DNA from: Azospirillum sp. TSA2s
Lineage (GTDB): Bacteria; Pseudomonadota; Alphaproteobacteria; Azospirillales; Azospirillaceae
Reading direction: 5' to 3'
DNA: 64,000 bases
Assembly (NCBI RefSeq): GCF_004923315.1
Contig: NZ_CP039643.1
Location: 1 to 64,000 of the forward strand
Of this stretch, positions 1 through 64,000 are shown piece by piece. The position numbers were made by a program, and so were the translations under genes. How positions within the stretch are numbered: the stretch's first letter is position 1; each line of letters starts with the position of its first letter. The notes under the pieces were generated by a model. It made no database searches, was not told the DNA's origin, and worked only from the letters and a program-made list of their open reading frames with translations.

Positions 1-945
1 GGCCTCGCGGATGCCGGCGCGCGCTGCTGCCCGGGCGAAAAGCTTGGCCAGTGCCGCGTAGCTCAGCGGCTCCAGTCGGCGTCGGCCGTGGCCACCGACT
101 AAGAACAGGTAGGGAGAGTCCGCCTCAACCGGCCTCTCAGACATCATGTAGTCGGCGACGGCGGCGAGGGTCTCCGGTTCGTGCAGGTCGACAACGCGCT
201 CCGTGCGCGATTTCGGCCGCACACCCTTGGGGTGCTCGGTATCGTGCCGTATCACCACCCGGCGCCGGCCGTAGGCGACGTCCGCGACCCGCAGCGCCAA
301 CGCCTCGCCCGGGCGCAGGCCCCCGTCCAACATGAGCCTGACCAGGGCAAGGTCCCGCTTGCAGCGCAGGCAGCCGACCAGCGCCGCCACCTGCTCGGGC
401 TCGAGCGGGCGGGGCAACCGGAGCGCCGTCTTCACCCGCATGCCGCGCCGGATCGGCGAGCGCCGCGCGATGCCATCCAGGAACGGCCGATGGCGGTCCG
501 TCACCGGAACGGCGTTCTTGTGCTCCCCGCACGCCAGCGGGTTGGGGCCATCGAGACGCCCCGCGACGATGGCGAACTCGTAAAGCGAGGCCGCCGCAGC
601 AAGCGCCCGGTTGATAGCCGCAGCAGACAGGCCCAGCACGCGATCACCACCCGCCGCAAGCAAGGACGGCTCGGCGCGCCGCCTCCGGCGAACCACGACG
701 CTGCGCAGATGGGCGAGCAGACCGATCGCATCGGGGGGCAGCATCCGGTTCCAGGGCACACCCGAGGCTTCCAGGAAGGTCCAGAGGTGGCGCAGGTCGA
801 AGGCGTAGGCGGCTACCGTGTTGGGTGAACAACCCCGGGCGAGCAGGTGGGCGAGGAAATCCTGGACGATCGACACCGGCTCACCCGCTGCCGAGACCAA
901 GCGATACCGTACCGACTGCCCCTCCGTGCGCTCGATCCTGGCCAT
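1..945 (-). CDS. Tyrosine recombinase/integrase, C-terminus cut by window edge
   Basis: An open frame runs from an ATG at 945 to the first base of the window with no stop, giving 315 residues. The N-terminus has a SAM-like core-binding pattern (VSIVQDFLAHLL, then SPNTVAAYAFDLRHLWTFL) typical of phage-integrase/XerD-type recombinases. The catalytic half follows, with the first active-site arginine in MLDGGLRPGEALAL (about residue 211) and the usual lysine/beta-hairpin region after it. The window ends just before the expected HxLRH box and tyrosine, so activity cannot be judged. It probably carries out site-specific strand exchange, perhaps for a mobile element to the left. It is divergent from the Tn3 transposase remnant that starts about 75 bases away. 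Family call is firm; target site is unknown. Confidence 0.85.
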   Translation of the reverse strand, partial: MARIERTEGQSVRYRLVSAAGEPVSIVQDFLAHLLARGCSPNTVAAYAFDLRHLWTFLEASGVPWNRMLPPDAIGLLAHLRSVVVRRRRRAEPSLLAAGGDRVLGLSAAAINRALAAAASLYEFAIVAGRLDGPNPLACGEHKNAVPVTDRHRPFLDGIARRSPIRRGMRVKTALRLPRPLEPEQVAALVGCLRCKRDLALVRLMLDGGLRPGEALALRVADVAYGRRRVVIRHDTEHPKGVRPKSRTERVVDLHEPETLAAVADYMMSERPVEADSPYLFLVGGHGRRRLEPLSYAALAKLFARAAARAGIREA

Positions 946-1018
946 AGACGCCCCCTGTGTCCGATGTCGTCACAAGAACGCTCGAAAGGCTCCTTGGAGC
1001 CAAGTGTCCATATAACGA

Positions 1019-1719
1019 GCGACCATGTCTTCATTCTCTGCTCACTGCTCGGTTTCCGCTTCTGTCCCCGGCTGCGTGACTTCCCCGACCGGAAGCTGGC
1101 CAGCATCGAACCTCCCGGATCCTACAAGGCTCTGCTGCCGCTTCTCGGGCGGCGGATCAAGGTGGAGGTCATCCGCGAGCATTGGGATGAGGTCGTGCGC
1201 CTGGTCGCATCCCTGAAGAGCGGTTCGGTCGCGCCGTCCACCATGCTGAAGAAGCTGGCGGCTTATGAGCGGCAGAACCAACTCGACCTTGCGCTCCAGG
1301 AGCTTGGCCGGATCGAACGCACTCTGTTCATGCTCGACTGGTTGGAGAGCCCGGAACTGAGACGGCGCTGCCACGCCGGTCTCAACAAAGGAGAACAGCG
1401 TCATGCCCTGGCCCAGGCGATCTGTACCTTCAAGCAAGGCCGGATTGCTGATCGCGGCACAGAGACTCAGGAATACCGGGCCTCCGGACTGAACCTGCTG
1501 ATCGCGGCCATCGTCTATTGGAACTCCACCTACATGGCCGATGCCATCGGGCACCTTCGTGCGAAGGGAGAGGCGATACCTGATGAACTGCTTGCCCATA
1601 CGTCTCCGGTCGGCTGGGAACACATCGGCCTGTCGGGCGATTTCCTGTGGGAACGGGCGGCGGCTACGCCGACCGGTCGGCGCCCGCTCAACCTTGAGCG
1701 CCAACGTCGGGCTGCCTGA
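1019..1719 (+). pseudogene. Tn3-family transposase, C-terminal fragment
   Basis: The frame from about 1019 to the stop at 1719 matches the last ~230 residues of Tn3-family TnpA: a DHVFILCSLLGFRF start, LNKGEQRHALAQAIC, then RASGLNLLIAAIVYWNST and a closing HIGLSGDFLW. These are hallmarks of the Tn3 DDE domain C-terminus. A full TnpA is close to 1,000 residues, so roughly three quarters is missing; the in-frame codons before 1019 show no TnpA similarity. It cannot be functional. The deletion boundary lies next to the divergent recombinase gene. Followed by a plausible Tn3 inverted repeat at 1745-1782. Confidence 0.85.
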
Positions 1720-1744
1720 CCACCATGTTCTCAGATCGTTCTGC

Positions 1745-1782
1745 CTTAGCGTTGTTTAGATGACACTTATCGCGCTGCCCTC
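1745..1782 (-). repeat. Candidate Tn3-family terminal inverted repeat (38 bp)
   Basis: Read on the minus strand, these 38 bases begin GAGGGC and end ACGCTAAG. The length and the CTAAG end fit Tn3-family inverted repeats, and the site lies 26 bases past the transposase stop as expected. The outer end differs from the usual GGGG, and the partner repeat is not in the window. Confidence 0.5.
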
Positions 1783-2011
1783 TCGAGGCCTCTTCTTCGC
1801 AGGAAGCAAGGTGGTGGGCGCGAGCGCGTCAAGAAGTCACTTTAGAATGACATTTGCGGGTAAGCGCACCACTAGCGGATCAGCATCCATAAAGTTCTCA
1901 AGCAGCACAATTAGGGTTTCCCATGCGACAAACATACGCAGGTATGCCGTCTGATCATTGCGGAATGATCGGCTACTTTCTTGCTTAGTTTCTGTTCAAG
2001 AAGAAGTTGAA

Positions 2012-2197
2012 TCAGATGAATCTCTTGTGATTCAAAGTTGCCTGTGGATCGGCGCCCAAGCTCGGCCAGCATCTAAATCTGTCAACCGTATTGATTTTTT
2101 GAGGGAAATTTGCTGACAGGTAACCTTTTATCGGCGCCACTGCTGGACCACTCTGCAGTGGGGTTCCTCCATTAAAGTCAATGATGTGAACCGCCAT
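2012..2197 (-). CDS. Small protein of unknown function, coupled to the Fnr-like gene
   Basis: A 61-residue ORF whose ATG (2197) shares its A with the TGA stop of the upstream Fnr-like gene, with GGCGGAG as a nearby ribosome-binding site; translational coupling is likely. A GTG at 2200 is an alternative start. Its first ~44 residues align with the small ORF at 3312-3440: both carry a PxQSGPA box, then P(I/M)KG(Y/H)L and a closing FR(C/Y). The two differ by an in-frame one-codon indel and many third-position changes, which suggests selection on protein. I recognise no family. No signal peptide or membrane segment is visible. Confidence 0.45.
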   Translation of the reverse strand: MAVHIIDFNGGTPLQSGPAVAPIKGYLSANFPQKINTVDRFRCWPSLGADPQATLNHKRFI

Positions 2198-3000
2198 CAC
2201 TCCGCCGTAGCCAGTTCGCCAAATGCGTCGAGGTCGTTGATGCGAATATGAGCCGACTGGATGCGGGTGATCAGCCCCTTGGTCTCCAGAGAGCGCAGAA
2301 CACGAGAGACCGTTTCCGGACGCAGGCCAAGATAGCCACTCATGTCAAGTTTCTTCATGGGCAGAAACACCACCGGACGGGTTCGGCCGTCCTTTGGGGC
2401 ACGGTGGGCAAGGCCCAGCAAGAAGGTGCAGACCCGCTCAGTCGCATTCTTGCAGCCGAGCATCAGGATTTGGTCCTGTGCCGCGGAGAGTTCGGTTGAC
2501 AGCATCGAGAGCAGGCGCCTCTGGAGGCGGGGATTGCGGTCGACCAAGGCATGGAGACCACGGCGGGTTATGGCGCACACGGTCGATGGCCCCACTGCTT
2601 CGGCGGTATAGACATAGCACGCGCTGAATGCCAAACCGACGACCTCGCCGGGCGTGACGAAACCGGTAATTTGCTCACGGCCATCCGGCAACGTCTTGTA
2701 AATTTTCAGCATGCCGGACAGGAGCGTGAAGACCGTGTCTGCGGCTTGGCCCTCAATGGTCACCGTCTCTCCCGCGTTTAACGCCTTGATGCGAGAGATA
2801 GCCGCCAAGTCCGGCAATTCGCTAACTGGCAGGGCGGAACACAGAACGTTGTTTCGCACCGCACAATGAAGGCAGCGGGACGCCGCCTGAACTCGAAGAT
2901 ATGGCCCAGTGCTCGAAAGGAAGCCTTTTAGATCATCGCTGCATCCTCCTGTATGCTCATTGGCCTCATTGGGCAGCGGCATGCTCTGATCCTCCCTCAC
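2197..3000 (-). CDS. Fnr/FixK-type transcriptional regulator with Fe-S cysteines
   Basis: A 267-residue Crp/Fnr regulator. The N-terminus has the C-x2-C-x7-C cluster (C43, C46, C54, in SRCLHCAVRNNVLC) used by alphaproteobacterial Fnr proteins, and C142 in STVCAIT sits where E. coli FNR has its fourth ligand C122; a 4Fe-4S oxygen sensor is therefore likely. A cyclic-nucleotide-binding-like beta barrel follows (about 60-165). The C-terminal HTH carries LRPETVSRVL, matching the E..SR recognition residues that read TTGAT-N4-ATCAA. It probably switches genes for microaerobic life. I saw no clear Fnr box in the window by eye. Its stop overlaps the start of a small ORF. Starts at 3000 or 2982 (MPLPNEAN) are both possible. 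Confidence 0.88.
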   Translation of the reverse strand: MREDQSMPLPNEANEHTGGCSDDLKGFLSSTGPYLRVQAASRCLHCAVRNNVLCSALPVSELPDLAAISRIKALNAGETVTIEGQAADTVFTLLSGMLKIYKTLPDGREQITGFVTPGEVVGLAFSACYVYTAEAVGPSTVCAITRRGLHALVDRNPRLQRRLLSMLSTELSAAQDQILMLGCKNATERVCTFLLGLAHRAPKDGRTRPVVFLPMKKLDMSGYLGLRPETVSRVLRSLETKGLITRIQSAHIRINDLDAFGELATAE

Positions 3001-3311
3001 GCCTATGGGTATGACCCTTTAGAATTGATACGTTAGGACCAATCCTGGACACTAACAACGCCCCTGCGGAGCATTGCTATGCAAACAGGAAAATTACGCA
3101 TGGAACTTTGTCTTCTTCGAACTGAGCTGCGTTGCCACGATTACGGTTTGAGCACAAAAGATTCATAAAATTATATAGGTAAATACATAGTGTTGGAGAT
3201 TAATATCTGGCCATTTTTATAAATGGCGGCATGCATTGAGATGACGGGGGAGTTTTCCCAGGCAATCTCCGCTGCAAGAGTGATTGCTTGTGGATCGGCG
3301 TCCACGCTCGG
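3001..3311. other. AT-rich intergenic region upstream of the Fnr-like gene
   Basis: About 310 bases without a gene between the Fnr-like gene and the small ORF at 3312. It is clearly richer in A+T than its surroundings and must hold the fnr promoter. A perfect 7-bp stem with a TTAT loop lies at 3210-3227 (GCCATTT/AAATGGC). No Fnr box was found. Confidence 0.5.
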
Positions 3312-3440
3312 CTAGTATCTGAAGCTGGCTGCCTTGTTGATCTCATGAGATAAAGTCTCTGTCAGGTGACCTTTCATCGGCGTCGATGCAGGGCCACTCT
3401 GCGGTGGAATTTCTCTATCAAGATCAACAATGTAAGCCAT
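3312..3440 (-). CDS. Small protein of unknown function downstream of the sensor kinase
   Basis: A 42-residue ORF starting MAYIVDLDREIPPQSG, placed 38 bases after the sensor kinase stop in the same direction. It is a paralogue of the ORF at 2012-2197 (shared QSGPA, P(M/I)KG and FR(C/Y) positions) but ends earlier, at a TAG where the other copy has TGG. GGGAGG directly abuts the ATG, which is closer than ideal for a Shine-Dalgarno, so the start may lie upstream in the same open frame (to 3527, overlapping the kinase end). A 15-bp sequence in inverted orientation lies on either side (about 3293-3308 and 3462-3476). Function unknown. Confidence 0.35.
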   Translation of the reverse strand: MAYIVDLDREIPPQSGPASTPMKGHLTETLSHEINKAASFRY

Positions 3441-3478
3441 CCTCCCATCTGGCCGTGATTGGGCGCCGATCCACAGAC

Positions 3479-5260
3479 TCAGATAAGAAGCATCACTCGC
3501 AGCTGGGTTCCGGGGCCAACCGTCCATTGTGGTTCCCCGCCAACCTGTTCGGCAAGCATGGCGATCAGCTGAAGACCGGAGGCCCGTGTTTGCCCCTCCG
3601 GAATGCCAATGCCGTTGTCGGCTAGGGTGAGACAGACGGACCCCGGATGTGGCACGTTCAGATCGAGCGTGATCGTCCCTGCTCCTTCGGGGAAGGCATG
3701 CTTGGTGCTGTTGGTGACGAACTCGTTGGCGATCAGACCGAGCGACACCGCCGTGTTATGGTCGACGTAGACCTCACAGACGCTTGCCCTGAGGGTGACC
3801 TCCCCGGCAATGCTCCGCCCATACAAGGCGACTGCATTTGTGCAGAGCTCTCGCAGGTATCCGCCCAATTCGACCGTCCCAACTCGGCTGGTCTCGTAGA
3901 GGCGGCTGTGGATGAGGCGCAGCGCCTCGACACGGCCTTGCAGTTCACCAAGGATGCGGTGGGTCTCAGCCCCATTGGACTGGCCGCTCTCCAAAGCGAT
4001 CAGGCTCAGGATTGCCTGGAGGTCGTTCTTCACCCGATGTTGAAGCTCTCGCATCGCCGTCAGGCGCTCTTCCTCCGCACGTCGCAGATGGGCATCGGTG
4101 GTCTGCATCGACTCGTACACCGAGGCCAGTTCCGCGAGATCGATACCGGGTGACGGCGGCAACTTCGCCCCCGGCTCCCGCATAGCGTCCACCACCCGCG
4201 CCAACCCCACGACAGCCTGGGATAGCCGACGTGCGTAGACCAGCACCAGGAGCGACGCGAACCCGAGCGCCAGGACGCATACCGTCGCCGCCAACATCAA
4301 CGAACGGCGCATCGGGGCTTCGAACACCTTGGCAGGAGCGGCAAAGGCAACGGTCCACCCTGAGACGTGCGAGCGTGCAAAAGCCAGCGACAGCGGTTCT
4401 CCTTCCAGCGCTGGGCCTGACGCGTGGCCCTCTGGTGCCGTTCGAATGGCCTCCCGAACCCAGTCGGGAGCCAGTTTCCCGACGGAGCTTTCGGCGGCGC
4501 GAGTGCGAGCAACGACGACGCCGTCCCGGTCGATGATCCCGGCCACCCAGCCGGACGGGACCCGTTGCTCGTGCAGGAGTGCCTCCCACTTGGTCGCCGT
4601 GACGGCGGCACCGAGCACATATTGTCGCCCGTCTGGCCCGCGGGCCGGTACGAACACCACCGCGACCGGGGCACGGGCAATCGGCCCGTACAAGAGGTTA
4701 GACACCTGCGGCTGGCCTGTGAGCAGTGCCGTGTTTATCCAGGGGATGACAGCGTCCGTTCCGGCTGCGGGAGCCCCGTAGGAAATAGCGGTGGTGAAAA
4801 GGATCTTGCCCGTATCATCACGCAAAATCACGTGCGACCAATAGGGATGATTGGTCATGACGTCCTGGGCGATGCGGTGCAGCCGTTCGGGGTCGGCATT
4901 CTCCTTCATGGTCGACACGAGGCTTTGCAGGGCGGCCGTGGTGACAAGAAGCTGCTGGTCGAGGGCGGCAGCGATGGCCTGGACGGTCCGGCCCATCTCC
5001 GCCTCGGCTAGCCGCCGCTGGGATGTCATGTTCCATGCCAACAGGCCCAGTGTGATCAGGGCCATCGATGCCAAGGCCGCGACCACGACGCGGAGAAGAT
5101 GGCCACGGATGTTTTGCCGCGGTGACGAACCCAAGGGCGGTTGCGCCTTGGAAGAGGCTGACGCGCTCATCGGAACCGCCCCATCTTGGTTGAGCGATGC
5201 ACCAGCAACCTCGCTGCTGCCCTTCGTCATAGAAGCCGTCATCTTACCAGAAGAGCTCAT
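3479..5260 (-). CDS. Membrane sensor histidine kinase (HisKA_2 type)
   Basis: 593 residues. Transmembrane segments at about 57-77 and 320-343 enclose a ~240-residue periplasmic domain with a Cache-like pattern (WSHVILRDDTGKILF, then GWVAGIIDRDGVVVARTR). A short HAMP-like linker leads to the HisKA_2 phosphoacceptor H408 in MRELQHRVKNDLQAILSLIA. The HATPase domain has an N box (NEFVTNSTKHAFPEGAG), a G1 box (LADNGIGIPEG) and a SGLQLIAMLAEQVGGE segment. It should autophosphorylate in response to a small periplasmic ligand and pass phosphate to a response regulator; no cognate regulator is adjacent. The start is uncertain: 5260 lacks a clear ribosome-binding site and M7 or M11 are alternatives. 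A small ORF follows in the same direction. Confidence 0.88.
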   Translation of the reverse strand: MSSSGKMTASMTKGSSEVAGASLNQDGAVPMSASASSKAQPPLGSSPRQNIRGHLLRVVVAALASMALITLGLLAWNMTSQRRLAEAEMGRTVQAIAAALDQQLLVTTAALQSLVSTMKENADPERLHRIAQDVMTNHPYWSHVILRDDTGKILFTTAISYGAPAAGTDAVIPWINTALLTGQPQVSNLLYGPIARAPVAVVFVPARGPDGRQYVLGAAVTATKWEALLHEQRVPSGWVAGIIDRDGVVVARTRAAESSVGKLAPDWVREAIRTAPEGHASGPALEGEPLSLAFARSHVSGWTVAFAAPAKVFEAPMRRSLMLAATVCVLALGFASLLVLVYARRLSQAVVGLARVVDAMREPGAKLPPSPGIDLAELASVYESMQTTDAHLRRAEEERLTAMRELQHRVKNDLQAILSLIALESGQSNGAETHRILGELQGRVEALRLIHSRLYETSRVGTVELGGYLRELCTNAVALYGRSIAGEVTLRASVCEVYVDHNTAVSLGLIANEFVTNSTKHAFPEGAGTITLDLNVPHPGSVCLTLADNGIGIPEGQTRASGLQLIAMLAEQVGGEPQWTVGPGTQLRVMLLI

Positions 5261-5640
5261 AAGACTTTATCAATGAATTGAAGCGCAAAGAATTTGTTTT
5301 TGATCAAGGGGCATGACGATTAGTACGTCTCCACCCTCGCGCAAATCGGGTATCCTTTGAGCGTTAGTCTTCGATGCCGGCCATTGAATTTTGGCGCACA
5401 GTTTGTGAATCGCCGCCGCCTCGAGACCCCTATCAGCGTCTGATCGATACTGGAATTGCTTACCTGAAGTTAGCGCCTTTTATTCACCAGGGTGGTGAGC
5501 GGTCTGGTCGCCGCGTGGAGATGATCAACGTGGGGCTGCATAGGCGCGCGTCATCGGCCGCCGCGCTGACGGCGGAGTGACGGTGGCGGAGTTGGTGGTG
5601 GACGGGATTGGGTGAGGGCTGGGGCACGCTGCCCTGGTGC
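5261..5640. other. Intergenic region, sensor kinase promoter side and IS remnant flank
   Basis: No convincing gene in 380 bases. The left part must carry the kinase promoter. A 68-codon plus-strand frame at 5374-5580 has no recognisable features. The right part, up to the IS1380-type stop at 5641, is probably the remnant of that element's end. Confidence 0.4.
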
Positions 5641-5895
5641 TCAGCAGATGAGCCGCGGGAGACGGCCGAGGGCGAGGTGGAGGATCGCCTGATTAGACGC
5701 GCTGGTCGGCAGGTGCACCTTGATCTGCGTCTTCATCTCCACGATGCGCGCGGCGATCTTCACCAAGCGCAGCCGCAAGGTGTCGAATTGCACCGTGCGC
5801 CAGCGGGAGCGCTTTGGCATCAGCGAGCGCAGGCTCCACAGCAGCCAGTACGCCCCGGCGTGCAGGAACAGGCGGAACTGGTTGGGGTCACGCGA
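5641..5895 (-). pseudogene. IS1380-family transposase, C-terminal fragment
   Basis: About 85 codons ending at a TGA at 5643-5641 read SRDPNQFRLFLHAGAYWLLW, then a basic RSRWRTVQFDTLRLRLVKIAARI stretch (only partly quoted) and a closing LALGRLPRLIC. This is the characteristic C-terminal end of IS1380-family (DDE_Tnp_1) transposases, which are normally about 430-470 residues. Upstream of about 5895 the similarity stops abruptly, so most of the gene, including the catalytic core, is absent. It lies just upstream of the truncated GGDEF gene, and the same rearrangement may have damaged both. Confidence 0.7.
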
Positions 5896-6185
5896 TAGGA
5901 CGGACGAAATTATACGCCGCCATTATCAACCAAGGACAGCTACGGCGGAGCGGATGCTGAGCCCGCCATCCTTGGTCCGCCGGAGTTAGTGCCCGACAGC
6001 ATAACGGAAGACGGCCGGAAATTGAGGCTGGGGCCGCAAGGGGCCAGAGGGGTTGGAACACCGTCCACCCCTTTCGGCTTCAGCGTTGGGCCTGCCCCAC
6101 CACACCTGCGCGACCACCGGCCATCCGCCCTCATCACCCCAACGACCGCCGATAAGGAGAGATTATCGGCGTCGCAAGCACCGGA

Positions 6186-7178
6186 ATGAGAACGGAATGG
6201 CTGGTCAACTTCTATGCCCTGATGTCCTTCGGGCTGGAGACCACCGTGACAGTCTTCCGGACCGACGGCGAGATCGTCGCCCGTAACCCGGACCTCGCCA
6301 GCCAGATCGGCAAGAACAACCGGAATGGGCCGCTCTTTCAGGAACAACTCCCACGCTCACCGACCGGCGTCTACTGGGCACGGTCCATGCTGGACGGCAA
6401 GGAGCGGCTCGCTGCCTACCGGCTTATTCCAGACCTAAATCTGGTCGTCTATACCGGGATCGACAGCGGATCGGTCTTTGCAGCCTGGCAGTCCCGCTCT
6501 CTCTGGTTCGTCGCCGAAGTGGCTCTGACCACAATCCTCGTTCTGTTCCTGCTTCTATGGGGGGCAGGCATGATCCGCCGCGAACACCTTGTCCAAAAGC
6601 GCGCCCTCGAGGCAGAAGGCGCCGCACGGCAACTGGACGCCGACCTCCATCAGGCCCGGCGCGATACCCTGACCGGTCTGCCCGCCCGAGGGCTGTTCCT
6701 GGAAATCGCGGAGGGGCTGCGCCGGAGCGCCAAGAAAAAGGGGGCCATCCTCGCCTTTCTCTACATCGACCTGGACGGCTTCAAGGGCGTCAACGATCGG
6801 CACGGCCACGAGCAAGGCGACAAGGTCCTGAGGACGGTTGCCGAGATCATGCGCCGGACCACCCGCGACGGCGATCTGCTCGGCCGGCTCGGCGGCGATG
6901 AGTTCGTCATCTGCCTGTCCGGGCATGCCCCCGATGTCCGGGCTGTCGCCACCGGCGTCGCCGCCCGCATCATCAAGGAAGTTCGTGATCTGGATCTTGG
7001 CGTCGGATGCAGCATAGGAATTGGGCTCACTGCAGAGGATTGTGACGACTTGGCCTGTGCCCTGCACCTTGCAGACGCCGCCATGTACCGCGCCAAGAAA
7101 GCTGGAAAAGGGGCATGGTCCATTCATGAACCGGCACAAGAGCCTTGCCTGTCCTGTAACAGCGAAATGGTTGCCTGA
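6186..7178 (+). CDS. Diguanylate cyclase (GGDEF), probably 5'-truncated
   Basis: 330 residues. Residues 1-~100 look like the second half of a dCache sensor (TVTVFRTDGEIVARNPD, later YRLIPDLNLVVYTGID). A transmembrane segment follows at about 110-130, then a full GGDEF domain (~155-320) with FLYIDLDGFKGVND, RLGGDEF and an inhibitory I-site RDGD five residues before GGDEF. It should make c-di-GMP from GTP at the membrane. Relatives have another ~150-200 N-terminal residues (first membrane segment plus start of the Cache domain); here the frame has a stop at 6153 and no good ribosome-binding site at 6186. I infer the gene lost its 5' end, perhaps with the IS1380 event, so it may not be expressed or regulated normally. 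Confidence 0.8.
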   Translation: MRTEWLVNFYALMSFGLETTVTVFRTDGEIVARNPDLASQIGKNNRNGPLFQEQLPRSPTGVYWARSMLDGKERLAAYRLIPDLNLVVYTGIDSGSVFAAWQSRSLWFVAEVALTTILVLFLLLWGAGMIRREHLVQKRALEAEGAARQLDADLHQARRDTLTGLPARGLFLEIAEGLRRSAKKKGAILAFLYIDLDGFKGVNDRHGHEQGDKVLRTVAEIMRRTTRDGDLLGRLGGDEFVICLSGHAPDVRAVATGVAARIIKEVRDLDLGVGCSIGIGLTAEDCDDLACALHLADAAMYRAKKAGKGAWSIHEPAQEPCLSCNSEMVA

Positions 7179-7228
7179 CCCGCTGCGCACGCATGATCGC
7201 AGGTGCCGATCCCCCTCGCCCAGGAGGG

Positions 7229-7597
7229 CTATCCCATCCGGCCGGACAGCAGGGCTGTGATCACCGGGGCCAGCACGGACAAGGAATAAGGCTTGCGCAG
7301 GACCACCAGCCGCCCCGGCTCCTCGTTCGGAAGATGCTCGCTGTACCCGGTGGTGACGATGATCGGTAGGTCGGGGCGTCGCAGCCGGATGATCTGGATC
7401 AGCGTCTCGCCGCCCATCTTCGGCATACGCATGTCCGTGAGCAAAATATCGGCCGGATCGACGGCGTCAGCCTCGACGGCCTCTAGCCCGTTGTGGACGA
7501 GGGTGACGCGGAATCCTTGCGACTCCAGGGTTTCGGCCACAATCTCGGCAAGCAGGTCCTCGTCCTCGGCGACCAGAACATGAGGGGAAGCGTGCAT
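7229..7597 (-). CDS. Single-domain response regulator (CheY-like receiver)
   Basis: 122 residues forming one receiver domain and nothing else: acidic pocket in VLVAEDEDLL, phospho-acceptor aspartate in ILLTDMRMPKMGG (about residue 55), threonine in IIVTTGYS, and lysine in VLRKPYS. Such proteins relay phosphate in phosphorelays or act by protein contact. The start codon lies only 7 bases from the IS6-family terminal repeat at 7604, and no ribosome-binding site is visible between them, so the element has probably replaced the native promoter and leader. It could also once have been the C-terminal receiver of a hybrid kinase. Convergent with the GGDEF gene. Confidence 0.8.
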   Translation of the reverse strand: MHASPHVLVAEDEDLLAEIVAETLESQGFRVTLVHNGLEAVEADAVDPADILLTDMRMPKMGGETLIQIIRLRRPDLPIIVTTGYSEHLPNEEPGRLVVLRKPYSLSVLAPVITALLSGRMG

Positions 7598-7603
7598 TTG
7601 TCA

Positions 7604-8436
7604 GGCATTGTCACATAAACCGCGGGGCTGGCGAGCTCCTGTTGCACTGGGCATAGTGGCGGGATGAGACGTGAGCCCGATCCCCATTACCGCCACCGCT
7701 TCCCGGCCGAGCTGATCGCGCATGCGGTTTGGCTCTACCATACATTCCCGCTCAGCTTTCGGGATGTCGAACTGCTCCTGGCCGACCGCGGCGTTGAGGT
7801 TTCCTATGAAACGGTGCGGCGCTGGTGCCGCAAGTTCGCCCAGACCTTTGCCAACCGGCTGCGCCGCCGGCGCCCACAGCCCGGTGACCGCTGGCACTTG
7901 GACGAGGTCTTCATCAAGATCCATGGTGTCCAGCACTACCTCTGGCGCGCGGTCGATCAGGAGGGTGTGGTGCTCGACATCCTGGTGCAGAACCGGCGCA
8001 ACACCAAGGCGGCCAAGCGCTTCTTCAGGAAGCTGTTGACGGGGTTGCGCTACGTGCCCCGCGTCGTCGTAACCGACAAGCTGAAGTCGTACGCCGCCGC
8101 CAAAGGGAAGATCATCCCCGGCGTGGAGCACCGGCAAAGCCGGTATCTCAACAATCGCGCTGAGAACTCGCACCAGCCGACCCGGCTGCGTGAGCGACGG
8201 ATGAAGCGCTTCACGTCACCCCGGCAGGCCCAGCAGTTTCTCTCCGCCCATGGCCCCATTCACCAGCATTCCCACCCGCGCCGGCACCTTATGACGGCCG
8301 CCGAATATCGGGCCTATCGAGCCAACGCTTTCGCCGTCTGGCAGCAGGAGACGTGTGTCCGCAAGATGGCCTGATGGGCGTTGGCGGGCTGCTGCAGCCG
8401 CCTTCTTGGTCTCGATCAAGTTAATGTGACGATGCC
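7604..8436 (+). mobile_element. IS6-family insertion sequence, complete
   Basis: An 833-bp element with near-perfect terminal inverted repeats: GGCATTGTCACATAAAC at 7604-7620 and the reverse complement of GGCATCGTCACATTAAC at 8420-8436 (15 of 17 match). It encodes one transposase. The 8 bases on either side do not match, so no target duplication is seen; this fits replicative cointegrate formation and later rearrangement, which is usual for IS6 elements. Confidence 0.88.
7664..8374 (+). CDS. IS6-family transposase
   Basis: 236 residues, the normal length for IS6/IS26-type transposases. It starts YRHRFPAELIAHAVWLYH with an HTH region (SYETVRRWCRKF), then the DDE catalytic core: D in WHLDEVFIKIHG, D in VVTDKLKSY, and E in NRAENSHQPTRLRERRMKRF. 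All three acidic residues are present and the frame is intact, so it should be active. It catalyses replicative transposition of the element bounded at 7604 and 8436. Confidence 0.92.
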   Translation: MRREPDPHYRHRFPAELIAHAVWLYHTFPLSFRDVELLLADRGVEVSYETVRRWCRKFAQTFANRLRRRRPQPGDRWHLDEVFIKIHGVQHYLWRAVDQEGVVLDILVQNRRNTKAAKRFFRKLLTGLRYVPRVVVTDKLKSYAAAKGKIIPGVEHRQSRYLNNRAENSHQPTRLRERRMKRFTSPRQAQQFLSAHGPIHQHSHPRRHLMTAAEYRAYRANAFAVWQQETCVRKMA

Positions 8437-8489
8437 GTTGCGTCGGCTGCGAAATAGCCGGCAATCGCCCCGGGCAGTTCGATGATCAT
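8437..8489 (-). pseudogene. 5' remnant of a SnoaL/NTF2-like gene cut by the IS6 element
   Basis: On the minus strand, an ATG at 8489 preceded by GAGGGAG opens a frame reading MIIELPGAIAGYFAADAT before it meets the IS6 inverted repeat at 8436. This resembles the first residues of nuclear-transport-factor-2/SnoaL-like proteins, which often begin with a short strand and then IAAYFAAD. Only about 17 codons remain, so the family call is tentative. The rest of the gene is not found on the other side of the element. Confidence 0.4.
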
Positions 8490-8747
8490 GGTCATCTCCC
8501 TCATCATCTCTCGGCCATGTCCGGGACGACGACACCAACCATCCGACGGTGTGGGGCCGTCCGTCCCGACCTGACTTCCCGACACTCTACGACTGAACCC
8601 GCATCGCGGTAATCGGGATAAACCGGGATGCGTCGTCGCGAAAATCAGGACAATCAGGCTGGGACGGGACGGTCGGGCGAAAGCCGGTGGCCGCCGTGAT
8701 GCTCGGCGGGCCCCCTCGCCCGCCACTCCCCGATCAGCCCGGCCCCT

Positions 8748-9902
8748 TCACCATGCCTGACCGTAGAGATCCAAGGCGTCCTCGTAGCGGACATCGCGCG
8801 GATTGTTGACCAGAAGCCTCTGCACCTTCATGGCGTCGGCGGCCAGCATCGGCAGATCGTCCCGCCGCACGCCGACCTGTTCCAGCCGCTGCTCCATCGG
8901 CATGGCGGCGACGAGATCGCGCATGGCGTCGATGAAGGCCGCCGCCGCCCCGGCCGGCGTGGCGAAGGAGCGGCCGGGCAGGATCGCCGGGGCGAGTTCG
9001 GCATAAAGCCCCTCCGCGGCCGGCCGGTTGAACTCCAGCACCGGTCCGAGCATCAGCGCGTTGCTCAGCCCGTGCGGCACGTGGAAATGGCCGCCCAGCG
9101 GATAGGCCAGGGCGTGGACCGCCCCGACCGGCGCGTTGGCGAAGGCGATGCCGGCGAGCAGCGAGCCCTGGAGCATCGCCGCGCGGGCGGCGACGTCGCG
9201 CCCGTCCGCGATGACGGCGCGGATGTTGCCGCCCAGCAGGGCCAGCGCCCGCAGCGCGAGGCTGTCCGACAGCGGGTTCTTCTTGTGGCGGGTGGTGTAG
9301 GCCTCGATGGCGTGGACCATCGCGTCGATGCCGGTCATCGCGGTGACCCGCGGCGGCAGCCCCAGCGTCAGATGGGCGTCGAGCACCGCAAGGTCGGGAT
9401 AGAGCAGGCTGGAAACCACCCCCTTCTTCTCGCTGGCGGGCGTGGTGACGATGGCGATGGGCGTCACCTCCGACCCCGTGCCGGCGGTGGTCGGCACCTG
9501 GATCAGCGGCAGCCGCGGCCCCTTGGCGAGGCCGATGCCGTAGATGTCCGGCAGCTCCTGCGGCGTGCCGGCCAGCAGGGCGACCAGCTTGGCGGTGTCG
9601 AGCGAGCTGCCGCCGCCGAAGCCGATCACCCCGTCTGCCCCGGCCTCGCGCGCCGCCCGCACCGCCAGCGCCACCGACTCTTCCGGCGGGTCGGCCAGCA
9701 CGTCGGAGAACAGGGCGCAGGCGGTGCCGGCGGCCTTGAAGCCGGCCTCGACCGGCTCCAGCAGGCCGGCCGCCACCAGACCGGCATCGGTGACGATCAG
9801 CGCGCGGCGGATACCCAGCTCCTTCGCCATTGCGCCCAGCCGGGCCGCCGCCCCCGCCTCGCACACCAGCTTCGGCGTGGTTTCGAACACGAAGTCCGTC
9901 AT
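8748..9902 (-). CDS. Iron-containing (type III) alcohol dehydrogenase
   Basis: 384 residues, the usual size for group III Fe-ADHs. The N-terminal half has a Rossmann-like nucleotide site (RRALIVTDAGLVAAGLLEPV and GFGGGSSLDTAKLVA), and the C-terminal helical half carries the metal histidines in HALAYPLGGHFHVPHGLSNA. It should interconvert an alcohol or hydroxy acid with its aldehyde or ketone using NAD(P). It is the last gene of the minus-strand run MaoC-SDR-thiolase-thioesterase-ADH, 26 bases after the thioesterase stop. Start chosen at ATG 9902 (MTDFVFETTPKLVCEAG); the frame stays open further upstream but overlaps the thioesterase. Substrate unknown. Confidence 0.9.
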   Translation of the reverse strand: MTDFVFETTPKLVCEAGAAARLGAMAKELGIRRALIVTDAGLVAAGLLEPVEAGFKAAGTACALFSDVLADPPEESVALAVRAAREAGADGVIGFGGGSSLDTAKLVALLAGTPQELPDIYGIGLAKGPRLPLIQVPTTAGTGSEVTPIAIVTTPASEKKGVVSSLLYPDLAVLDAHLTLGLPPRVTAMTGIDAMVHAIEAYTTRHKKNPLSDSLALRALALLGGNIRAVIADGRDVAARAAMLQGSLLAGIAFANAPVGAVHALAYPLGGHFHVPHGLSNALMLGPVLEFNRPAAEGLYAELAPAILPGRSFATPAGAAAAFIDAMRDLVAAMPMEQRLEQVGVRRDDLPMLAADAMKVQRLLVNNPRDVRYEDALDLYGQAW

Positions 9903-9928
9903 GTCTCGGTCCTCACCGGATCGGGGTT

Positions 9929-10375
9929 TCAGGCGGTTTCGGCCGGCGCGACCAGCCGCCCGAGCACCGTGCGGAGCGTCTCCGGCAGCGCCGCCGGGCG
10001 GCGCGTCTCGCGGTCGACGTAGACATGCACGAAATGGCCGCAGGCCGCCGGGGTGGGGTCGTCGTTGCGGAACAGCCCGACCTCGTAGCGGACGCTGCTG
10101 GTGCCCAGCCGCGCCACGCGCAGCCCGGCCTCGACCCGGTCGGGGAAGCTGACCGGCGCGTAATAGCTGCAGCCGGTGTCCACCACCAGCCCGATCACCG
10201 GGCTGTTCTCGATGTCGAGCGCGCCGTTCTCGATCAGGTACTGGTTCACCACCGTGTCGAAATAGCTGTAATAGACCACGTTGTTGACATGGCCGTAGGC
10301 GTCGTTGTCCATCCACCGGGTCGGGACGATCTGGAAATGGGGATAGGAGGCGCGGGTGTCGTGCTTGCGGTCCAT
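9929..10375 (-). CDS. Acyl-CoA thioesterase, 4HBT hotdog fold
   Basis: 148 residues with the single hotdog fold of the 4-hydroxybenzoyl-CoA thioesterase/YbgC/FadM group. The active-site aspartate lies in [20 protein letters not shown], the classic D-x-Y/M-GHVNN motif. It should hydrolyse an acyl-CoA to free acid plus CoA. Its place between the thiolase and Fe-ADH genes suggests it releases CoA from a pathway intermediate or protects the CoA pool. The start at 10375 follows a GGGAGG sequence about 8 bases upstream. Membership is clear; the substrate is not. Confidence 0.9.
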
Positions 10376-10413
10376 TTGGGTTCCTCCCTGTCTCTGGTTC
10401 GTTTTCGGGGGCT

Positions 10414-11616
10414 TCAGGCGACTTCGAACAGGCCGGCGGCACCCATGCCGCCACCGACACACATGGTGACGACGACATGGCGCACACCCCGGCGCTTGCC
10501 CTCGATCAGGGCGTGGCCGACCAGACGGGCGCCCGACATGCCATAGGGATGACCGACGGCGATGGCCCCGCCATTGACGTTCAGCCGCTCGTCGGGAATG
10601 CCGAGCCGGTCGCGGCAGTGGATCACCTGGGCGGCGAAGGCCTCGTTCAACTCCCAAAGCCCGATATCGTCGACGGTCAGGCCATGTTGCTTCAGCAGCT
10701 TCGGCACCGCGAAGACCGGGCCGATCCCCATCTCGTCCGGGTCGCAGCCGGCGACGGCGATACCCCGGTAGATGCCGAGCGCCTGCAGGCCCCGCCGCTC
10801 GGCCTCCGACGCCTCCATCAGAACGCAGGCCGACGCCCCGTCCGACAGTTGCGAGGCGTTGCCGGCGGTGACGAAGCGCCCTTCCCGGATCTGCTGGCCG
10901 TCGCGGAACACCGGCTTCAGCGCCGACAGTCCGGCCAACGTGGTGTCCGGCCGGTTGCTCTCGTCACGGTCCAGCGTGACGGTATGACGAGTGGTCTCGC
11001 CGGTCGCCTTGTCGAAGCGGGTCATGGTGGTGGTGAGCGGCACGATCTCCGCGTCGAAACGCCCGGCATCCTGCGCCTCGGCGGTGCGGGCCTGGGAGCG
11101 GGCGGCGTAGGCGTCCTGCGCCTCGCGCGGCACGCCGTAGCGCGCCGCCACGATCTCCGCCGTCTCGATCATCGCCATGTAGACGTCGGGGCGGTGCTCG
11201 ACCAGCCAGGGATCGCGCCAGCGCTCGACGTTCATTCGGTCGGTCTGCACCAGCGACAGCGATTCCAGCCCGCCGCCGACCGCCACGGTCATGCCGTCGG
11301 CGACGATCTGCTTGGCGGCGATGGCGATGGCCATCAGGCCGGAGGCGCATTGCCGGTCCACCGACTGCGCCGCCACCGAGGTGGGCAAGCCGGCGCGCAG
11401 CGCGCATTGCCGGGCCATGTTCATGTGGGTGGCGCCCTGCTGCAGCGCCGCCCCCATCACCACGTCGTCGATTTCGGCGGGATCGATCCCGGCGCGGGCG
11501 ACGGCATGGGCGATGGCGTGCCCGCCCAGCGCCTGCGCCTGGGTGTCGTTGAAGGCGCCGCGGTAGGCCTTGCCGATGGCCGTGCGGGCGGTCGATACGA
11601 TGACGGCTTCTCTCAC
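10414..11616 (-). CDS. Acetyl-CoA acyltransferase (thiolase)
   Basis: 400 residues, full thiolase length. Catalytic features are all visible: nucleophilic cysteine in [14 protein letters not shown] (about residue 90), NEAFAAQ, histidine in [18 protein letters not shown], and the second cysteine in [14 protein letters not shown]. It should cleave a 3-ketoacyl-CoA with CoA to acetyl-CoA (or propionyl-CoA) and a shortened acyl-CoA, the last step of beta-oxidation. It sits 40 bases after the SDR gene and upstream of the thioesterase in one likely operon. FadA/AtoB-type degradative thiolase is more likely than a biosynthetic one given the neighbours. Confidence 0.93.
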
Positions 11617-11656
11617 CGGTCTTCTCCTCGTTTCAGCCGGGTCTCGGCCGGCCGGC

Positions 11657-12577
11657 TCAGCCGGCGGCGTCCGCCGCGCGCTTCAGGATGCGGTCGACAT
11701 GGCTCAGGCCGGCGTCGATCTCGTGCTGGCGGTCGAGCGAGGCGATCTCGGCGAAGCGGGCGGCCACGGCTTCCGGCGTCCGCTCGCCCTCGGGCAGGTA
11801 GACGCCGTCCGATTCGACGATGGCGAGCCGGGCGTAGGTGCCGGCGCCGGCGAGGATCACCGTGCGGCTGGGCGCCCGCTCCGACACCAGGAACAGCGCC
11901 GCCGGGGTGACGAAATCCGGGTTCAGCCGGGCCAGCGCCGTCTCGTCGAGGATGTCGGAGGTCATGCGGGTCGCCGCCGTCGGGGCGACCGCGTTGACGT
12001 GGATGCCGTTGCGGATGCCCTCCAGATGCAGGACATTCATCAGCCCGACCAGACCGGCCTTCGCCGCGCCGTAGTTCGACTGGCCGAAATTACCGTAGAC
12101 GCCCGAGGTGGAGGTCGTCATCAGGACGCGGCCATAGCCCTGCGCCCGCATGATCGGCCAGACCGCATGGGTGACGTTGGCCGCCCCCATAAGATGCACG
12201 TCGACGACCGAGCGGAAATCCTCCAGCTCCATCTTGGCGAAGCTCTTGTCGCGCAGGATGCCGGCGTTGTTGATCAGCACGTCGATGCGGCCCCACAGGC
12301 CGTGGGCGTGCCCGACCATCGCCGCGACCTGCGCCGGGTCGGTGACGTTCGCGCCGTCGGCGATGGCCTCGCCGCCGCGGCTGCGGATCTCCGCGACCAC
12401 CGTCTCGGCGGCATCGGAGGCGCCGCGGCCGTCGCGCCCGCCGCCCAAATCGTTGACCACCACCCTGGCGCCGCGCGCCGCCAGTTCCAGCGCATAGCCG
12501 CGCCCCAGGCCGTTCCCCGCCCCGGTGACGATGGCGACCCGCCCGTCGAAGCGGATGCCTTCCGATTCAATGCTCAT
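11657..12577 (-). CDS. SDR-family 3-hydroxyacyl-CoA dehydrogenase
   Basis: 306 residues. The nucleotide-binding motif is [17 protein letters not shown] (TGxxxGxG) followed by [12 protein letters not shown] is present ([13 protein letters not shown]), and the catalytic serine and YxxxK lie in [13 protein letters not shown] and SNYGAAKAG. The NDLGG segment and overall layout resemble the dehydrogenase domain of the peroxisomal multifunctional enzyme type 2, which oxidises (3R)-hydroxyacyl-CoA. Its start overlaps the stop of the MaoC hydratase by four bases (ATGA), so the two are translationally coupled and probably act in sequence. Confidence 0.9.
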
Positions 12578-13101
12578 GCTGCGTTCACCTGTTCTTTCAA
12601 AAGGGTCAGGATGATCCAGTCGGCCGCCAGCGCCGGCCTGCCGCCGCCCTCGATCTCCACCGTCACCGCATAGCGCGCGGCCAGTTCCCGATCCGACCGG
12701 CGGGTGACCTCGCTCAGAACGAAGCGGGCGCGGACCCGTGCGCCGGACCGAACCGGGGCGGGGAAGCGGACGCGGTCGAAGCCGTAATTGATGACCATCG
12801 CCTCTCCGGCGATCCTCGGCAGCACGCCCTCCCCCATCGCGGTCAGCAGCGACAGCGACAGGAAGCCGTGGGCGATGGTGCCGCCGAAGGGAGTGTCTCG
12901 GCTCGCCCGCTCGGGATCGACATGGATGAACTGGTGGTCGTCGATGGCGTCGGCAAAGGCGTCGATGCGCGTCTGGTCGATCTCGAACCAGCGCGACACA
13001 CCGATCTCGCCGCCGACGCGCCGCTCCAGCTCCCCGGCGGGAATGGGTTCGTTCATTGGGCGCGTTCCCGTCTTCGTTTGGGCCATGTTCGTGGTGGCCA
13101 T
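12574..13101 (-). CDS. MaoC-family (R)-specific enoyl-CoA hydratase
   Basis: About 175 residues with a hotdog fold. The hydratase motif is clear: FADAIDDHQFIHVDPERA followed by TPFGGTIAHGFLSLSL, giving the catalytic D-x4-H pair and the hydratase 2 loop. It should hydrate trans-2-enoyl-CoA to (3R)-hydroxyacyl-CoA, feeding the coupled SDR. It is the first gene of the minus-strand catabolic operon, and the palindrome at 13157-13174 lies 56 bases upstream. The start is uncertain: 13101 has a GAAGG upstream, while 13056 (MNEPIPAGE) is where most relatives would begin but has no good ribosome-binding site. Confidence 0.88.
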   Translation of the reverse strand: MATTNMAQTKTGTRPMNEPIPAGELERRVGGEIGVSRWFEIDQTRIDAFADAIDDHQFIHVDPERASRDTPFGGTIAHGFLSLSLLTAMGEGVLPRIAGEAMVINYGFDRVRFPAPVRSGARVRARFVLSEVTRRSDRELAARYAVTVEIEGGGRPALAADWIILTLLKEQVNAA

Positions 13102-13156
13102 TCGGCCTTCGGTCGGATGCGCTCGCCGCAAAGATTGCTTGCGTCACGCACAAAAA

Positions 13157-13174
13157 ACCTACCAAGTAGTATGT
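13157..13174. promoter_or_regulatory. Candidate TetR operator, site 1
   Basis: An imperfect 18-bp palindrome, minus strand ACATACTACTTGGTAGGT, lies in the divergent promoter between the MaoC operon and tetR. It agrees at 12 of 18 positions with the site at 15781-15798. A TetR dimer bound here could repress both its own gene and the catabolic operon. Confidence 0.5.
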
Positions 13175-13324
13175 GAGCGCGTCCGCTCTGTCCAGGCAGA
13201 AATGTTGCCTGTGGGATGGATTGGTCCTAGCTTCGCCTGACCGGCCCCTGCCGGGGTGCCGCGAAGGGACGATGCGGGCGGAACGGGTTGATCGCCGACG
13301 AAATTATCGAGTTGGAACTGGACG

Positions 13325-13966
13325 ATGAGCAGTGAAAAGAGCCAGCTGTCACCCCGCATCGACAAGACCGGGAACATCGATATCCTGACCGCCGCCGCCG
13401 AATGCTTCATGGAGCAGGGCTATCACGCGACGAGCATCGATGACGTGGCGCGGCGTCTGGGCGCTACGAAGGGCCGCATCTATCATTACTACCGCTCCAA
13501 GACGGAGCTGTTCTTCGACGTCCACCGCGAGGGAATGCGGCGCAACTTCGAGGCCGTCACCCCGGTGATGAAGGGGCCGGAGCCGGCGGCGAAGCGCCTC
13601 AGCGCCATGTTCCGCCAGCACGCCCTGTCGATGATGGAGAATCTCGCCCTGGAGGCGGTGGTCGTGCAGGGGGTCGAGATGCACCGCTTCGGCGCCACGA
13701 CGCCCGAGCAGCGCCGCACGCTGGCCGAGCTGATGACCGTGCGCAACGACTTCGAGAGCCTGTTCAAGCGGGTCGCCTACGAGGGTGTCGAGGACGGCTC
13801 GATCCGCACCAGCGACGTGTCGGTGGCGGTCAAGGTGGCACTGGGCGCCATCAACTGGCTGTCGATCTGGTACCGCCCCCGCCCCGCCGAGACCCGCGAC
13901 GACCGCGAGATCCTGGCCGATAAGATCGTGGATTCGATCATGCAGGGCCTGAACGCGCCGGGATGA
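13325..13966 (+). CDS. TetR/AcrR-family transcriptional repressor
   Basis: 213 residues. The N-terminal HTH is typical: ILTAAAECFMEQGYHATSID, then DVARRLGATKGRIYHYYRSK and TELFFDVHREGM. The C-terminal ~140 residues form the variable ligand-binding domain, with a SMMENLALEAVVVQGVEMHR helix. It probably binds an acyl-CoA or the free acid that the neighbouring genes degrade. Divergent from the MaoC operon and followed by a strong hairpin. The two matching palindromes (13157 and 15781) are its likely operators. The ATG at 13325 is the only reasonable start, though its ribosome-binding site is weak. Confidence 0.9.
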   Translation: MSSEKSQLSPRIDKTGNIDILTAAAECFMEQGYHATSIDDVARRLGATKGRIYHYYRSKTELFFDVHREGMRRNFEAVTPVMKGPEPAAKRLSAMFRQHALSMMENLALEAVVVQGVEMHRFGATTPEQRRTLAELMTVRNDFESLFKRVAYEGVEDGSIRTSDVSVAVKVALGAINWLSIWYRPRPAETRDDREILADKIVDSIMQGLNAPG

Positions 13967-13974
13967 GGGAAAAG

Positions 13975-13999
13975 CCCCTCTCCCGCAAGGGGAGAGGGG
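13975..13999. terminator. Hairpin between convergent genes
   Basis: A perfect 10-bp stem (CCCCTCTCCC/GGGAGAGGGG) with a 5-base loop lies nine bases after the tetR stop and 40 bases from the converging ligase stop. No U-tract follows, so it may be a weak bidirectional terminator or a REP-like hairpin. Confidence 0.55.
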
Positions 14000-14038
14000 C
14001 CCGGCCGCCGTTGAAAACTCACTGCGCTCGACCGCTTC

Positions 14039-15673
14039 TCAGCCGAGCCTTTCGCGCTTGAGGCGGATGCCCGCGGCCTCGCGGTCCCAGCAATCCTCCG
14101 TCAGCCCATCGGCGCGCAGCATGTGCTTCTGGAGCTTGCCGCTGGCCGTCTTGGGCAGTTCCTCCACCACGCGGACATAGCGCGGGACCATGTAGTGCGC
14201 CACCCTCGCGGCGAGGAAGCCGACCAGCTCGGCCGGGTCGATCGCGGCGCCGGGGATCGGGGCGACGACCGCCAGCACCTCGTCCTCGCCGACGTCGCTG
14301 GGCACGGCGACGGTCACCGCCTCGCGCACCGCCGGATGGGCGCAGATCTCCGCCTCCAATTCGAAGGAGGAGATGTTCTCGCCGCGGCGGCGGATGACGT
14401 CCTTCAGGCGGTCGACGAAGAAGAAGCGCCCGTCCGCCTCCATGCGGAAGGCGTCGCCGGTGTGGAACCAGCCGTTGCGCATGGACGCCAGCGTCGCCTC
14501 CGGATTGCGGTAGTAGCCGGAGCCGAGCGCCCAGGGCCGGTGCGAGCGGATGATCAGCTCGCCGACCGTGCCCGGCGGCAGCTCGGCATCGTTGCCGTCG
14601 ACCACGCGCAGCTCGAAGCAGGGGCGCGCGCGGCCGCACAGGCCCGGCACCATCCCGTCCGGTCCGGCGGTGCGCGGCCCGGCGGTCAGGGGGCTGGCGA
14701 TCTCGGTCATGTTGTAGACGGTGTGGAGTTCGACGCCGAAGCGCTCGCCGAACCGGGGTGCGTCCTCGCCGAAGGGGACGATGAAGACCTTCTTGAGGGT
14801 ATGGTCGCGGTCCCGCGCATCCGGCGGCGCCTTCAGCAGGAAGTTCGCCATGATGCCCAGAAGCAGGACCACCGTGCTGCGGGTGTCGCGGATCGAATCC
14901 CAGAAGTCCGGCGTCCGAAACTCCGGAACCATCGCCATCGACCCGCCCTTGCCCAGCATGCAATAGACGTAAAGCGTGCTGCCGCAATGGAAAATCGGAC
15001 CGCAGATCATGCAGCGGTCGTCCGCCGTGATGCTGTCGAAGGCGTCCGGCCCCATCGTGTAGATCTGCACGTAGGAGGTCACGACCCCCTTGGCCGCCCC
15101 GGTGGTTCCCGACGAATACATGATCGCGTGGGGGTCCCAGGGCTGGATCGGCCGGTCGAGCGGCAGGCTGAGGTCCGCATCGGCCGGCGCATCGACCAGC
15201 GGCGCGATGGAGACGCCGGGCAGGTCGGGCGGGTCCGCATCCGCCGTGCCGACGGTCAGGATCCTGGCCAGCGGCCCGCGCCCGATCTCCGCCAGGCGGC
15301 CGATCAGGGCGGCGTGGGCAATGAGGACCGTGGCGCCGGCATTGTCCAGCATATGCTCCAGCGGGCGCCCGCGGCTGGCCGTGTTGAGCGGCACATAGAC
15401 CGCGCCGAGATAGTTGATGGCGAACCACGCGGTCAGCAGGTCCGGCCCGTTTCCCATCCAGCACAGCACATGGTCGCCCTGGCGCACACCTTGCGCCCGC
15501 AGGGCCGCGGCGCGGCGGCGGACACGCTCCAGCGTCTCCCGGTAGCTCCAGCTCTCGCCCCGCCAGAAGGCGACGAACACCGCGTCGGGCTGCCGCGCGG
15601 CCTGCGCCTCCAGAAGATTGCGCAGCACGCACTCGTCCGCCGTGGGGATCCGCGCCCAATCATCGCCGTGCAT
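14039..15673 (-). CDS. AMP-forming acyl-CoA ligase
   Basis: 544 residues, an ANL-superfamily adenylating enzyme. The phosphate loop reads IMYSSGTTGAAKGVV, followed by NMTEIASPL, the hinge region GWFHTGDAFRMEADG with FFVDRLKDVIRRRGENIS, and the C-terminal catalytic lysine in LPKTASGKLQKHML. It activates a carboxylic acid to its acyl-AMP and then acyl-CoA. The overall style is close to the crotonobetaine/carnitine-CoA ligase (CaiC)-like group, but the substrate cannot be read. Start chosen at 15673 (MHGDDW) because GGGAGGG lies upstream; the frame is open to 15784, but that would run into the operator. Divergent from the hydratase/importer operon. Confidence 0.9.
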   Translation of the reverse strand: MHGDDWARIPTADECVLRNLLEAQAARQPDAVFVAFWRGESWSYRETLERVRRRAAALRAQGVRQGDHVLCWMGNGPDLLTAWFAINYLGAVYVPLNTASRGRPLEHMLDNAGATVLIAHAALIGRLAEIGRGPLARILTVGTADADPPDLPGVSIAPLVDAPADADLSLPLDRPIQPWDPHAIMYSSGTTGAAKGVVTSYVQIYTMGPDAFDSITADDRCMICGPIFHCGSTLYVYCMLGKGGSMAMVPEFRTPDFWDSIRDTRSTVVLLLGIMANFLLKAPPDARDRDHTLKKVFIVPFGEDAPRFGERFGVELHTVYNMTEIASPLTAGPRTAGPDGMVPGLCGRARPCFELRVVDGNDAELPPGTVGELIIRSHRPWALGSGYYRNPEATLASMRNGWFHTGDAFRMEADGRFFFVDRLKDVIRRRGENISSFELEAEICAHPAVREAVTVAVPSDVGEDEVLAVVAPIPGAAIDPAELVGFLAARVAHYMVPRYVRVVEELPKTASGKLQKHMLRADGLTEDCWDREAAGIRLKRERLG

Positions 15674-15780
15674 CGCCGAAAACCCTCCCTGTTCTTTCCA
15701 AACCCTGTCCGGACCACGGGCCTCGCGCCAGTGCCGGCTGCTGCCGTTCATATGTTTGCACCGCCAATCAAAAGATTGCA

Positions 15781-15798
15781 ACATACTCGGTAGAATGT
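15781..15798. promoter_or_regulatory. Candidate TetR operator, site 2
   Basis: The palindrome ACATACTCGGTAGAATGT lies between the divergent ligase (108 bases away) and enoyl-CoA hydratase (81 bases away). It resembles site 1 at 13157-13174 and contains no other obvious signal. It probably places both operons under the same TetR regulator. Confidence 0.5.
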
Positions 15799-15878
15799 TA
15801 GGGAGTGGGCACCGGCAAGAACGGCACGCCGCGCCGGCGGAGCCATGGTCGGGCCATGGTCGGGGAGGAAAAAGCGGA

Positions 15879-16622
15879 ATGAGCCTTGTTTCGATCGAGC
15901 ATGCCGACGGGGTGGCGCTGGTCCGCTACGACCGCGGCGGGCGGGCCAACGCCTTGAGCGCGGCGGCGATGGAGAGGCTGACCGACGTCGCTCACCGCCT
16001 GCGCGCCGACACCGGCGTCCGCGCGGTGGTGCTGACCGGCACCGGCACGGTGTTCTCCGGCGGCATCGACCTGTCCGATCCGCTGCTCTGGCCTACCGGC
16101 ACGGATGTGCTGGAACAGCACGCCGCGGTCGAGCGCGGGCGTGCCCTGTGCGACGCCTGGGCGGCACTTCCCCAGCTCACCATCGCCGCCGTGGAGGGAC
16201 CGGCGGTCGGCGGCGGCGGCGTGCTGGCGCTGGCGCTGGACCTGCGGGTCTTCGGGCGGAGCGCGCATCTGCGGCTGCCGGAGGCCCGGCTCGGCTTCAA
16301 CCTGGCCTGGGGCGGACTGCCGCGTCTGGTCTCGCTGGTCGGTCCGGCGCGGGCCAAGCGGCTGCTGTTCACCGACCTGCGGGTCGATCCGGCGCTGGCG
16401 CTCGATTGGGGTCTGGCCGACCTCGTCGCGGAGGACGGCGCCGCGGTCGACGAAAGCATGCGGCTGGCGGGCGAGGCGGCGGCGGTCCCGCCGCTGGCCC
16501 TGCGCATGACCAAGCGGGCCATCGACGCCCAGGCCGACCAGACGCGGCTGGCCCATGGCGACAGCGACCAGTTCCTGCTCGGCCGCCTGCTGCGCGACGC
16601 CGCGGCGGCAGCCAAGGCCTGA
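15879..16622 (+). CDS. Enoyl-CoA hydratase/isomerase family protein
   Basis: 247 residues of crotonase fold. The CoA-binding/oxyanion regions are present: RANALSAAAMERL, VVLTGTGTVFSGGIDLSDP, and AAVEGPAVGGGGVLALALDL. A glutamate in LPEARLGFNLAWGGLPRLV occupies the usual position of one catalytic residue; the second catalytic glutamate of true hydratases is not obvious, so isomerase or another crotonase activity is possible. Start at 15879 follows GGGGAGG. First gene of the operon that continues with the ABC importer 40 bases later, tying transport to CoA-based breakdown. Confidence 0.87.
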   Translation: MSLVSIEHADGVALVRYDRGGRANALSAAAMERLTDVAHRLRADTGVRAVVLTGTGTVFSGGIDLSDPLLWPTGTDVLEQHAAVERGRALCDAWAALPQLTIAAVEGPAVGGGGVLALALDLRVFGRSAHLRLPEARLGFNLAWGGLPRLVSLVGPARAKRLLFTDLRVDPALALDWGLADLVAEDGAAVDESMRLAGEAAAVPPLALRMTKRAIDAQADQTRLAHGDSDQFLLGRLLRDAAAAAKA

Positions 16623-16662
16623 GACGACCTTTCAAATCAATCAGAATAGGGAGGACAAACGG

Positions 16663-17889
16663 ATGACCACGCTCAAGACCGCTCTGCTCGCGGGTATGGC
16701 CGCCTTCGCCTTCACCGGCATCTTGGCCGGCACGGCGCAGGCACAGATCTCCGACAATGTGGTGAAGATCGCCGTGCTCGACGACATGACCGGCATCTAT
16801 GCCGACCTTGCCGGGCGCGGCTCGGTGGTAGCCGCGCAGATGGCGGTGGAGGATTTCGGCGGCAAGGTCAAGGGCGCGCCGGTCCAGGTCGTCTTCGCCG
16901 ACCACCAGAACAAGGCCGACATCGCCGCCAGCGTCTCCCGCCAGTGGATCGACCGCGAACAGGTCGACGTGATCGTCGATGTCGGCAACTCCGCCGCCGC
17001 GCTCGCGGTGCAGGAGGTGACGCGCGAGACCGGGCGGGTTCACCTGAACTCCACCGCCGGCACCACCGAGCTGACCAACGAGAAATGCTCCCCCACCGGC
17101 GTCCACTGGACCTACGACACCTACGCGCTCGCCAACGGCGCCGGCCGCGCCCTGACCCAGCAGGGCAACAAGTCCTGGTTCTTCATCACCGCCGACTACA
17201 CCTTCGGCCGCAGCCTTGAAACCAACACCTCGAACGCAGTGAAGAAGGCCGGCGGCGAGGTCCTGGGCACGGTCCGGGCGCCGGTGGCCACGCCGGACTT
17301 CTCCTCCTTCCTGCTCCAGGCGCAGGCGTCGGGCGCGCAGGTGGTGGCGCTCGCCAATGCCGGCGGCGACTTCGTCAACGCGGTGAAGCAGGCCAACGAG
17401 TTCGGCCTGACCCAGGGCGGCCAGAAGATGGTCGGCATGCTGGTCTTCCTGACCGACATCGACAGCCTGGGCCTCGACGTCACCAAGGGGATGATCATCA
17501 CCACCGGCTGGTATTGGGACACCGACGAGCGGACGCGGGAGTTCGCCAAGCGCTTCGGCCAGCGTCACGAGGGCAGGATGCCGACCATGGTGCAGGCCGG
17601 CGTCTATTCGGCGGTGCTGAACTACCTGAAGGCCATTGACGCCAGCGGCACCGACAAGGGGCTGACCGTGGTCAACCAGCTGAAGACCATGCCCATCGAG
17701 GACATGTTCGCCCGCAACGGCAAGGTCCGCGCCGACGGCCGCATGGTCCACGACATGCACCTCGTCGAGGTCAAGAGCCCGCAAGAGTCCAAGGGACGCT
17801 GGGACTATTACAAGATCCTCAGCACCATTCCCGGCAACGACGCCTTCCTGCCGCTGTCCGAAAGCAAGTGCCCCCTCGTCAAGGGCTGA
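16663..17889 (+). CDS. ABC transporter periplasmic substrate-binding protein (LIV type)
   Basis: 408 residues. A signal peptide of about 26 residues (LLAGMAAFAFTGILAG, then a TAQAQ cleavage region) precedes a type I periplasmic binding protein of the leucine/amide/aromatic family: VVKIAVLDDMTGIYADLAGR, HQNKADIAASVSRQWID, and SWFFITADYTFGRSLE. It captures the solute for the LivGFHM-type importer encoded next. Related proteins bind branched amino acids, amides, short-chain or aromatic acids; the context with a CoA ligase and beta-oxidation enzymes favours an organic acid. GGGAGG lies upstream of the ATG at 16663. Confidence 0.92.
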   Translation: MTTLKTALLAGMAAFAFTGILAGTAQAQISDNVVKIAVLDDMTGIYADLAGRGSVVAAQMAVEDFGGKVKGAPVQVVFADHQNKADIAASVSRQWIDREQVDVIVDVGNSAAALAVQEVTRETGRVHLNSTAGTTELTNEKCSPTGVHWTYDTYALANGAGRALTQQGNKSWFFITADYTFGRSLETNTSNAVKKAGGEVLGTVRAPVATPDFSSFLLQAQASGAQVVALANAGGDFVNAVKQANEFGLTQGGQKMVGMLVFLTDIDSLGLDVTKGMIITTGWYWDTDERTREFAKRFGQRHEGRMPTMVQAGVYSAVLNYLKAIDASGTDKGLTVVNQLKTMPIEDMFARNGKVRADGRMVHDMHLVEVKSPQESKGRWDYYKILSTIPGNDAFLPLSESKCPLVKG

Positions 17890-17985
17890 CGGGCGGGACC
17901 AATGGGGACGCGCCGGCCGGCAGTTCCGCCTGGAATCGCCGGCCGGCTGCACGACCGAAGAGTGGCAAGGGGGGTCGCATCGCCG

Positions 17986-18733
17986 ATGACCGACGACATC
18001 ATCCTGGAAGCGCGCAACCTGACGAAGGAGTTCAAAGGCTTCGTGGCGGTTCGGGGCGTGAACCTGCAAGTGAAGCGGGGCACCATCCACGCGCTGATCG
18101 GCCCGAACGGCGCCGGCAAGAGCACGGTGTTCAACCTGCTGACCAAGTTCCTCACCCCCACGCGCGGCCAGATCCTCTACAAGGGCCGCGACATCACCCG
18201 CACCAAGCCGGCCGACATCGCGCTGATGGGGCTGGTCCGCTCCTTCCAGATCTCGGCCGTCTTCCCGCACCTCAGCGTGCTGGAGAATGTCCGGGTCGCC
18301 CTGCAACGCCCGCTCGGCACCAGCTTCCATTTCTGGAAGTCCGAGTCGTCGCTCTACGACCTGCATGACCGGGCGCTGGAACTGATCGAGGCGGTCAACC
18401 TCTCCCCCTGGGCCAACCATCTGGCGGCTGAGCTGCCCTATGGCCGCAAGCGCGCGCTGGAGATCGCCACCACGCTCGCGCTCGACCCGGAGGTGATGCT
18501 GCTGGACGAGCCGCTGGCCGGCATGGGCCACGAGGACATCGAAGGCACCGCCGCTCTCATCAAGCGCGTCGCCGCCGACCGCACCGTGCTGATGGTGGAG
18601 CATAACCTGTCGGTCGTCGCCCACCTGTCGGACACCATCACCGTTCTGCGTCGCGGCGAGATCCTGGCGGAGGGACCCTACGAGGTCGTCTCGAAGAACC
18701 CGCAGGTGATGGAAGCTTATATGGGGACCGGAC

Positions 18734-18741
<8 letters not shown>
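17986..18741 (+). CDS. livG: LIV-type ABC transporter ATP-binding protein (LivG-like)
   Basis: 251 residues. Walker A is GPNGAGKSTVFN, the signature region reads AAELPYGRKRALEIATTLA, Walker B is VMLLDEPLAG, followed by the H-loop in VLMVEHNLSVV. The signature is of the LPYGxxRxLEIA kind seen in LivG proteins rather than LSGGQ. It hydrolyses ATP at the cytoplasmic face together with the LivF-like subunit. Start at 17986 has AAGGGGGG upstream. Its end overlaps the next gene by eight bases. Confidence 0.93.
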
Positions 18742-19471
<730 letters not shown>

Positions 19472-19485
19472 GCGGGAGGACAATC

Positions 19486-20373
19486 ATGTTCCAACTCCTC
19501 GGCGTCCCGCCCCAAGTCCTGTTCGGGCAGCTTCTGCTCGGCCTGATCAATGGTTCCTTCTATGCGCTGCTCAGCCTTGGGCTGGCGGTGATCTTCGGCA
19601 TGTTGAACGTCATCAACTTCGCCCACGGCGCGCTCTACATGGTCGGCGCCTTCGTGGCGTGGCTGCTGCTGACCTCTCTCGGGCTCGGCTACTGGTGGGC
19701 GCTGGTGCTGGCGCCGCTGGCGGTCGGGCTGCTGGGCATCGCGCTGGAGAAGTCGATGCTGTCGCGGCTGTACAAGCTGGACCATCTCTACGGCCTGCTG
19801 CTGACCTTCGGCCTCGCCCTGATCCTGGAAGGCGCCTTCCGCCACCAGTATGGCGTGTCGGGCCAGCCCTATCCCATCCCCGACGCGCTGAAGGGCGGGC
19901 AGAACCTGGGCTTCATGTTCCTGCCGAACTATCGCGCCTGGGTGGTCGTCGCCTCCCTCACCGTCTGCTTCGGCACCTGGTACGCCATCGAGCGGACCAA
20001 GCTCGGCGCCTATCTGCGCGCGGCGACGGAGAACCCGACGCTGGTCCAGGCCTTCGGCATCAACGTGCCGGTGATGGTGTCGCTGACCTACGGCTTCGGC
20101 GTGGCGCTGGCCGGGCTGGCCGGGGTGCTGGCCGCACCGATCTACCAGGTGTCGCCGCTGATGGGCTCCAACCTCATCATCATCGTCTTCGCCGTGGTGG
20201 TGATCGGCGGCATGGGATCGATCCTGGGCGCCATCGTCACCGGGCTGGGGCTGGGGCTGCTGGAGGGGCTGACCAAGGTCTTCTATCCGGAGGCGTCCAA
20301 CATCGTCGTGTTCGTCGTGATGGCGATCGTTCTTCTCATCAAGCCCGCGGGCCTCTTCGGACGGGAGCGCTGA
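19486..20373 (+). CDS. livH: LIV-type ABC transporter permease (LivH-like)
   Basis: 295 residues, almost all hydrophobic, with about eight membrane segments. FYALLSLGLAVIFGMLNVIN and FAHGALYMVGAF are the conserved LivH N-terminal signature, and GRER ends the protein. It forms one half of the membrane channel. Start at ATG 19486 with GGGAGGA eight bases upstream; a GTG at 19468 is in frame but has no better signal. Three bases separate its stop from livM. Confidence 0.92.
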   Translation: MFQLLGVPPQVLFGQLLLGLINGSFYALLSLGLAVIFGMLNVINFAHGALYMVGAFVAWLLLTSLGLGYWWALVLAPLAVGLLGIALEKSMLSRLYKLDHLYGLLLTFGLALILEGAFRHQYGVSGQPYPIPDALKGGQNLGFMFLPNYRAWVVVASLTVCFGTWYAIERTKLGAYLRAATENPTLVQAFGINVPVMVSLTYGFGVALAGLAGVLAAPIYQVSPLMGSNLIIIVFAVVVIGGMGSILGAIVTGLGLGLLEGLTKVFYPEASNIVVFVVMAIVLLIKPAGLFGRER

Positions 20374-20376
20374 TCC

Positions 20377-21351
20377 ATGACCGTCGCCAGCAACTCCACC
20401 ACCATCGCCATGCGCGGGTCCTCCCGCGGCACCGGCACCGTCCTGATCGCCGGCGCCCTGCTGCTGATGGCCGTCGCCGCCCCCTTCGTGCTGTATCCCG
20501 TCTTCCTGATGAAGGTGCTGTGCTTCGCGCTGTTCGCCTGCGCCTTCAACCTGCTGATCGGCTATGCTGGGCTGCTCAGCTTCGGCCATGCCGCCTTCTT
20601 CGGCGGGGCGGCCTACATCTCCGCCCACACGGTGAAGGTCTGGGGCTGGGCGCCGGAGTTCGGGCTGCTCGCCGCCACCGCGGTGGCCGGGGCGATGGGT
20701 CTGGTCTTCGGCCTGATCGCCATCCGCCGTCAGGGCATCTATTTCGCCATGATCACGCTGGCGCTGAGCCAGATGATCTTCTTCCTGGCGCTGCAGCTTC
20801 CCTTCACCCATGGCGAGGACGGCATCCAGGGCGTGCCGCGCGGCACCCTGTTCGGGCTGTTCGACCTGAACCAGCCGCTGACCATGTACTACACCGTGCT
20901 GGCGATCTTCGTCGGCGGCTTCGCCCTGATCTGGCGCACCGTGCATTCGCCCTTCGGGCAGGTTCTGAAGGCGATCCGCGAGAACGAGCCGCGCGCGATC
21001 TCGCTCGGCTACTGCACCGACCGCTACAAGCTGGTCGCCTTCGTGCTGTCGGCCTCGCTGGCCGGGCTTGCCGGCGGGACCAAGGCCATCGTCTTCCAGC
21101 TTGCCTCGCTGACCGACGTGACGTGGCAGATGTCGGGCGAGGTGGTGCTGATGACGCTGCTGGGCGGCATGGGCACGCTGCTGGGGCCGGTGGTCGGTGC
21201 GGCGCTGGTCGTCACGCTGGAAAGCTATCTGGCGGCGACCAGCCTGCCGGTGCCGGTCGTCATCGGCTGCATCTTCGTCGTCTGTGTCCTGGTCTTCCGC
21301 CGCGGCATCGTCGGCGAACTGTTGCACCGGCTCCAAAGCCGGGCGAAATGA
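20377..21351 (+). CDS. livM: LIV-type ABC transporter permease (LivM-like)
   Basis: 324 residues with about eight to ten membrane segments and the LivM core: CAFNLLIGYAGLLSFGHAAF, GLVFGLIAIRRQGIYFAMIT, and the EAA-like cytoplasmic loop in AIRENEPRAISLGYCTDRYK. It pairs with LivH to form the pore. It is the last gene of the hydratase-importer operon. The next gene is convergent. Confidence 0.92.
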   Translation: MTVASNSTTIAMRGSSRGTGTVLIAGALLLMAVAAPFVLYPVFLMKVLCFALFACAFNLLIGYAGLLSFGHAAFFGGAAYISAHTVKVWGWAPEFGLLAATAVAGAMGLVFGLIAIRRQGIYFAMITLALSQMIFFLALQLPFTHGEDGIQGVPRGTLFGLFDLNQPLTMYYTVLAIFVGGFALIWRTVHSPFGQVLKAIRENEPRAISLGYCTDRYKLVAFVLSASLAGLAGGTKAIVFQLASLTDVTWQMSGEVVLMTLLGGMGTLLGPVVGAALVVTLESYLAATSLPVPVVIGCIFVVCVLVFRRGIVGELLHRLQSRAK

Positions 21352-21388
21352 CCGGCGGACGCGCTGGTGGGCGGTCCACCACACCGCC

Positions 21389-21679
21389 TCAGGCCGGGAT
21401 CCGCTGCCAGCCCAGGCGTTTGTAGCGCGCCTCCAGGATGGTCGGCGTCGCGCAGGCGTAGCCGAACCAGAGCCCCAGGAGCATGAGGATCCCGGTGGGC
21501 CAAAGCAGCAGGGCGATGACTGTCAGCACGGCGTGGATCGCGGCGTGGATCCATTCGCCCTTGGCGGCGAAGTAGAACGGACCGCCCAGGAACGCCCAGA
21601 CCCCTGCCCTGTTGGACACCGCTTCCGTCTGGCCGGTCGCAGGGTTCTGGAAAATCATGGCCGATGACGGCGGTGCCAT
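21389..21679 (-). CDS. Small inner-membrane protein, unknown function
   Basis: 96 residues with a polar N-terminus (NPATGQTEAVSNRAGVWAF) and two to three hydrophobic segments: FLGGPFYFAAKGEWIH, AAIHAVLTVIALLLWPTGIL and MLLGLWFGYACATP. The layout of a short aromatic hairpin followed by a membrane pair resembles DUF2628-like proteins, which are common in Proteobacteria but have no known role. Convergent with livM. A tandem 35-bp repeat lies just upstream of its start. Confidence 0.6.
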   Translation of the reverse strand: MAPPSSAMIFQNPATGQTEAVSNRAGVWAFLGGPFYFAAKGEWIHAAIHAVLTVIALLLWPTGILMLLGLWFGYACATPTILEARYKRLGWQRIPA

Positions 21680-21707
21680 GCTCGTCTCCTTGGATTGCCG
21701 ATCTCAC

Positions 21708-21777
21708 TTTCGACGACAACACCGGCACCCGTCGCCTCCGCCTTTCGACGACAACACCGGCACCCGTCGCCTCCGCC
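21708..21777. repeat. Two perfect tandem copies of a 35-bp unit
   Basis: Positions 21708-21742 and 21743-21777 are identical (starting TTTCGACGACAACACCGG). The pair lies between the small membrane protein gene and the end of the LysR gene. It may be a recent slippage duplication or a pair of binding sites. Confidence 0.85.
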
Positions 21778-21840
21778 GCGCGGCTTTCCCGCATGGTGGA
21801 CAATCCGGCGGTTGGACGACCGCCCGACACGGATGGCGGT

Positions 21841-22755
21841 TCAGCGTGCCGGGCTTCGCCAGGGAAGCGGGGTCAGCGCCTCCCGCATCATCTCCAGGAA
21901 CACCGTGGCCCTTCGGCTGCGGCCATGACGGGCGTTCAGCAGGGCAACGACGTCCGCGGCCGGACAAGCCCAGTCCGGCAGGATCCGGACCAGCCGCCCG
22001 GCGGCAAGATCGCCCGCCACGTCCCACTCCGACCGGACGATGACGCCCAGCCCTGAAAGTCCCCAGGCGCGCAGGATGGAGCCGTCGTTGGTGGACATCG
22101 CGGGCTTGATGCGGACGGTCGTGGCCCCCTGCGCCGCATGGGAAAAGCGCCACAGCGTCACGTCTTCGTCATTCTCCCGCAACGCGAGGCAGCGGTGATG
22201 CCGGAGATCCTCCGGATTGCCGATGGTCGGATGCCGTTCCAGATAAGCCGGAGAGGCGCAGGCCACCCGTGCATTCGGCGCGAGCGTCGTGACCAGCCGT
22301 TCGGCGGAGTTGAGGGCACCAATATGGATCACGACGTCCCAGCTGTCGGAGGTCAGGACGCTGGGATGGTCCGACAACTCCAGGGCAACGGTGGCTTCCG
22401 GATGCCGCCGCGCGAAGTCCGCGGCGACCGGCGCGACATGCTCCCGTCCGAAGCCATAGGGCGCCGCGATCCGCAGCCTGCCGCGGACACGGGTCGTCCG
22501 CCGGCCAAGCGACTCCGCCAGCCCTTCGATCGCCTCGATGATCGCAGCGCCTTCGGCGACCAGCAGCTCTCCCTCGTCGGTGAGCGCCAGTCCGCGGGTC
22601 GTACGGTCCATCAGGCGGACGCCGACGCGCTGCTCCAGCGCCTTCAGCCGCTGCGTGACGGCCGGCGGTGTGACGTTCAGCTTGCGTGCGGCGTCGGCAA
22701 GCGACGGGGAGCCGGAAAGGACGCCGAAAAAGACAAGGTCGTCGCTCGTCAGCAT
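21841..22755 (-). CDS. LysR-family transcriptional regulator
   Basis: 304 residues. N-terminal winged HTH: SGSPSLADAARKLNVTPPAV, then TQRLKALEQRVGVRLMDRTT. A type 2 periplasmic-binding-like effector domain follows (RGRLRIAAPYGFGREHVAPV, later GLSGLGVIVRSEWDV). LysR proteins usually control a divergent neighbour, here the amino-acid aldolase gene starting at 22881, of which only the 5' part is left. The regulator itself is intact but has probably lost its adjacent target. Start at 22755 gives the expected N-terminus. Confidence 0.9.
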   Translation of the reverse strand: MLTSDDLVFFGVLSGSPSLADAARKLNVTPPAVTQRLKALEQRVGVRLMDRTTRGLALTDEGELLVAEGAAIIEAIEGLAESLGRRTTRVRGRLRIAAPYGFGREHVAPVAADFARRHPEATVALELSDHPSVLTSDSWDVVIHIGALNSAERLVTTLAPNARVACASPAYLERHPTIGNPEDLRHHRCLALRENDEDVTLWRFSHAAQGATTVRIKPAMSTNDGSILRAWGLSGLGVIVRSEWDVAGDLAAGRLVRILPDWACPAADVVALLNARHGRSRRATVFLEMMREALTPLPWRSPAR

Positions 22756-22880
22756 TAAGTTCTATCTTAATGAAGCCTGCATGTATCGTTAATTTCATGC
22801 TACCCGACATCCCCTAGAATGCAAGGACCGTCACGGCGATTGAGCCGTGGCACGGACCTTAGCGCTTGCTGGATGGAACG

Positions 22881-23105
22881 ATGCGAACCGCCTCAAAAGC
22901 TCCTCGCCTGCAGGACGTCGGCACGCCCTGCCTCCTTCTCGACCGGGACCGCATGGACCGCAATGTCGGCCGGCTCCGTGACCGGCTCGACCGGCTGGGC
23001 GTGGAGCTGAGGCCGCATCTGAAGACGGCCAAGTCGGTCGATGCCGCGCAACGGGTGATGACCTCCCCGTCCGGTCCCGCGACCGTCAGCGTGTTGCACG
23101 GATGA
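22881..23105 (+). pseudogene. D-threonine aldolase/alanine racemase-fold gene, truncated by IS5-type element
   Basis: The first ~70 codons read LQDVGTPCLLLDRDRMDRNV, then LRPHLKTAKSVDAAQR and TSPSGPATVSVL. This matches the N-terminus of DSD1/D-threonine aldolase-like PLP enzymes, where the lysine in HxKT(A)K is the PLP Schiff base. Full proteins are about 370-400 residues. The frame ends a few codons into the IS5-family element, and no remaining part is seen on its far side, so an adjacent deletion is likely. The LysR gene is divergent and was probably its regulator. Confidence 0.8.
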
Positions 23106-24176
23106 GCCAAATATCGTAGGCAGCGGCCCCGTCTTCGTCTGGGTTGCACGCTATGCCGCATAAGGCCAACGCCGCTCGCCGTCGCCACATTCCCCGATCG
23201 AAACGGCGCGTTCTCAACTGGGCCGAGTACGACGCTGCCTTGCGCCAGCGCGGCAGCCTGACCGTGTGGGTCACCGACGAGGCCATCGCGCATTGGAAGG
23301 CGGCACCACGCAGCACGCCGGGTGGACAGCCGGCCTACTCCGACTTGGCGATCACAACGGCGCTGATGTTGCGCGCCGTGTTCCGTATGGCGCTGCGCCA
23401 GACCGAGGGGCTCCTCGCCTCCATCCTGCACCTGCTCGGCCTCGAGCTGCCAGTCCCGGACCACTCCACGATCAGCCGGCGCACCAAGACCGTGATCCTG
23501 CCCAAGCCGCCGCGCACCACCAGCGTTCCCCTGCACCTGTTGGTCGACAGCACCGGGTTGAAGCTGTGCGGGCCGGGCGAGTGGCTGATTGAGAAACACG
23601 GGACCAAGAAGCGGCGCTCTTGGAAAAAGCTGCACGTCGGCATGGATGCGGCGAGCGGCCGGATTGTCGCCGCGACGCTGACCGGGCGCGACAGCGATGA
23701 TGCGGCCCAGGTCGGTCCGTTGCTCGACCAGGTTCCCGGGAGGGTAGCGTCGCTGACCGGGGACGGCGCCTACGACCGCACCAGCGTCTACGCCGCCGTG
23801 CAGGAGCGTCATCCCGGAGCCGGTGTGGTGGCGCCGCCGCGGTGTGACGCCTTGCTCAGCGACACGGCGGACCGCGCGCCCAGCCCGCGCGACCGCCACA
23901 TCCAGACGATCGCAGAGACCGGCCGGAGGGCATGGCAGAAGACCAGCGGCTACAACCGACGGGCGATGGTCGAGGGGCAGATCGGGCGCTGGAAGCAAGT
24001 GCTCGGACCGGCGCTGCGCTTCCATACCGACGACGCACAGGCGACGGAGGTCGCCATCGGTGTCATGGTCCTGAACCGCATGCTTAATCTCGGAAGCCCG
24101 AACTCCGTCCGCGTTACCTGATCAGCCTCGGGGTTGGGGAGAGCTCTTGCCTTCCTCACCTCGCTGCAACACGCTG
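23087..24176 (+). mobile_element. IS5-family insertion sequence
   Basis: About 1.09 kb holding one intact transposase. Likely ends share CAGCGTGTTGCA at 23087-23098 and its reverse complement at 24165-24176, with weaker similarity further in. No flanking duplication is evident, so exact ends are approximate. It interrupts the aldolase gene. Confidence 0.7.
23153..24121 (+). CDS. IS5-family transposase
   Basis: 322 residues. N-terminal RRVLNWAEYDAALRQRGSL and LTVWVTDEAIAHW are typical of the IS5/IS903 group. The DDE residues are in LLVDSTGLKLCG, SLTGDGAYDRTS and YNRRAMVEGQIGRWK; the last gives the Y-(2)-R-(3)-E-(6)-K signature. The frame is intact and probably functional. The first ATG is at 23153; a TTG nine bases earlier is in frame. 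Confidence 0.92.
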   Translation: MPHKANAARRRHIPRSKRRVLNWAEYDAALRQRGSLTVWVTDEAIAHWKAAPRSTPGGQPAYSDLAITTALMLRAVFRMALRQTEGLLASILHLLGLELPVPDHSTISRRTKTVILPKPPRTTSVPLHLLVDSTGLKLCGPGEWLIEKHGTKKRRSWKKLHVGMDAASGRIVAATLTGRDSDDAAQVGPLLDQVPGRVASLTGDGAYDRTSVYAAVQERHPGAGVVAPPRCDALLSDTADRAPSPRDRHIQTIAETGRRAWQKTSGYNRRAMVEGQIGRWKQVLGPALRFHTDDAQATEVAIGVMVLNRMLNLGSPNSVRVT

Positions 24177-24192
24177 GTATCCGTTCGCGAAT

Positions 24193-24291
24193 CCTGAAGT
24201 TTTATTCACTGAAGCGGGGTTCCAACCGGCGCTGATTGGAACCCCACTTCTCCAAAGCTTTTCACAGTTTGTTCAAGGGCAGGCTGCATCA
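24193..24291 (-). repeat. Structured dispersed repeat, copy A
   Basis: About 100 bases that, on the minus strand, match the repeats at 46501-46675 and 49033-49202. The core at 24216-24245 is a 30-base inverted repeat (GGGGTTCCAA/TTGGAACCCC stem). One end abuts the IS5-type element, which may have trimmed it. The rest of the 315-base gap between transposase and recombinase shows no gene. Confidence 0.75.
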
Positions 24292-24436
24292 GAGTACCGC
24301 ATGATAAGTGTTTGCTAAACAACGCCGGACCGGTCGCATCTGCCGGAACACCACCCTCAGCTCATTTTCTGGCATGAGACCCAGCTCAAGGCCGAGCTGT
24401 GCGTGGCGCAACGGAGTTGACCCGGAACAGTACTGA

Positions 24437-25423
24437 TCAGTCGAACAGACCGTCGGACACGCTGGTCCACAGCTCCACGTCAGCGACATAGGACAGCGCC
24501 ATGTCTGCCGACTTATGCCGGGTCTGCTTCATGATGGCGGCCAGCGTGTGCTGCTTCTGGGCGGCGGCGGTGGCCAGACCGCGGCGCAGACTGTGCCCGG
24601 CGTAGCCAGTGGCGTCACGCCCGGCGCGGGTCAGCGCGCTCTGCACGATGCGGGCGACGGCGCGGTCGGACAGCCGGTGCAGCCCGTCGCGCAGGTCCCC
24701 GATCCGCGTCGCCTGCACATAGAGCGGACCGGGGTCATCGCCGCGGAGCTCGAGCCAGCGGAGCAGGGCGGCGCGTGGGCACACCGCCGCCTCCCGTGCC
24801 GCCACCAGCGGCACCACCGCACCGCGGCCGGCCTGGTCGGTCTTCGAGCGGCGCAGCGTCACCAGCACCCCGCGGCTTTGGATCTCCACGTCAGCGAGAT
24901 CGAGCGCCGAGATCTCGGAGCGGCGCAAGGCGCCGTGCAGGCCGGTCAGCAGCAGGCTGGCGTCGCGGGCGCCGAGCGGGCTGGCCGGCAGGGCGGCGAG
25001 GACGGGACGCATCACCTCCGGCAGCAGCGGCGCCACCTTGGTCGGCCGGATGCCCTTGGTGCGGGCGACGCCGGCGAGCACCTCGACGATCGCCTTGTGC
25101 TGGAGGTCGACCGGCACCCCCTCCTGGCGTAGGTGATGGGCCACCCCGGACAGGTAGGTGCGGATCGAGGCGGTCTTGAGGGCGCGCGCCAGCTCGGTGA
25201 CGAACAGCACCAGCTGGCGCGGGTCCGGGCTCAGCGGATCGATCCCATGCTCACCGCACCAAGACTGGTAGCGCCGCCACGCCGTCCGGTAGGTGGTGCG
25301 GGTCTTGTCGGCTTTGGCGCGCTGGACAAAGGCGTGGGCCTCGGCGACCAGCGCCACCAGATCCGCGGACGGCAGGGCCGGGTCGAGCGCGACGGGAAGG
25401 AGGGTGTCGGGACCGGTGGTCAC
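24437..25423 (-). CDS. Tyrosine recombinase/integrase
   Basis: 328 residues from a GTG at 25423 (VTTGPDTLLPVALDP). The core-binding domain is HAFVQRAKADKTRTTYRTAW, then a catalytic domain with arginine in LLTGLHGALRRSEISALDL, lysine in VTLRRSKTDQAG, HSLRRGLATAAA (HxLR), then KQTRHKSADMALSYV, where the tyrosine is expected. The key R, H, R and Y positions are all present. The GTG overlaps the stop of a small upstream gene (GTGA), so the two are coupled. Its position next to the ssp operon suggests it moved or moves that island. An in-frame reading to 25639 exists, but the upstream segment is better read in another frame. Confidence 0.88.
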   Translation of the reverse strand: MTTGPDTLLPVALDPALPSADLVALVAEAHAFVQRAKADKTRTTYRTAWRRYQSWCGEHGIDPLSPDPRQLVLFVTELARALKTASIRTYLSGVAHHLRQEGVPVDLQHKAIVEVLAGVARTKGIRPTKVAPLLPEVMRPVLAALPASPLGARDASLLLTGLHGALRRSEISALDLADVEIQSRGVLVTLRRSKTDQAGRGAVVPLVAAREAAVCPRAALLRWLELRGDDPGPLYVQATRIGDLRDGLHRLSDRAVARIVQSALTRAGRDATGYAGHSLRRGLATAAAQKQHTLAAIMKQTRHKSADMALSYVADVELWTSVSDGLFD

Positions 25424-25593
25424 GCGCGGCCGCTCCGGCGGCTGACGCGCCCGTCCGCTGCATCGAGCCAAGCGCGCAGGCGGGACAGCACGGCGGCAGC
25501 CTCGGGGGTGTCGAGCAGATCGGCCGGCCGGCGCCCGGCGAAGGGGGGCTCGGCGTTCGGCGTCTCCAACCAGCGCACCACACGCTGCAGCAT
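25420..25593 (-). CDS. Small DUF2384-like (Xre/ParS/MbcA toxin-binding-type) protein
   Basis: 57 residues beginning MLQRVVRWLETPNAEPPFAG and continuing RRPADLLDTPEAAAVLSRLR. The pattern WL-x-(T/S)PN, G-x-(R/T)P-x-(D)LLDT-(P/E) is the hallmark of the C-terminal toxin-binding domain (DUF2384) of Xre/MbcA/ParS antitoxins. The HTH half of such antitoxins is absent and no RES/ParT/MbcT toxin gene is adjacent. Its stop overlaps the recombinase GTG by four bases, so it is probably translated with the recombinase and may assist or control it. Codon pattern and coupling argue it is real, despite being short. Confidence 0.6.
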   Translation of the reverse strand: MLQRVVRWLETPNAEPPFAGRRPADLLDTPEAAAVLSRLRAWLDAADGRVSRRSGRA

Positions 25594-25905
25594 GCGTCTC
25601 TCCCCGGCCGCGCCTTCGTTGCATCGGCGAATCTAGCATGAGCGGGAATTGCTGGCCAAGCGTCCGCTTCCATCAATTAGCGGACGGTTCAAACGTGACG
25701 AGGGGCGGTCGCAACATTTTCTCCCGCTTTGTTCCACCCTGGTGTTGTCTTGCAAACAATCAGCGTGGTGTCCTGAAGCCGCAAGAGCGCTGATAGGCAC
25801 GCGCTGTGTGGACCACGCTTGTTAGATCGGTTCGCCCGCCCTGCTGAACGCATCATGTGGGCCCCCATGCCGACTACGAACAGAAGCATGAGCCCTGCAA
25901 CAAGA
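25594..25905. other. Island boundary region between ssp operon end and recombinase
   Basis: No convincing gene in 312 bases. A 7-bp inverted repeat with a 10-base spacer (GTCCGCT/AGCGGAC) lies at 25662-25685, upstream of the recombinase promoter side. A minus-strand frame at 25689-25985 overlaps the methyltransferase end and shows no family features. Confidence 0.4.
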
Positions 25906-27945
25906 TCATGGTGGGAAAGGCTTGACCGAACCGGCCCGGTTACAGACTGCGCTCTTACTATTTGTAAGGCGCAGGGCCTTGGCAATGTCCGCTGCGGGTA
26001 AGTCGATTGGGGCGGAAAGGGTCGGCATCGCAGAAATGAGCTGATCGTCGAATGCCTTCTGCTCTGAATAAGCGGGGAGGTCTGGCGACATGATCAGAGA
26101 TTTGAGCGTCAGAACCCGTGAGCTTTCGCCCTCGCCGTAGCGGAATTCATCCCAGTCCTGCTCCTTCATCTTAATCTTTATCCGCTCAGTCAAGCGCGGA
26201 AGCTGCGAATTCAAGTAATCATCGTACTTAAGAAGGGTCAATTTTCCTGAAGCGATGTGGATCTTCAGAGCATCGGCATTAGCCACCGAACCGTACAGCT
26301 TTTCGGCGCACCCGATGTAAGCCCGCAGCGGCGCTGGGAGTCTATCCACGAGCCTACCGTCGATTAGGAGCGAGTGGGATTCGACGAGATAGCCTAGGCC
26401 TGAAGTGGCGGCCTGGCGGCAGGCAGCCTCGATTGTCTGCGAGCGGCCAAGCGAAAACAGCAGGTCGCGTCCGGAGGCCTCGGCATCCTTTAGTGAACCA
26501 AAAAAGATACGAACATCTCGCTGGAGCTCCGGGGGAAGCTCTCCGTAGGATTGCCGCCTGTTGAAGGCTTTGAGAGCAAAATACACCGAGAGGTCCCGGA
26601 TGCGGGCGTCGCGCGCCTCGTCCAACTTCTCCCCCCCAAATAGCCTCTCCGCCAGCTCAAAAGCCCTCTTGGGCGAGCCGATCGCTTCCGTAATCTTGGC
26701 TGCAAGCTCGGGAGGCAATTCCTCATCGGCAGGCATCCGTCCTAAGTCGAGCGCAACAGCCCACAATGCGGCGAGCGTCTCCCGGTTCCGCTCCGCAACC
26801 GTCTCCCTCAGAGGGCGGGTGGCGCCGGGAGTGGCTTTCGGTGGGCGAAGCCTCGGCGGTGGAACAGCACGGATGAGTGCCGCCACATCGCGTGCCTGCC
26901 GGTGCCGTCGGGCCAGGAAGCGTTGCTCCTCGATCTTGTTCCGAAAGACTAGGAACACCCCTGGAGCGACCGCTATGGCCTCTTCGCCGAGGGAGACCTC
27001 AAGCAGTGATTTGATTTCGGCTTGCGTGAAATATTTCTGGAACGTCCCTCTGGTGGACAGATAGCCGTCTCCCAGGCGCTGCAGCCCGGCAGTGTTTCCC
27101 TTGCCGATCAGCATGACACCGACGCCCATGCAGATCTTAGCCAGCGCGAACGCTTTTCGAGCGGTATCGGCCCGCTCAGTCGGATTCTCAATGACGTTCA
27201 GCACGAAGCCGAGGTTCACGACGTCGGAGGGGATGCGCTCAGCGTGAGGACGCCAATGTGGATCCCAGCCAGTCGCGTTGATGCCTGCTCCGGCAAGAGC
27301 GGCGATGTCGTCCCCACGACCACAGCCGTAATCGAACACGGTCCTGCCTTCGATCACCAGCCCAGTACGGACCAATTCCTGCATCGGTACGGACAGCCGT
27401 TGGCGGGCAATGGCCGTCTTGTGGCGGGCCACGATGTGTGGCGTGTGAACGCGTTCAAGCAGAGCGACAGAGTGGCCGTCGATGCGGACACCAGCGTCGG
27501 TAAGCCGCTTCTCCCACGCCCGCCGCGTTCCAATCCTGATAGGGTCGGCGAATAAGCCCTTTGCTTCGAGCTCAGCCGTCAAACCTGCAAACAGTGGCCG
27601 CTGAGGGTGATCGGGAGCGAGGAGCAGTTCCTTACGGTGGAGGATTGGCGGGTTGGCGGAAGAACGGTAATTCCGCCGTGTGGCGCTCCCGTTCAGCTCC
27701 ACCAAGCAGGACCCCAGGAGGGCGGGAAACGCGACGGCATCGAACGACTCATATTCGAGCAGCGCCACCCGGCCAGTGGGACCACCGTCCAATCGAGCCA
27801 CGTTCCACTCGTCCCAGCCGGCTGCGGAGGCTGCCTTTTGGACAGCCTCGAGTTCAGAGGCGGTGAGGAGGAGCAGGGCGGACCGGTGAAGGTACACCGA
27901 TCCGCCGACCCGTTTGCCCGGCCGCTTGCCGTCCCGTGACCGCAT
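25906..27945 (-). CDS. DNA phosphorothioation-associated putative methyltransferase
   Basis: 679 residues. The middle holds a class I SAM-dependent methyltransferase: motif I TVFDYGCGRGDDIAALAGAG, then NATGWDPHWRP, and LGFVLNVIENPTERA. The long N-terminal (HRSALLLLTASELEAVQKAA) and C-terminal parts match the family annotated as phosphorothioation-associated methyltransferase (dnd_rel_methyl), known only from neighbourhood with Dnd/Dpt-type genes. A GGGGAGG ribosome-binding site lies between the sspH stop and this ATG, 14 bases apart, so it is part of the operon. It has no proven substrate. It could modify DNA or a system component. It is the last gene of the operon. Confidence 0.85.
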   Translation of the reverse strand: MRSRDGKRPGKRVGGSVYLHRSALLLLTASELEAVQKAASAAGWDEWNVARLDGGPTGRVALLEYESFDAVAFPALLGSCLVELNGSATRRNYRSSANPPILHRKELLLAPDHPQRPLFAGLTAELEAKGLFADPIRIGTRRAWEKRLTDAGVRIDGHSVALLERVHTPHIVARHKTAIARQRLSVPMQELVRTGLVIEGRTVFDYGCGRGDDIAALAGAGINATGWDPHWRPHAERIPSDVVNLGFVLNVIENPTERADTARKAFALAKICMGVGVMLIGKGNTAGLQRLGDGYLSTRGTFQKYFTQAEIKSLLEVSLGEEAIAVAPGVFLVFRNKIEEQRFLARRHRQARDVAALIRAVPPPRLRPPKATPGATRPLRETVAERNRETLAALWAVALDLGRMPADEELPPELAAKITEAIGSPKRAFELAERLFGGEKLDEARDARIRDLSVYFALKAFNRRQSYGELPPELQRDVRIFFGSLKDAEASGRDLLFSLGRSQTIEAACRQAATSGLGYLVESHSLLIDGRLVDRLPAPLRAYIGCAEKLYGSVANADALKIHIASGKLTLLKYDDYLNSQLPRLTERIKIKMKEQDWDEFRYGEGESSRVLTLKSLIMSPDLPAYSEQKAFDDQLISAMPTLSAPIDLPAADIAKALRLTNSKSAVCNRAGSVKPFPP

Positions 27946-27959
27946 TCATCCTCCCCGGT

Positions 27960-30900
27960 TCAGCCGCTCGCCCAAGCCTTTTCGATGGCCTCGGCGAGTT
28001 CCATGATCTCATCTTCGCCGATGAAGGGCACCTGACCGTAGGTTTTATCGTCAGTGCCCAATTTGGCAATGATGTGCCCTTTGCCCAACAGCTTCTCAGC
28101 TCCCCTCTCGCCAAGGGCGATCCGGGAGCTTCCCTCATCGCCCAGTCGGAGGATCAGTTTGTTGCCGAGATTGGTCCTGAGCTGCATGGTCATAACTTGG
28201 TTGTCGGCCCGCTGGTAGATCATGAAGAGATGCAGTCCTGCCGCTCGGGACTTGGTGGCGATTTCGTTGATGAGGCCGTCCACCTCGTCCTTGAACTCGT
28301 CATCCTGCATCCAGTTCGCCACCTCGTCGAAGAAGATGACAACCCGCGGGAGCCGTGTGGACGGGCCCTGCTTCCTATTAAACTGATCCATGTTGGCGCA
28401 GCCCGCTGCGGTGATTAGCCGGTAGCGGTCCTCCATTTCGGCGACAAGGTTCCGCAGCAGAGCCACCGCGGCGTCCTTCTCCTCCACGATGCCGCTCTTC
28501 AGGTGCGGCATGCGGCGTGCCCAGACATAGTCGGCGCCGCGCTTGGGATCGATAAGATGCACGTCGACCGACTTCGGGTCGTTGAAGGCGCAGACGTCCA
28601 GGATCAGGTTGGTCGTGAGGATACCCTTGCCGCTGCCTGTGGTTCCCGACACCAGCGTATGCGGAGCTGCACGCTCTTGTCCCATGAAGTCGGCGGCAAG
28701 CGAAAGGTAGAACAGCTCGCCGTCGTCCTCGCGCTCGCCAACGACCAGGGCCATGTTCCGTTCCGGAGACGATGGCTCCACGCGTCGGCGCAGCCAAGCG
28801 TCCGCCAAGTGCAGGATCGAGCGTTCGGGCCGCCGCAGTGCCAAGGCGATTCGGCCTGGTTGGGGCGTGATCCGCACAATGTCGATGCCGTACCGCGTCA
28901 GCAGGTCTGTCTGCTTTCTCTCCAGCCAGCCGACGGTTACCGTAACGCCACCGACATGAACCAGGCCGGTGTTCGGGGTCAGCCTGGCGCCTTCCACCGG
29001 GGCATCCATGCCTTCCTTCTGCAGAGCGCGGCGAAGGCGAGCCACTTGATCGCTCAGCCACTCCTGGCCCTTTTGCTGATCGGTGGGGCGACTTAGCGTG
29101 GAGATCACCGCATGGACCTCCGGACGCCAGCCATCCGGCGCAGCGGCGGTCTCCACGTCCGCCACGTTCGTCATCGCACCGGCCTGAGACACGATAGCAG
29201 ATCTTCGCTCATCCGCAGGTGCGCTCGCCGTCTCGTACGGTGCAGCGGTTGGCGAGGTAGCGCTTATGCCGGCAGGGTCCACGTGGGCAGCACCGAGATC
29301 GGTCGGCCATGCCTCGGGAACGTGAATGCGGGACTGCACCTCCTGCAAGAGCATGCCCTTGAGAGACGCGCCAATCGAAGGGCGTCCAAAATTCCATTGC
29401 GCCAGTGGTCGCCGTTCTCCACGCGGCTTCTCCTCGTCCGGGACGAGTGGCTGGCCCTCCGGGTCGGCATTCAAGTCGTGCAGCATGACGATGGAATGAC
29501 CGCTTGCCTCGAACGGCACAGTACCTGCCCTGATGTCCGCAATCCACTTCGCGAAAGGGATGCCGCCCACCTGCTCGAATGGAGCGATGTGCTCAAGGAC
29601 GAGATCGGCGAGTCGCCCGAGCCACGTGGGGCGATCCACAGTGCCGTCTGGCTCGATCAGGCGCTTTCTCATAACCTCATAGGTGTCTTCGAGTTGCCCG
29701 AGCGAGCGACGACGCTGCTCTCCCACGTTCGCTTGACTGACGAACTTCGCCTCACATACGACCAGCCTAACTTTTGGGCCGTCTTCGGTGTCTGCGAGGT
29801 CAACGGCCAGGATGTCAGCCCTGGTTTTCGAGAGGTCCAGCCAGCCATAGAAATCATCCAAGAAGAACCAAGCCGTCCTGCGATCGCGGCTCGTTGAGGC
29901 GAGCAGTAGGTCCACCTCTCTCTGAGCGACCACAAGACCAAGGAGCTCCTGGGCATGGGTTGCCGAATGGGCACCCCGCATCACGATGGCACCCGATAGG
30001 TCGGCGGAGTTCCTGTGAATGACTTTTACCAGACCGTCGATGGACGACGCAGGCTCTGCAGGGAGCAGGCCTTCCAGGTCGGAGCGGAGCCGTTCGCCAA
30101 TGTCCTTTTCCGTAATCTCAGTGGAAACGATCACGTTGTGGTCGGATCGGGGATCGCTGAAGTAGCGGATGATCCGTCGCCCTTCGGTGGCAACCAAGCG
30201 CCGATCGGCGAGACGGTCGAACGTCATCACCCAATTCGCCAATCGGTGCGCCCGCTCTAAGGCTGACTGCACAGCGCCGGATCGGAACTCGACCTCCTGG
30301 AGCGGGACCCAGGGGTCACCGGGCTCTGACGGGCGGCCATCAATGGCGTCATGAAGGGCATCAACGTAGGCTTGAGCCGCATTGGGCTGAGTGGGCGCGG
30401 TCAGGAAAACGCCGGAGGTCGTGTCCCCCTTCCGGAACGGCTTGCGCTTGGACGCCGCCGTAGGGACGTGCAAGGCAAAGCTCGGCGCATTGATAGTGGC
30501 CGCGGGGTTCCTCATCCATCGGACCTCGGCACGGCGCGCGATGACGTCCTGGAGCACGGCGATGTCGTGCCATTTCGCTCCAGCCCCGAGGAGCCCGTCC
30601 GAGCCCACAATCCCGACCCGGAGGCGAGATAGGAAGTTGCGAGCGGCCTCGCTGGTGAGCGCGCTGTCGATCTCGTGCCCGATGCGCCTGTTCTGCTGTT
30701 CGTACACCTGCCGGAGACGCGCCGGAGACTCATGGGTGAGAACGAGGTCGCACCGGAGGTCGGCTTCCGCCTCGATACGGCGCGCCATGCTGTTGGCCAT
30801 CAGCAAGGGCAGCTCTTCAGACTCAGCATCCAGAAGGATGGCTGAGAAGTTCGATTTCTCATGAGGCCGAAGCTGCAGGTATTCGTCGGTGACCAATTCG

Positions 30901-33275
30901 AATTTTGTCACGGTCTCTTCCGCCGGCTCGTCGGCAAGTTCATCGCTGTCGCCGCCGAACGTCGGGGATTCCAACAGGCTCATGTCAGCGAGGCGCCGCG
31001 TCTCAATGAGCAGCCGCCGGGACCCGGACGCCATGCAGACGTCGGCGTAGTAAGTTCGGCCCAAATCATGGGCGAACATGTCGACATAGTTGCCAAGCTC
31101 GTCGGCATCCGAATCGGGACTGCGCACGACCTTCCGCATGGCCTCCGCCAGCTGCCGGGCCTTCACCCCGATCTCAACGAGCCTCAATGGGTGCAAGGCG
31201 GTCACGATGACGGAATCCCTCCCGCCTTCGATCTCAGCCACGCCGATTCTCAGCATGGGCGCCCATATGCGGGAGACGGCCACTTGGGCCCGGACTTCCG
31301 TCATGAGCGTCGTCAGGACATCTCCGTAGAGTTCACCTTGTTGCAGGAGAGTCGGAGAGGCCAAGCCGTCGCCGTTCTTATCAACGAGAGCCGATATCGC
31401 GCGCCCGTACTCATCGCGGAAGGTATTGATCACTACCGAAGCCGCCTGACTCTGCGCGGTCGTCAGGATCCCATCGTTCTCCAGCTCAGCCATCGCTCTG
31501 GAACAAGACCGGTCGACCCTGAAAGCTTCCCGATCTGTGCGAGCCATCTGCGCGCCGCTCTCGGCGAACACATCCGAGATGGTGGCTGCCTTGGCAAGAT
31601 CGACAGCTTGCGTTGAGCCATGGCGGTCATAGCGGTTCGCCGCGACGACCGCGGTGACAAGTGCAGCCGGTTCCTGGCCCCGCGGTGCCACCATTGCCAA
31701 ATCCATAGGGAACGCGGTCATCATCGATTCGGGTTCGGGACGCCACGTCATCTGGGCCCGCGGCGCCCTTTTGAGTATCGCGTCGGGAGGAGGTGATCCG
31801 GTGCCAAACTCGGAGGATGGCAGAAGGAACGCCTCAAACTCGAAGTGCGTCGCATCCTTCGTCGTTCGCTCGTTTTCCTGCGGTTGACCGTTGCCGTCCT
31901 TGAGTTCGTCCTCCCACGCGTGGGTCCAGCACCGTCCAAGATCAAGGACGACCTCGGGGGCGAGGAGGCGGTCGAGGCCCCGCCATCGGTCTCTTAGGAG
32001 GCGGCAGAGCTTGGTGTTGCGCTCTTTCCAGAAAACCAGCGTGTCGGCCCCACGCAGCCTGATGTAGAGCCTGGGGGCTTCAATCTCGTCGGCCTCTTGG
32101 CGAGCCCTTAATGCCAGTCGGATAAGGCCTTCGGCGAGATCGGCCGTCTCGATAGGCTTGCGGAAAACGAGGCGCTCCCAACGCTTGAACAGGCGGGTGT
32201 CCGCCCTGAGCCTCTCGCGGTGTCGGTGGAAGAACTCGTCATGGGCTTCCCCTGGGCGCACGGAGTCGCGCTTGAGGTCGGAGAGGAACGTAAGTTCTTC
32301 CTCGGAGAGGTCATCCTCGCGGTAACGGGTCCGAAACAGAGCGATCGTTTCTTCGCCGAAGGACAGCTTGTCCTTGGTCTTGGAAGCCCCGAACAGACGC
32401 TCCGCTTCGTCCCAAGACACCTCTGCTGCAGCGGCTTGGGTGTCCGTCCACCCACCGTCGCCGACGCGCTGATCATTCAACAGAGCCCGTAGAGGCATTG
32501 CGGAGGCGGGCTCGATTTCTCCGGCCTCCTCGATCTGCTGGAGCCGCCGACGCAGGTCTGATGGATTCAGCGGCTCCCCGTCCTTGTCGCGCAGATTGAG
32601 AAAGGGCCGAATCTCCTCCGCCACCTTCCGGAAGAAGCGTTCGGCAGCTTCGGGAGACTGATCAACGTGAGCGCGCGGGTCGCCTGCGTCACGCGGCATT
32701 CTGAGCGCCGGTAGAGCACGTCGAACAGCACGGCCCAAAGCGAGGCCGTCGGTCCGCATATGATCGGCAACACGCAAGGCGAAGGAGGCCATGGTTTCCG
32801 CGTCGGAGACGGCGTCAGACTGGACGAGTCCGGCGAACACGTTGCCCAAAGACGCGATGGTGTCCGGGTCATAATCGGGCAGGGCAAGGGATGCCCAGGT
32901 CTGCGGCCATGACATCAGCCACTCGTCATCGACGCGGTCAACGTGCGCGAGGCTTTGCTCCACCGACTTCACGTGCGAGGCCGGAACCGAAAAAAGGGTG
33001 AGGCGCACACCGTCTGGCGCATGATTGCGGTGCCATGTGGCCGTGGCCTCCGAAACCTTTGCGCCACCAATGTCACCATTGGCCAGTTCTGGATGCACGA
33101 AACTTTCGATCCGCCCATGATCCGGACGCAGGCTGGCGACCTCCCGCGCGATGGCGCGAGCGACGGCAGGCGACAGCCCGAGCGTCCCGAGGAGGATTCG
33201 GGATACCGGGCCCTCGTCCATCATCGCTTGGATGCGCTTGGCCGCAATCTTCCCCAAATATTCTGCCGCTTGCAT
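27960..33275 (-). CDS. sspH: SspH/DptH-type phosphorothioation-dependent restriction protein with FtsK-HerA ATPase
   Basis: 1,771 residues. The C-terminal ~350 residues are an FtsK/HerA-type ATPase: Walker A VSGTTGSGKGILTTN (K about 1550), VDVHLIDPKRGADYVW, Walker B RVVIFFDEVANWMQDDEF. Around 1150-1180 there is a good PD-(D/E)xK nuclease pattern, ADILAVDLADT followed by RLVVCEAKFVS (D1154, E1175, K1177). The N-terminal ~1,000 residues are helical and unassigned. Together these fit the large subunit of DptFGH/SspFGH restriction modules, which act with sulfur-modified DNA as self mark. It starts 12 bases after sspG ends, with AAGGA upstream of the ATG. Composition is visibly less G+C-rich than the flanking catabolic genes, suggesting transfer. 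Confidence 0.85.
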   Translation of the reverse strand: MQAAEYLGKIAAKRIQAMMDEGPVSRILLGTLGLSPAVARAIAREVASLRPDHGRIESFVHPELANGDIGGAKVSEATATWHRNHAPDGVRLTLFSVPASHVKSVEQSLAHVDRVDDEWLMSWPQTWASLALPDYDPDTIASLGNVFAGLVQSDAVSDAETMASFALRVADHMRTDGLALGRAVRRALPALRMPRDAGDPRAHVDQSPEAAERFFRKVAEEIRPFLNLRDKDGEPLNPSDLRRRLQQIEEAGEIEPASAMPLRALLNDQRVGDGGWTDTQAAAAEVSWDEAERLFGASKTKDKLSFGEETIALFRTRYREDDLSEEELTFLSDLKRDSVRPGEAHDEFFHRHRERLRADTRLFKRWERLVFRKPIETADLAEGLIRLALRARQEADEIEAPRLYIRLRGADTLVFWKERNTKLCRLLRDRWRGLDRLLAPEVVLDLGRCWTHAWEDELKDGNGQPQENERTTKDATHFEFEAFLLPSSEFGTGSPPPDAILKRAPRAQMTWRPEPESMMTAFPMDLAMVAPRGQEPAALVTAVVAANRYDRHGSTQAVDLAKAATISDVFAESGAQMARTDREAFRVDRSCSRAMAELENDGILTTAQSQAASVVINTFRDEYGRAISALVDKNGDGLASPTLLQQGELYGDVLTTLMTEVRAQVAVSRIWAPMLRIGVAEIEGGRDSVIVTALHPLRLVEIGVKARQLAEAMRKVVRSPDSDADELGNYVDMFAHDLGRTYYADVCMASGSRRLLIETRRLADMSLLESPTFGGDSDELADEPAEETVTKFELVTDEYLQLRPHEKSNFSAILLDAESEELPLLMANSMARRIEAEADLRCDLVLTHESPARLRQVYEQQNRRIGHEIDSALTSEAARNFLSRLRVGIVGSDGLLGAGAKWHDIAVLQDVIARRAEVRWMRNPAATINAPSFALHVPTAASKRKPFRKGDTTSGVFLTAPTQPNAAQAYVDALHDAIDGRPSEPGDPWVPLQEVEFRSGAVQSALERAHRLANWVMTFDRLADRRLVATEGRRIIRYFSDPRSDHNVIVSTEITEKDIGERLRSDLEGLLPAEPASSIDGLVKVIHRNSADLSGAIVMRGAHSATHAQELLGLVVAQREVDLLLASTSRDRRTAWFFLDDFYGWLDLSKTRADILAVDLADTEDGPKVRLVVCEAKFVSQANVGEQRRRSLGQLEDTYEVMRKRLIEPDGTVDRPTWLGRLADLVLEHIAPFEQVGGIPFAKWIADIRAGTVPFEASGHSIVMLHDLNADPEGQPLVPDEEKPRGERRPLAQWNFGRPSIGASLKGMLLQEVQSRIHVPEAWPTDLGAAHVDPAGISATSPTAAPYETASAPADERRSAIVSQAGAMTNVADVETAAAPDGWRPEVHAVISTLSRPTDQQKGQEWLSDQVARLRRALQKEGMDAPVEGARLTPNTGLVHVGGVTVTVGWLERKQTDLLTRYGIDIVRITPQPGRIALALRRPERSILHLADAWLRRRVEPSSPERNMALVVGEREDDGELFYLSLAADFMGQERAAPHTLVSGTTGSGKGILTTNLILDVCAFNDPKSVDVHLIDPKRGADYVWARRMPHLKSGIVEEKDAAVALLRNLVAEMEDRYRLITAAGCANMDQFNRKQGPSTRLPRVVIFFDEVANWMQDDEFKDEVDGLINEIATKSRAAGLHLFMIYQRADNQVMTMQLRTNLGNKLILRLGDEGSSRIALGERGAEKLLGKGHIIAKLGTDDKTYGQVPFIGEDEIMELAEAIEKAWASG

Positions 33276-33287
33276 GGATGGTCGTCC

Positions 33288-34895
33288 TTAACGACGGTGG
33301 AACGGGTTCATGACGAAGGCACAATCGTCCGACTTACGGTCGATGAACCCTAGGACGCGCAGCCGTTCTTCCAGCCGCTGCTCGTTGCGCTTTAAGGCGG
33401 CCATAGGTGCTGGGAGAGACCCGTCAGTTGCACGTGCCTCCTCAGGGCCAACGACAATGTGATAGCGTTCCCGAAGCCGCCGCAAAAAGGCGCCGAATTC
33501 CATTGCTTCTGTGACGTTGGCGAGGACAAGAGCCTCCAAGAGGCCGTCTGACGGGGAGTACCATGTGCCAGCTCTCCGCTGTGCCATCAGAAGGCCAATC
33601 CGTCGGGCATGGGCCGTCAGTGCGGAGCCCACGTCATGGTTCCTATCGCGGGTCGCCTCCACCATCTTTTCAAGCTGGTCCCGGGGGGACGACAACTGGG
33701 CTGGATTGGACGATCTGGCGGGCTTCCAGAGGAATCGTCCGTGCAGCACGGCTGCGGCTCGCTGCCGGCCGCCCAAGCTGTCGTCCAGCTTCATCCACTC
33801 CTCTGACACTGCGAAGCGGTCGACGTAGGCATCCAAGGCCCTCATCGGCATCGACCGGTGTGTCTTGTAGGACTCGGTGGCGCACGCAAAGACCGGATTG
33901 TTACGCGCAGTTCCTGACAGGTCGAGGGCCAAGGGCGGAGGGGTGACGCGCCCGGTTTCGTGAGCAGCACGCTCTACGATGTAGAGGATCTCATGCAGGC
34001 CACTTAGGCGCATCAGAGCATCTAGGCAATCTTCCACCGGGAGCGACTTGAGCGTGAGCAGCGATATCCAATCTTCGGCCAGGCGATCGTACCGTTCCAT
34101 ATGTGGGATCGGCAGGTAGCCGATGTTGGTCGAGGTGACCTTTCCCTCATCCCGGTCGGGACGCAAGCGGCGGGCGAGGCGGTCCCATGGGCACTCCGCT
34201 ACGAGGAGCCGGTCAATCAGCAGCGGCTCCAGTTCCGCCCTGCGGGTAGAGCGATTCAACATTAGGTAGAGCAGCTCGCCCGTCCGCTGAAAGAAGCGCC
34301 TGTCGAGGACGAAGTCGCCGGCATTCTCCTTCACATCAGGAAACAGCATGCTTCGTCCAAGCGGCACCAGGTGCCGAGAGGTCCAACGACGGGCGCCGAA
34401 CTTTTCCACTTCGGCGGAGCGAAGCAGATCAATCGCTTCGGCCATTTGCATGAAATCAGCTTCGAACCGAGCTTTCAGATAGGCGAACGGGAGGTTGGGG
34501 AACTCGCGCACGGCATGGTCTAGCCATCGGTCCCAAAGCGCGGCGGGGTCCCCGCTCGGCTGCGAGGCAAGGCGCCCCACTTCCTTATCTCGGAACAGCA
34601 GGTGACGAAGCGAGGTGTTCACGGGAACGTCGTAGGAGAGCGCCTCATGCATAGGGCTGCCAGCTTCGTCTTTGGACAGTCCCGGAAAGATGATCTTACC
34701 CTGTTCTCTGAGATGCGCCGTGATCTGGATCAGCTCGATCAGAGTGAACCAGGGCGTTTGGTCATCATAGAGAGACAGACCGAAGACCCCGAACTCGCAC
34801 CACAGCTTCACCGAGTGCACACGTTGGCTTTCGGGAACCTTCAGCGCGTCCCGCGCCGGCCAAAGGTCAGCGGATGCGGCGGTGATGATGGTCAT
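33288..34895 (-). CDS. sspG: SspG/DptG-type phosphorothioation-dependent restriction protein
   Basis: 535 residues. No catalytic motif stands out; the protein is mixed alpha/beta with charged helices (RAELEPLLIDRLLVAECPWD, AAALKRNEQRLEERLRVLGF near the end of the visible text, quoted in part). Identification rests on size and on position between the sspF/dptF- and sspH/dptH-like genes, where DptG always lies, plus similarity of style to DptG. ATG 34895 is preferred because GAGGTG precedes it; a GTG at 34901 is in frame. Two bases separate it from the sspF stop. It is probably the scaffold of the FGH complex. Confidence 0.75.
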   Translation of the reverse strand: MTIITAASADLWPARDALKVPESQRVHSVKLWCEFGVFGLSLYDDQTPWFTLIELIQITAHLREQGKIIFPGLSKDEAGSPMHEALSYDVPVNTSLRHLLFRDKEVGRLASQPSGDPAALWDRWLDHAVREFPNLPFAYLKARFEADFMQMAEAIDLLRSAEVEKFGARRWTSRHLVPLGRSMLFPDVKENAGDFVLDRRFFQRTGELLYLMLNRSTRRAELEPLLIDRLLVAECPWDRLARRLRPDRDEGKVTSTNIGYLPIPHMERYDRLAEDWISLLTLKSLPVEDCLDALMRLSGLHEILYIVERAAHETGRVTPPPLALDLSGTARNNPVFACATESYKTHRSMPMRALDAYVDRFAVSEEWMKLDDSLGGRQRAAAVLHGRFLWKPARSSNPAQLSSPRDQLEKMVEATRDRNHDVGSALTAHARRIGLLMAQRRAGTWYSPSDGLLEALVLANVTEAMEFGAFLRRLRERYHIVVGPEEARATDGSLPAPMAALKRNEQRLEERLRVLGFIDRKSDDCAFVMNPFHRR

Positions 34896-34897
34896 GG

Positions 34898-36742
34898 TCA
34901 CACCTCAATCTGGCGCGAGTTGATTCGGCCATCGGCACCGACAGACAGTATGCCGACCTGGGCTACGGCGCTTTCTCCGTACGCCCGCACCACGTAGTCG
35001 GCCGCATTCATGGCGAAGTGCCGAATTTCCTGGTGGCACTGGCGCGAGAAGCTCGACGGCAAGCTGCCTTCGGCCACCCGCATCAGGTACTCGAACAAGA
35101 GCGGCGTGAGATCCAAGGCAGGGCCATCTTTTGCATTGCCGAATGCTTGCTCAATCCGAAGGACTGGCCGCTGGGTGTGCGCCCCTAGCTTCACGCTAAT
35201 CCTGAAGTTGCCCATACCCTTCCGCTGCACCGGGGGGACAGTGGTGAGCCGGCCGGCTCCACCATCGCTTCTACCGATCGCGCGGGCAAGCCACAGCTGT
35301 TCGGTGTCCTCCGCCATCATGCCCGTGAGGGTTCTATTCAGGCCCTTCACCAATTGTCGCAACGCGTTATCGTCGTCAGGGCGACCTTGAGACAAGGCAT
35401 CACAGAACTTGAGGTATCTTCCCCCATGGTGAAATACCGTGAGGCGCCATGGCGAAAGCGGTTCCGTGCTTGCCGTATCAGGAAGAGTAAAGAAAAGCCT
35501 TCGCCGCTGGGTGCTGATCATCTCGGCGAACTCGGCAGGATCGAGTGTTGAGTTTCCTTTCAAGTATGCGTCACGACTCCTTGAGAATAGCGTTTCCCCA
35601 TATTCTTTGTCCCTCGCGGACAATTTATTTCTTGCATGCTCAGGCTTGCTGTCGATGAGAAGTGCATCGATCGCATTGTTTGTCTCATGTCCGATGCCGA
35701 AGGCGTCCAGAATGGAAAAGACCGCATAGCGTTCTCGGTAGGACGGGCGGAGATTATGGCCGAATGCGTTTTGGTAAGGATTGGTCAAGCGGTAGTCCCC
35801 GTCACGGGCACGCGACCTCGCCTTGGTGCAGGTGAGGAGCGGTTGGCCGTTGCCAGGAGCCTTGTCGCCCAAAATAATGTTCACCGTCAGCGTGAGGAGC
35901 TGGCGGATGGGCACATGCTGGTCGTTCGCGGCGGCTATTCGGATCGCGTCTCGGAGCCTAGGCCGAAGGTTTCCGGTGAACTGCCCGTCAGGAGCTTCAA
36001 GGAGCAGATCGCGGTTCAGCAAGATCGGGCATCGTGCCACGCCCACGTCTGCCGCTGAGCAACCAGCACACAGACTCCACGCCTCGTGGCTGAGCACCGC
36101 GTTCACGACCGTCTCAAACGTGGCCATGGTGGTAGAGCGGCTGAGGTTCAGGAGTTTAAGGGAGAGTGCACCGTCCCGGGGGGACGTCAGATCATGGCGC
36201 AGCATATCCGCAAGTATGGAGTGCACCTGGCGGAACTTGTCGGCAATGTCCCCGGAGGGCTCCGCCTCCATGGCATCGCGCCAGAACTTGAGGAGCTGAC
36301 CGTCATTGGCTGCTACGAGATAGATGGTCGAGCGGTCTTCTCCGATAAGGCAGCGGGTGACGTGAGCAATCTCCTGCGATTTCAGGGCGTCGGTTACCTC
36401 GCTCAGATCCCGCAGGATACGGAGCCTCTGCCCGCCTGGCAGTGTCGCCTCCAGAATGCCATCGTCGCCGGGCCACGTCTCAGGAGCCTCGCCGAGAATG
36501 TCTAGGAAGAATTTCCGTATGTGGTAAGTTTTTCCATCTCCTGCGGTTCCGGTGAGAATCACATTCGTAGGGGAGTTGCTGAGAAGCGCATCTCGGATCT
36601 CCTCCAGACGAGGGGCGGGAATCTCGATTGGGTGAACCCCATGCGCTTTCACCGCCACTTGCACATGCTCGTCGCAAAGAGCGTCGGAGGCCGCGGACGG
36701 ACCATAGCTGCGCAGAAAACTGATGAGGGGATTGTCCGACAT
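34898..36742 (-). CDS. sspF: SspF/DptF-type phosphorothioation-dependent restriction protein (P-loop ATPase)
   Basis: 614 residues. N-terminal P-loop VILTGTAGDGKTYHIRKFF (K71), followed by RILRDLSEVTD and IYLVAANDGQLLKFW, an AAA-like arrangement; the rest is helical (QRRRLFFTLPDTAS, LTVFHHGGRYLKFCDALSQG). Three cysteines in WSLCAGCSAADVGVARCPIL could bind a metal. This matches the DptF ATPase of phosphorothioation-dependent restriction modules. Start at 36742 (MSDNPLISFL) follows GAGG and lies seven bases after the sspD stop; the frame is open to 37009 but that part is antisense-free overlap with sspD and unlikely to be used. Confidence 0.82.
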   Translation of the reverse strand: MSDNPLISFLRSYGPSAASDALCDEHVQVAVKAHGVHPIEIPAPRLEEIRDALLSNSPTNVILTGTAGDGKTYHIRKFFLDILGEAPETWPGDDGILEATLPGGQRLRILRDLSEVTDALKSQEIAHVTRCLIGEDRSTIYLVAANDGQLLKFWRDAMEAEPSGDIADKFRQVHSILADMLRHDLTSPRDGALSLKLLNLSRSTTMATFETVVNAVLSHEAWSLCAGCSAADVGVARCPILLNRDLLLEAPDGQFTGNLRPRLRDAIRIAAANDQHVPIRQLLTLTVNIILGDKAPGNGQPLLTCTKARSRARDGDYRLTNPYQNAFGHNLRPSYRERYAVFSILDAFGIGHETNNAIDALLIDSKPEHARNKLSARDKEYGETLFSRSRDAYLKGNSTLDPAEFAEMISTQRRRLFFTLPDTASTEPLSPWRLTVFHHGGRYLKFCDALSQGRPDDDNALRQLVKGLNRTLTGMMAEDTEQLWLARAIGRSDGGAGRLTTVPPVQRKGMGNFRISVKLGAHTQRPVLRIEQAFGNAKDGPALDLTPLLFEYLMRVAEGSLPSSFSRQCHQEIRHFAMNAADYVVRAYGESAVAQVGILSVGADGRINSRQIEV

Positions 36743-36749
36743 GAGCGCC

Positions 36750-37553
36750 TCACAAGTGGCAAATGGCGCAGCCATCAAGCTGCAGACCGTCGGGGACTTC
36801 GTAGCGGTGCTCAAGGCGTTCGATATCGTCGAGCGAGCGGCCCTCGGCCCAGGTGTAGGGGCGGCCGCCTTCGATCTTCTCGTAGGCCTTTGCCTTTTCG
36901 AAGAGTTCAGGATGGTTTTCTTTGAGTCCCTGCCACTCGCCGATCTGCTGGTAGAAGCAGAAGTAGCAGCCGGACCGGGAGCGCCAGGCGTAATACGGGG
37001 GCGCGCCAAGGCCCGAGTCTTCTAGGATTGCGACGATGTCTTGAAGACCAAGTCCAGCCTCCTTGAAGGGGTAGATCGGGATAATGTTCGGCTCTTCGGA
37101 GAGTACGACAGGGCGGCGCTGCTTATAACCATCACGGTTTTCGTCGGCTCGGATGCCGATGTAGCTGTATGCCTTATCCGAACCGATGTGCACTTCAAAG
37201 GGTTTGATCTTGAGGATTCGTGTGCACCACCGTGCCTGCGGGCTCGGCATGAAGCCGCCGTAGTATTCCTTGAGGAAGACGTCGAATGGGTTGCGGTCGC
37301 CCTTCTCCTTGACCCCGAGAAGATCAAGTGCGTTCAGCTTGGTGACCTGGACGCCGAAAATGGCCTCGAAGCGCCTGATGTAGGCATAGGTTTCCGGTAG
37401 CTCGACGCCCGTGTCGCAGAAGACGAACTCGAACTTGGCATCCGGGTGATTTTCCAGAAGCCACACGGCAAGCGCCGTAGAATCTTTGCCGCCGGAAAAG
37501 GAGAGGATATGCCGCGCCTCCTTGTCAGCCAACGCTTCAGCCAACGTCGCCAT
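36750..37553 (-). CDS. sspD: SspD: PAPS-reductase-like ATP pyrophosphatase of DNA phosphorothioation
   Basis: 267 residues. The PP-loop ILSFSGGKDSTALAVWLLE (SGGKDS at 20-25) is the ATP pyrophosphatase site of PAPS-reductase/ThiI-like enzymes. It is followed by FEFVFCDTGVELPETYAYI and RWCTRILKIKPFE, then two CxxC pairs, SGCYFCFYQQ and DGCAICHL at the extreme C-terminus, that could bind an Fe-S cluster or zinc. At 267 residues it is shorter than DndC (~500), which fits SspD. It would activate the DNA backbone phosphate so that sulfur from SspA can be inserted. GGAGGTG precedes the ATG; it overlaps the sspC end by 17 bases. Confidence 0.88.
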   Translation of the reverse strand: MATLAEALADKEARHILSFSGGKDSTALAVWLLENHPDAKFEFVFCDTGVELPETYAYIRRFEAIFGVQVTKLNALDLLGVKEKGDRNPFDVFLKEYYGGFMPSPQARWCTRILKIKPFEVHIGSDKAYSYIGIRADENRDGYKQRRPVVLSEEPNIIPIYPFKEAGLGLQDIVAILEDSGLGAPPYYAWRSRSGCYFCFYQQIGEWQGLKENHPELFEKAKAYEKIEGGRPYTWAEGRSLDDIERLEHRYEVPDGLQLDGCAICHL

Positions 37554-40500
37554 GAGTCACCTCCTTGTCCCGCGCAACCCGCTCCAGGAGTTCCGCTGCC
37601 GCCTTTTTTCCAGCCATTCGCATAAGTTTTGCCATTAAGTCGCCGATCCGCTCCTCAAGGACGGGCCTGACCGCCTCGTGCGGGGCGTCGCCCGAAAGGG
37701 CAGATTCCTCGATTTGCTCCGCTGCCGCCTTCAGGCGGCGTTCGAATTCGGCCGGAGTGCGCTCCGTCCAGCGATCAAAATCTTGGCCGATGAGGAGCAT
37801 AGAGAGCGCTCTTGCGAAGGAGGCCTCCGTGTAACGGCCGTCGGTAGCGGCGGCGGCCCTGGAGAGCACCGCCTTTGCCGTCGCATCTACGGACCCCTTC
37901 GGCAAGGTTGCAGCCGAGAAGCACGTGGCCCAGCGGTGTGCCCGCTCCAGGGCATCACCATTGGCATGGCGCGAGATGGTGAGCGTCTCCTTAACGGTCC
38001 GGATGGCATCCGCCTGATACCCTTCCACGACCGCCTCCAATGCCTTTCGACATCGCCGAACCGCGGCGATCGTCTGTGGCCCAGGGCACTTGGTATTTGC
38101 GGCCATGGGCAGGCGGCGGAGCAGAACGTCTACGGGATCGTGGCCCATCGACAGGGCCAGCTGGAAGGATCTCACCTCAGAAGTCGGATGCTTGACCACC
38201 AGGGCGTTGTCGGGCAGCTGGGCTTTCCAGGCCTCTAATGCTTCGTAGGCGTGCCGAAGGAGGTCGACCTCCTCCGGTGCAGGCTTTCCGAACTCATTTG
38301 CAAGCTCGCGCAAGTATGCGGCGAGGTCGGGTTCGTCGACGTTGAGCACCTCGGCCTCGAAACGGTCCGGAGCCGAACACATCTCCTCGACCTCAGAGGC
38401 GAGAATGTCATGAACCCAAGCGCCGTCCCGTCTGATCGCGACCGCGCGTCCGAACGCCTTGAGACCGGCGCCGACAAGTACAGGGAGAAGCCCGTCCCGA
38501 AGGCCTTCCGGTGGCGATCGAAGGCGGTCGATTAGGGTCCGGAAGGGCTTGGTTCCCGGTGTAAAAAAGAAATCTTCTAGGATCAGCCACACGCTTTTTA
38601 GGCCACGATCGCCGATCTCGAAGGACGCCGCCCAGCGCCATTCATTGCCGAACTTAGCGTACAGACCGGTGCGATGAAGCGCAGTGCGGTAGATTGCGGC
38701 GTCTGGCGTACCACCGGAGTAGTCAAAGCCCAAATGTGGATCCCCGGAGCGCTCCAGGATGCCGAGCAGAACCTTCTTCCGGGCGTTGACCAGAGGACGA
38801 GAGAGCTTCCGTCGGACGAGCATCTCGTTCCGAATTTTCGGTGTTTCAGAAAACCGGCCTTCCGCGATGATGGACAGTTCCTCGTTGAGCGTCGCCATGC
38901 CCGTGGCGGCAAGTTGCTTGCCGGCGACGAGCCAGACCTGCTGCCCCTTGCCTGGCATGATGGCCCGTTCGAGAGCCCGATCTAGAGCCTCCATCGCGGC
39001 ATCCGCCATATGGCCGACCTCTGTTGCGGCAAGTGGGTCGCTTGCAATCAACGCATCGTCCTTGGCCAAGCGGTCAAGGCAGGCGATCTCGACCGCAAGC
39101 TCCCCAAGCGGCAGCGGCTCAGAGCACAAGCACACCACCACGCTACCGTCGTTGGGAAGGAGACGGGGCACCGCCTTTGCCGCAGCCGCTGCCTCGGCAC
39201 GTCCTGTCGCAAGCGCGTACACCACCCTGCCGTCCTCACCTGGAGAAAGCCTCAGCAGAGGGTGGTCCGGTCCGGCAGAGATCAAGTCCGACGCTCGGGC
39301 GTAGGCACCGGTCCAGGCTCTGCGAATCCAATATTCAAGGTTGTAGCGGACGGGGCGGATTGTTGGTGGGGGGCGATGCTTGGAGAGGAACGATATGAAG
39401 TCGAAGTTGGCCTCCAGCCGGACGCGTTCTTCCTCCAAGCGGCCGCGGAGGTCGATGTCAGTTCCGTGCCAAACCGCGACATCGTCGGTCCGGCGCCTAA
39501 AGAGGAGTAAGTTCCGTGCGATCAGCCCTTCCAGCGTTGCCGCCGTATCGCCTCGGTCACCCCAAGGATCCACAGCGAACAGAAGCGCCTCCCTGGACAC
39601 TTTGAGTCTCTGCCCTGAGGAACCAAGGCTGAGCAGAGCGGTGGAGGCGATCGCCAACGCTTCCTCAGAGTTCTCGGCCTTGGACAACGCGCTTTCCGTC
39701 TCAAGCCATCGACGGTGCATGCCGGCGATGCCGACATCCGCTTCCATAGAGGCGGAAAAGCCGTCGTACACGTCCTTCAGCGTCACGGGGCGGCAAAGAT
39801 CGGCGGAGGCGAGGAACGAAAAGACGGTCCGCTCGTGTTGGGCCACCCTGGCAGCAAGACCGGGGAGAGCATGCAGCGCGGCGGGGTCGACAGGCCAAGC
39901 GGCGGCGAGGGTTTCCGCTAGGACCGCTGCGTCTTCAAACGATTTGAACAGTCCGGCGGCGAGCGCCCTTTCCGCAGCGCGGTGGAAGTCCGGCTCCCCA
40001 GGCGGCGGTCCGGCAGGGCGGGCCACCTCAACCACCGATGCGATGAGACGATGCATTTCCCTGCTGTCGTCCACGAACCTAATCGGCTCGAACCGGCCTT
40101 CAACCTTTCTCCAAGCCGACCGCGCTGCCTGGCTGAGGCTCCCCGTGTAGTGAAAAAAGCTTTGGTGCATCAGCACTGTCAGCGTCACAGCGGGGTGTTC
40201 TTGCCTAGCAGCCCATTCGGCCGCCTGCTGAAGCTGCGCCAAGTCGTGGGCACGTCCTTCAGCGGCTAAGGCTTCAAGATGTCGGCCGAATTCGTCCCAA
40301 ACGATGGCGATTCGGTCGACGCCTCTCGCCCGAGCTGTCGTAGCAACGGCATCAAGGACGGCTGTAATGCCCAACCGACTGGGCCGGCGAATGTCGTTGC
40401 CCAATGCGTCAGATGTCGCTGCGATGAGAGCATCGCCGAAGTCTGCCTGCGCCCCCTCCAAACTGATGGCAAGTCCTTTGCCACCAACCGACATGCGGTC

Positions 40501-40797
40501 GCGGATCCGTCCGGCGAGTGCGGCATCCACTCCCTCCAAGCGGCGGATGACGCGGGAGAGGACGTTGGCTGCGTCGGGTTTGTCCGAGACCGAGAGGCAA
40601 GCGAACCCAGCGGCGAGGGATTTGCCGGATCCGTAAGCCGCAACAACCATAGTTGCGGCGCCTGGCTCGCCAAAGGCGACGGCGCGGATGACCTGGGCGC
40701 TCTTCGGCGTCGGCTCGAAGTGGGCGAACCGCGACGGTGCAACGAGGTCGAGACCAAGGTTTATCGACCGGAGGAACTGTCCAACGTCCACCGTCAT
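37537..40797 (-). CDS. sspC: SspC: large ATPase of the SspABCD DNA phosphorothioation system
   Basis: 1,086 residues. Walker A in MVVAAYGSGKSLAAGFACL (K59) and Walker B in RIAIVWDEFGRHLEALA (D168-E169) place it among STAND/AAA-like ATPases. The remaining ~900 residues are helical with no recognised enzyme motif. Gene order, size and the N-terminal ATPase match SspC, which with SspB and SspD directs sulfur insertion at specific short motifs, often on one strand. ATG 40797 overlaps the sspB stop by four bases (ATGA); a start at 40830 is in frame but less likely. Confidence 0.82.
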   Translation of the reverse strand: MTVDVGQFLRSINLGLDLVAPSRFAHFEPTPKSAQVIRAVAFGEPGAATMVVAAYGSGKSLAAGFACLSVSDKPDAANVLSRVIRRLEGVDAALAGRIRDRMSVGGKGLAISLEGAQADFGDALIAATSDALGNDIRRPSRLGITAVLDAVATTARARGVDRIAIVWDEFGRHLEALAAEGRAHDLAQLQQAAEWAARQEHPAVTLTVLMHQSFFHYTGSLSQAARSAWRKVEGRFEPIRFVDDSREMHRLIASVVEVARPAGPPPGEPDFHRAAERALAAGLFKSFEDAAVLAETLAAAWPVDPAALHALPGLAARVAQHERTVFSFLASADLCRPVTLKDVYDGFSASMEADVGIAGMHRRWLETESALSKAENSEEALAIASTALLSLGSSGQRLKVSREALLFAVDPWGDRGDTAATLEGLIARNLLLFRRRTDDVAVWHGTDIDLRGRLEEERVRLEANFDFISFLSKHRPPPTIRPVRYNLEYWIRRAWTGAYARASDLISAGPDHPLLRLSPGEDGRVVYALATGRAEAAAAAKAVPRLLPNDGSVVVCLCSEPLPLGELAVEIACLDRLAKDDALIASDPLAATEVGHMADAAMEALDRALERAIMPGKGQQVWLVAGKQLAATGMATLNEELSIIAEGRFSETPKIRNEMLVRRKLSRPLVNARKKVLLGILERSGDPHLGFDYSGGTPDAAIYRTALHRTGLYAKFGNEWRWAASFEIGDRGLKSVWLILEDFFFTPGTKPFRTLIDRLRSPPEGLRDGLLPVLVGAGLKAFGRAVAIRRDGAWVHDILASEVEEMCSAPDRFEAEVLNVDEPDLAAYLRELANEFGKPAPEEVDLLRHAYEALEAWKAQLPDNALVVKHPTSEVRSFQLALSMGHDPVDVLLRRLPMAANTKCPGPQTIAAVRRCRKALEAVVEGYQADAIRTVKETLTISRHANGDALERAHRWATCFSAATLPKGSVDATAKAVLSRAAAATDGRYTEASFARALSMLLIGQDFDRWTERTPAEFERRLKAAAEQIEESALSGDAPHEAVRPVLEERIGDLMAKLMRMAGKKAAAELLERVARDKEVTHGDVG

Positions 40798-41678
40798 CCT
40801 GCTGCACTCCGGTAATGCTCTATCAGCCATTCGATGGTCGTCAGAGGCGCCAATCGGATCACCCGGTCACCACCGACCATTTCGCTCCGCAGCCTCTTGG
40901 GGCCGAGCAGCCGCTCGGCATCAGACAGCGCCTCGGCAAAAGCTTCCGCTGAGAGGGCAAGCACGCGCCCAGGCCCTCCTGGGCGAGCAAGTGCCTCTCG
41001 GACGGGGACATCAATTTCCGCGACTGTGGCTCGCTCCTCGCGAAATGCCGCCGCGAGGGCATAGCAGAGAATTTCGGGAGGAATGGCTTTCGGCCCGCGG
41101 GTGAACCGGTAGGTGTCCGATTCCCTGTAATGGACGAGCAGCCCGAGTTGTCGGAACGGGCAGTCCGTCGCGTCCTCAGGGTCGTCAGGGGGAGGGGGAA
41201 GGGGGCGGGCGTAGGAAGCGAGGAGACAAGAGATGTCGTCCACGACGGTGCGTGGGCTCGGCATTCTTTGGCCTTCGGACGCGACCTGCTTTGTCAGCGC
41301 CTCGACACACTGGACGCGATCAAACCGGTGGTCGTTCTGAAAACGGCTGAAGAGCCAGTGCCAGGCGATCGCCTCGCCGTTCTGACTGCAGACGTTCACG
41401 TGGAGGGCCCACCACGTAGCGGGGAGAAGCATCGCCCGATCATACGCCAAGACCAACTTGCCAAGCTCGGTGAGGGTGAGGCCGCCTTTGCCGGCACCAT
41501 CCGCCAGTCTGGTGAGGCGAAGCCAATGGCGAATGGATTTCGCCATGTTGGCGCCAACCCCTAGCCGGTCCGCGATCAAAGAGTCCTCGAACGCCGACGG
41601 ATCCTCATGAAGGAGGATCAAACCTTTGCTCAGCCAAGTCTCGCGAACTGGAAAGCTCTCATGGCCGCCGAACCTCAC
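40794..41678 (-). CDS. sspB: SspB: DUF4007-family component of DNA phosphorothioation
   Basis: 294 residues starting with GTG at 41678, with GGAGGT five bases upstream. The N-terminus FGGHESFPVRETWLSKGLIL and LGVGANMAKSIRHWLRLTRL is the DUF4007 signature (GHE-F-x2-R-x2-WL-KG, then LGVG-NM-x-SIR-WL). DUF4007 proteins are the SspB component, reported as a DNA nickase needed for single-strand sulfur insertion. The rest includes FSRFQNDHRFDRVQCVEALT and PREILCYALAAAF-like helices. It lies between the cysteine desulfurase and the ATPase, exactly as in sspABCD clusters. Confidence 0.85.
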   Translation of the reverse strand: MRFGGHESFPVRETWLSKGLILLHEDPSAFEDSLIADRLGVGANMAKSIRHWLRLTRLADGAGKGGLTLTELGKLVLAYDRAMLLPATWWALHVNVCSQNGEAIAWHWLFSRFQNDHRFDRVQCVEALTKQVASEGQRMPSPRTVVDDISCLLASYARPLPPPPDDPEDATDCPFRQLGLLVHYRESDTYRFTRGPKAIPPEILCYALAAAFREERATVAEIDVPVREALARPGGPGRVLALSAEAFAEALSDAERLLGPKRLRSEMVGGDRVIRLAPLTTIEWLIEHYRSAAG

Positions 41679-41679
41679 T

Positions 41680-42852
41680 TTAGACCTCCATGAACCGGCG
41701 GAGCTCCGCCACCGTAACTGCGACCTTTGAGGCGGCCGCTTCGGCGTCCTCCTCCGAATTCAGGACAGAGAAGCTGAACCGCACCGTTGACCACGCCTGG
41801 CGCTCCGTCAGCCCCATGGCGAGAAGAGTGGGCGAGGGCGCCGGGCGGGCGCTTGAACAGGCCGATGTCTGCGAGCAAAGAATGCCAGCCTGGTCGAGGC
41901 GTGCCATGAGTGCTTGACCGTCGACGCCCTTGAATCGGATGCTGCTGGTGTTGCAGAGCCGCGGCGCAGTAGCCCCGTTGACTTCAGCATCGGGAACCGC
42001 GTTACCAACCACTGCCTCGAAGACGTCCCGCATTCGTCGCATCCGTGCGACGTGCTCGTGGAAGCCCTCCTGCCGGGCTGAGCAGGCGGCCGCGAACCCG
42101 GCTGCTCCGGGGAGGTTTTCCGTTCCCGACCTCAGTCCCCCTTGCTGCCCCCCGCCTTCGATTATTGCTGACAGCATTGTCCTGTCTCGAACCCACAAGG
42201 CACCAATGCCTTGAGGACCGTGGACCTTATGCGCGGAAAGCGACACGTAGTCTGCCCCGCAGCCATCGATTCGGAGGGCCTCCCGGCCGAAGGCCTGAGC
42301 CGCGTCGATATGGAATTCAGCTCCATGGTGTTTGCACAGCGAGGCGATCGCCTCAACCGGCTGCACCACGCCAGTCTCCCCACTGGCCCACTGGACGCTC
42401 ACTAGGTCCAAGCCCTTTTCAAGAGCGGACGCGAGTGCTTCCATGTCCAGCAGGCCATTGCTGGTCAATGGAAGGACAGCCATCCACCCCCGCTGGGCGG
42501 CAATCTCTGCGGGCCGCGTCACGGATGGATGCTCGGCTGCTGATACTGCAATACGGGGTGCGGGTTTTCTCCGTCGAAAGGAGGCAAATACCCAGTTGTT
42601 TGATTCTGTCCCGCCTGAGGTGAAGTACAGGTTTGTCGGATTGGCTCCCGCAAGAGCCGAAACCGCTTCGGCGTGGCGGGACATCGCTATACGGGCTTCC
42701 ACGCCTCTGGAATGAGGGCTGGACGGGTTTCCGAAGCTGCTACCCATGGCGGACGCGACAGCGGCAACAACCTCGGGAAGGGGTTTCGTCGTCGCGTTGT
42801 TATCTAAATAGGTTTCCAATTCCTGCCCCCGATGCAGAGCCATTCGCTGCAT
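41680..42852 (-). CDS. sspA: SspA: IscS/NifS-type cysteine desulfurase for DNA phosphorothioation
   Basis: 390 residues. PLP-dependent desulfurase: YLDNNATTKPLPEV, SGGTESNNWVFA, HIDAAQAFGREALR, the PLP lysine K209 in VSLSAHKVHGPQGIGALW, GGGQQGGLRSGTENLPG, and the persulfide cysteine C332 in LCSQTSACSSARPAPS. It would take sulfur from L-cysteine and hand it to SspD/SspB. It opens the eight-gene operon, which distinguishes it from a housekeeping IscS. The start is uncertain: AGGG directly precedes the ATG at 42852, and 42843 is an alternative. Confidence 0.88.
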   Translation of the reverse strand: MQRMALHRGQELETYLDNNATTKPLPEVVAAVASAMGSSFGNPSSPHSRGVEARIAMSRHAEAVSALAGANPTNLYFTSGGTESNNWVFASFRRRKPAPRIAVSAAEHPSVTRPAEIAAQRGWMAVLPLTSNGLLDMEALASALEKGLDLVSVQWASGETGVVQPVEAIASLCKHHGAEFHIDAAQAFGREALRIDGCGADYVSLSAHKVHGPQGIGALWVRDRTMLSAIIEGGGQQGGLRSGTENLPGAAGFAAACSARQEGFHEHVARMRRMRDVFEAVVGNAVPDAEVNGATAPRLCNTSSIRFKGVDGQALMARLDQAGILCSQTSACSSARPAPSPTLLAMGLTERQAWSTVRFSFSVLNSEEDAEAAASKVAVTVAELRRFMEV

Positions 42853-43116
42853 CCCTAGGCCTCTGGTTTGGTCCCGCGGCGCAGTGATATCTGGAAAGGC
42901 GTGTTACCACACGTTCTACAACGACTAATCTTTGGTAGCAATAGCCCCGCTCCTTCAAGCTGTGCCGGTTATCACTCCGGATCATCGAATCCGAATAATT
43001 TCGTATAGCTTAACTTGCGGACGTGGGTCCGAGTTTAATCCGCTTTTATCTGTAGCTGTCATGCGTTGAGGGTCTCGGTAACCTCCATGGGCGTTGTTCC
43101 CACCCCGCCCTTAGAC

Positions 43117-43140
43117 GTTACCGCTTCGGTTACCGCTTCG
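43117..43140. repeat. Tandem 12-bp direct repeat
   Basis: GTTACCGCTTCG occurs twice without a gap, at 43117-43128 and 43129-43140. It lies in the divergent control region and may be a protein-binding site. Confidence 0.8.
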
Positions 43141-43189
43141 TCTCACGGCTCCTCGACCGGGCAGCGCCTCCGGCGGTCAAGGCGGGTCA

Positions 43190-43214
43190 TACCGATAAGT
43201 CCCCCTTATCGGTA
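43190..43214. promoter_or_regulatory. Perfect inverted repeat (operator or hairpin)
   Basis: TACCGATAAG, five-base loop TCCCC, then CTTATCGGTA: a perfect 10-bp stem. It lies about 125 bases upstream of the operon at 43338. It could be an operator or a transcript hairpin; without a U-tract a terminator is less likely. Confidence 0.5.
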
Positions 43215-43337
43215 AGACTGACGGTGAACGGGATGGAGGACATCCCGTTATCCCGTTTCCGCTTGACGTCAGGCGTCGGCGGCGCCATAAAGGACGCAGG
43301 ACATCCTTCGTCCCGAACTCCTGCCCAGGACAACGCC

Positions 43338-44324
43338 ATGCATCCTGACCTCACCGTCCGCCTCGACGAATTCCAACATGCTTACGATCACCCCTATCGC
43401 GAGCACGTCGCCGAGCTGATCAACGTGCTGTCAGAGACGATGCACACCATCTTTGGCTCCGAAGCGGACGGCGCTTTCTGGGCTTTTCACGAAGTGCTGT
43501 TCGGCACCCCCCGCGGCGAGGAACCCTGGAGCCGCCACTGCTACACCCCCGATGATGTCGCGGATCTGCCGGTCACCCGGACCTTGCGCGACCTCTACGC
43601 CTACGCCTACTTCGGTCTGATCCTCGATGAGGCTGGCAAGCCGATGCGCCTCGACCCAGCCGAGGTTTATTGGCAGCCGAGCTTCCCGGTGCTTGGCAGC
43701 ATTCAAGAGGCGGCCGGACCGGACTGGTCGGGACGTGAGCCTCTGGAAGAGGCCAGCGACATGGCCTGCGCGCGCCTGGTGATCGATGGCCTCGTCCGCG
43801 AGCCGGTTGAGACCGGCAACGAAGAGCCTTATTACCGGATCGTGGACACCGTCTCACCGGCTGGACTCGCTCGGCTCGGTGGCGTCAGTGTCAAGACGAT
43901 GAAGAACCTGTTGACGCCGTCGAGCGGGGGCGAGCTGCGGCTCGATGCTGCCGGCCGCATTCCGATCGAAGAGGCACGCCGTTGGCTGGCCGGCCGCCCC
44001 GGCTATCGTCCCTCTGTCTGGCAACTCGCCGGCGACGATGTCGAAGCCCAGGCTCCGGCCGATGACAGCGCCGATCTCGGTGAGGTCCTTTTCCTTCCCA
44101 GCGCCCGCGACGGCAGCCAGTTCACCCCGGACCTGACACGCGGGGGCCGTTACACCATCGGACCCAAGGGATCTGAGGTTCAGGTCGGCGATTACCGCGA
44201 GGCGCTCGCCACCCTAAGCCGCATGCGCCGTCCCAGTTGGCGGCGACCGAACGCGCAGGGCCACTGGGGCCTCGTGACCGGCACGGACTGGGTCCGGCGC
44301 ACGGCCAATGAACTCGGGCTGTAG
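43338..44324 (+). CDS. Plasmid protein of unknown function
   Basis: 328 residues from ATG 43338 (MHPDLTVRLDEFQHAYDHPY), preceded by CAGGA. No known domain is recognised. The N-terminal half is helical and acidic with LRDLYAYAYFGLILDEAGKP. In the middle, TVSPAGLARLGGVSVKTMKN resembles a short helix-turn-helix (sequence that reads like the start of an HTH followed by TLLTPSS-type linker), and IPIEEARRWLAGRPGYR looks like an excisionase/HTH-adjacent segment. A DNA-binding or plasmid-regulatory role is possible. It is first in an operon with the genes at 44335 and 44637, each with a strong ribosome-binding site. Confidence 0.65.
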   Translation: MHPDLTVRLDEFQHAYDHPYREHVAELINVLSETMHTIFGSEADGAFWAFHEVLFGTPRGEEPWSRHCYTPDDVADLPVTRTLRDLYAYAYFGLILDEAGKPMRLDPAEVYWQPSFPVLGSIQEAAGPDWSGREPLEEASDMACARLVIDGLVREPVETGNEEPYYRIVDTVSPAGLARLGGVSVKTMKNLLTPSSGGELRLDAAGRIPIEEARRWLAGRPGYRPSVWQLAGDDVEAQAPADDSADLGEVLFLPSARDGSQFTPDLTRGGRYTIGPKGSEVQVGDYREALATLSRMRRPSWRRPNAQGHWGLVTGTDWVRRTANELGL

Positions 44325-44334
44325 GAGGTGAGCC

Positions 44335-44622
44335 ATGCACGCGTCCTCTGCGATCTTGACCCGGCATGCGCGCGAACGCTGCCAGCAACGCGGCATCCGG
44401 CCTGCTGATCTGGATCTTGTGCTCGGCCTCGGGTCCGAAACCGACATCGGCGTCTTCCTCGGGCGCCGCGAGGCCGATGCGATGATCGCTCGCCTCAAGC
44501 GTCTGATCCGCCACATCGAGCGCACCAAGAACACCTGTGTCGTGGCTGACCGCGGCGCCATCGTTACCGTCTACAAAGCCAGCCATCGCCGCGGTCACGG
44601 CCGCCGGACGGGTGAAGGCTGA
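44335..44622 (+). CDS. DUF4258-like small protein
   Basis: 95 residues: LTRHARERCQQRGIRPADLD, then a variable middle and TCVVADRGAIVTVYKASHRR. The H-A-x2-R-x2-QRGI start with a late (I/V)VTVY strand is the pattern of DUF4258 proteins, a family of small RelE-like fold proteins, some toxin-like. AGGAGG sits just before the ATG and the gene follows the previous stop by 10 bases. No antitoxin partner is obvious. Toxin activity is only a possibility. Confidence 0.6.
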   Translation: MHASSAILTRHARERCQQRGIRPADLDLVLGLGSETDIGVFLGRREADAMIARLKRLIRHIERTKNTCVVADRGAIVTVYKASHRRGHGRRTGEG

Positions 44623-44636
44623 AGGAGAGCACCGCC

Positions 44637-45413
44637 ATGGGCTGGATCTACGTGTTCCGCGACCGCGGCTATGACCAGGGCGTCAAGATCGGCTGTGACA
44701 GCAGCGCCGATGGCTTCACCCGCCACCAGCGGGCCGACAGCTACACGCCCCGTGGCATCGTCTACGAGGCGGCCTGGTCGGTGGACCCGGCGCGCTACGG
44801 CGCGGCGAGCCTGCGCAGCCTCGAGGAGACGGTGCTGCACCCACAGCTTGCGGCGGACCTGCGCCCCCTGATCTTCCCGAACAACGGCGTCGAGTGGTTC
44901 GATGCCACCGCCGAGCAAGCCGTGGGCGCCCTCACCGCCCTGTTCGACCGTGCCCCGGACCGGCGGTGCCCCGTCGTTCCACGCTCCGCGCCGTGGGACG
45001 ACCTGCGCAACCCGAAGGACGTGGGGCGCGGTCGCTTCCGGCAGGTGCTCTGGGTCTATCAGGAACACCTGACCGGACGGATCAAGACGCAGCGCATCGA
45101 CGACTGGCGGGCGCCGCGCGAGGTTCGGCGCACCTACAGCCGCAACGGCTTCCGTGCCGTCGCCGCCTTCATCGCCGCCGGTCCGGCTGGACTCGAGGGC
45201 AACCGGACTGTGCAGGCCGCTTGGGAGGCGGCGCTGGAGCGCTTCGGTCGCGGCGAGCCGCACGCGCCGTATGGCTGGACCGCTCCAGGAACGAGCGTCG
45301 AGGATCTGGCCCGGCTATACGCTGAACAGGGGCTGAAGCCGGTGGACCCCGCTGGGGCGCCGCCGGATGGTGTGAAGGTGGCCTATAACGTTGCCGAGGC
45401 GTGCGCCTTCTGA
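44637..45413 (+). CDS. GIY-YIG-like (T5orf172/Mug113-type) protein
   Basis: 258 residues. The first ~95 residues, MGWIYVFRDRGYDQGVKIGC followed later by HQRADSYTPRGIVYEAAW and NNGVEWFDATAEQAVGAL, match the T5orf172/Mug113 branch of the GIY-YIG nuclease superfamily (YVF...VKIG, then an acidic residue in the EWF helix). The C-terminal part is an unassigned helical region. Such proteins occur in phages and plasmids and may nick or bind DNA. AAGGAG precedes the ATG; third gene of its operon, 14 bases after the previous stop. Confidence 0.6.
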   Translation: MGWIYVFRDRGYDQGVKIGCDSSADGFTRHQRADSYTPRGIVYEAAWSVDPARYGAASLRSLEETVLHPQLAADLRPLIFPNNGVEWFDATAEQAVGALTALFDRAPDRRCPVVPRSAPWDDLRNPKDVGRGRFRQVLWVYQEHLTGRIKTQRIDDWRAPREVRRTYSRNGFRAVAAFIAAGPAGLEGNRTVQAAWEAALERFGRGEPHAPYGWTAPGTSVEDLARLYAEQGLKPVDPAGAPPDGVKVAYNVAEACAF

Positions 45414-45506
45414 TGCCGTAGCGGCTGAATGCAACGCAGCCACAGAGATGACCAGCTGGCGTTTCCTTTAGACAACCTAGAGTTTTCCAAGGCCAGAGAT
45501 TGAGAA

Positions 45507-45881
45507 ATGAAGTTTCAGTTCGGTAGGTCGTACAGCCGTATGTACATCTCGTCGGCAATTGGAGGAGAACTGAGGAGCTACATGCCTCGGGAGGCCGGCC
45601 GGATTGTAGCGATCTGCGTGAGTCCGAATCTCAACTCAAACCCACCCAAAGTCATTCTCGTTGGTAAATCGTCCGATGTCGAAAAACGAGCAGAACAGTT
45701 CATCCAGCAAGCTGAAGCTCTTCCTGCCTTCGTTGAAATCGCGCCAAGCCAATGGATGTACGTAGGGGTCTGGGCTTTGGAAACCGCGACCACTGATCCG
45801 GCAGTGATCGCTCGCGAAGCGGCCCACGTTTCTCGGACAGACGTGGTGCGGGTTCTTTATCTTAAGCAGGTCAGCCAATAA
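45507..45881 (+). CDS. Small single-domain protein, possibly a modified-DNA-associated domain
   Basis: 124 residues: MKFQFGRSYSRMYISSAIGG, then ELRSYMPREAGRIVAICVSP, PPKVILVGKSSDVEKRAEQF and SQWMYVGVWALE. The FxxGxxYxRxxI-x-x-x(L/I)GG then YxP-x2-G-x(I/V)VA-x-C pattern recurs in a family of small domains found alone or fused to HNH nucleases in restriction-like genes, but I cannot name it with confidence. Codon usage is less G+C-rich than the preceding operon, suggesting separate acquisition. A strong hairpin terminator follows at 46015-46044. Confidence 0.55.
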   Translation: MKFQFGRSYSRMYISSAIGGELRSYMPREAGRIVAICVSPNLNSNPPKVILVGKSSDVEKRAEQFIQQAEALPAFVEIAPSQWMYVGVWALETATTDPAVIAREAAHVSRTDVVRVLYLKQVSQ

Positions 45882-46014
45882 GGCGTGCTGTCAATCTGCA
45901 CCGCCCCTTTATAATCCAGTACCGTGAAATCAGAGGAAGAGAAAGGACCTCTAAACATCTTGCGGTACAGAGCGTCACCTGCAAAACATCCTGCTCAAGA
46001 ATTTTAGAAAAGAA

Positions 46015-46044
46015 AAAGGCCGCTACCAAGCAGGTGCGGCCTTT
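46015..46044 (-). terminator. Rho-independent terminator
   Basis: A 9-bp stem (AAAGGCCGC/GCGGCCTTT) with a 12-base loop. Read on the minus strand it is followed by TTCTTTTCT, a good U-tract, so it best terminates the leftward gene at 46161-46391; it may also stop rightward transcription. Confidence 0.75.
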
Positions 46045-46160
46045 AGGTTTGGGTTCAGGGAGGATGAGAACCTGAAAGCAACGTAGGGAGCTCTACACGT
46101 TAATGCCCGATGAACGGCGCCACAGGTCTGTGCATCTACTCCCTTATTGCAAGATCTTGA

Positions 46161-46391
46161 TCAGAACAGCGGGAGCTGGATGCGCTCCCAATCGTCGGCA
46201 TAGGTTTTCGCAGCGCGCAGCGCAGCGTCTTGAGCGCCGGCCATTGTCCGTGCACTTCCGGAACGGACCTGCTCACCAGCAACGGTGACGGTCCAGCTCC
46301 ACAGATCCGGCCCCCGCCAGACCACCGCCAAATCGCACCCGTACATTCGCGTCACCGCGTGCCGTGTCATCCAGGTCGTCGTAGTTGGCAT
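46161..46391 (-). CDS. Small plasmid protein of unknown function
   Basis: 76 residues from ATG 46391 (MPTTTTWMTRHAVTRMYGCD), with GGAGGTG seven bases upstream. WRGPDLWSWTVTVAGEQVRS and AARTMAGAQDAALRAAK-type segments suggest a single alpha/beta unit: two strands, then a helix of about 20 residues, ending WERIQLPLF. No domain recognised. It has its own terminator downstream (46015-46044), which supports it being a real gene. Confidence 0.55.
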   Translation of the reverse strand: MPTTTTWMTRHAVTRMYGCDLAVVWRGPDLWSWTVTVAGEQVRSGSARTMAGAQDAALRAAKTYADDWERIQLPLF

Positions 46392-46500
46392 GCCGGCACC
46401 TCCACAAGTTCCGGCTCGCTGTACCATATGATGATAGTGTCCAGCGAGCGCGCCGTACAGCGATACTCATTTGGACAAATACGCATTTGCTTGTGAATCA

Positions 46501-46675
46501 GCACCCGATAGGTACCCCAAGCTGATGCAGCTCAAGCCTTTGAAGGAACTGTAAAAGGCTTTCCCGATATGGGGCTCCAATCGGCGCCGGCTGGAACCCC
46601 ACCTCAGTGAAAAACTTCTAGTATCTACAAGGGAATACGATGCTTCTGATGAAGGCCCCGCTTCCACACTGATTA
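46501..46675. repeat. Structured dispersed repeat, copy B
   Basis: 175 bases that align along their whole length with 49033-49202 in the same orientation, and partly with copy A (24193-24291, opposite strand). The core at 46571-46600 folds into a 30-base hairpin (GGGGCTCCA...TGGAACCCC). It lies just outside the parB end; the parS candidate at 46699 is next. Confidence 0.8.
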
Positions 46676-46698
46676 ACGAGCAGCGCTCTCCTGCCGCC

Positions 46699-46716
46699 GC
46701 GAGAAAATTTTCTCGC
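46699..46716. promoter_or_regulatory. Candidate parS site 1
   Basis: GCGAGAAAATTTTCTCGC is a perfect 18-bp palindrome 13 bases beyond the parB stop. The same 14-bp core, GAGAAAATTTTCTC, recurs upstream of parA at 48887. Palindromes flanking parAB are typical ParB-binding centromere sites. Confidence 0.65.
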
Positions 46717-46728
46717 ACCAAGAACCTG

Positions 46729-47649
46729 TCAGTCGGCCGCATCTTCCCGATCAGCGGCCAGAATGGCGTCGATCTCGTCACGGATCGCTTGGAAGGCTTC
46801 GCGGTCGATCGGGGCGAGCGAGGCGCCTTGCTCACGCACCGCAGCGAAAGCTTGGCGCGATCCATGAATAGCTTTTGCCAGTGTCTTTGGGAGGGCCGTT
46901 CCGGCAGGAACGGAGGAAACGGTGCGCGTCGCTTTCGCCGGCCTGGTTGAAGCGGTGGCTGCTCCGCTGACGATGTCCGCACCCTCTCCTTCGGTGTCAG
47001 GTGCCGGCGCCAGTTCTGCCTTCAATGCTTCCCACGCTGCCAACTGCTCAGTCTCGTCGCCGGATCGGGCGACCTTAACGAGCCGGTAGCGAGCGGGGCG
47101 GTAGACTGGGTATTCGTCGCGGATTTTCTGAGGAAGGCGGCTGATGATGAGCGCACGGGAGATGTCGACGCGGTCCTTACCGACGATCTTGCCGACGTCC
47201 TCCTGCCGGTAACCGTGCTGCTCCATCAGGCGCGCGAAGGCATCACCTTCCTCAAACGGCGACAGGTCGGCGCGCACCACGTTCTCGATCAGGGCCAATT
47301 CGTCGACCGCTCCGCTGACGGTAACGGCGTAGATGGTCGCATGACCTAGCGCTTTGACCGCCCGGTACCGCCGCTCCCCAAAGACCAACTGGAAACGTCC
47401 ATCACCCAACTGCTGCACGCCGACCGGCTGGGCCAACCCATGTTGAGCGATGGACGCCGTCAGAGCCTGCATCTCGGCGTCGTCAAAATGCTGACGGGGT
47501 TGGTGCGGGTTGACAACGATCCGATCGATGTCGACTTCGACAACGACGGGCCCCTTCCGGCTGTAGCCCTGCCCGGCTTCTCGCGCTTCGCGCTCTGCCG
47601 CCGCGGTTGTCAGCACTGCCGTATTCGTTCGAGCGAGTTTACGCGACAT
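46729..47649 (-). CDS. parB: ParB-family plasmid partition protein
   Basis: 306 residues. The ParB/Srx N-terminal domain has IVVNPHQPRQHFDDAEMQAL, the CTP-binding motif region FQLVFGERRYRAVKALGH, and ENVVRADLSPFEEGDAFARL. The HTH is GYRQEDVGKIVGKDRVDISR. The C-terminal region includes a linker of the RPAKATRTVSSVPAG kind and a final helix (IDREAFQAIRDEIDAILAAD). It should bind parS, spread with CTP, and stimulate ParA. The start at 47649 overlaps the parA end by 11 bases. Confidence 0.92.
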   Translation of the reverse strand: MSRKLARTNTAVLTTAAAEREAREAGQGYSRKGPVVVEVDIDRIVVNPHQPRQHFDDAEMQALTASIAQHGLAQPVGVQQLGDGRFQLVFGERRYRAVKALGHATIYAVTVSGAVDELALIENVVRADLSPFEEGDAFARLMEQHGYRQEDVGKIVGKDRVDISRALIISRLPQKIRDEYPVYRPARYRLVKVARSGDETEQLAAWEALKAELAPAPDTEGEGADIVSGAATASTRPAKATRTVSSVPAGTALPKTLAKAIHGSRQAFAAVREQGASLAPIDREAFQAIRDEIDAILAADREDAAD

Positions 47650-48673
47650 TGGTCATCACCTCGGGCATACGAGTGCGTTCCTGGATGAGCGCGTCCACAA
47701 CCGATTGGTAGACCTCGTAGCCCGGCGCGTCGGGGACCGCGGCAAGCGCGGCTTGCCCGGCCGCAACAGCCTGGGCATAGACGGTCGCGCGCGGGATCGG
47801 GTCGAAGATCCGCATCTTCACTCCGAAGAGCCTGCGGATGTCGTCCAGGGAAGCTTGGTCCTGGGTCAGCCGTGCATTGAACATGGTGGGCAGGATCCCG
47901 ATGACGTTGACGCCCGGATTCGCCCGCCTCCGAATCATGTCCAGGTTCTCTAGCAGAAACTCGACGCCGGTTACCGACAGCATCTCGGTCTGGCAGGGGA
48001 TGACCACCGTCGTGGCGGCCGTGAGGGCGTTGCGCGTGAGCATCCCGAAATGGGGAGGAGTGTCGACGAAGATGAAGTCGTAGGTCTGCCGCGCGCCGTC
48101 GTCCAGGCACTCGCGTAGCGCGCAATCCCCCGACGACTGGCTTTGCAGTTCGGCCTCAGCGTCTCCCAATCGCATCCCGCTCGGAATGACGTCGAGGCCG
48201 CCGTCCGTTGTAACAATGTACTCGCTGAGGTCGAAGGCTTTCCCATGCGCCCTGTGCGCCTCGACCGACGCCCTTAACGCGTAATACAGGGTCTTCTCTT
48301 CACGCTCGCGCTGGATAGAGTTGATGCCAAGGTGGATGGTGGCATTGGCTTGCGGATCGGCATCGATCAGTAGCACCTTGAAATGCTTGGCGAGCAGAGA
48401 TGCGGTATTGACCGTAAATGCAGTCTTGCCGACACCACCCTTTCTATTCGCGGCTACGCAGATTAGAGCGGGTCCATGTTTGGTAACGATCCCGATCTTT
48501 TCCTTCAAAATGAAGGAAATGACAGGAGCAGGAACTTTCTCTGTGCCGTTTTCCCAACGTGATATCTTTGCTTTGTCGTACTTGCGGCCTAGGTTTTTGT
48601 TGAGCCATCCAGCGAACTCTGGCTGATTGAGTGACCGGCCTTCCCGAAACGCTTTGATGTCCTCTCCGCGCAT
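47639..48673 (-). CDS. parA: ParA-family partition ATPase with N-terminal HTH
   Basis: 344 residues from ATG 48673 (MRGEDIKAFREGRSLNQPEF). An XRE-like HTH (LNQPEFAGWLNKNLGRKYDK, then AKISRWENGTEKVPAPVISF) precedes the ATPase: deviant Walker A ANRKGGVGKTAFTVN, LLIDADPQANATIHLG, and DFIFVDTPPHFG. An N-terminal HTH makes this a type Ia-like ParA that also represses its own promoter. A GGGGA lies upstream of 48673; an ATG at 48679 is nearly as good. Together with parB and the flanking palindromes it forms a complete partition cassette. Confidence 0.92.
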   Translation of the reverse strand: MRGEDIKAFREGRSLNQPEFAGWLNKNLGRKYDKAKISRWENGTEKVPAPVISFILKEKIGIVTKHGPALICVAANRKGGVGKTAFTVNTASLLAKHFKVLLIDADPQANATIHLGINSIQREREEKTLYYALRASVEAHRAHGKAFDLSEYIVTTDGGLDVIPSGMRLGDAEAELQSQSSGDCALRECLDDGARQTYDFIFVDTPPHFGMLTRNALTAATTVVIPCQTEMLSVTGVEFLLENLDMIRRRANPGVNVIGILPTMFNARLTQDQASLDDIRRLFGVKMRIFDPIPRATVYAQAVAAGQAALAAVPDAPGYEVYQSVVDALIQERTRMPEVMTNVA

Positions 48674-48886
48674 GATCATTCCCCACGATGACTCTGACAA
48701 CACCTTTGCGCGGCGCATGGCCGTGGTCAAGCCAAAAAGTTGACACTGCGCGAGACTTGCATCATCAACTTCTGAGGCTGACCAAACGGCCACAGCAGGG
48801 GAGGGCGTTTGTAACGCGAAGATGGGACTCTGCTCGTTCTGCTTCCTGGACCGGTTCTGGGGAGCGGAGAAGAGAGCGGGGTCTGT

Positions 48887-48900
48887 GAGAAAATTTTCTC
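48887..48900. promoter_or_regulatory. Candidate parS site 2
   Basis: GAGAAAATTTTCTC, a perfect 14-bp palindrome identical to the core of 46699-46716, lies about 215 bases upstream of parA. It is likely a second ParB-binding site or the par operator. Confidence 0.65.
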
Positions 48901-49032
48901 GCGCAGGTCATACAGGAGGACGTGGATCTTGAGCGTGCCTTTTGTCTGCCATTGCGATCACTGTCCGTCACAGGGCATTCCAGATAGGGACGGGAGCATT
49001 CCCCCCCCGTCACGTAGGGGACCCTGTGAGCA

Positions 49033-49202
49033 GCACTCAATAAGGACCCCAAGCTGATGCAACCCAACTTTTTGAGGGAACTGTAAAGACTTTGCGGAAG
49101 TGGGCCCCAATCGGAACCGATTGGAACCCCACCTCAGTGAAAATTTCTGCATCTACAAGGGGCTCATTGCTTCTGATGAAGACACCGCTTCCACGCCGAT
49201 TA
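49033..49202. repeat. Structured dispersed repeat, copy C
   Basis: 170 bases aligned with copy B (46501-46675) in the same orientation. Its 30-base core at 49101-49130 forms a hairpin whose inner stem is CCAATCGG/CCGATTGG. Together copies B and C bracket the parAB locus. The remaining 48674-49032 region holds the par promoter and parS2, no gene. Confidence 0.8.
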
Positions 49203-51470
49203 TCATCCAATGCTACGCGCTCTGCGGCGCTGCTTCTCCGGCTCGCCCTGCGTTAGGCGCCGGCCTTCGTCCTGGCGCAAACTCTTCTCCTGACTCTGCG
49301 CCTGAGGCTTGCGCGCCTGCGCCAGTTCGGCTGCCATGCGCTGCCGCTCGCCCCGCGCCAGCCCGGCCGACACCTGCTCGATCAGCTCTCCCCTACCCTG
49401 CGAGCGTGCCAGATCGTTCCAGTCGGTGCCGCGGTCATTCGGCCGGAAGGTCGGCAGCAACACCGTCCCTCCAACCCTGGCCGCCGCGTCCTCCGCCTTC
49501 TCCCGCCCGACGTTCGGCTTGCCCTGGCGTTCCTTGACGTGATCGTTGTCGCCGGCAATCACCAGCGGCTTCTCCGGATACCGCTGGTGCAGCGCCTCGG
49601 CCACCGGCCCAAGATTGCCGGCGTTGAAGGCCACCGCCACCGCCAGCCCGGTTTCCCGATGAAGCGTCGCCGCGGTGGCGTAGCCCTCCGCCACCAGCAC
49701 GGACTTTGATGCCGCGGCATCCCCGATCAGGAAGTACCCGCCCTGTGCGCGAGCCTCCTTCTGGAAGCTCTTGCGCCCCTCGGCGGTGATCGCCTGCACC
49801 GACATCACCTTGCCGTCCATGTCCCGGATCGGCACCAGCAGGTTCCCCTCGCGGTCCTGGCGCAAGCCGTAGGACGGCACATCTTTGGACCGCAGATAGG
49901 GATGATCGTCATTCGCCGGTTCGGCCTGGGCAAGCCGTGCCTCGGCGGCGTCGGCCGCCCGCTCCTGCACCAGCTCGCGCTCTTGCGCGCGGGCCTGCCG
50001 GCGTTGGGCCGCCTCTGCCGTCAGCCGGGCGCGGTCCACCGCTGTGGCGGCCTGCACCCGGCCTGGCGCCTTCCAATTCCGCTCCATCCCCGTCTTATGG
50101 TTCTTGATGTAGCCGGCCGGATGCCCATCGGTGTGGCCGACATAGGCGCCGCTGCGCTCGCCCGGCTTGTCGCCCTCCACCTTCACCCGCCGCATCTGGC
50201 CGTCCATCTCCGGCGGCCCGTCCAGGCGCAGACCCGCCTCGCGCAAGGCGGCGGCGAACTCGGCGCGGGGATCGCGGCCGGCGTCCACATGAAGATCGGT
50301 GTGCCCCGGCCGCCATTTCTCCAGCGGCGCCAGATCGACGCCCGGCGGCGCATACCATGCCTTCTGCTCGCGGTCCCACCGTGCGCCCAACCCCTTCGCC
50401 TCGTCCTTCTCCGCATAGGGCACCGCCAGATAGACCCGTTCGTCAGCCGTCTGCATCGCCACGGCCTGCGTCTCGGAAATGAGCACCGGCATCTTGACCT
50501 GCACCCCCTCGTCCCGACCCGGCGCCGGCGTCGACGTTTGGTCGCGGCCTTGCTGCTGGCCCTGGTCCTGGCTAAGCTGCTGCTCCAGCCCGTTGAGGTG
50601 CTTCACGATCTTCTCGGCGTCGGCGGCCGCGCGGAAAATCTCACGCGGGTCCTCCTGCAAGGCTTCGATCCACGAGCCGATGTAAGCGACGTGCTGGCCG
50701 GGGTCGTGGCCGATTTCGAGCTGCTGCCCCAGCACCATCGACGCGATTTCCGCCCGCAGTTCCTCCCTGGCGTATCCCGCAGAGCCGAACGGGTGCGACA
50801 GGTCGCGGTCCAGGCGGGAGCTGTGCCCGGTCCAATGCCCCTTCTCGTGCAATGCCGTCGCATAGAAGCCGTCGGCGCTCGGAAACTGCGAGCGCTCCGG
50901 CAGCACGATATGATCCCATACCGGGCTGTAGAAGGCGCGGTTGCCGGCTTGGTGAAGGATCTTCGGATCGCCGGCCGACAGCAGCCGCTCCGCCTGCTCG
51001 TGCCGCTGCCACTCCGGCAGCGCCGGCTTCGCCTCGGCCGCCGGCAGCCCGTCGATCTGCGCCGCGTTGAACACCACGGCGGAGAGAACGCGAGGACGCT
51101 CGTAGCGCACCATCTGCTTGAGCGGCTGACCGTCCTCGCCAATCACCGGCTTGCCGTCCTGCCCCAGCACCGGCTCCAGGCCCTGCCATTTCCAATACTG
51201 AACGCGGGTGCCCTTCTCCCCCTTGCGCACCTGGGCGCCCGTGTCCTGGGCTTGGTTGTAGGTCATCCAGCGTGGATCGCCGTAGCCCCTGGCCTGCCCC
51301 ACCGCCATCAGCCACAGGGTGTTGGCGCCGCGATAATCTTTGCCGGTGGTTGGATTGTAGGGCAGGTGGCGCTCGCCCGGCTTCCACGGCTTGATCCAGG
51401 GGGCCGTTCCCTCCTTGAGCTGGTCGATGATGGTGTCGGCGACGGTCTGGACGAACTCACGCGACGCCAT
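49203..51470 (-). CDS. ArdC-like antirestriction/Toprim plasmid protein (TraC-type primase region)
   Basis: 755 residues in three parts. Residues 1-~140 are the ArdC N-terminal ssDNA-binding domain (FVQTVADTIIDQLKEGTAPW, NPTTGKDYRGANTLWL). A zincin-like metalloprotease domain follows with HEKGH at 208-212. After a DUF5710-like segment (VYLAVPYAEKDEAKGLGARW) comes a Toprim-like C-terminal half (SYGLRQDREGNLLVPIRDMD, VLVAEGYATAATLHRETG, LVIAGDNDH). ArdC proteins protect incoming single-stranded DNA from restriction; the Toprim part suggests primase activity on the transferred strand. It occupies the position of traC in RP4-like Tra1 regions. Confidence 0.85.
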   Translation of the reverse strand: MASREFVQTVADTIIDQLKEGTAPWIKPWKPGERHLPYNPTTGKDYRGANTLWLMAVGQARGYGDPRWMTYNQAQDTGAQVRKGEKGTRVQYWKWQGLEPVLGQDGKPVIGEDGQPLKQMVRYERPRVLSAVVFNAAQIDGLPAAEAKPALPEWQRHEQAERLLSAGDPKILHQAGNRAFYSPVWDHIVLPERSQFPSADGFYATALHEKGHWTGHSSRLDRDLSHPFGSAGYAREELRAEIASMVLGQQLEIGHDPGQHVAYIGSWIEALQEDPREIFRAAADAEKIVKHLNGLEQQLSQDQGQQQGRDQTSTPAPGRDEGVQVKMPVLISETQAVAMQTADERVYLAVPYAEKDEAKGLGARWDREQKAWYAPPGVDLAPLEKWRPGHTDLHVDAGRDPRAEFAAALREAGLRLDGPPEMDGQMRRVKVEGDKPGERSGAYVGHTDGHPAGYIKNHKTGMERNWKAPGRVQAATAVDRARLTAEAAQRRQARAQERELVQERAADAAEARLAQAEPANDDHPYLRSKDVPSYGLRQDREGNLLVPIRDMDGKVMSVQAITAEGRKSFQKEARAQGGYFLIGDAAASKSVLVAEGYATAATLHRETGLAVAVAFNAGNLGPVAEALHQRYPEKPLVIAGDNDHVKERQGKPNVGREKAEDAAARVGGTVLLPTFRPNDRGTDWNDLARSQGRGELIEQVSAGLARGERQRMAAELAQARKPQAQSQEKSLRQDEGRRLTQGEPEKQRRRARSIG

Positions 51471-51720
51471 GGCCGTGGCCCTCCAGCCCGTCGCCTAAGT
51501 CGGCGTTCGACTCCCAAGCGTCCGCCTCGGTCAGCGCGGTTTCCTCGAACGCGCCCAGCGCCTCGGCCTCGTCGGGATCGACCTCGACCACCACCCCTGG
51601 CGTGCCGAAGTCCGACAGGCTGGTGGAGAGGATCGCGTCCTGCTGGATGCGGATCGGCGCCTGCTCGGCGTCATTGGCCGCCGGGGGCAGTGCCCCGGTC
51701 GGAAGGCTGTTGTTGGACAT
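51457..51720 (-). CDS. Small transfer-region protein (traD position)
   Basis: 87 residues, acidic and probably disordered: MSNNSLPTGALPPAANDAEQ, then VVVEVDPDEAEALGAFEETA. No domain recognised. GGAGGA precedes the ATG at 51720 with good spacing. It overlaps the upstream transglycosylase gene end by 50 bases and the downstream ArdC-type gene start by 14, so it is packed within the tra operon. The small ORF in this position in RP4 is traD, but sequence identity is not established. Confidence 0.6.
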   Translation of the reverse strand: MSNNSLPTGALPPAANDAEQAPIRIQQDAILSTSLSDFGTPGVVVEVDPDEAEALGAFEETALTEADAWESNADLGDGLEGHGHGVA

Positions 51721-52285
51721 TGCTCGTCCTCCGGTAAGCCGTGGTGTCAGCGTGATAGGGATCGGCCGGCGCCGCCTCTGGCGCCGGCTGGGGGAAGGGC
51801 TGGCGCGGCACTGCCGCGTCACCCGAAGCAGCGCCGGCCGCAAAGGTCACACCCGCACCGTAGTAGCGGGCGACATAGCCGTTGCGGAACCCGCGCTCGA
51901 AACTGCCGGTGTTGTAGGCGCTGAGCGCCGCCTTCAACGCCTCCTGGCCGGGGCCGTGGCGCTCGACCGCCCGCCCATAGTTGGCGGTCAGGATCGCCGC
52001 ACCGGCTTTCAGGTTGGTGCAAGGGTCGAACATCTGCTCGACCGTGTAGCCGAGCTTTGACAGGTTGGCCGAGTTCACCTGCATCAAGCCGAGATCCACC
52101 GTGTAGCCGGCGGCCATTGCCGAGCTGGCAAGCTTCACAGCGTCGGCCACGTCGATGGCCGGCCGCGCCAGCGTGGCGCCGTTGATGTTGATCGCCAGGG
52201 GATTGCCCCCGCTCTCCACCCGGATGATCTCCTGCACGGTCTGCGGCGCCACGTCCGGCGCGCAGGCAAGAATGAAGTCGATCAT
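51671..52285 (-). CDS. Lytic transglycosylase (VirB1-like)
   Basis: 204 residues. SLT fold: VAPQTVQEIIRVESGGNPLA contains the catalytic glutamate (about residue 24), then AAGYTVDLGLMQVNSANLSK and NLKAGAAILTANYGRAVE, ending with SAYNTGSFERGFRNGYV. The C-terminal ~45 residues are proline-rich (PRQPFPQPAPEAAP). It should cut peptidoglycan locally for assembly of the mating channel. No clear signal peptide is seen, as in several VirB1-like proteins of this group. ATG 52285 overlaps the traF stop by four bases. Confidence 0.88.
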   Translation of the reverse strand: MIDFILACAPDVAPQTVQEIIRVESGGNPLAININGATLARPAIDVADAVKLASSAMAAGYTVDLGLMQVNSANLSKLGYTVEQMFDPCTNLKAGAAILTANYGRAVERHGPGQEALKAALSAYNTGSFERGFRNGYVARYYGAGVTFAAGAASGDAAVPRQPFPQPAPEAAPADPYHADTTAYRRTSNVQQQPSDRGTAPGGQ

Positions 52286-52836
52286 GACGCCCCCTGCACA
52301 AGGATGGGCCGCGCGGTGCCCTGGATGCTCTCCAGCGGCAGCGCCCCGAAATAGCGGCTGTCGAAAGACGCCGGGTGATGGGAGGACACCACCCACACGG
52401 TGCCGGCCTCCACCCGGTAGCGGCCGGGCGCCAGCACCGGCATCGGCCGGCCGGCGCCGTCTGCGGCAAGCGGCCGGCTGTTCACCAGCAGCACGCCGTT
52501 CACCCGCACCCCCTCGCCCGTCAGCTCCACCTCGTCGCCGGCCTGGGCGACGATGGGCTTGAACAGCGGTTGATAGCCGCCGGGGCAGGCCCCCGCCGGC
52601 ACATAGCCGCGCTCACGCGCCAGCCGGAATGGTTCGCTGTCGGGCGGGCACAACTCGACCACCACGCCGGGAGTCACGGCGCCGGCCGCATCGACCCGCC
52701 ACAGCCCGACCGGCAGGGAGGGGGTGGAGTTGATCCGCCAACCGGCAGTGCCGGCGGCAGTGGTCGCCACCGTGGTCAGGATGGCGGCGCACCACACCCC
52801 CACGGCAAAGCGCCGTCCACGATTGGGCCGGCTCAC
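52282..52836 (-). CDS. traF: TraF-like conjugal transfer peptidase (S26 family)
   Basis: 184 residues. N-terminal membrane segment FAVGVWCAAILTTVATTAAG, then the serine nucleophile region RINSTPSLPVGLWRVD, a lysine in GGYQPLFKPIVAQAGDEVEL, and the final SHHPASFDSRYFGALPLESI (S26 box with SxDSRxFG). In RP4, TraF cyclises the TrbC pilin. Here a trbC gene exists at 63009, so the same maturation step is likely. Its ATG at 52836 overlaps the traG stop by four bases. Confidence 0.92.
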   Translation of the reverse strand: MSRPNRGRRFAVGVWCAAILTTVATTAAGTAGWRINSTPSLPVGLWRVDAAGAVTPGVVVELCPPDSEPFRLARERGYVPAGACPGGYQPLFKPIVAQAGDEVELTGEGVRVNGVLLVNSRPLAADGAGRPMPVLAPGRYRVEAGTVWVVSSHHPASFDSRYFGALPLESIQGTARPILVQGAS

Positions 52837-54725
52837 AGCACGAACGCCTTACCCGGCGTCTTCCCCGGCCTCAAACCGCGCAGACGATCGGTTGGCGGAG
52901 CTGGGATCTTGGCCCGGTCGGTGAAGACCGGATCGCGGAAGTAGAGGCTCTGCGTGCCATAGACCGGGGCATGGCCGGCGGTAAACACCAGCACGTCGCC
53001 CGGCTCACTGATCCGGCCGGCCTCGTCCTTCACCGGGGCTTTCAGCCGCATCACCTCGTCGGGCGTCAGCAGCGGCCGGCTCACCTCGTGATAGGAGCGC
53101 GTCACATTCTGCAAGACGGCCCCGAAGCGCGACCCGCTGGTGGAGATGTCTTCTTTCACAATCGTCGTGGTGCCGGTCATCTTCGACAGCCATTCGGCCG
53201 TCTCGACCTTGTTCGGCGCGTAGGCCACCCGGACATGGCAACTGGACAGAATGCTCTCGTCCTTGCCGTAGAGGCTCCACAGCTGCGCCACGTCCTGAAC
53301 GATCACATACGCCTTGATGCCGTAACCGGTGATGAAGGACAGCGCCTCCTGGAAGACCTCCAGCTTGCCGAAGCTGGCAAACTCGTCGAGCAGCAGCAGC
53401 AGGCGGTGTTTGTGAAGCGCTTGCTCCTGGCCGTCGACAAAGGTCATCTCGTCGCGCACCAGCACCCGGACGATCTGGTTGATGACCAGCCGCATCAGCG
53501 GTTTCAGCCGGTCCTTGTCGGCGGGGCGGACAACCAGGTAGAGCGACACCGGCCGCTCATGGTCCATCAGGTCGCCGACCATGAAATCACTGTGCCCGGT
53601 GTTCTGCTCCACCAGCGGATCACGGTAGAGGCTGAGGAATCGCCGGGCGGTGGAGAGGATTGAGGCGCGCTCCTCGTCCTCGGTGTTCAGCATGTCGCGC
53701 GCCGCTGCCGCCACCACCGGATGGGCCACCGCCTCGCCTGTCTCCGCCTTCCAGAGATGCCGGTTCTCCAGCATCTCCTCGTACAGCTCGATCACCGGCC
53801 GCTCGGGATCGGACAGGGCTTGCGCCACCGCCGGCAGGGTGACGGCCCGCCCGTCCTTGGCTTCCTTGTAGCTGAGATGGAGGATGACCCCGGTCAGCAG
53901 CGCATGCGCCGACGCTGCCCAGTGGTCCAACTGCCCGGTGCCCTGGGGGTCAACCATGATGGTGACGACGTTCTGCACGTCGCCCACCTCGTAGAGCGTG
54001 CCGAAGCGGATTTCCGCCAACGGGTTGAAGGCAACGCTGCCCTCGGCGGCCGCCGGATCGAACTTCATCACCACATGGCCCTGCGCCTTGCGCCAGCCCG
54101 CCGACATCGCCCACAGCTCGCCCTTCATGTCGTGGGCCACCACACTGTGCGGCCAGGACAGCAGGGTGGGGACCACCAGCCCGACGCCCTTGCCGGATCG
54201 CGGCGGCGCGATGGCGGCGATGTGCTCCGGCCCGTTGTGCCGGAGGTAATGCAGCCGGCCGGTCGCCGGATCGGTCCAGCCGCCGACATAGACGCCGGCA
54301 CCCGGCTTGTCCGCCGCTGGCAGCAGCCCGCTGCGCTCCACCTCGCTGCGGCCCGCCCAATGGGCGGTGCCATGCACGCCCTCATGCCGGGTGGCGCTGC
54401 GCGTCGCGAAACCAACGGCCAGCACAGTGGTCAGGATGCTGGCGCCCAAGCCGCCGAGAAAGCCGAGATTGGCTGTGTCGAACACCTCCTTGGCGTTCCA
54501 GTACCAGTCCATCTGCCAGCGGAACCACGCCCACGGCGGATAGACCACCCCAATCACCGGCTCCCCGAGCGCCGGGTGATAGCCGAGACTCTGCGCCACA
54601 TACTGGGTGCAGACGCTCGACAGCCCGACCGCCGTCCCGGCCAGCAGCAGCGGCCCCAACAGCCGCGCCCGTGACCGCTTACGCTTGGGCTGGAGGGTCG
54701 GACTTAAAGGGCCGGCTGTTGTCAT
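52833..54725 (-). CDS. traG: TraG/VirD4-type conjugative coupling protein
   Basis: 630 residues. N-terminal membrane segments (LLGPLLLAGTAVGLSSVCTQ; LGGLGASILTTVLAVGFATR), then the coupling ATPase: Walker A IAPPRSGKGVGLVVPTLLSW, Walker B LLLLLDEFASFGKLEVFQEA, and a helical all-alpha domain. It brings the relaxase-bound strand to the type IV secretion channel. Start at 54725 (MTTAGPLSPT) overlaps the traI end by four bases; the frame is open to 54797 but inside traI. Confidence 0.93.
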   Translation of the reverse strand: MTTAGPLSPTLQPKRKRSRARLLGPLLLAGTAVGLSSVCTQYVAQSLGYHPALGEPVIGVVYPPWAWFRWQMDWYWNAKEVFDTANLGFLGGLGASILTTVLAVGFATRSATRHEGVHGTAHWAGRSEVERSGLLPAADKPGAGVYVGGWTDPATGRLHYLRHNGPEHIAAIAPPRSGKGVGLVVPTLLSWPHSVVAHDMKGELWAMSAGWRKAQGHVVMKFDPAAAEGSVAFNPLAEIRFGTLYEVGDVQNVVTIMVDPQGTGQLDHWAASAHALLTGVILHLSYKEAKDGRAVTLPAVAQALSDPERPVIELYEEMLENRHLWKAETGEAVAHPVVAAAARDMLNTEDEERASILSTARRFLSLYRDPLVEQNTGHSDFMVGDLMDHERPVSLYLVVRPADKDRLKPLMRLVINQIVRVLVRDEMTFVDGQEQALHKHRLLLLLDEFASFGKLEVFQEALSFITGYGIKAYVIVQDVAQLWSLYGKDESILSSCHVRVAYAPNKVETAEWLSKMTGTTTIVKEDISTSGSRFGAVLQNVTRSYHEVSRPLLTPDEVMRLKAPVKDEAGRISEPGDVLVFTAGHAPVYGTQSLYFRDPVFTDRAKIPAPPTDRLRGLRPGKTPGKAFVL

Positions 54726-56722
54726 CGCTTGCGCCCTCTCGATGGGGAAAGGAGGCGGCCTTGGTAATCCAGCTCGACCGTCTGCCCCACCCGCCATGTG
54801 CTCGCCTTGGCGGCCTGGGCGGGGGTGACCGGCTTGACCAGCATCTCGCCGCCTCGATGCAGCAGCACCACCTCGGCACCGTCTTGCAACCTACGGCGGC
54901 CTTGGTAGACCACCGGGCCGGCGTCCTTCGCCGTCCAGAGGCGCGTATAGTCTATCGACGTTACGCTCTCCCTCCTACTGTTCCGGCGGGAGATGAAGTC
55001 GGTGACAGATGTAGATCCTTCGGCCTGGGTCATAGGCTGAGCCATTCGAGCGCGCTTCCGCTCGAGCTCGGGATCGGCAAAGCGCACCTCCAGCCCCTTC
55101 ATCGCCGCGAGCTGCGCCACCTGCGCTTTGAAGGCATCGGTGCCTTCGACCACCAGGGCCTGGCCGCGAAAGCGATCGTCGGCCAGCGACAGGGCAAGGA
55201 AGGCCGCCCCAGCGGTGACCTCAGTCACCCGCACCTGGGTTGCCTCGTCGCTGACCACCCCGCCATCCTCGACCCGGTAGACCAGCGTGCCGTCCTTGCC
55301 GGCCTTCGGGCGCAGCCGTTCATAGACGATGTGCCGGGCCACATCGGCGTCGGCTGCAGTCAGCAGGGTCTCCGCCATGCGCCGCTGCCGGCGGGACCGG
55401 CTGCGCAGCACTGCCACCGCCACCTCGTTGCCCCGGCTGGCCTCCGCTGTCAGGAACTCTTGCCATGTCGGCAAACTCTTTCCTGCGGTCTGCTGGCGCT
55501 GCCGGGCCTGCTCCTGGCGCCACGCCACTGCATCGGCCCGGCGCTGGTGCGCCAACATCGTGTAGGCATGCCGGCGTTCGGCCGCCGTCAGCACCGGACT
55601 GCGCTTGATTTCCGCCCGCCGTGCCGCATACCACCCTGCCAACTCCTTGGCGTGGTTCGCCTGGGCCTGCCGCTGGGCCGCCCGTTGGGCCGCTCGCGCC
55701 TTTAGCAACGCCTCCCGCTGCGCCTGATACTCTTGGTAAAGCGCCTTGCTGTTGCCGTGGCGGTGCAGCGGCACTTTCTGGTAGCCGCGCCCTGGGCGCG
55801 CGGGATCGCCGGCCGGCGCTGATGTGACAAAACGGGCGGCTTCCGCGCCTCCTTGCGAACTGTCACCGTTCGGCCGGCGCTGGGTTGGCGCTGGGGGTGG
55901 CTCATAAGCCCCCAACCGCTTCGTCAGCGATTTGCCGGACAAGCTGCGGTCAACGCTGCTCGCCTTCACGCCGAGTCCTGTTCCCTCCTGCACGATGACC
56001 AGACCGGCGCCTTTTGGCCGGATCGCCAGCTCATGGCGCTCCAGCACCGCGTGCAGCTCACCCCAGCTCGCCGCCTTGGCCGCTCCCTCGACCAGTTCGG
56101 CGCCGGCCGTTTCCTTCACCCACCGCAGGAACGATGCCTCGCCGGAATGCGCCTCCATGTCGCCGGGGCGGCCGGCCAACGTCGGACCATCCATCGGGTG
56201 AAGCTGAAGCCCATGCTTTTGCTCCAGCGCCCGGCACAGTCGGAACAGAGTCGGGTGGTCGTAGAACGGCTCGACGCACCGCAGAGTGCGGGGATGCACC
56301 CGGTTGATCGCGATGTGAAGATGGAAGTGCTTGGTGTTGCTGTGGGCGGCACTGATCCGCTGATGCTCGGCAAAGCCGATGCCGGCGCACAGCGTGTCCT
56401 CGATGTCCTCCAGCTGCGCCCTGGTCGGCACCTCGCCCTCGGGGAAGCTGACGATCAGGTGATAGCTCTTGTCCCCCTTGGAGCGCTTGTTGCGGTCCTG
56501 GGTCGCCAGGATCTCACGGATCGCCCATCCTGGTTCTTCCGAATGGCAGTTGGTGATGCGCGACCACGCCAGCTTTTCCCCGCCGCCCTTGGCGTCCAAA
56601 ATGTAGTCCGCCGTCCGCGTCCATAACTGGCCCGCCGTCTCGGTCTTGGCCGCCATGATATAACGACCCAATCTTGCGAAATCTGACGTCGCTTTGGTGC
56701 GCTTGACCCGCTTGGCGATCAT
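54722..56722 (-). CDS. traI: TraI-type MOBP relaxase
   Basis: 666 residues. The relaxase domain occupies ~1-250: candidate nucleophile Y21 in FARLGRYIMAA (RP4 TraI uses Y22) and the metal-binding histidines in AAHSNTKHFHLHIAINRVHP (H127, H132, H134). An LPD7-like domain follows after a basic linker. The C-terminal 100 residues read VTSIDYTRLWTAKDAGPVVY, a KfrA/DUF-like tail of unknown role. It nicks oriT at nic, stays covalently on the 5' end and guides transfer. ATG 56722 overlaps the traJ stop (ATGA). Confidence 0.93.
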   Translation of the reverse strand: MIAKRVKRTKATSDFARLGRYIMAAKTETAGQLWTRTADYILDAKGGGEKLAWSRITNCHSEEPGWAIREILATQDRNKRSKGDKSYHLIVSFPEGEVPTRAQLEDIEDTLCAGIGFAEHQRISAAHSNTKHFHLHIAINRVHPRTLRCVEPFYDHPTLFRLCRALEQKHGLQLHPMDGPTLAGRPGDMEAHSGEASFLRWVKETAGAELVEGAAKAASWGELHAVLERHELAIRPKGAGLVIVQEGTGLGVKASSVDRSLSGKSLTKRLGAYEPPPAPTQRRPNGDSSQGGAEAARFVTSAPAGDPARPGRGYQKVPLHRHGNSKALYQEYQAQREALLKARAAQRAAQRQAQANHAKELAGWYAARRAEIKRSPVLTAAERRHAYTMLAHQRRADAVAWRQEQARQRQQTAGKSLPTWQEFLTAEASRGNEVAVAVLRSRSRRQRRMAETLLTAADADVARHIVYERLRPKAGKDGTLVYRVEDGGVVSDEATQVRVTEVTAGAAFLALSLADDRFRGQALVVEGTDAFKAQVAQLAAMKGLEVRFADPELERKRARMAQPMTQAEGSTSVTDFISRRNSRRESVTSIDYTRLWTAKDAGPVVYQGRRRLQDGAEVVLLHRGGEMLVKPVTPAQAAKASTWRVGQTVELDYQGRLLSPSRGRKR

Positions 56723-57069
56723 AACCGGGTCACCGCATGGCGAAGATCGTCCTGGGTGTCCTTGATGTGTCCCAGCAGCTCGCGCACGTCGGCAACCGCT
56801 GCCCCCCGCCCTGGCGTGTCGGTCAGCCACAACTTTAAGAGGCCGCCCAGCCGGCCAAGGTCGGCGTTCACTTTCGCCAGCCGCTCGACCGCATCAAGGT
56901 CCACCACACTGCGCGGCTGATATCCCAGCCCGACACTCCGCAGATAGGCCGACACCGACAGTCCGGCCGCCTCTGCCTTCGCTTCGATCCGCGCCCGCTC
57001 GCTGGGCGACACCACCACCCGAAGCGGCCGGTTCCGCTCCCTCGTCTCGACGGTTTCCGATCTCGGCAT
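56719..57069 (-). CDS. traJ: TraJ-like oriT-recognition protein
   Basis: 116 residues. N-terminal ribbon-helix-helix: NRPLRVVVSPSERARIEAKA, then EAAGLSVSAYLRSVGLGYQP; the C-terminal half is a helical MobC-type region (VNADLGRLGGLLKLWLTDTP). It binds next to nic and recruits the relaxase, as RP4 TraJ does. GGGAGGA precedes ATG 57069. It is divergent from traK across the oriT region, the same arrangement as in RP4. Confidence 0.9.
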   Translation of the reverse strand: MPRSETVETRERNRPLRVVVSPSERARIEAKAEAAGLSVSAYLRSVGLGYQPRSVVDLDAVERLAKVNADLGRLGGLLKLWLTDTPGRGAAVADVRELLGHIKDTQDDLRHAVTRL

Positions 57070-57413
57070 GGTGGTTTCCTCCCTGGCGTTCAAAGCGGCG
57101 GCAGCCGCCGTATGCCTCGCAGAGCAAGATCAGCGTCGAGCCCAAAGGGCGAGTAAGCGCGGGTGGTGGGGGACGACACGGCTTCGCCGTGTTGGCCAAC
57201 AACACATATCTTGCCATCCGCAAAAGTGAAATTATCCGCAATTATCTGCAAGAGTCTGCGACGGCCTATACCAACCGAGTCAAAACCGCAGAGCCTAGCA
57301 AACGATTTCACATAATTTCTTACGATTTCACATAATTTCATATAATTTCGGAAAATTTCTTATGGTTGCAGATAATTTCATCCGCTGGTAGCGTTCCCTT
57401 GCTTGGCGCAGAC
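57070..57413. other. Putative oriT region between traJ and traK
   Basis: The traJ-traK interval is the oriT position in RP4-type plasmids. A hairpin lies at 57176-57192 (ACACGGC-TTC-GCCGTGT), followed at about 57207-57214 by ATATCTTGCC, which resembles the YATCCTG-Y nic consensus of MOBP relaxases. Further right there is an A+T-rich repeat array at 57302-57379. The exact nic position is not proven. Confidence 0.55.
57302..57379. repeat. AT-rich direct-repeat array next to oriT
   Basis: ACGATTTCACATAATTTC occurs at 57302-57319 and 57322-57339. The shorter motif ATAATTTC recurs at 57312, 57332, 57342 and 57372. Matching sequences in the opposite orientation (GAAATTATC, ATTATCTGCAA) lie at about 57227-57252. 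It probably binds TraK or another accessory protein and regulates the divergent tra promoters. Confidence 0.65.
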
Positions 57414-57779
57414 ATGAGGCGGAGGATGAGGGACCAACAGCCCGAAAAGCGGCGGAAGGGTGAAGGCCGCGCCCTATTCCTGACCCGGATCGACGTGATC
57501 CGCACCGAATTGCAACAGGGCTGGCCGGTGAAAACCGTCTACGAGCAACACAATCCATACTTGCGTATGTCCTACTCTCAATTCTGGCGATACGTGTCCT
57601 CCCTGATTCTGAAAGGGACACCGAAGGTGAACGACACCGCGCCTCCCAACGAGGCTGTGGCACCCCCAGTTGCCACCCCAGCACAGCCTCCCGCCAAGTC
57701 CATCGATCCGAATGGCCGCTCTGTGATCCGCCAGTTTGAATACAATCCTCGCGCGAAGAACCCTGAGGACCTGATTTAA
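57414..57779 (+). CDS. traK: TraK-like oriT-binding protein
   Basis: 121 residues from ATG 57414. RKGEGRALFLTRIDVIRTEL followed by QQGWPVKTVYEQHNPYLRMS and YSQFWRYVSSLI is the conserved TraK pattern (short helices with a WP-x-x-x-(V/I)YE-x-H and SYSQF-x-RYV). The proline-rich middle is a linker. In RP4, TraK wraps oriT DNA to expose nic. It lies next to the repeat array and upstream of traL and traM in one operon. Confidence 0.85.
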   Translation: MRRRMRDQQPEKRRKGEGRALFLTRIDVIRTELQQGWPVKTVYEQHNPYLRMSYSQFWRYVSSLILKGTPKVNDTAPPNEAVAPPVATPAQPPAKSIDPNGRSVIRQFEYNPRAKNPEDLI

Positions 57780-57789
57780 GGAGTCACCG

Positions 57790-58575
57790 ATGGCTAACAA
57801 GGCCCGACAGGCTGCCGATGAGGCCCTGACTGCCGCCTCCGCCTTATCCCAGCCGGCGCCGCAAATTCACATGACGCTCCAGGGAAAAGGGGGTGTCGGA
57901 AAGTCCATGGTCTCGTCCCTTCTGGCTCAGTACCTCACCGCCAACGGACGGCCGGTCACTTGCATCGATACCGATCCCGTCAACGACACCCTCTCGGGCT
58001 ATACCGCTCTCAACGCCCGCCGCCTCGACCTCTTGCAGGGCAACCAGATCAACACCCGCAACTTCGACACCATGATCGAGCTGCTGGTCTCCGAGGAGGC
58101 CAGTGTCGTGGTAGACAATGGCGCCGCCTCCTTCCTCCCCCTCACCAGCTACATGCTGGAAAACGGCGTTGCCGATCTTCTGGCCGCCTTGGGCCGGCAA
58201 CTCGTCGTTCATACCGTCGTCACCGGCGGTCAGGCCATCATGGACACCCTCACCGGCTTCGATCAGCTCGCCTGCCAACTCCCCGAATCCGCGCAGATGG
58301 TGGTGTGGCTCAATGAGTACTTCGGCGACATCCTGGCCGGAGAAAAGAACTTCGAAGATATGAAGACATACCAGACTAACAAGCATCGGGTGAAAGGACT
58401 GGTGCGGATCAAACGCTACACCGGAGAGACCTTTGGTAAGGACATGGAAATGATGCTGGATCGCAAACTCACATTTGATGAGGCAGTCAGTAGCCCCGAT
58501 TTTGGTCTGATGGCAAAGCAACGCCTGACGATGATGAAGCGCGATATCTTCAATCAAATCGCTCTTGTCATCTGA
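57790..58575 (+). CDS. traL: TraL-like ParA/MinD-fold ATPase
   Basis: 261 residues. Deviant Walker A HMTLQGKGGVGKSMVSSLLA, then VTCIDTDPVNDTLSGYTALN and ASVVVDNGAASFLPL. This is the TraL branch of ParA-like ATPases found next to traK/traM in IncP-type Tra1 regions; its exact role in transfer is not settled. AAGGAG lies just before the ATG. Gap of 10 bases to traK and two to traM. Confidence 0.9.
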   Translation: MANKARQAADEALTAASALSQPAPQIHMTLQGKGGVGKSMVSSLLAQYLTANGRPVTCIDTDPVNDTLSGYTALNARRLDLLQGNQINTRNFDTMIELLVSEEASVVVDNGAASFLPLTSYMLENGVADLLAALGRQLVVHTVVTGGQAIMDTLTGFDQLACQLPESAQMVVWLNEYFGDILAGEKNFEDMKTYQTNKHRVKGLVRIKRYTGETFGKDMEMMLDRKLTFDEAVSSPDFGLMAKQRLTMMKRDIFNQIALVI

Positions 58576-58577
58576 CC

Positions 58578-59009
58578 ATGGACGTCCAGCGGCTCATAGG
58601 GGAGGTCGCCAAGCGGCACAACGTGCTGCTCGGCCCCTCTGACCCGATCCTCGTCACCCTCACCCTCAACGAGTTGGTGCTCGCCCAGTATGTCGAGCGG
58701 CTGACTGCCACGCTTGAACAGGCAGAGGATCGGACGGCCGCGGGATCGGCCCAGCAGATCGCCGCCGCCCGCGAACTGGCCGGCAAGCTGGTCACCGAGA
58801 CCGGCGGCTACGTGGCCGGACAAGTCGAGGAAGCCGGCAGGGCCGTCCATGCGCAGCTGATCGCCTCTCTCGGCCGGCAGGTGCAGGCAGCACAGGAGGC
58901 CGCCCAGCAGGCCTCTATGGCCCGCCGGACGGCCCTATACGCTGCCCTCGTGGCCGTAGGAGCCGTGTGTTGCCTCTCCGGCTTGCTGGTGGGAGCGATT
59001 GCCTTCTAG
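58578..59009 (+). CDS. traM: TraM-like transfer protein
   Basis: 143 residues. N-terminal VAKRHNVLLGPSDPILVTLT and LNELVLAQYVERLTATLEQA is the TraM signature; a long amphipathic helix follows, and a C-terminal membrane segment (ALYAALVAVGAVCCLSGLLV) anchors it in the inner membrane. Last gene of the traK-L-M operon; the replication origin region begins after it. Confidence 0.85.
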   Translation: MDVQRLIGEVAKRHNVLLGPSDPILVTLTLNELVLAQYVERLTATLEQAEDRTAAGSAQQIAAARELAGKLVTETGGYVAGQVEEAGRAVHAQLIASLGRQVQAAQEAAQQASMARRTALYAALVAVGAVCCLSGLLVGAIAF

Positions 59010-59273
59010 AACTACCTGGCCGTCCTAATGGTGAGGTTTTGCAATGGGAGGGCCGCCCACCCGTTTTATCACATTAGCACCGCCGAAGGCTGTCCGGTTG
59101 ACCGCTCTGCGGTTACATTTCGCAACGGTGTGCTGACAGCCCTCGAACAGCAAACGATTAGACACCAGGGCATGGTAAAACTTCATTTCGCTTCTCTTTT
59201 TCCCAAACAAATCAAATAGTTTTGGTTGCTGGGTGGCCCGGTGGGGTTGTGGGCAGAGGCAGGCGGCGGTGGG

Positions 59274-59332
59274 CAACCGCGATAGCGGTTGTCCACGGTC
59301 GTCTGCCGGTGCGCCTTCAGGCGCACTGTCCA
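59274..59332. other. Twin hairpins each followed by TGTCCAC
   Basis: Stem 1 CAACCGC/GCGGTTG (59274-59291, loop GATA) and stem 2 GTGCGCC/GGCGCAC (59309-59326, loop TTCA) are perfect 7-bp stems. Each is followed by TGTCCAC (TTGTCCACG and CTGTCCACA), which match the DnaA box TTATCCACA at seven of nine positions. A single-strand initiation or DnaA-loading role is possible. Confidence 0.4.
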
Positions 59333-59467
59333 CAAATCCACCGGGAAGGGGTGATGTGACTTAACGGGCGGGGAGGAGGCTAATCCGTTCTAAGATTCAT
59401 AGATTCATAGATTCAATGTTCAGGGGTGTTTTTAGGTAACCAGATCATAGTGTTAGCCTGTTGATGG

Positions 59468-60041
59468 GTGAGTTTTTGCAATGAGTCGCGTGAGCTTTTG
59501 CAATGGGATCGGTGAGTTTTTGCAATGAGTCGCGTGAGCTTTTGCAATGGGATCGGTGAGCTTTTGCAATGGGGAATGGGACCTGCCGTTGGGAGGGCGC
59601 AAGGATCGAACGTAGCGACCGAACGACATTGTAATTTCAAGCAGTTAGCCTGTTGATGGGTGAGTTTTTGCAATGGCTTGAACGGCTGCTATCGGTCTGT
59701 CGGTGTCATCTGCGGACGCCAGTTGTGTCACAATGGCGATAACGGCCTCCCTTTAGCGACAGTATCTTTTAAAAACAAAGAGTTAGCCTGTGAATGGGTG
59801 AGTTTTTGCAATGGCAAATCTGCTCTCTCGGATGGCGCGGCTGCTTGGTGAGAGGAGCAGGCCACTCTTGCCACAGATACTTTCTTTTCGAATCAATGGC
59901 TTGCCGTGTGGATGGGTGAGTTTTTGCAACGAGACCAAACCAATAGAAAGGGAGCTTCCCGTGTCCGGGTGGAAGCTATACGGGAGTTGGGCGAGCCCCA
60001 AGGCTGACGTCTCGACTTGCCTATCGTGAGTTTTTGCAATG
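59468..60041 (+). repeat. Iterons, consensus GTGAGTTTTTGCAATG
   Basis: Nine direct copies start at 59468, 59490, 59512, 59534, 59556, 59660, 59798, 59916 and 60026. The first five are exactly 22 bp apart, two helical turns. A tenth, with one change, lies at 59031. Four copies carry an additional upstream match (GTTAGCCTGTTGATGG-like) at 59452, 59645, 59783 and partly 59900. Variation is mostly T/C at position 6. They are the likely binding sites of the initiator encoded at 60119. Confidence 0.92.
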
Positions 60042-60047
60042 GGGGCT

Positions 60048-60078
60048 GTGAAGTGAGTTGCGATCTGGCTCACTTCAC
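60048..60078. promoter_or_regulatory. Inverted repeat upstream of rep, likely autoregulatory operator
   Basis: GTGAAGTGAG (60048-60057) and CTCACTTCAC (60069-60078) are perfect 10-bp arms 11 bases apart, 41 bases before the rep start. They contain the GTGAG start of the iteron. Iteron-type initiators often repress their own gene as dimers through such inverted half-iterons. Confidence 0.65.
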
Positions 60079-60118
60079 GATACCGTACGGCTGCTTCTTT
60101 TCAGATCTCGGCGCAGAC

Positions 60119-60931
60119 ATGGCAATCCGTACTCTGGATCAGCGTCCAAGCATTGGCTCAATGATCAAGCCTGGGGAACTGATCGACATCCTCGAAAACA
60201 CGTCCCGTCCGCTGACTCTGCTCGATCGGCGGAACTATAATCTGCTGATCCTCAACGCCTGGGATCGGATTGGTGAAGAGGCTCCGCACCAAATCCACTT
60301 GGCGGAACTGCGAGGCACTGATACGAGCAACGCCAGGGTCAAGGACAGCATTGAGCGGTTGATGACGACGATCGTCCGCGTCCGCTACATCAATCCGGAA
60401 ACTGGCCGGCCGAATACCATCCGCGTCCAACTCCTGGGCGGTAACCGGGCCGAAGACGAAAGCCCGGATGGCTTTCTCGCCTACCGATTCGATCCGCTGC
60501 TGATCGAATTGCTCCAGAACAGCAGGACCTATGGCCGTCTTCGGATTGAAGTGATGGCGGCCTTCGAGTCCAAATATGCCTTGGCCGCTTACGAAATGGC
60601 GATGAAGCGGCGCAACCTTCGCCATGTCGCGCGAGAGAAATTCACCATCGAGGAAATGCGTGGGCTCCTTGGGGTCCAGGATGGCAAGCTTTCGCGCTTT
60701 TCGGATCTCAACGCCTACGCATTGCGCACCGCTGAACTGGAGGTCAATGCTCTGGCCGAAGAGGTGTGCATTGCCTTTGAGCCAGAATACAGGGGGCGTC
60801 GCTGCGTTGGAATTTGGTTTCAATGGCGGGATAAAACGCCGGAGGAACGGAAAGCCGCCTTTGCAGAACTCCAGCGCCCTCGCGTTGGTCGGAGCGCCCG
60901 CCTCCGCGGATCAGTCGTTGATACCGTATAA
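60119..60931 (+). CDS. Rep_3-type plasmid replication initiator
   Basis: 270 residues from ATG 60119 (MAIRTLDQRPSIGSMIKPGE). Winged-helix initiator features include TLLDRRNYNLLILNAWDRIG, DSIERLMTTIVRVRYINPET, and EVMAAFESKYALAAYEMAMK followed by FTIEEMRGLLGVQDGKLSRF, which match the two winged-helix repeats of Rep_3 proteins. It should bind the iterons and open oriV. Ribosome-binding site is weak; in-frame codons reach back to 60017 but overlap the operator and last iteron. It converges with the XRE gene. Confidence 0.88.
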   Translation: MAIRTLDQRPSIGSMIKPGELIDILENTSRPLTLLDRRNYNLLILNAWDRIGEEAPHQIHLAELRGTDTSNARVKDSIERLMTTIVRVRYINPETGRPNTIRVQLLGGNRAEDESPDGFLAYRFDPLLIELLQNSRTYGRLRIEVMAAFESKYALAAYEMAMKRRNLRHVAREKFTIEEMRGLLGVQDGKLSRFSDLNAYALRTAELEVNALAEEVCIAFEPEYRGRRCVGIWFQWRDKTPEERKAAFAELQRPRVGRSARLRGSVVDTV

Positions 60932-60941
60932 CTGTGCGGAA

Positions 60942-61220
60942 CTACGGCTCCAGCAGTTCGTGCAGTGGCTTACCCACGACCCGCGCCAGCAAGGCCATGT
61001 AGCTGAGGCTTGGAGAATAAAATGATCGTTCAAGGAAGCTGATGTAGTTCTGGCTTATTCCAGTCAGTCTCATGATGTCACGCTGAGAAAGACCAGCTTC
61101 CAGACGCGCTTTTTTGAAATTTCTTGCAAATATGAGAAGCTCGGGCGGCGCATCCTCTTTTGCGGTGGGCTGCTTATGAGGCTTGCGTGCGGGGGGCGGC
61201 TTTTTGACCTCGTCTGTCAC
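60942..61220 (-). CDS. XRE-family HTH regulator, paralogue 1
   Basis: 92 residues from GTG 61220. A lysine/proline-rich N-terminus (KKPPPARKPHKQPTAK) precedes the HTH: FARNFKKARLEAGLSQRDIM, then RLTGISQNYISFLERSFYSP and LSYMALLARVVGKPLHELLE. It is a close relative of the next gene (both end ALLARVVG(K/R)PLHELL). Located just downstream of rep on the opposite strand; may control plasmid copy number or transfer genes. Confidence 0.85.
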   Translation of the reverse strand: MTDEVKKPPPARKPHKQPTAKEDAPPELLIFARNFKKARLEAGLSQRDIMRLTGISQNYISFLERSFYSPSLSYMALLARVVGKPLHELLEP

Positions 61221-61233
61221 GACTGGAACGCCT

Positions 61234-61551
61234 TCACTTTGACTGTGAAGGTTTTAGCGTCGATGAAGGTCTCAGCAGCTCATGCAGCGGCCTGCCGACC
61301 ACACGCGCAAGCAAGGCCATGTGCGTCAGGCTGGGATCAACCACAGCCCGCTCCACGTCCGACACGTAAGCCTGCGAAATGCCAATTCTTTTAGTAATGT
61401 CAGTTTGTGTCAGGCCAGCAGAGAGGCGAGCCTGTTTAAAATTATGGGCAAAAATCATCAGTTCTACCGGCTTGTCTTTGTGAGACACCCGGCGTTTGCG
61501 TGAGGCTGGCTCCGGCTTTTCCTCTGGATCAACCAAGTCTATCGCCTGCAT
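61234..61551 (-). CDS. XRE-family HTH regulator, paralogue 2
   Basis: 105 residues from ATG 61551. HTH: FAHNFKQARLSAGLTQTDIT, then KRIGISQAYVSDVERAVVDP and LTHMALLARVVGRPLHELLR. It clearly duplicates the gene at 60942, 13 bases downstream, so the pair arose by tandem duplication and diverged. Upstream (61552-62017) lies the trb promoter region, which one or both could regulate. Confidence 0.85.
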   Translation of the reverse strand: MQAIDLVDPEEKPEPASRKRRVSHKDKPVELMIFAHNFKQARLSAGLTQTDITKRIGISQAYVSDVERAVVDPSLTHMALLARVVGRPLHELLRPSSTLKPSQSK

Positions 61552-62017
61552 TTATTGTTCTATGAAGGAAGGTATCAAATAACGCGTCCGAGTAAGTGAT
61601 TCGCCACTATACACGGCCGAGCCGACTCGCTTCTTAAGAAGTCACGAATGGCCAGGGAGGATTTAACTGCAAGAAATTTCGATTTCGCAACCCAGTCATT
61701 AGGTGCGCCACCTCTCACTCCCGATCTAACCCGGCGTTCTGCCGTGTTCGCGCTTTCACATTACGGGCACATTTTGGGATTTCAAGCATCTTGCACCCTC
61801 TGATCCCATAGGCAAAAGGCATACCCGGTTATGCTTGCCCGGCGTAAATTTTGGATCGCGCGGATTGTGCGTGAGTGGTCCTGTCCTTTGGGTGGTGCAA
61901 CCTAACCACGACCAATGACGGATCTTTCTATACCCTTTTAGCCGTTCTGGAATGATTATGTGGCGGCTATAATTACGAGCAGAAGAGAGAACAAAGCAGC
62001 GACTCCAGGGGGTACCA
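61552..62017. other. Divergent promoter region between XRE pair and trb operon
   Basis: 466 bases without a recognised gene. The right side carries the probable trb promoter (61945-61973). Some A+T-rich segments lie near 61560-61600, likely the XRE promoter. Confidence 0.5.
61945..61973 (+). promoter_or_regulatory. Candidate sigma-70 promoter of the trb operon
   Basis: TTCTGG at 61945-61950 and TATAAT at 61968-61973 are separated by 17 bases, followed 45 bases later by the trbB start. The -10 is a perfect consensus; the -35 is poor. Confidence 0.4.
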
Positions 62018-63001
62018 ATGAGCGTGACCGCTGCCGCCTCGTTTCAACAGGAACACGACCGGCGCGTGCAGGAGAAGCTACGCCGTGAGCTTGGCTCCCT
62101 GGTGTGTGGTTTTCTGACCGAAGCGGATGTCGTGGAAATCGCGCTGAACCCGGACGGCCAGCTGTGGGTCGAGCGGCTGGGGCAGGACATGAAGCCGGTC
62201 GGCACCATGTCGGCCAGCCAAGCGGAATCCCTGATGACCACAGTGGCGGCGGCTCTGCGCACCACCATCACCCGCGACACCCCGATCCTCGAATGCGAGC
62301 TGCCCTTTGACGGCTCCCGCTTCGAGGCCCTCATTCCACCGGTCGCTGCCGCTCCCACCTTCGCCATCCGCCGCAAGGCGTCGCGCGTCTTCACGCTGGA
62401 GGAGTATGTCGAGCGCGGCATCATGACCGACCGCCAGCGGGCGGTACTGGTCGAGGCTGTGGCCGCCCGGCGCAATATCTTGGTGGTCGGTGGCACCGGC
62501 ACCGGCAAGACGACGCTGACCAACGCCCTCATCAAGGAGATTGAGCGCGCCACCCCGCATCACCGGCTGATCATCATCGAGGATACGGTGGAGCTTCAAT
62601 GCAGTGCGCCCAATGCGGTGCCGCTGCGCGCCACCGAGCATGTCAGCATGCTGCGACTGCTCAAAGCCACCATGCGCCTGCGCCCCGACCGCATTCTGGT
62701 GGGCGAGACGCGCGGTCCGGAGGCATTGGCGCTGCTGAAAGCCTGGAACACCGGTCACCCCGGCGGGGTGGCCACCGTCCATTCCAACACCAGCGACAGC
62801 GCCGGCACCGCCGGCTTGGTCCGCCTGGAAAGCCTGATTGCTGAAGCAACCCCGACGCCGATGCACACGCTGATCGCAGAGGCGGTCAACCTGGTGGTCA
62901 ACATCGAAAAGACCTCGTCCGGTCCGGGCCGGCGCATCGCCGCCGTTCTCGCCGTCGACGGGTTCGACGGCAGCAATTACGTCCTGTCACAACTCGGATA
63001 A
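62018..63001 (+). CDS. trbB: TrbB/VirB11-type secretion ATPase
   Basis: 327 residues. N-terminal domain with LPFDGSRFEALIPPVAAAPT, then Walker A NILVVGGTGTGKTTLTNALI, Asp box RLIIIEDTVELQ, Walker B RILVGETRGPEALALL, and His box HPGGVATVHSNTSDS. This matches hexameric type IV secretion ATPases. It powers pilus assembly and substrate transfer. AGGGGGT precedes the ATG at 62018. First gene of the trb operon. Confidence 0.93.
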   Translation: MSVTAAASFQQEHDRRVQEKLRRELGSLVCGFLTEADVVEIALNPDGQLWVERLGQDMKPVGTMSASQAESLMTTVAAALRTTITRDTPILECELPFDGSRFEALIPPVAAAPTFAIRRKASRVFTLEEYVERGIMTDRQRAVLVEAVAARRNILVVGGTGTGKTTLTNALIKEIERATPHHRLIIIEDTVELQCSAPNAVPLRATEHVSMLRLLKATMRLRPDRILVGETRGPEALALLKAWNTGHPGGVATVHSNTSDSAGTAGLVRLESLIAEATPTPMHTLIAEAVNLVVNIEKTSSGPGRRIAAVLAVDGFDGSNYVLSQLG

Positions 63002-63008
63002 AGCCCCC

Positions 63009-63374
63009 ATGCGCAATCCCCTCTTACGCGGCGTCTCAGCCGCCACCCTGACGGCTGCCCTCACGGTTCTGCTGACTGCTCCCCAACCGGCGCTCGCTGC
63101 TGGCGGTGGTGGCGGCGGGCTTCCCTGGGAAGCGCCGCTCCAGACCTTCGTCAACTCGCTGACCGGGCCGGTCGCCTTTGCCATCTCGCTGCTCGGCATC
63201 GTCGTCTGCGGCGCCATGTTGATCTGGGGCGGTGAAATCAACGAGTTCGCCCGCCGCTTCGTCATGCTGGTGCTGGTGGTCGCGCTCTTGGTGTTCGCCA
63301 CCAACATCCTGACCCAGCTTTTCGGCGTCGGGGCGGTAATCGCTACGGCCGGCGCCGGGGTGGTGCTGGCGTGA
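63009..63374 (+). CDS. trbC: TrbC-type pilin (VirB2 family)
   Basis: 121 residues. A signal peptide (VSAATLTAALTVLLTAPQPA then LAAGGGGGG) precedes two long hydrophobic segments: VAFAISLLGIVVCGAMLIWG and RRFVMLVLVVALLVFATNIL. This is the TrbC/VirB2 prepilin layout; TraF (52282-52836) would process and cyclise it. Located eight bases after trbB; its stop overlaps the GTG start of trbD by four bases. Confidence 0.9.
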   Translation: MRNPLLRGVSAATLTAALTVLLTAPQPALAAGGGGGGLPWEAPLQTFVNSLTGPVAFAISLLGIVVCGAMLIWGGEINEFARRFVMLVLVVALLVFATNILTQLFGVGAVIATAGAGVVLA

Positions 63375-63673
63375 CCGGGGCCGCCACCGGTGGACTGCGC
63401 CGGACGGAGTTCCGTCGGGCGCTGCACCGCGCCAACCTGCTGATGGGCGGCGAGCGCGAGTTGGTGATGTTCACCGCCCTGGTTGCCGGTGGCTTGATCC
63501 TGACGGCACAGAACTGGATCGCCACGGCGGTCGGTCTCAGCGTCTGGTTCGGCCTGATCGGCTTCCTGCGGACCATGGCCAAGGCCGATCCCCGGCTCAG
63601 CCACGTTTACACCCGCCACCTCCAATACCAAGCCTACTACCCGGCCCGGTCGCGGCCCGCCCGCGACCGATAA
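63371..63673 (+). CDS. trbD: TrbD (VirB3-family) mating-pair protein
   Basis: 100 residues from a GTG overlapping the trbC stop (GTGA). RRTEFRRALHRANLLMGGER then LVMFTALVAGGLILTAQNWI and TAVGLSVWFGLIGFLRTMAK give the VirB3-type N-terminal helix and one to two membrane segments. It ends RHLQYQAYYPARSRPARDR, as TrbD proteins often do with (Y/Q)xYYPA. Confidence 0.9.
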   Translation: MTGAATGGLRRTEFRRALHRANLLMGGERELVMFTALVAGGLILTAQNWIATAVGLSVWFGLIGFLRTMAKADPRLSHVYTRHLQYQAYYPARSRPARDR

Positions 63674-63682
63674 GGAGGGGCC

Positions 63683-64000
63683 ATGCTGGCTCTCAAGACC
63701 TATCGCGACAAGGCCAGGGGCGTGCCCGATCTGCTCGACTGGGCCGCCCTGGTGGACGACGGGATCATCCTCGGCAAGAGCGGCGCACTGCTCGCCGGCT
63801 TCTACTATCGGGGGCCGGACACCGCCTCCTCGACCTCCGATGAACGCAACTATGTGACGGAGCGGGTCAACGCCGCCCTCGCCCGGCTGGGAAGCGGCTG
63901 GGTGAGCTGGTTTGAGGCCACCCGCCTGCCCTCGGCCGGCTATCCATCGGCCGAGGCCTCGGCGTTCCCCGATCCGGTCAGCCGCCTGATTGAGGCCGAG
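63683..64000 (+). CDS. trbE: TrbE (VirB4-family) ATPase, N-terminus only
   Basis: 106 codons run to the window edge with no stop: MLALKTYRDKARGVPDLLDW, then AALVDDGIILGKSGALLAGF and YYRGPDTASSTSDERNYVTE. This is the N-terminal domain of TrbE/VirB4 ATPases, normally ~800 residues; the Walker motifs lie outside the window. AAGGAGGGG precedes the ATG at 63683. Confidence 0.9.
   Translation, partial: MLALKTYRDKARGVPDLLDWAALVDDGIILGKSGALLAGFYYRGPDTASSTSDERNYVTERVNAALARLGSGWVSWFEATRLPSAGYPSAEASAFPDPVSRLIEAE

Follow-up and report, generated by a model that had tools for sequence, protein, structure and literature searches.

The dispersed repeat of this Azospirillum DNA can, with moderate confidence, be assigned to a family of mini-transposons that are non-autonomous, MITE-like and of the IS21 type. 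The units are short, lack coding capacity, carry terminal inverted repeats and occur as dispersed copies with exact ends, all of which are MITE features. They are unusual in that their geometry is constant throughout the class, that they carry IHF-type sites and that their inner repeats overlap; some copies, moreover, lie between unrelated truncated genes without matching target duplications. A MITE-like element had already been considered in the first-pass annotation, and the terminal inverted repeats, the absence of a gene, the exact ends and the identical copies elsewhere bear this out, although no clean target duplication accompanies them.

The window analysed comprises bases 1-64000 of the 105,657-bp contig C2 of an 8.1 Mb genome. 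Using the region 24100-24400 as blastn query against the window, partners were obtained at 46522-46618 (E 3e-17) and 49079-49141 (E 6e-8). The three copies reported earlier (A, B and C) were thereby confirmed, with B and C inverted relative to A, while a fourth copy (D) had been missed. Copy A (24163-24280, minus strand; cmsearch with model R2, 46.5 bits, E 4e-13; blastn) is truncated, covers only positions 45-161 of the 188 model positions and lacks both terminal inverted repeats. Its central dyad, GAAGcGGGGTTCCAA...TTGGAACCCCaCTTC, was located at 24211-24250 from the sequence and as an inverted self match. Copy A is flanked on one side by the end of an IS5-type transposase gene (23144-24121, DDE families) and on the other by a gene for a tyrosine recombinase (24437-25639, minus strand). 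A gene for a DNA phosphorothioation-associated putative methyltransferase (25909-27945, minus strand; TIGR04096, E 2.5e-151), possibly of a Dnd-type locus, is also found near copy A. Compared with plasmid records, 24100-24400 gave six matches, all of them in Azospirillum and all to the transposase end beside copy A; copy B alone as query matched nothing in plasmid DNA.

Copy B (46492-46678) is full-length with 187 bp and was detected over model positions 1-188 (cmsearch, 111.8 bits, E 3e-33); it is given on the plus strand, an arbitrary choice because the element is near-symmetric. In alignment A1 its left terminal inverted repeat lies at 46492-46518 (plus strand, columns 1-28), its central dyad at 46568-46603 (columns 80-115) and its right terminal inverted repeat, the last bases of which are decayed, at 46652-46678 (minus strand, columns 167-193). 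Copy C (49025-49205, plus strand, 181 bp; cmsearch 77.0 bits, E 2e-22; open reading frame list and sequence) is near-full-length, and its right end provides the stop codon of the ArdC/Toprim gene at 49203-51470 (minus strand). According to sequence and alignment, one arm of its central dyad (49098-49133) is a base shorter. The hairpin at 24211-24250 and its counterparts are present as described, with stem letters that differ and pairing that is mostly kept, but the claim that the core hairpin has the same length in all three copies does not hold exactly. Copies B and C flank parB/parA, one on each side. The diverged full-length copy D (3289-3475; cmsearch on both strands, model 1-188, 69.6 bits, E 3e-20) lies three bases beyond the 3' end of a histidine kinase gene (3479-5260, minus strand). 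Copies B and C are rows of the 41-row model, while copy D was not used in building it. At 2043-2152 there is a possible fifth short relic with an end repeat near copy D's (18.9 bits at 2043), for which the covariance model gave only E 0.17. In the genome to which the window belongs, the covariance model detected the four copies of the window and one on contig C6.

Lengths in the alignment of 41 copies range over 181-191 bp; further copies reach 192 bp and a few weaker matches are shorter. Partial or doubtful copies, such as L006, L018, L062, L079, L080, L084 and L085 as well as L135, L229, L230, L234 and L235, were left out of alignment A1. From the edge inwards, the layout consists of a 27-bp terminal inverted repeat that starts with TGTG (consensus TGTGAATCAGCACCGAAGTGGGACCCC), an IHF-type site and a central dyad of about 36 bp (GGGGTCCCGATCGGC/GCCGATCGGGACCCC), followed by the mirror image. 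The IHF-type site, WATCARNNNNTTR, ends 13-15 nt inside the terminal repeat and is mirrored in both halves. With at most one mismatch it was present in 32 of 78 half-spacers (seven perfect), 29 times at this fixed place, compared with a mean of 2.8 (maximum 6) in shuffled spacers, a mean of 3.8 (maximum 19) for permuted patterns and 9 for the reversed site. The pattern had been picked after seeing the letters, and the permuted patterns are the control for that choice; the count is based on 39 of 43 given boundaries, copies more than 95% identical or containing N having been removed. In copies B and C the IHF-type sites are imperfect.

Within the 27-bp arms 77.9% of the cells of the 41 copies are paired. 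The full structure, in which end pairs with end and the dyad with itself, has 43 pairs, and 83.0% of its cells pair compared with 78.4% in shuffles. Double changes were seen in 24 of the 43 pairs (17.3 in shuffles) and in 109 cells (54.3 in shuffles, 29-54 in slid controls); as the shuffles ignore the relatedness of the copies, the exact excess is uncertain. The earlier statement that base changes keep the pairing is thus corroborated by this covariation check on 41 copies. Such pairing is predicted both by a folded strand and by two-sided binding of one protein, and it is the point in favor of a structured RNA, regulatory or small, that is maintained because of its fold, the RNA side of the structured RNA/DNA motif that had been proposed. 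We regard such an RNA as very improbable. Rfam 15 at gathering score yields only traJ-II in the window and no match for the repeat, the model fits both strands of the same copy, as is expected of a symmetric DNA element, the pairing takes in the element's own termini, the units are mobile with exact ends, and what is conserved in the spacer is a DNA site of IHF type. The matches on both strands, the exact ends and the IHF-type sites favor DNA over RNA, and the DNA side of the proposal fits. A coding function was rejected likewise, since the alignment shows DNA symmetry, namely a dyad and terminal repeats, and no conserved frame is evident in the 41 aligned copies; an open frame (FTE-GFQ...) does run through parts of copies A, B and C.

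Copies elsewhere show that the element was recently mobile, since identical units with exact TGTG...CACA edges occur in unrelated surroundings. Three identical 185-bp copies (including L163 and L164) with unrelated flanks were found in one Sphingomonad contig, and apart from bases shared by chance their identity stops at TGTG and CACA. Two 191-bp copies of genome G243 (L272 and L287) are identical over 192 bases in different surroundings. Two of the three Sphingomonad copies join unrelated truncated genes: at the edges of copy 1, homologues of pyruvate carboxylase (pyc) stop and homologues of an IS5 transposase start, and at copy 2 a mechanosensitive channel meets an aldo/keto reductase. In Methylocystis a truncated element abuts tniA, and the match to full copies of this gene starts 26 bases into it. 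Genes flanking other copies, assigned by eye, do not enter any count.

No empty site was seen among the copy loci compared. The target-site analysis covered 62 element sites for which both flanks were available, after exclusion of flanks that were short, contained N or were repeated. A perfect 8-bp target duplication was absent from all 62; three matched at six or more of eight positions (0.49 expected), one of these three at seven (0.05 expected), and no such excess of near-matches occurred at duplication lengths of 7 and 9. In the 124 flanks of these sites, with sides pooled, positions +2 to +5 outside the element had a composition bias of 0.09-0.17 bits, whereas 40 control positions averaged 0.017 bits and did not exceed 0.09. 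We read this as each edge being joined to a preferred target, with the two edges of one copy often stemming from different events. Target-site duplication is usual, though not universal, for bacterial MITEs.

At E <= 0.001 the covariance model matched 22 of 385 genomes across the class, in 17 of 276 genera, so the element is widespread but present in a minority of genomes; this search, in which the filters were stricter and six candidates were scored for each genome, missed copy D of the own genome. Within the genus, copy B had matches in 5 of 45 genomes and its relative L009 in 10 of 45, some of them partial. With at most three mismatches the end pattern was found in 7 of 45 genomes of the genus versus 1 of 289 of the class, which indicates that the end letters vary much. 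A scan of 84,980 bacterial and archaeal genomes returned the 30-bp dyad pattern in 24 stretches, titled as Sphingomonadaceae, Methylobacterium, Xanthobacter, Rhodopseudomonas, Limobrevibacterium, other Alphaproteobacteria and one Klebsiella MAG contig. Sequences of complete elements come from Bradyrhizobium, Nitrobacter, Bosea, Mesorhizobium, Rhizobium, Defluviicoccus and Methylobacterium, while other genera are represented by the dyad only; the plasmid matches in Microvirga, Roseomonas and Neorhizobium consist of the dyad or a weak match alone. Copies are present at about ten places in genome G370. In viral contigs no exact match was obtained for the dyad or one end pattern. No annotated feature lay beneath the match in 25 of the 28 records of one plasmid search, and among the papers listed by searches of the open-access literature (IS21 miniatures or MITEs, Azospirillum, class-wide) none was seen to describe the element; subscription journals and IS databases lay outside this search.

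Several stretches around copies are shared between genomes. A Sphingomonadaceae assembly and Sphingobium sp. 15-1 have 6,862 identical bases around one copy (L163 and L172), a case of recent sharing, and 3,188 identical bases surround one copy in two genomes classed as different species (L267, G069:C18; L268, G067:C1). The Polymorphobacter plasmids L079 and L232 carry two element-like dyads in tandem, about 180 bp apart, with 10-12 matching places per record when the strands of one dyad are counted apart. Methylocystis parvus has a near-identical TniABQ transposon on two plasmids (L257 and L258) and a third one (L238), 92% identical, which is truncated at the small element.

The assignment to IS21 is based on the end sequences. 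With a weight matrix derived only from the element's 82 arms, 431,802 windows were scored in the 60 loci that IS21 searches had yielded, many of these loci falling below the family cut-off. The six best matches were IS21 termini (31.8, 29.7, 27.5, 27.0, 25.8 and 24.6 bits; median of the element's own arms 28.9), and IS21 termini accounted for eight of the ten best, the other two (L200, 23.0; L202, 20.9) being located in loci below the IS21 cut-off. In the IS21 elements L186 and L195 duplications of 9 and 8 bp, respectively, coincide exactly with the matrix-matched termini, while L205, L188, L187 and L203 were called termini by their position 138-150 bp before the IstA match. IS21 inner repeats, GATCGGCGTC(G/C)AA...GGACCC, came lower in the list (17.1, 15.4, 15.4 and less), and other plasmid DNA rich in IS, about 98 kb in total (L182, L257-L259), scored 15.7 at best.

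The IS21 termini of the own genome score low with the matrix (left ends 12.1 and 5.4 bits, one right end 9.6, another group -9.2), and an IS21 parent had at first been set aside on these elements with a crude scoring, before the end readings elsewhere reinstated it. Among 11 copy-holding genomes, IS21 gave no match in G377 and only matches below the cut-off in G371 and G378. The target duplication of IS21 is 4-8 bp. When read by eye, two of the seven IS21 copies of the own genome with both flanks readable have a duplication of their own (L215, 8 bp; L220, 6 bp). In addition, the left flank of L217 and the right flank of L218, IS21 copies about 10 kb apart (G000:C10:26700-30100 and 36800-40200), share the 8-bp CACGACGG, which looks like a composite or fusion insertion. 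No IS21 element with an IHF site and overlapping inner repeats was seen in the own or the copy-holding genomes, and hence none from which the element could derive by simple internal deletion. A parental transposon with similar ends, as had been asked for, was found only at the level of the end sequences (IS21 family), and none with the same internal layout was identified.

The action of IS21 on tandem copies leads to replicon fusions. In PMC10122671 the ends of IS21 are described as made up of L1/L2 and R1/R2 repeats with a terminal CA, and tandem copies as being handled by a 'cointegrase' isoform. In the reading we propose, each end of the element carries an outer IstA-type repeat (TGTGnATCrGCnnnGAAnnGGGACCCC) like L1/R1 of IS21 at the terminus, and further in a second repeat like L2/R2. 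The two inner repeats overlap head to head and so form the GGGGTCCCGATCGGC/GCCGATCGGGACCCC dyad, leaving no room for genes. By bending the DNA at the predicted site, IHF would let outer and inner repeats meet, and IstA/IstB of an IS21 in the same cell would pair the element ends, cleave the DNA at its CA ends and attach these to a preferred target. The element is probably moved in trans by IstA/IstB, and IHF binding and fusion-type movement are likewise inferred. Single copies between unrelated sequences without a matching duplication could then arise because IS21 enzymes also act on tandems, giving replicon fusions.

According to an alternative explanation the gene-less mobile family is free-standing and served by some recombinase or transposase other than that of IS21, the IS21-like letters of its ends go back to a common origin or to convergence, and the element serves as a site at which unrelated DNA is linked; we consider it unlikely, although it carries more weight than the other rivals. 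It would agree with the constant geometry in distant genera without an autonomous copy in any locus read, with the chimeric junctions (pyc/element/IS5 transposase, mechanosensitive channel/element/aldo-keto reductase and element/5'-truncated tniA) and with the lack of a clean duplication in 62 sites. However, the element's ends match IS21 termini best, these being the six best of all windows scanned, and five of the seven own-genome IS21 copies are likewise without a duplication of their own. No autonomous partner with the same layout of terminal repeat, IHF site and dyad occurred in any locus read, and partial end matches at G000:C4 and G025:C10 belonged to no autonomous element as far as these were read. 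As one geometry is kept class-wide while the letters drift and no autonomous copy of the same layout appeared in the loci read, we do not call the element mere debris. A more speculative view, rather doubtful at present, is that of a free-standing family of gene-less transposable units whose four-site, two-IHF geometry is kept class-wide despite changing letters and which is run by whichever IS21-like enzyme is present; its moves would regularly link unrelated DNA segments in pairs, making it a dedicated plasmid-fusing joint.

Descent from other transposons was considered too. A TniABQ (Tn402/Tn5053-type) parent had been favored for a time from the position of the Methylocystis parvus dyad, about 45 bp upstream of the annotated tniA. 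This origin is hardly credible, as the full transposon copies (L257 and L258, 99.9% identical) have no repeat and dyad upstream, the match to the tniA adjoining the element begins only within the full gene, and TniA relatives, present in 12 of 19 genomes, were without a dyad in the 18 loci scanned. It also appears very improbable that the parent was a tyrosine-recombinase element, whether of the RIT type (recombinase in trio) or represented by the recombinase next to copy A. A tyrosine recombinase gene does lie near copy A, and RIT elements with a 28-29 bp inverted repeat and an overlapping palindrome are described in part of PMC3414803. In the RIT stretch of pHG1 (one record), however, the element's repeat scored at most 10.8 bits, and this away from the trios, so that for the pHG1 RITs, the one RIT type read, this parent was rejected. 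Relatives of the window recombinase were present at one scanned copy locus only (L038), about 0.9 kb from the element.

The perfect palindrome GAGAAAATTTTCTC occurs at 46701-46714 and 48887-48900, one on each side of parB/parA, and with at most one mismatch it has exactly these two matches in the window (0 expected); the pair are candidate parS centromere sites. A traJ-II RNA (Rfam, 57113-57216, minus strand, 65.1 bits) is found near a TraG-type coupling protein gene (52833-54797). The own genome (G000) also contains tyrosine recombinase genes (frames of 386 and 691 aa) that recur with equal scores at C6:108762/110462, C10:212798/214498 and C2:103808, which presumably resemble Tn554-type modules. 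If the IS21 assignment is true, Alphaproteobacteria harbor a widespread gene-less passenger that is moved by IS21 enzymes, and its end layout offers a ready test of the cooperation of outer repeat, inner repeat and IHF when IS21 transposes. Intergenic repeats that lack annotation, and some of the truncated genes, on plasmids of nitrogen-fixing and methylotrophic bacteria would then be accounted for as well, and the four window copies, two of them flanking parAB, would be places where replicons could fuse or rearrange.

Among known systems, REP/BIME palindromic repeats combine a palindrome with IHF sites, and BIMEs are not known to be bounded by terminal inverted repeats. The palindrome and the IHF site are shared with the element, which in contrast has exact TGTG...CACA edges. 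Tn3-type ends begin with GGGG, whereas the ends of the element are IS21-type, and this separates it from the TIMEs. These Tn3-derived miniature elements, described in parts of PMC4133298, resemble it in being gene-less, mobilised in trans and able to form mosaic units. With short gene-less inverted-repeat elements of the MITE type it shares dispersed, identical copies in new places; MITE-type deletion derivatives are lineage-specific, while the element keeps one geometry across distant genera, with few copies, a central dyad and IHF-type sites. The likeness to IS21 extends to the letters of the terminal repeat (TGTGnATCGGCGnnGAAnnGGGACCCC), the TG...CA edges and a second inner repeat (GATCGGCG...GGACCCC), and true IS21 copies without a duplication of their own occur as well. 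The dyad half GATCGGCGCCGATCGGGACCCC resembles the IS21 inner GATCGGCGTCGAAAAAGGACCCC, while spacing and overlap differ: in the element the inner repeats overlap head to head, a spacer of about 48 nt with the IHF-type site separates outer and inner repeat, and a clean 8-bp duplication is missing. At about 187 bp, compared with about 2.5 kb for IS21, it has no istA/istB, as is expected of a non-autonomous derivative, and is therefore not itself an IS21 element.
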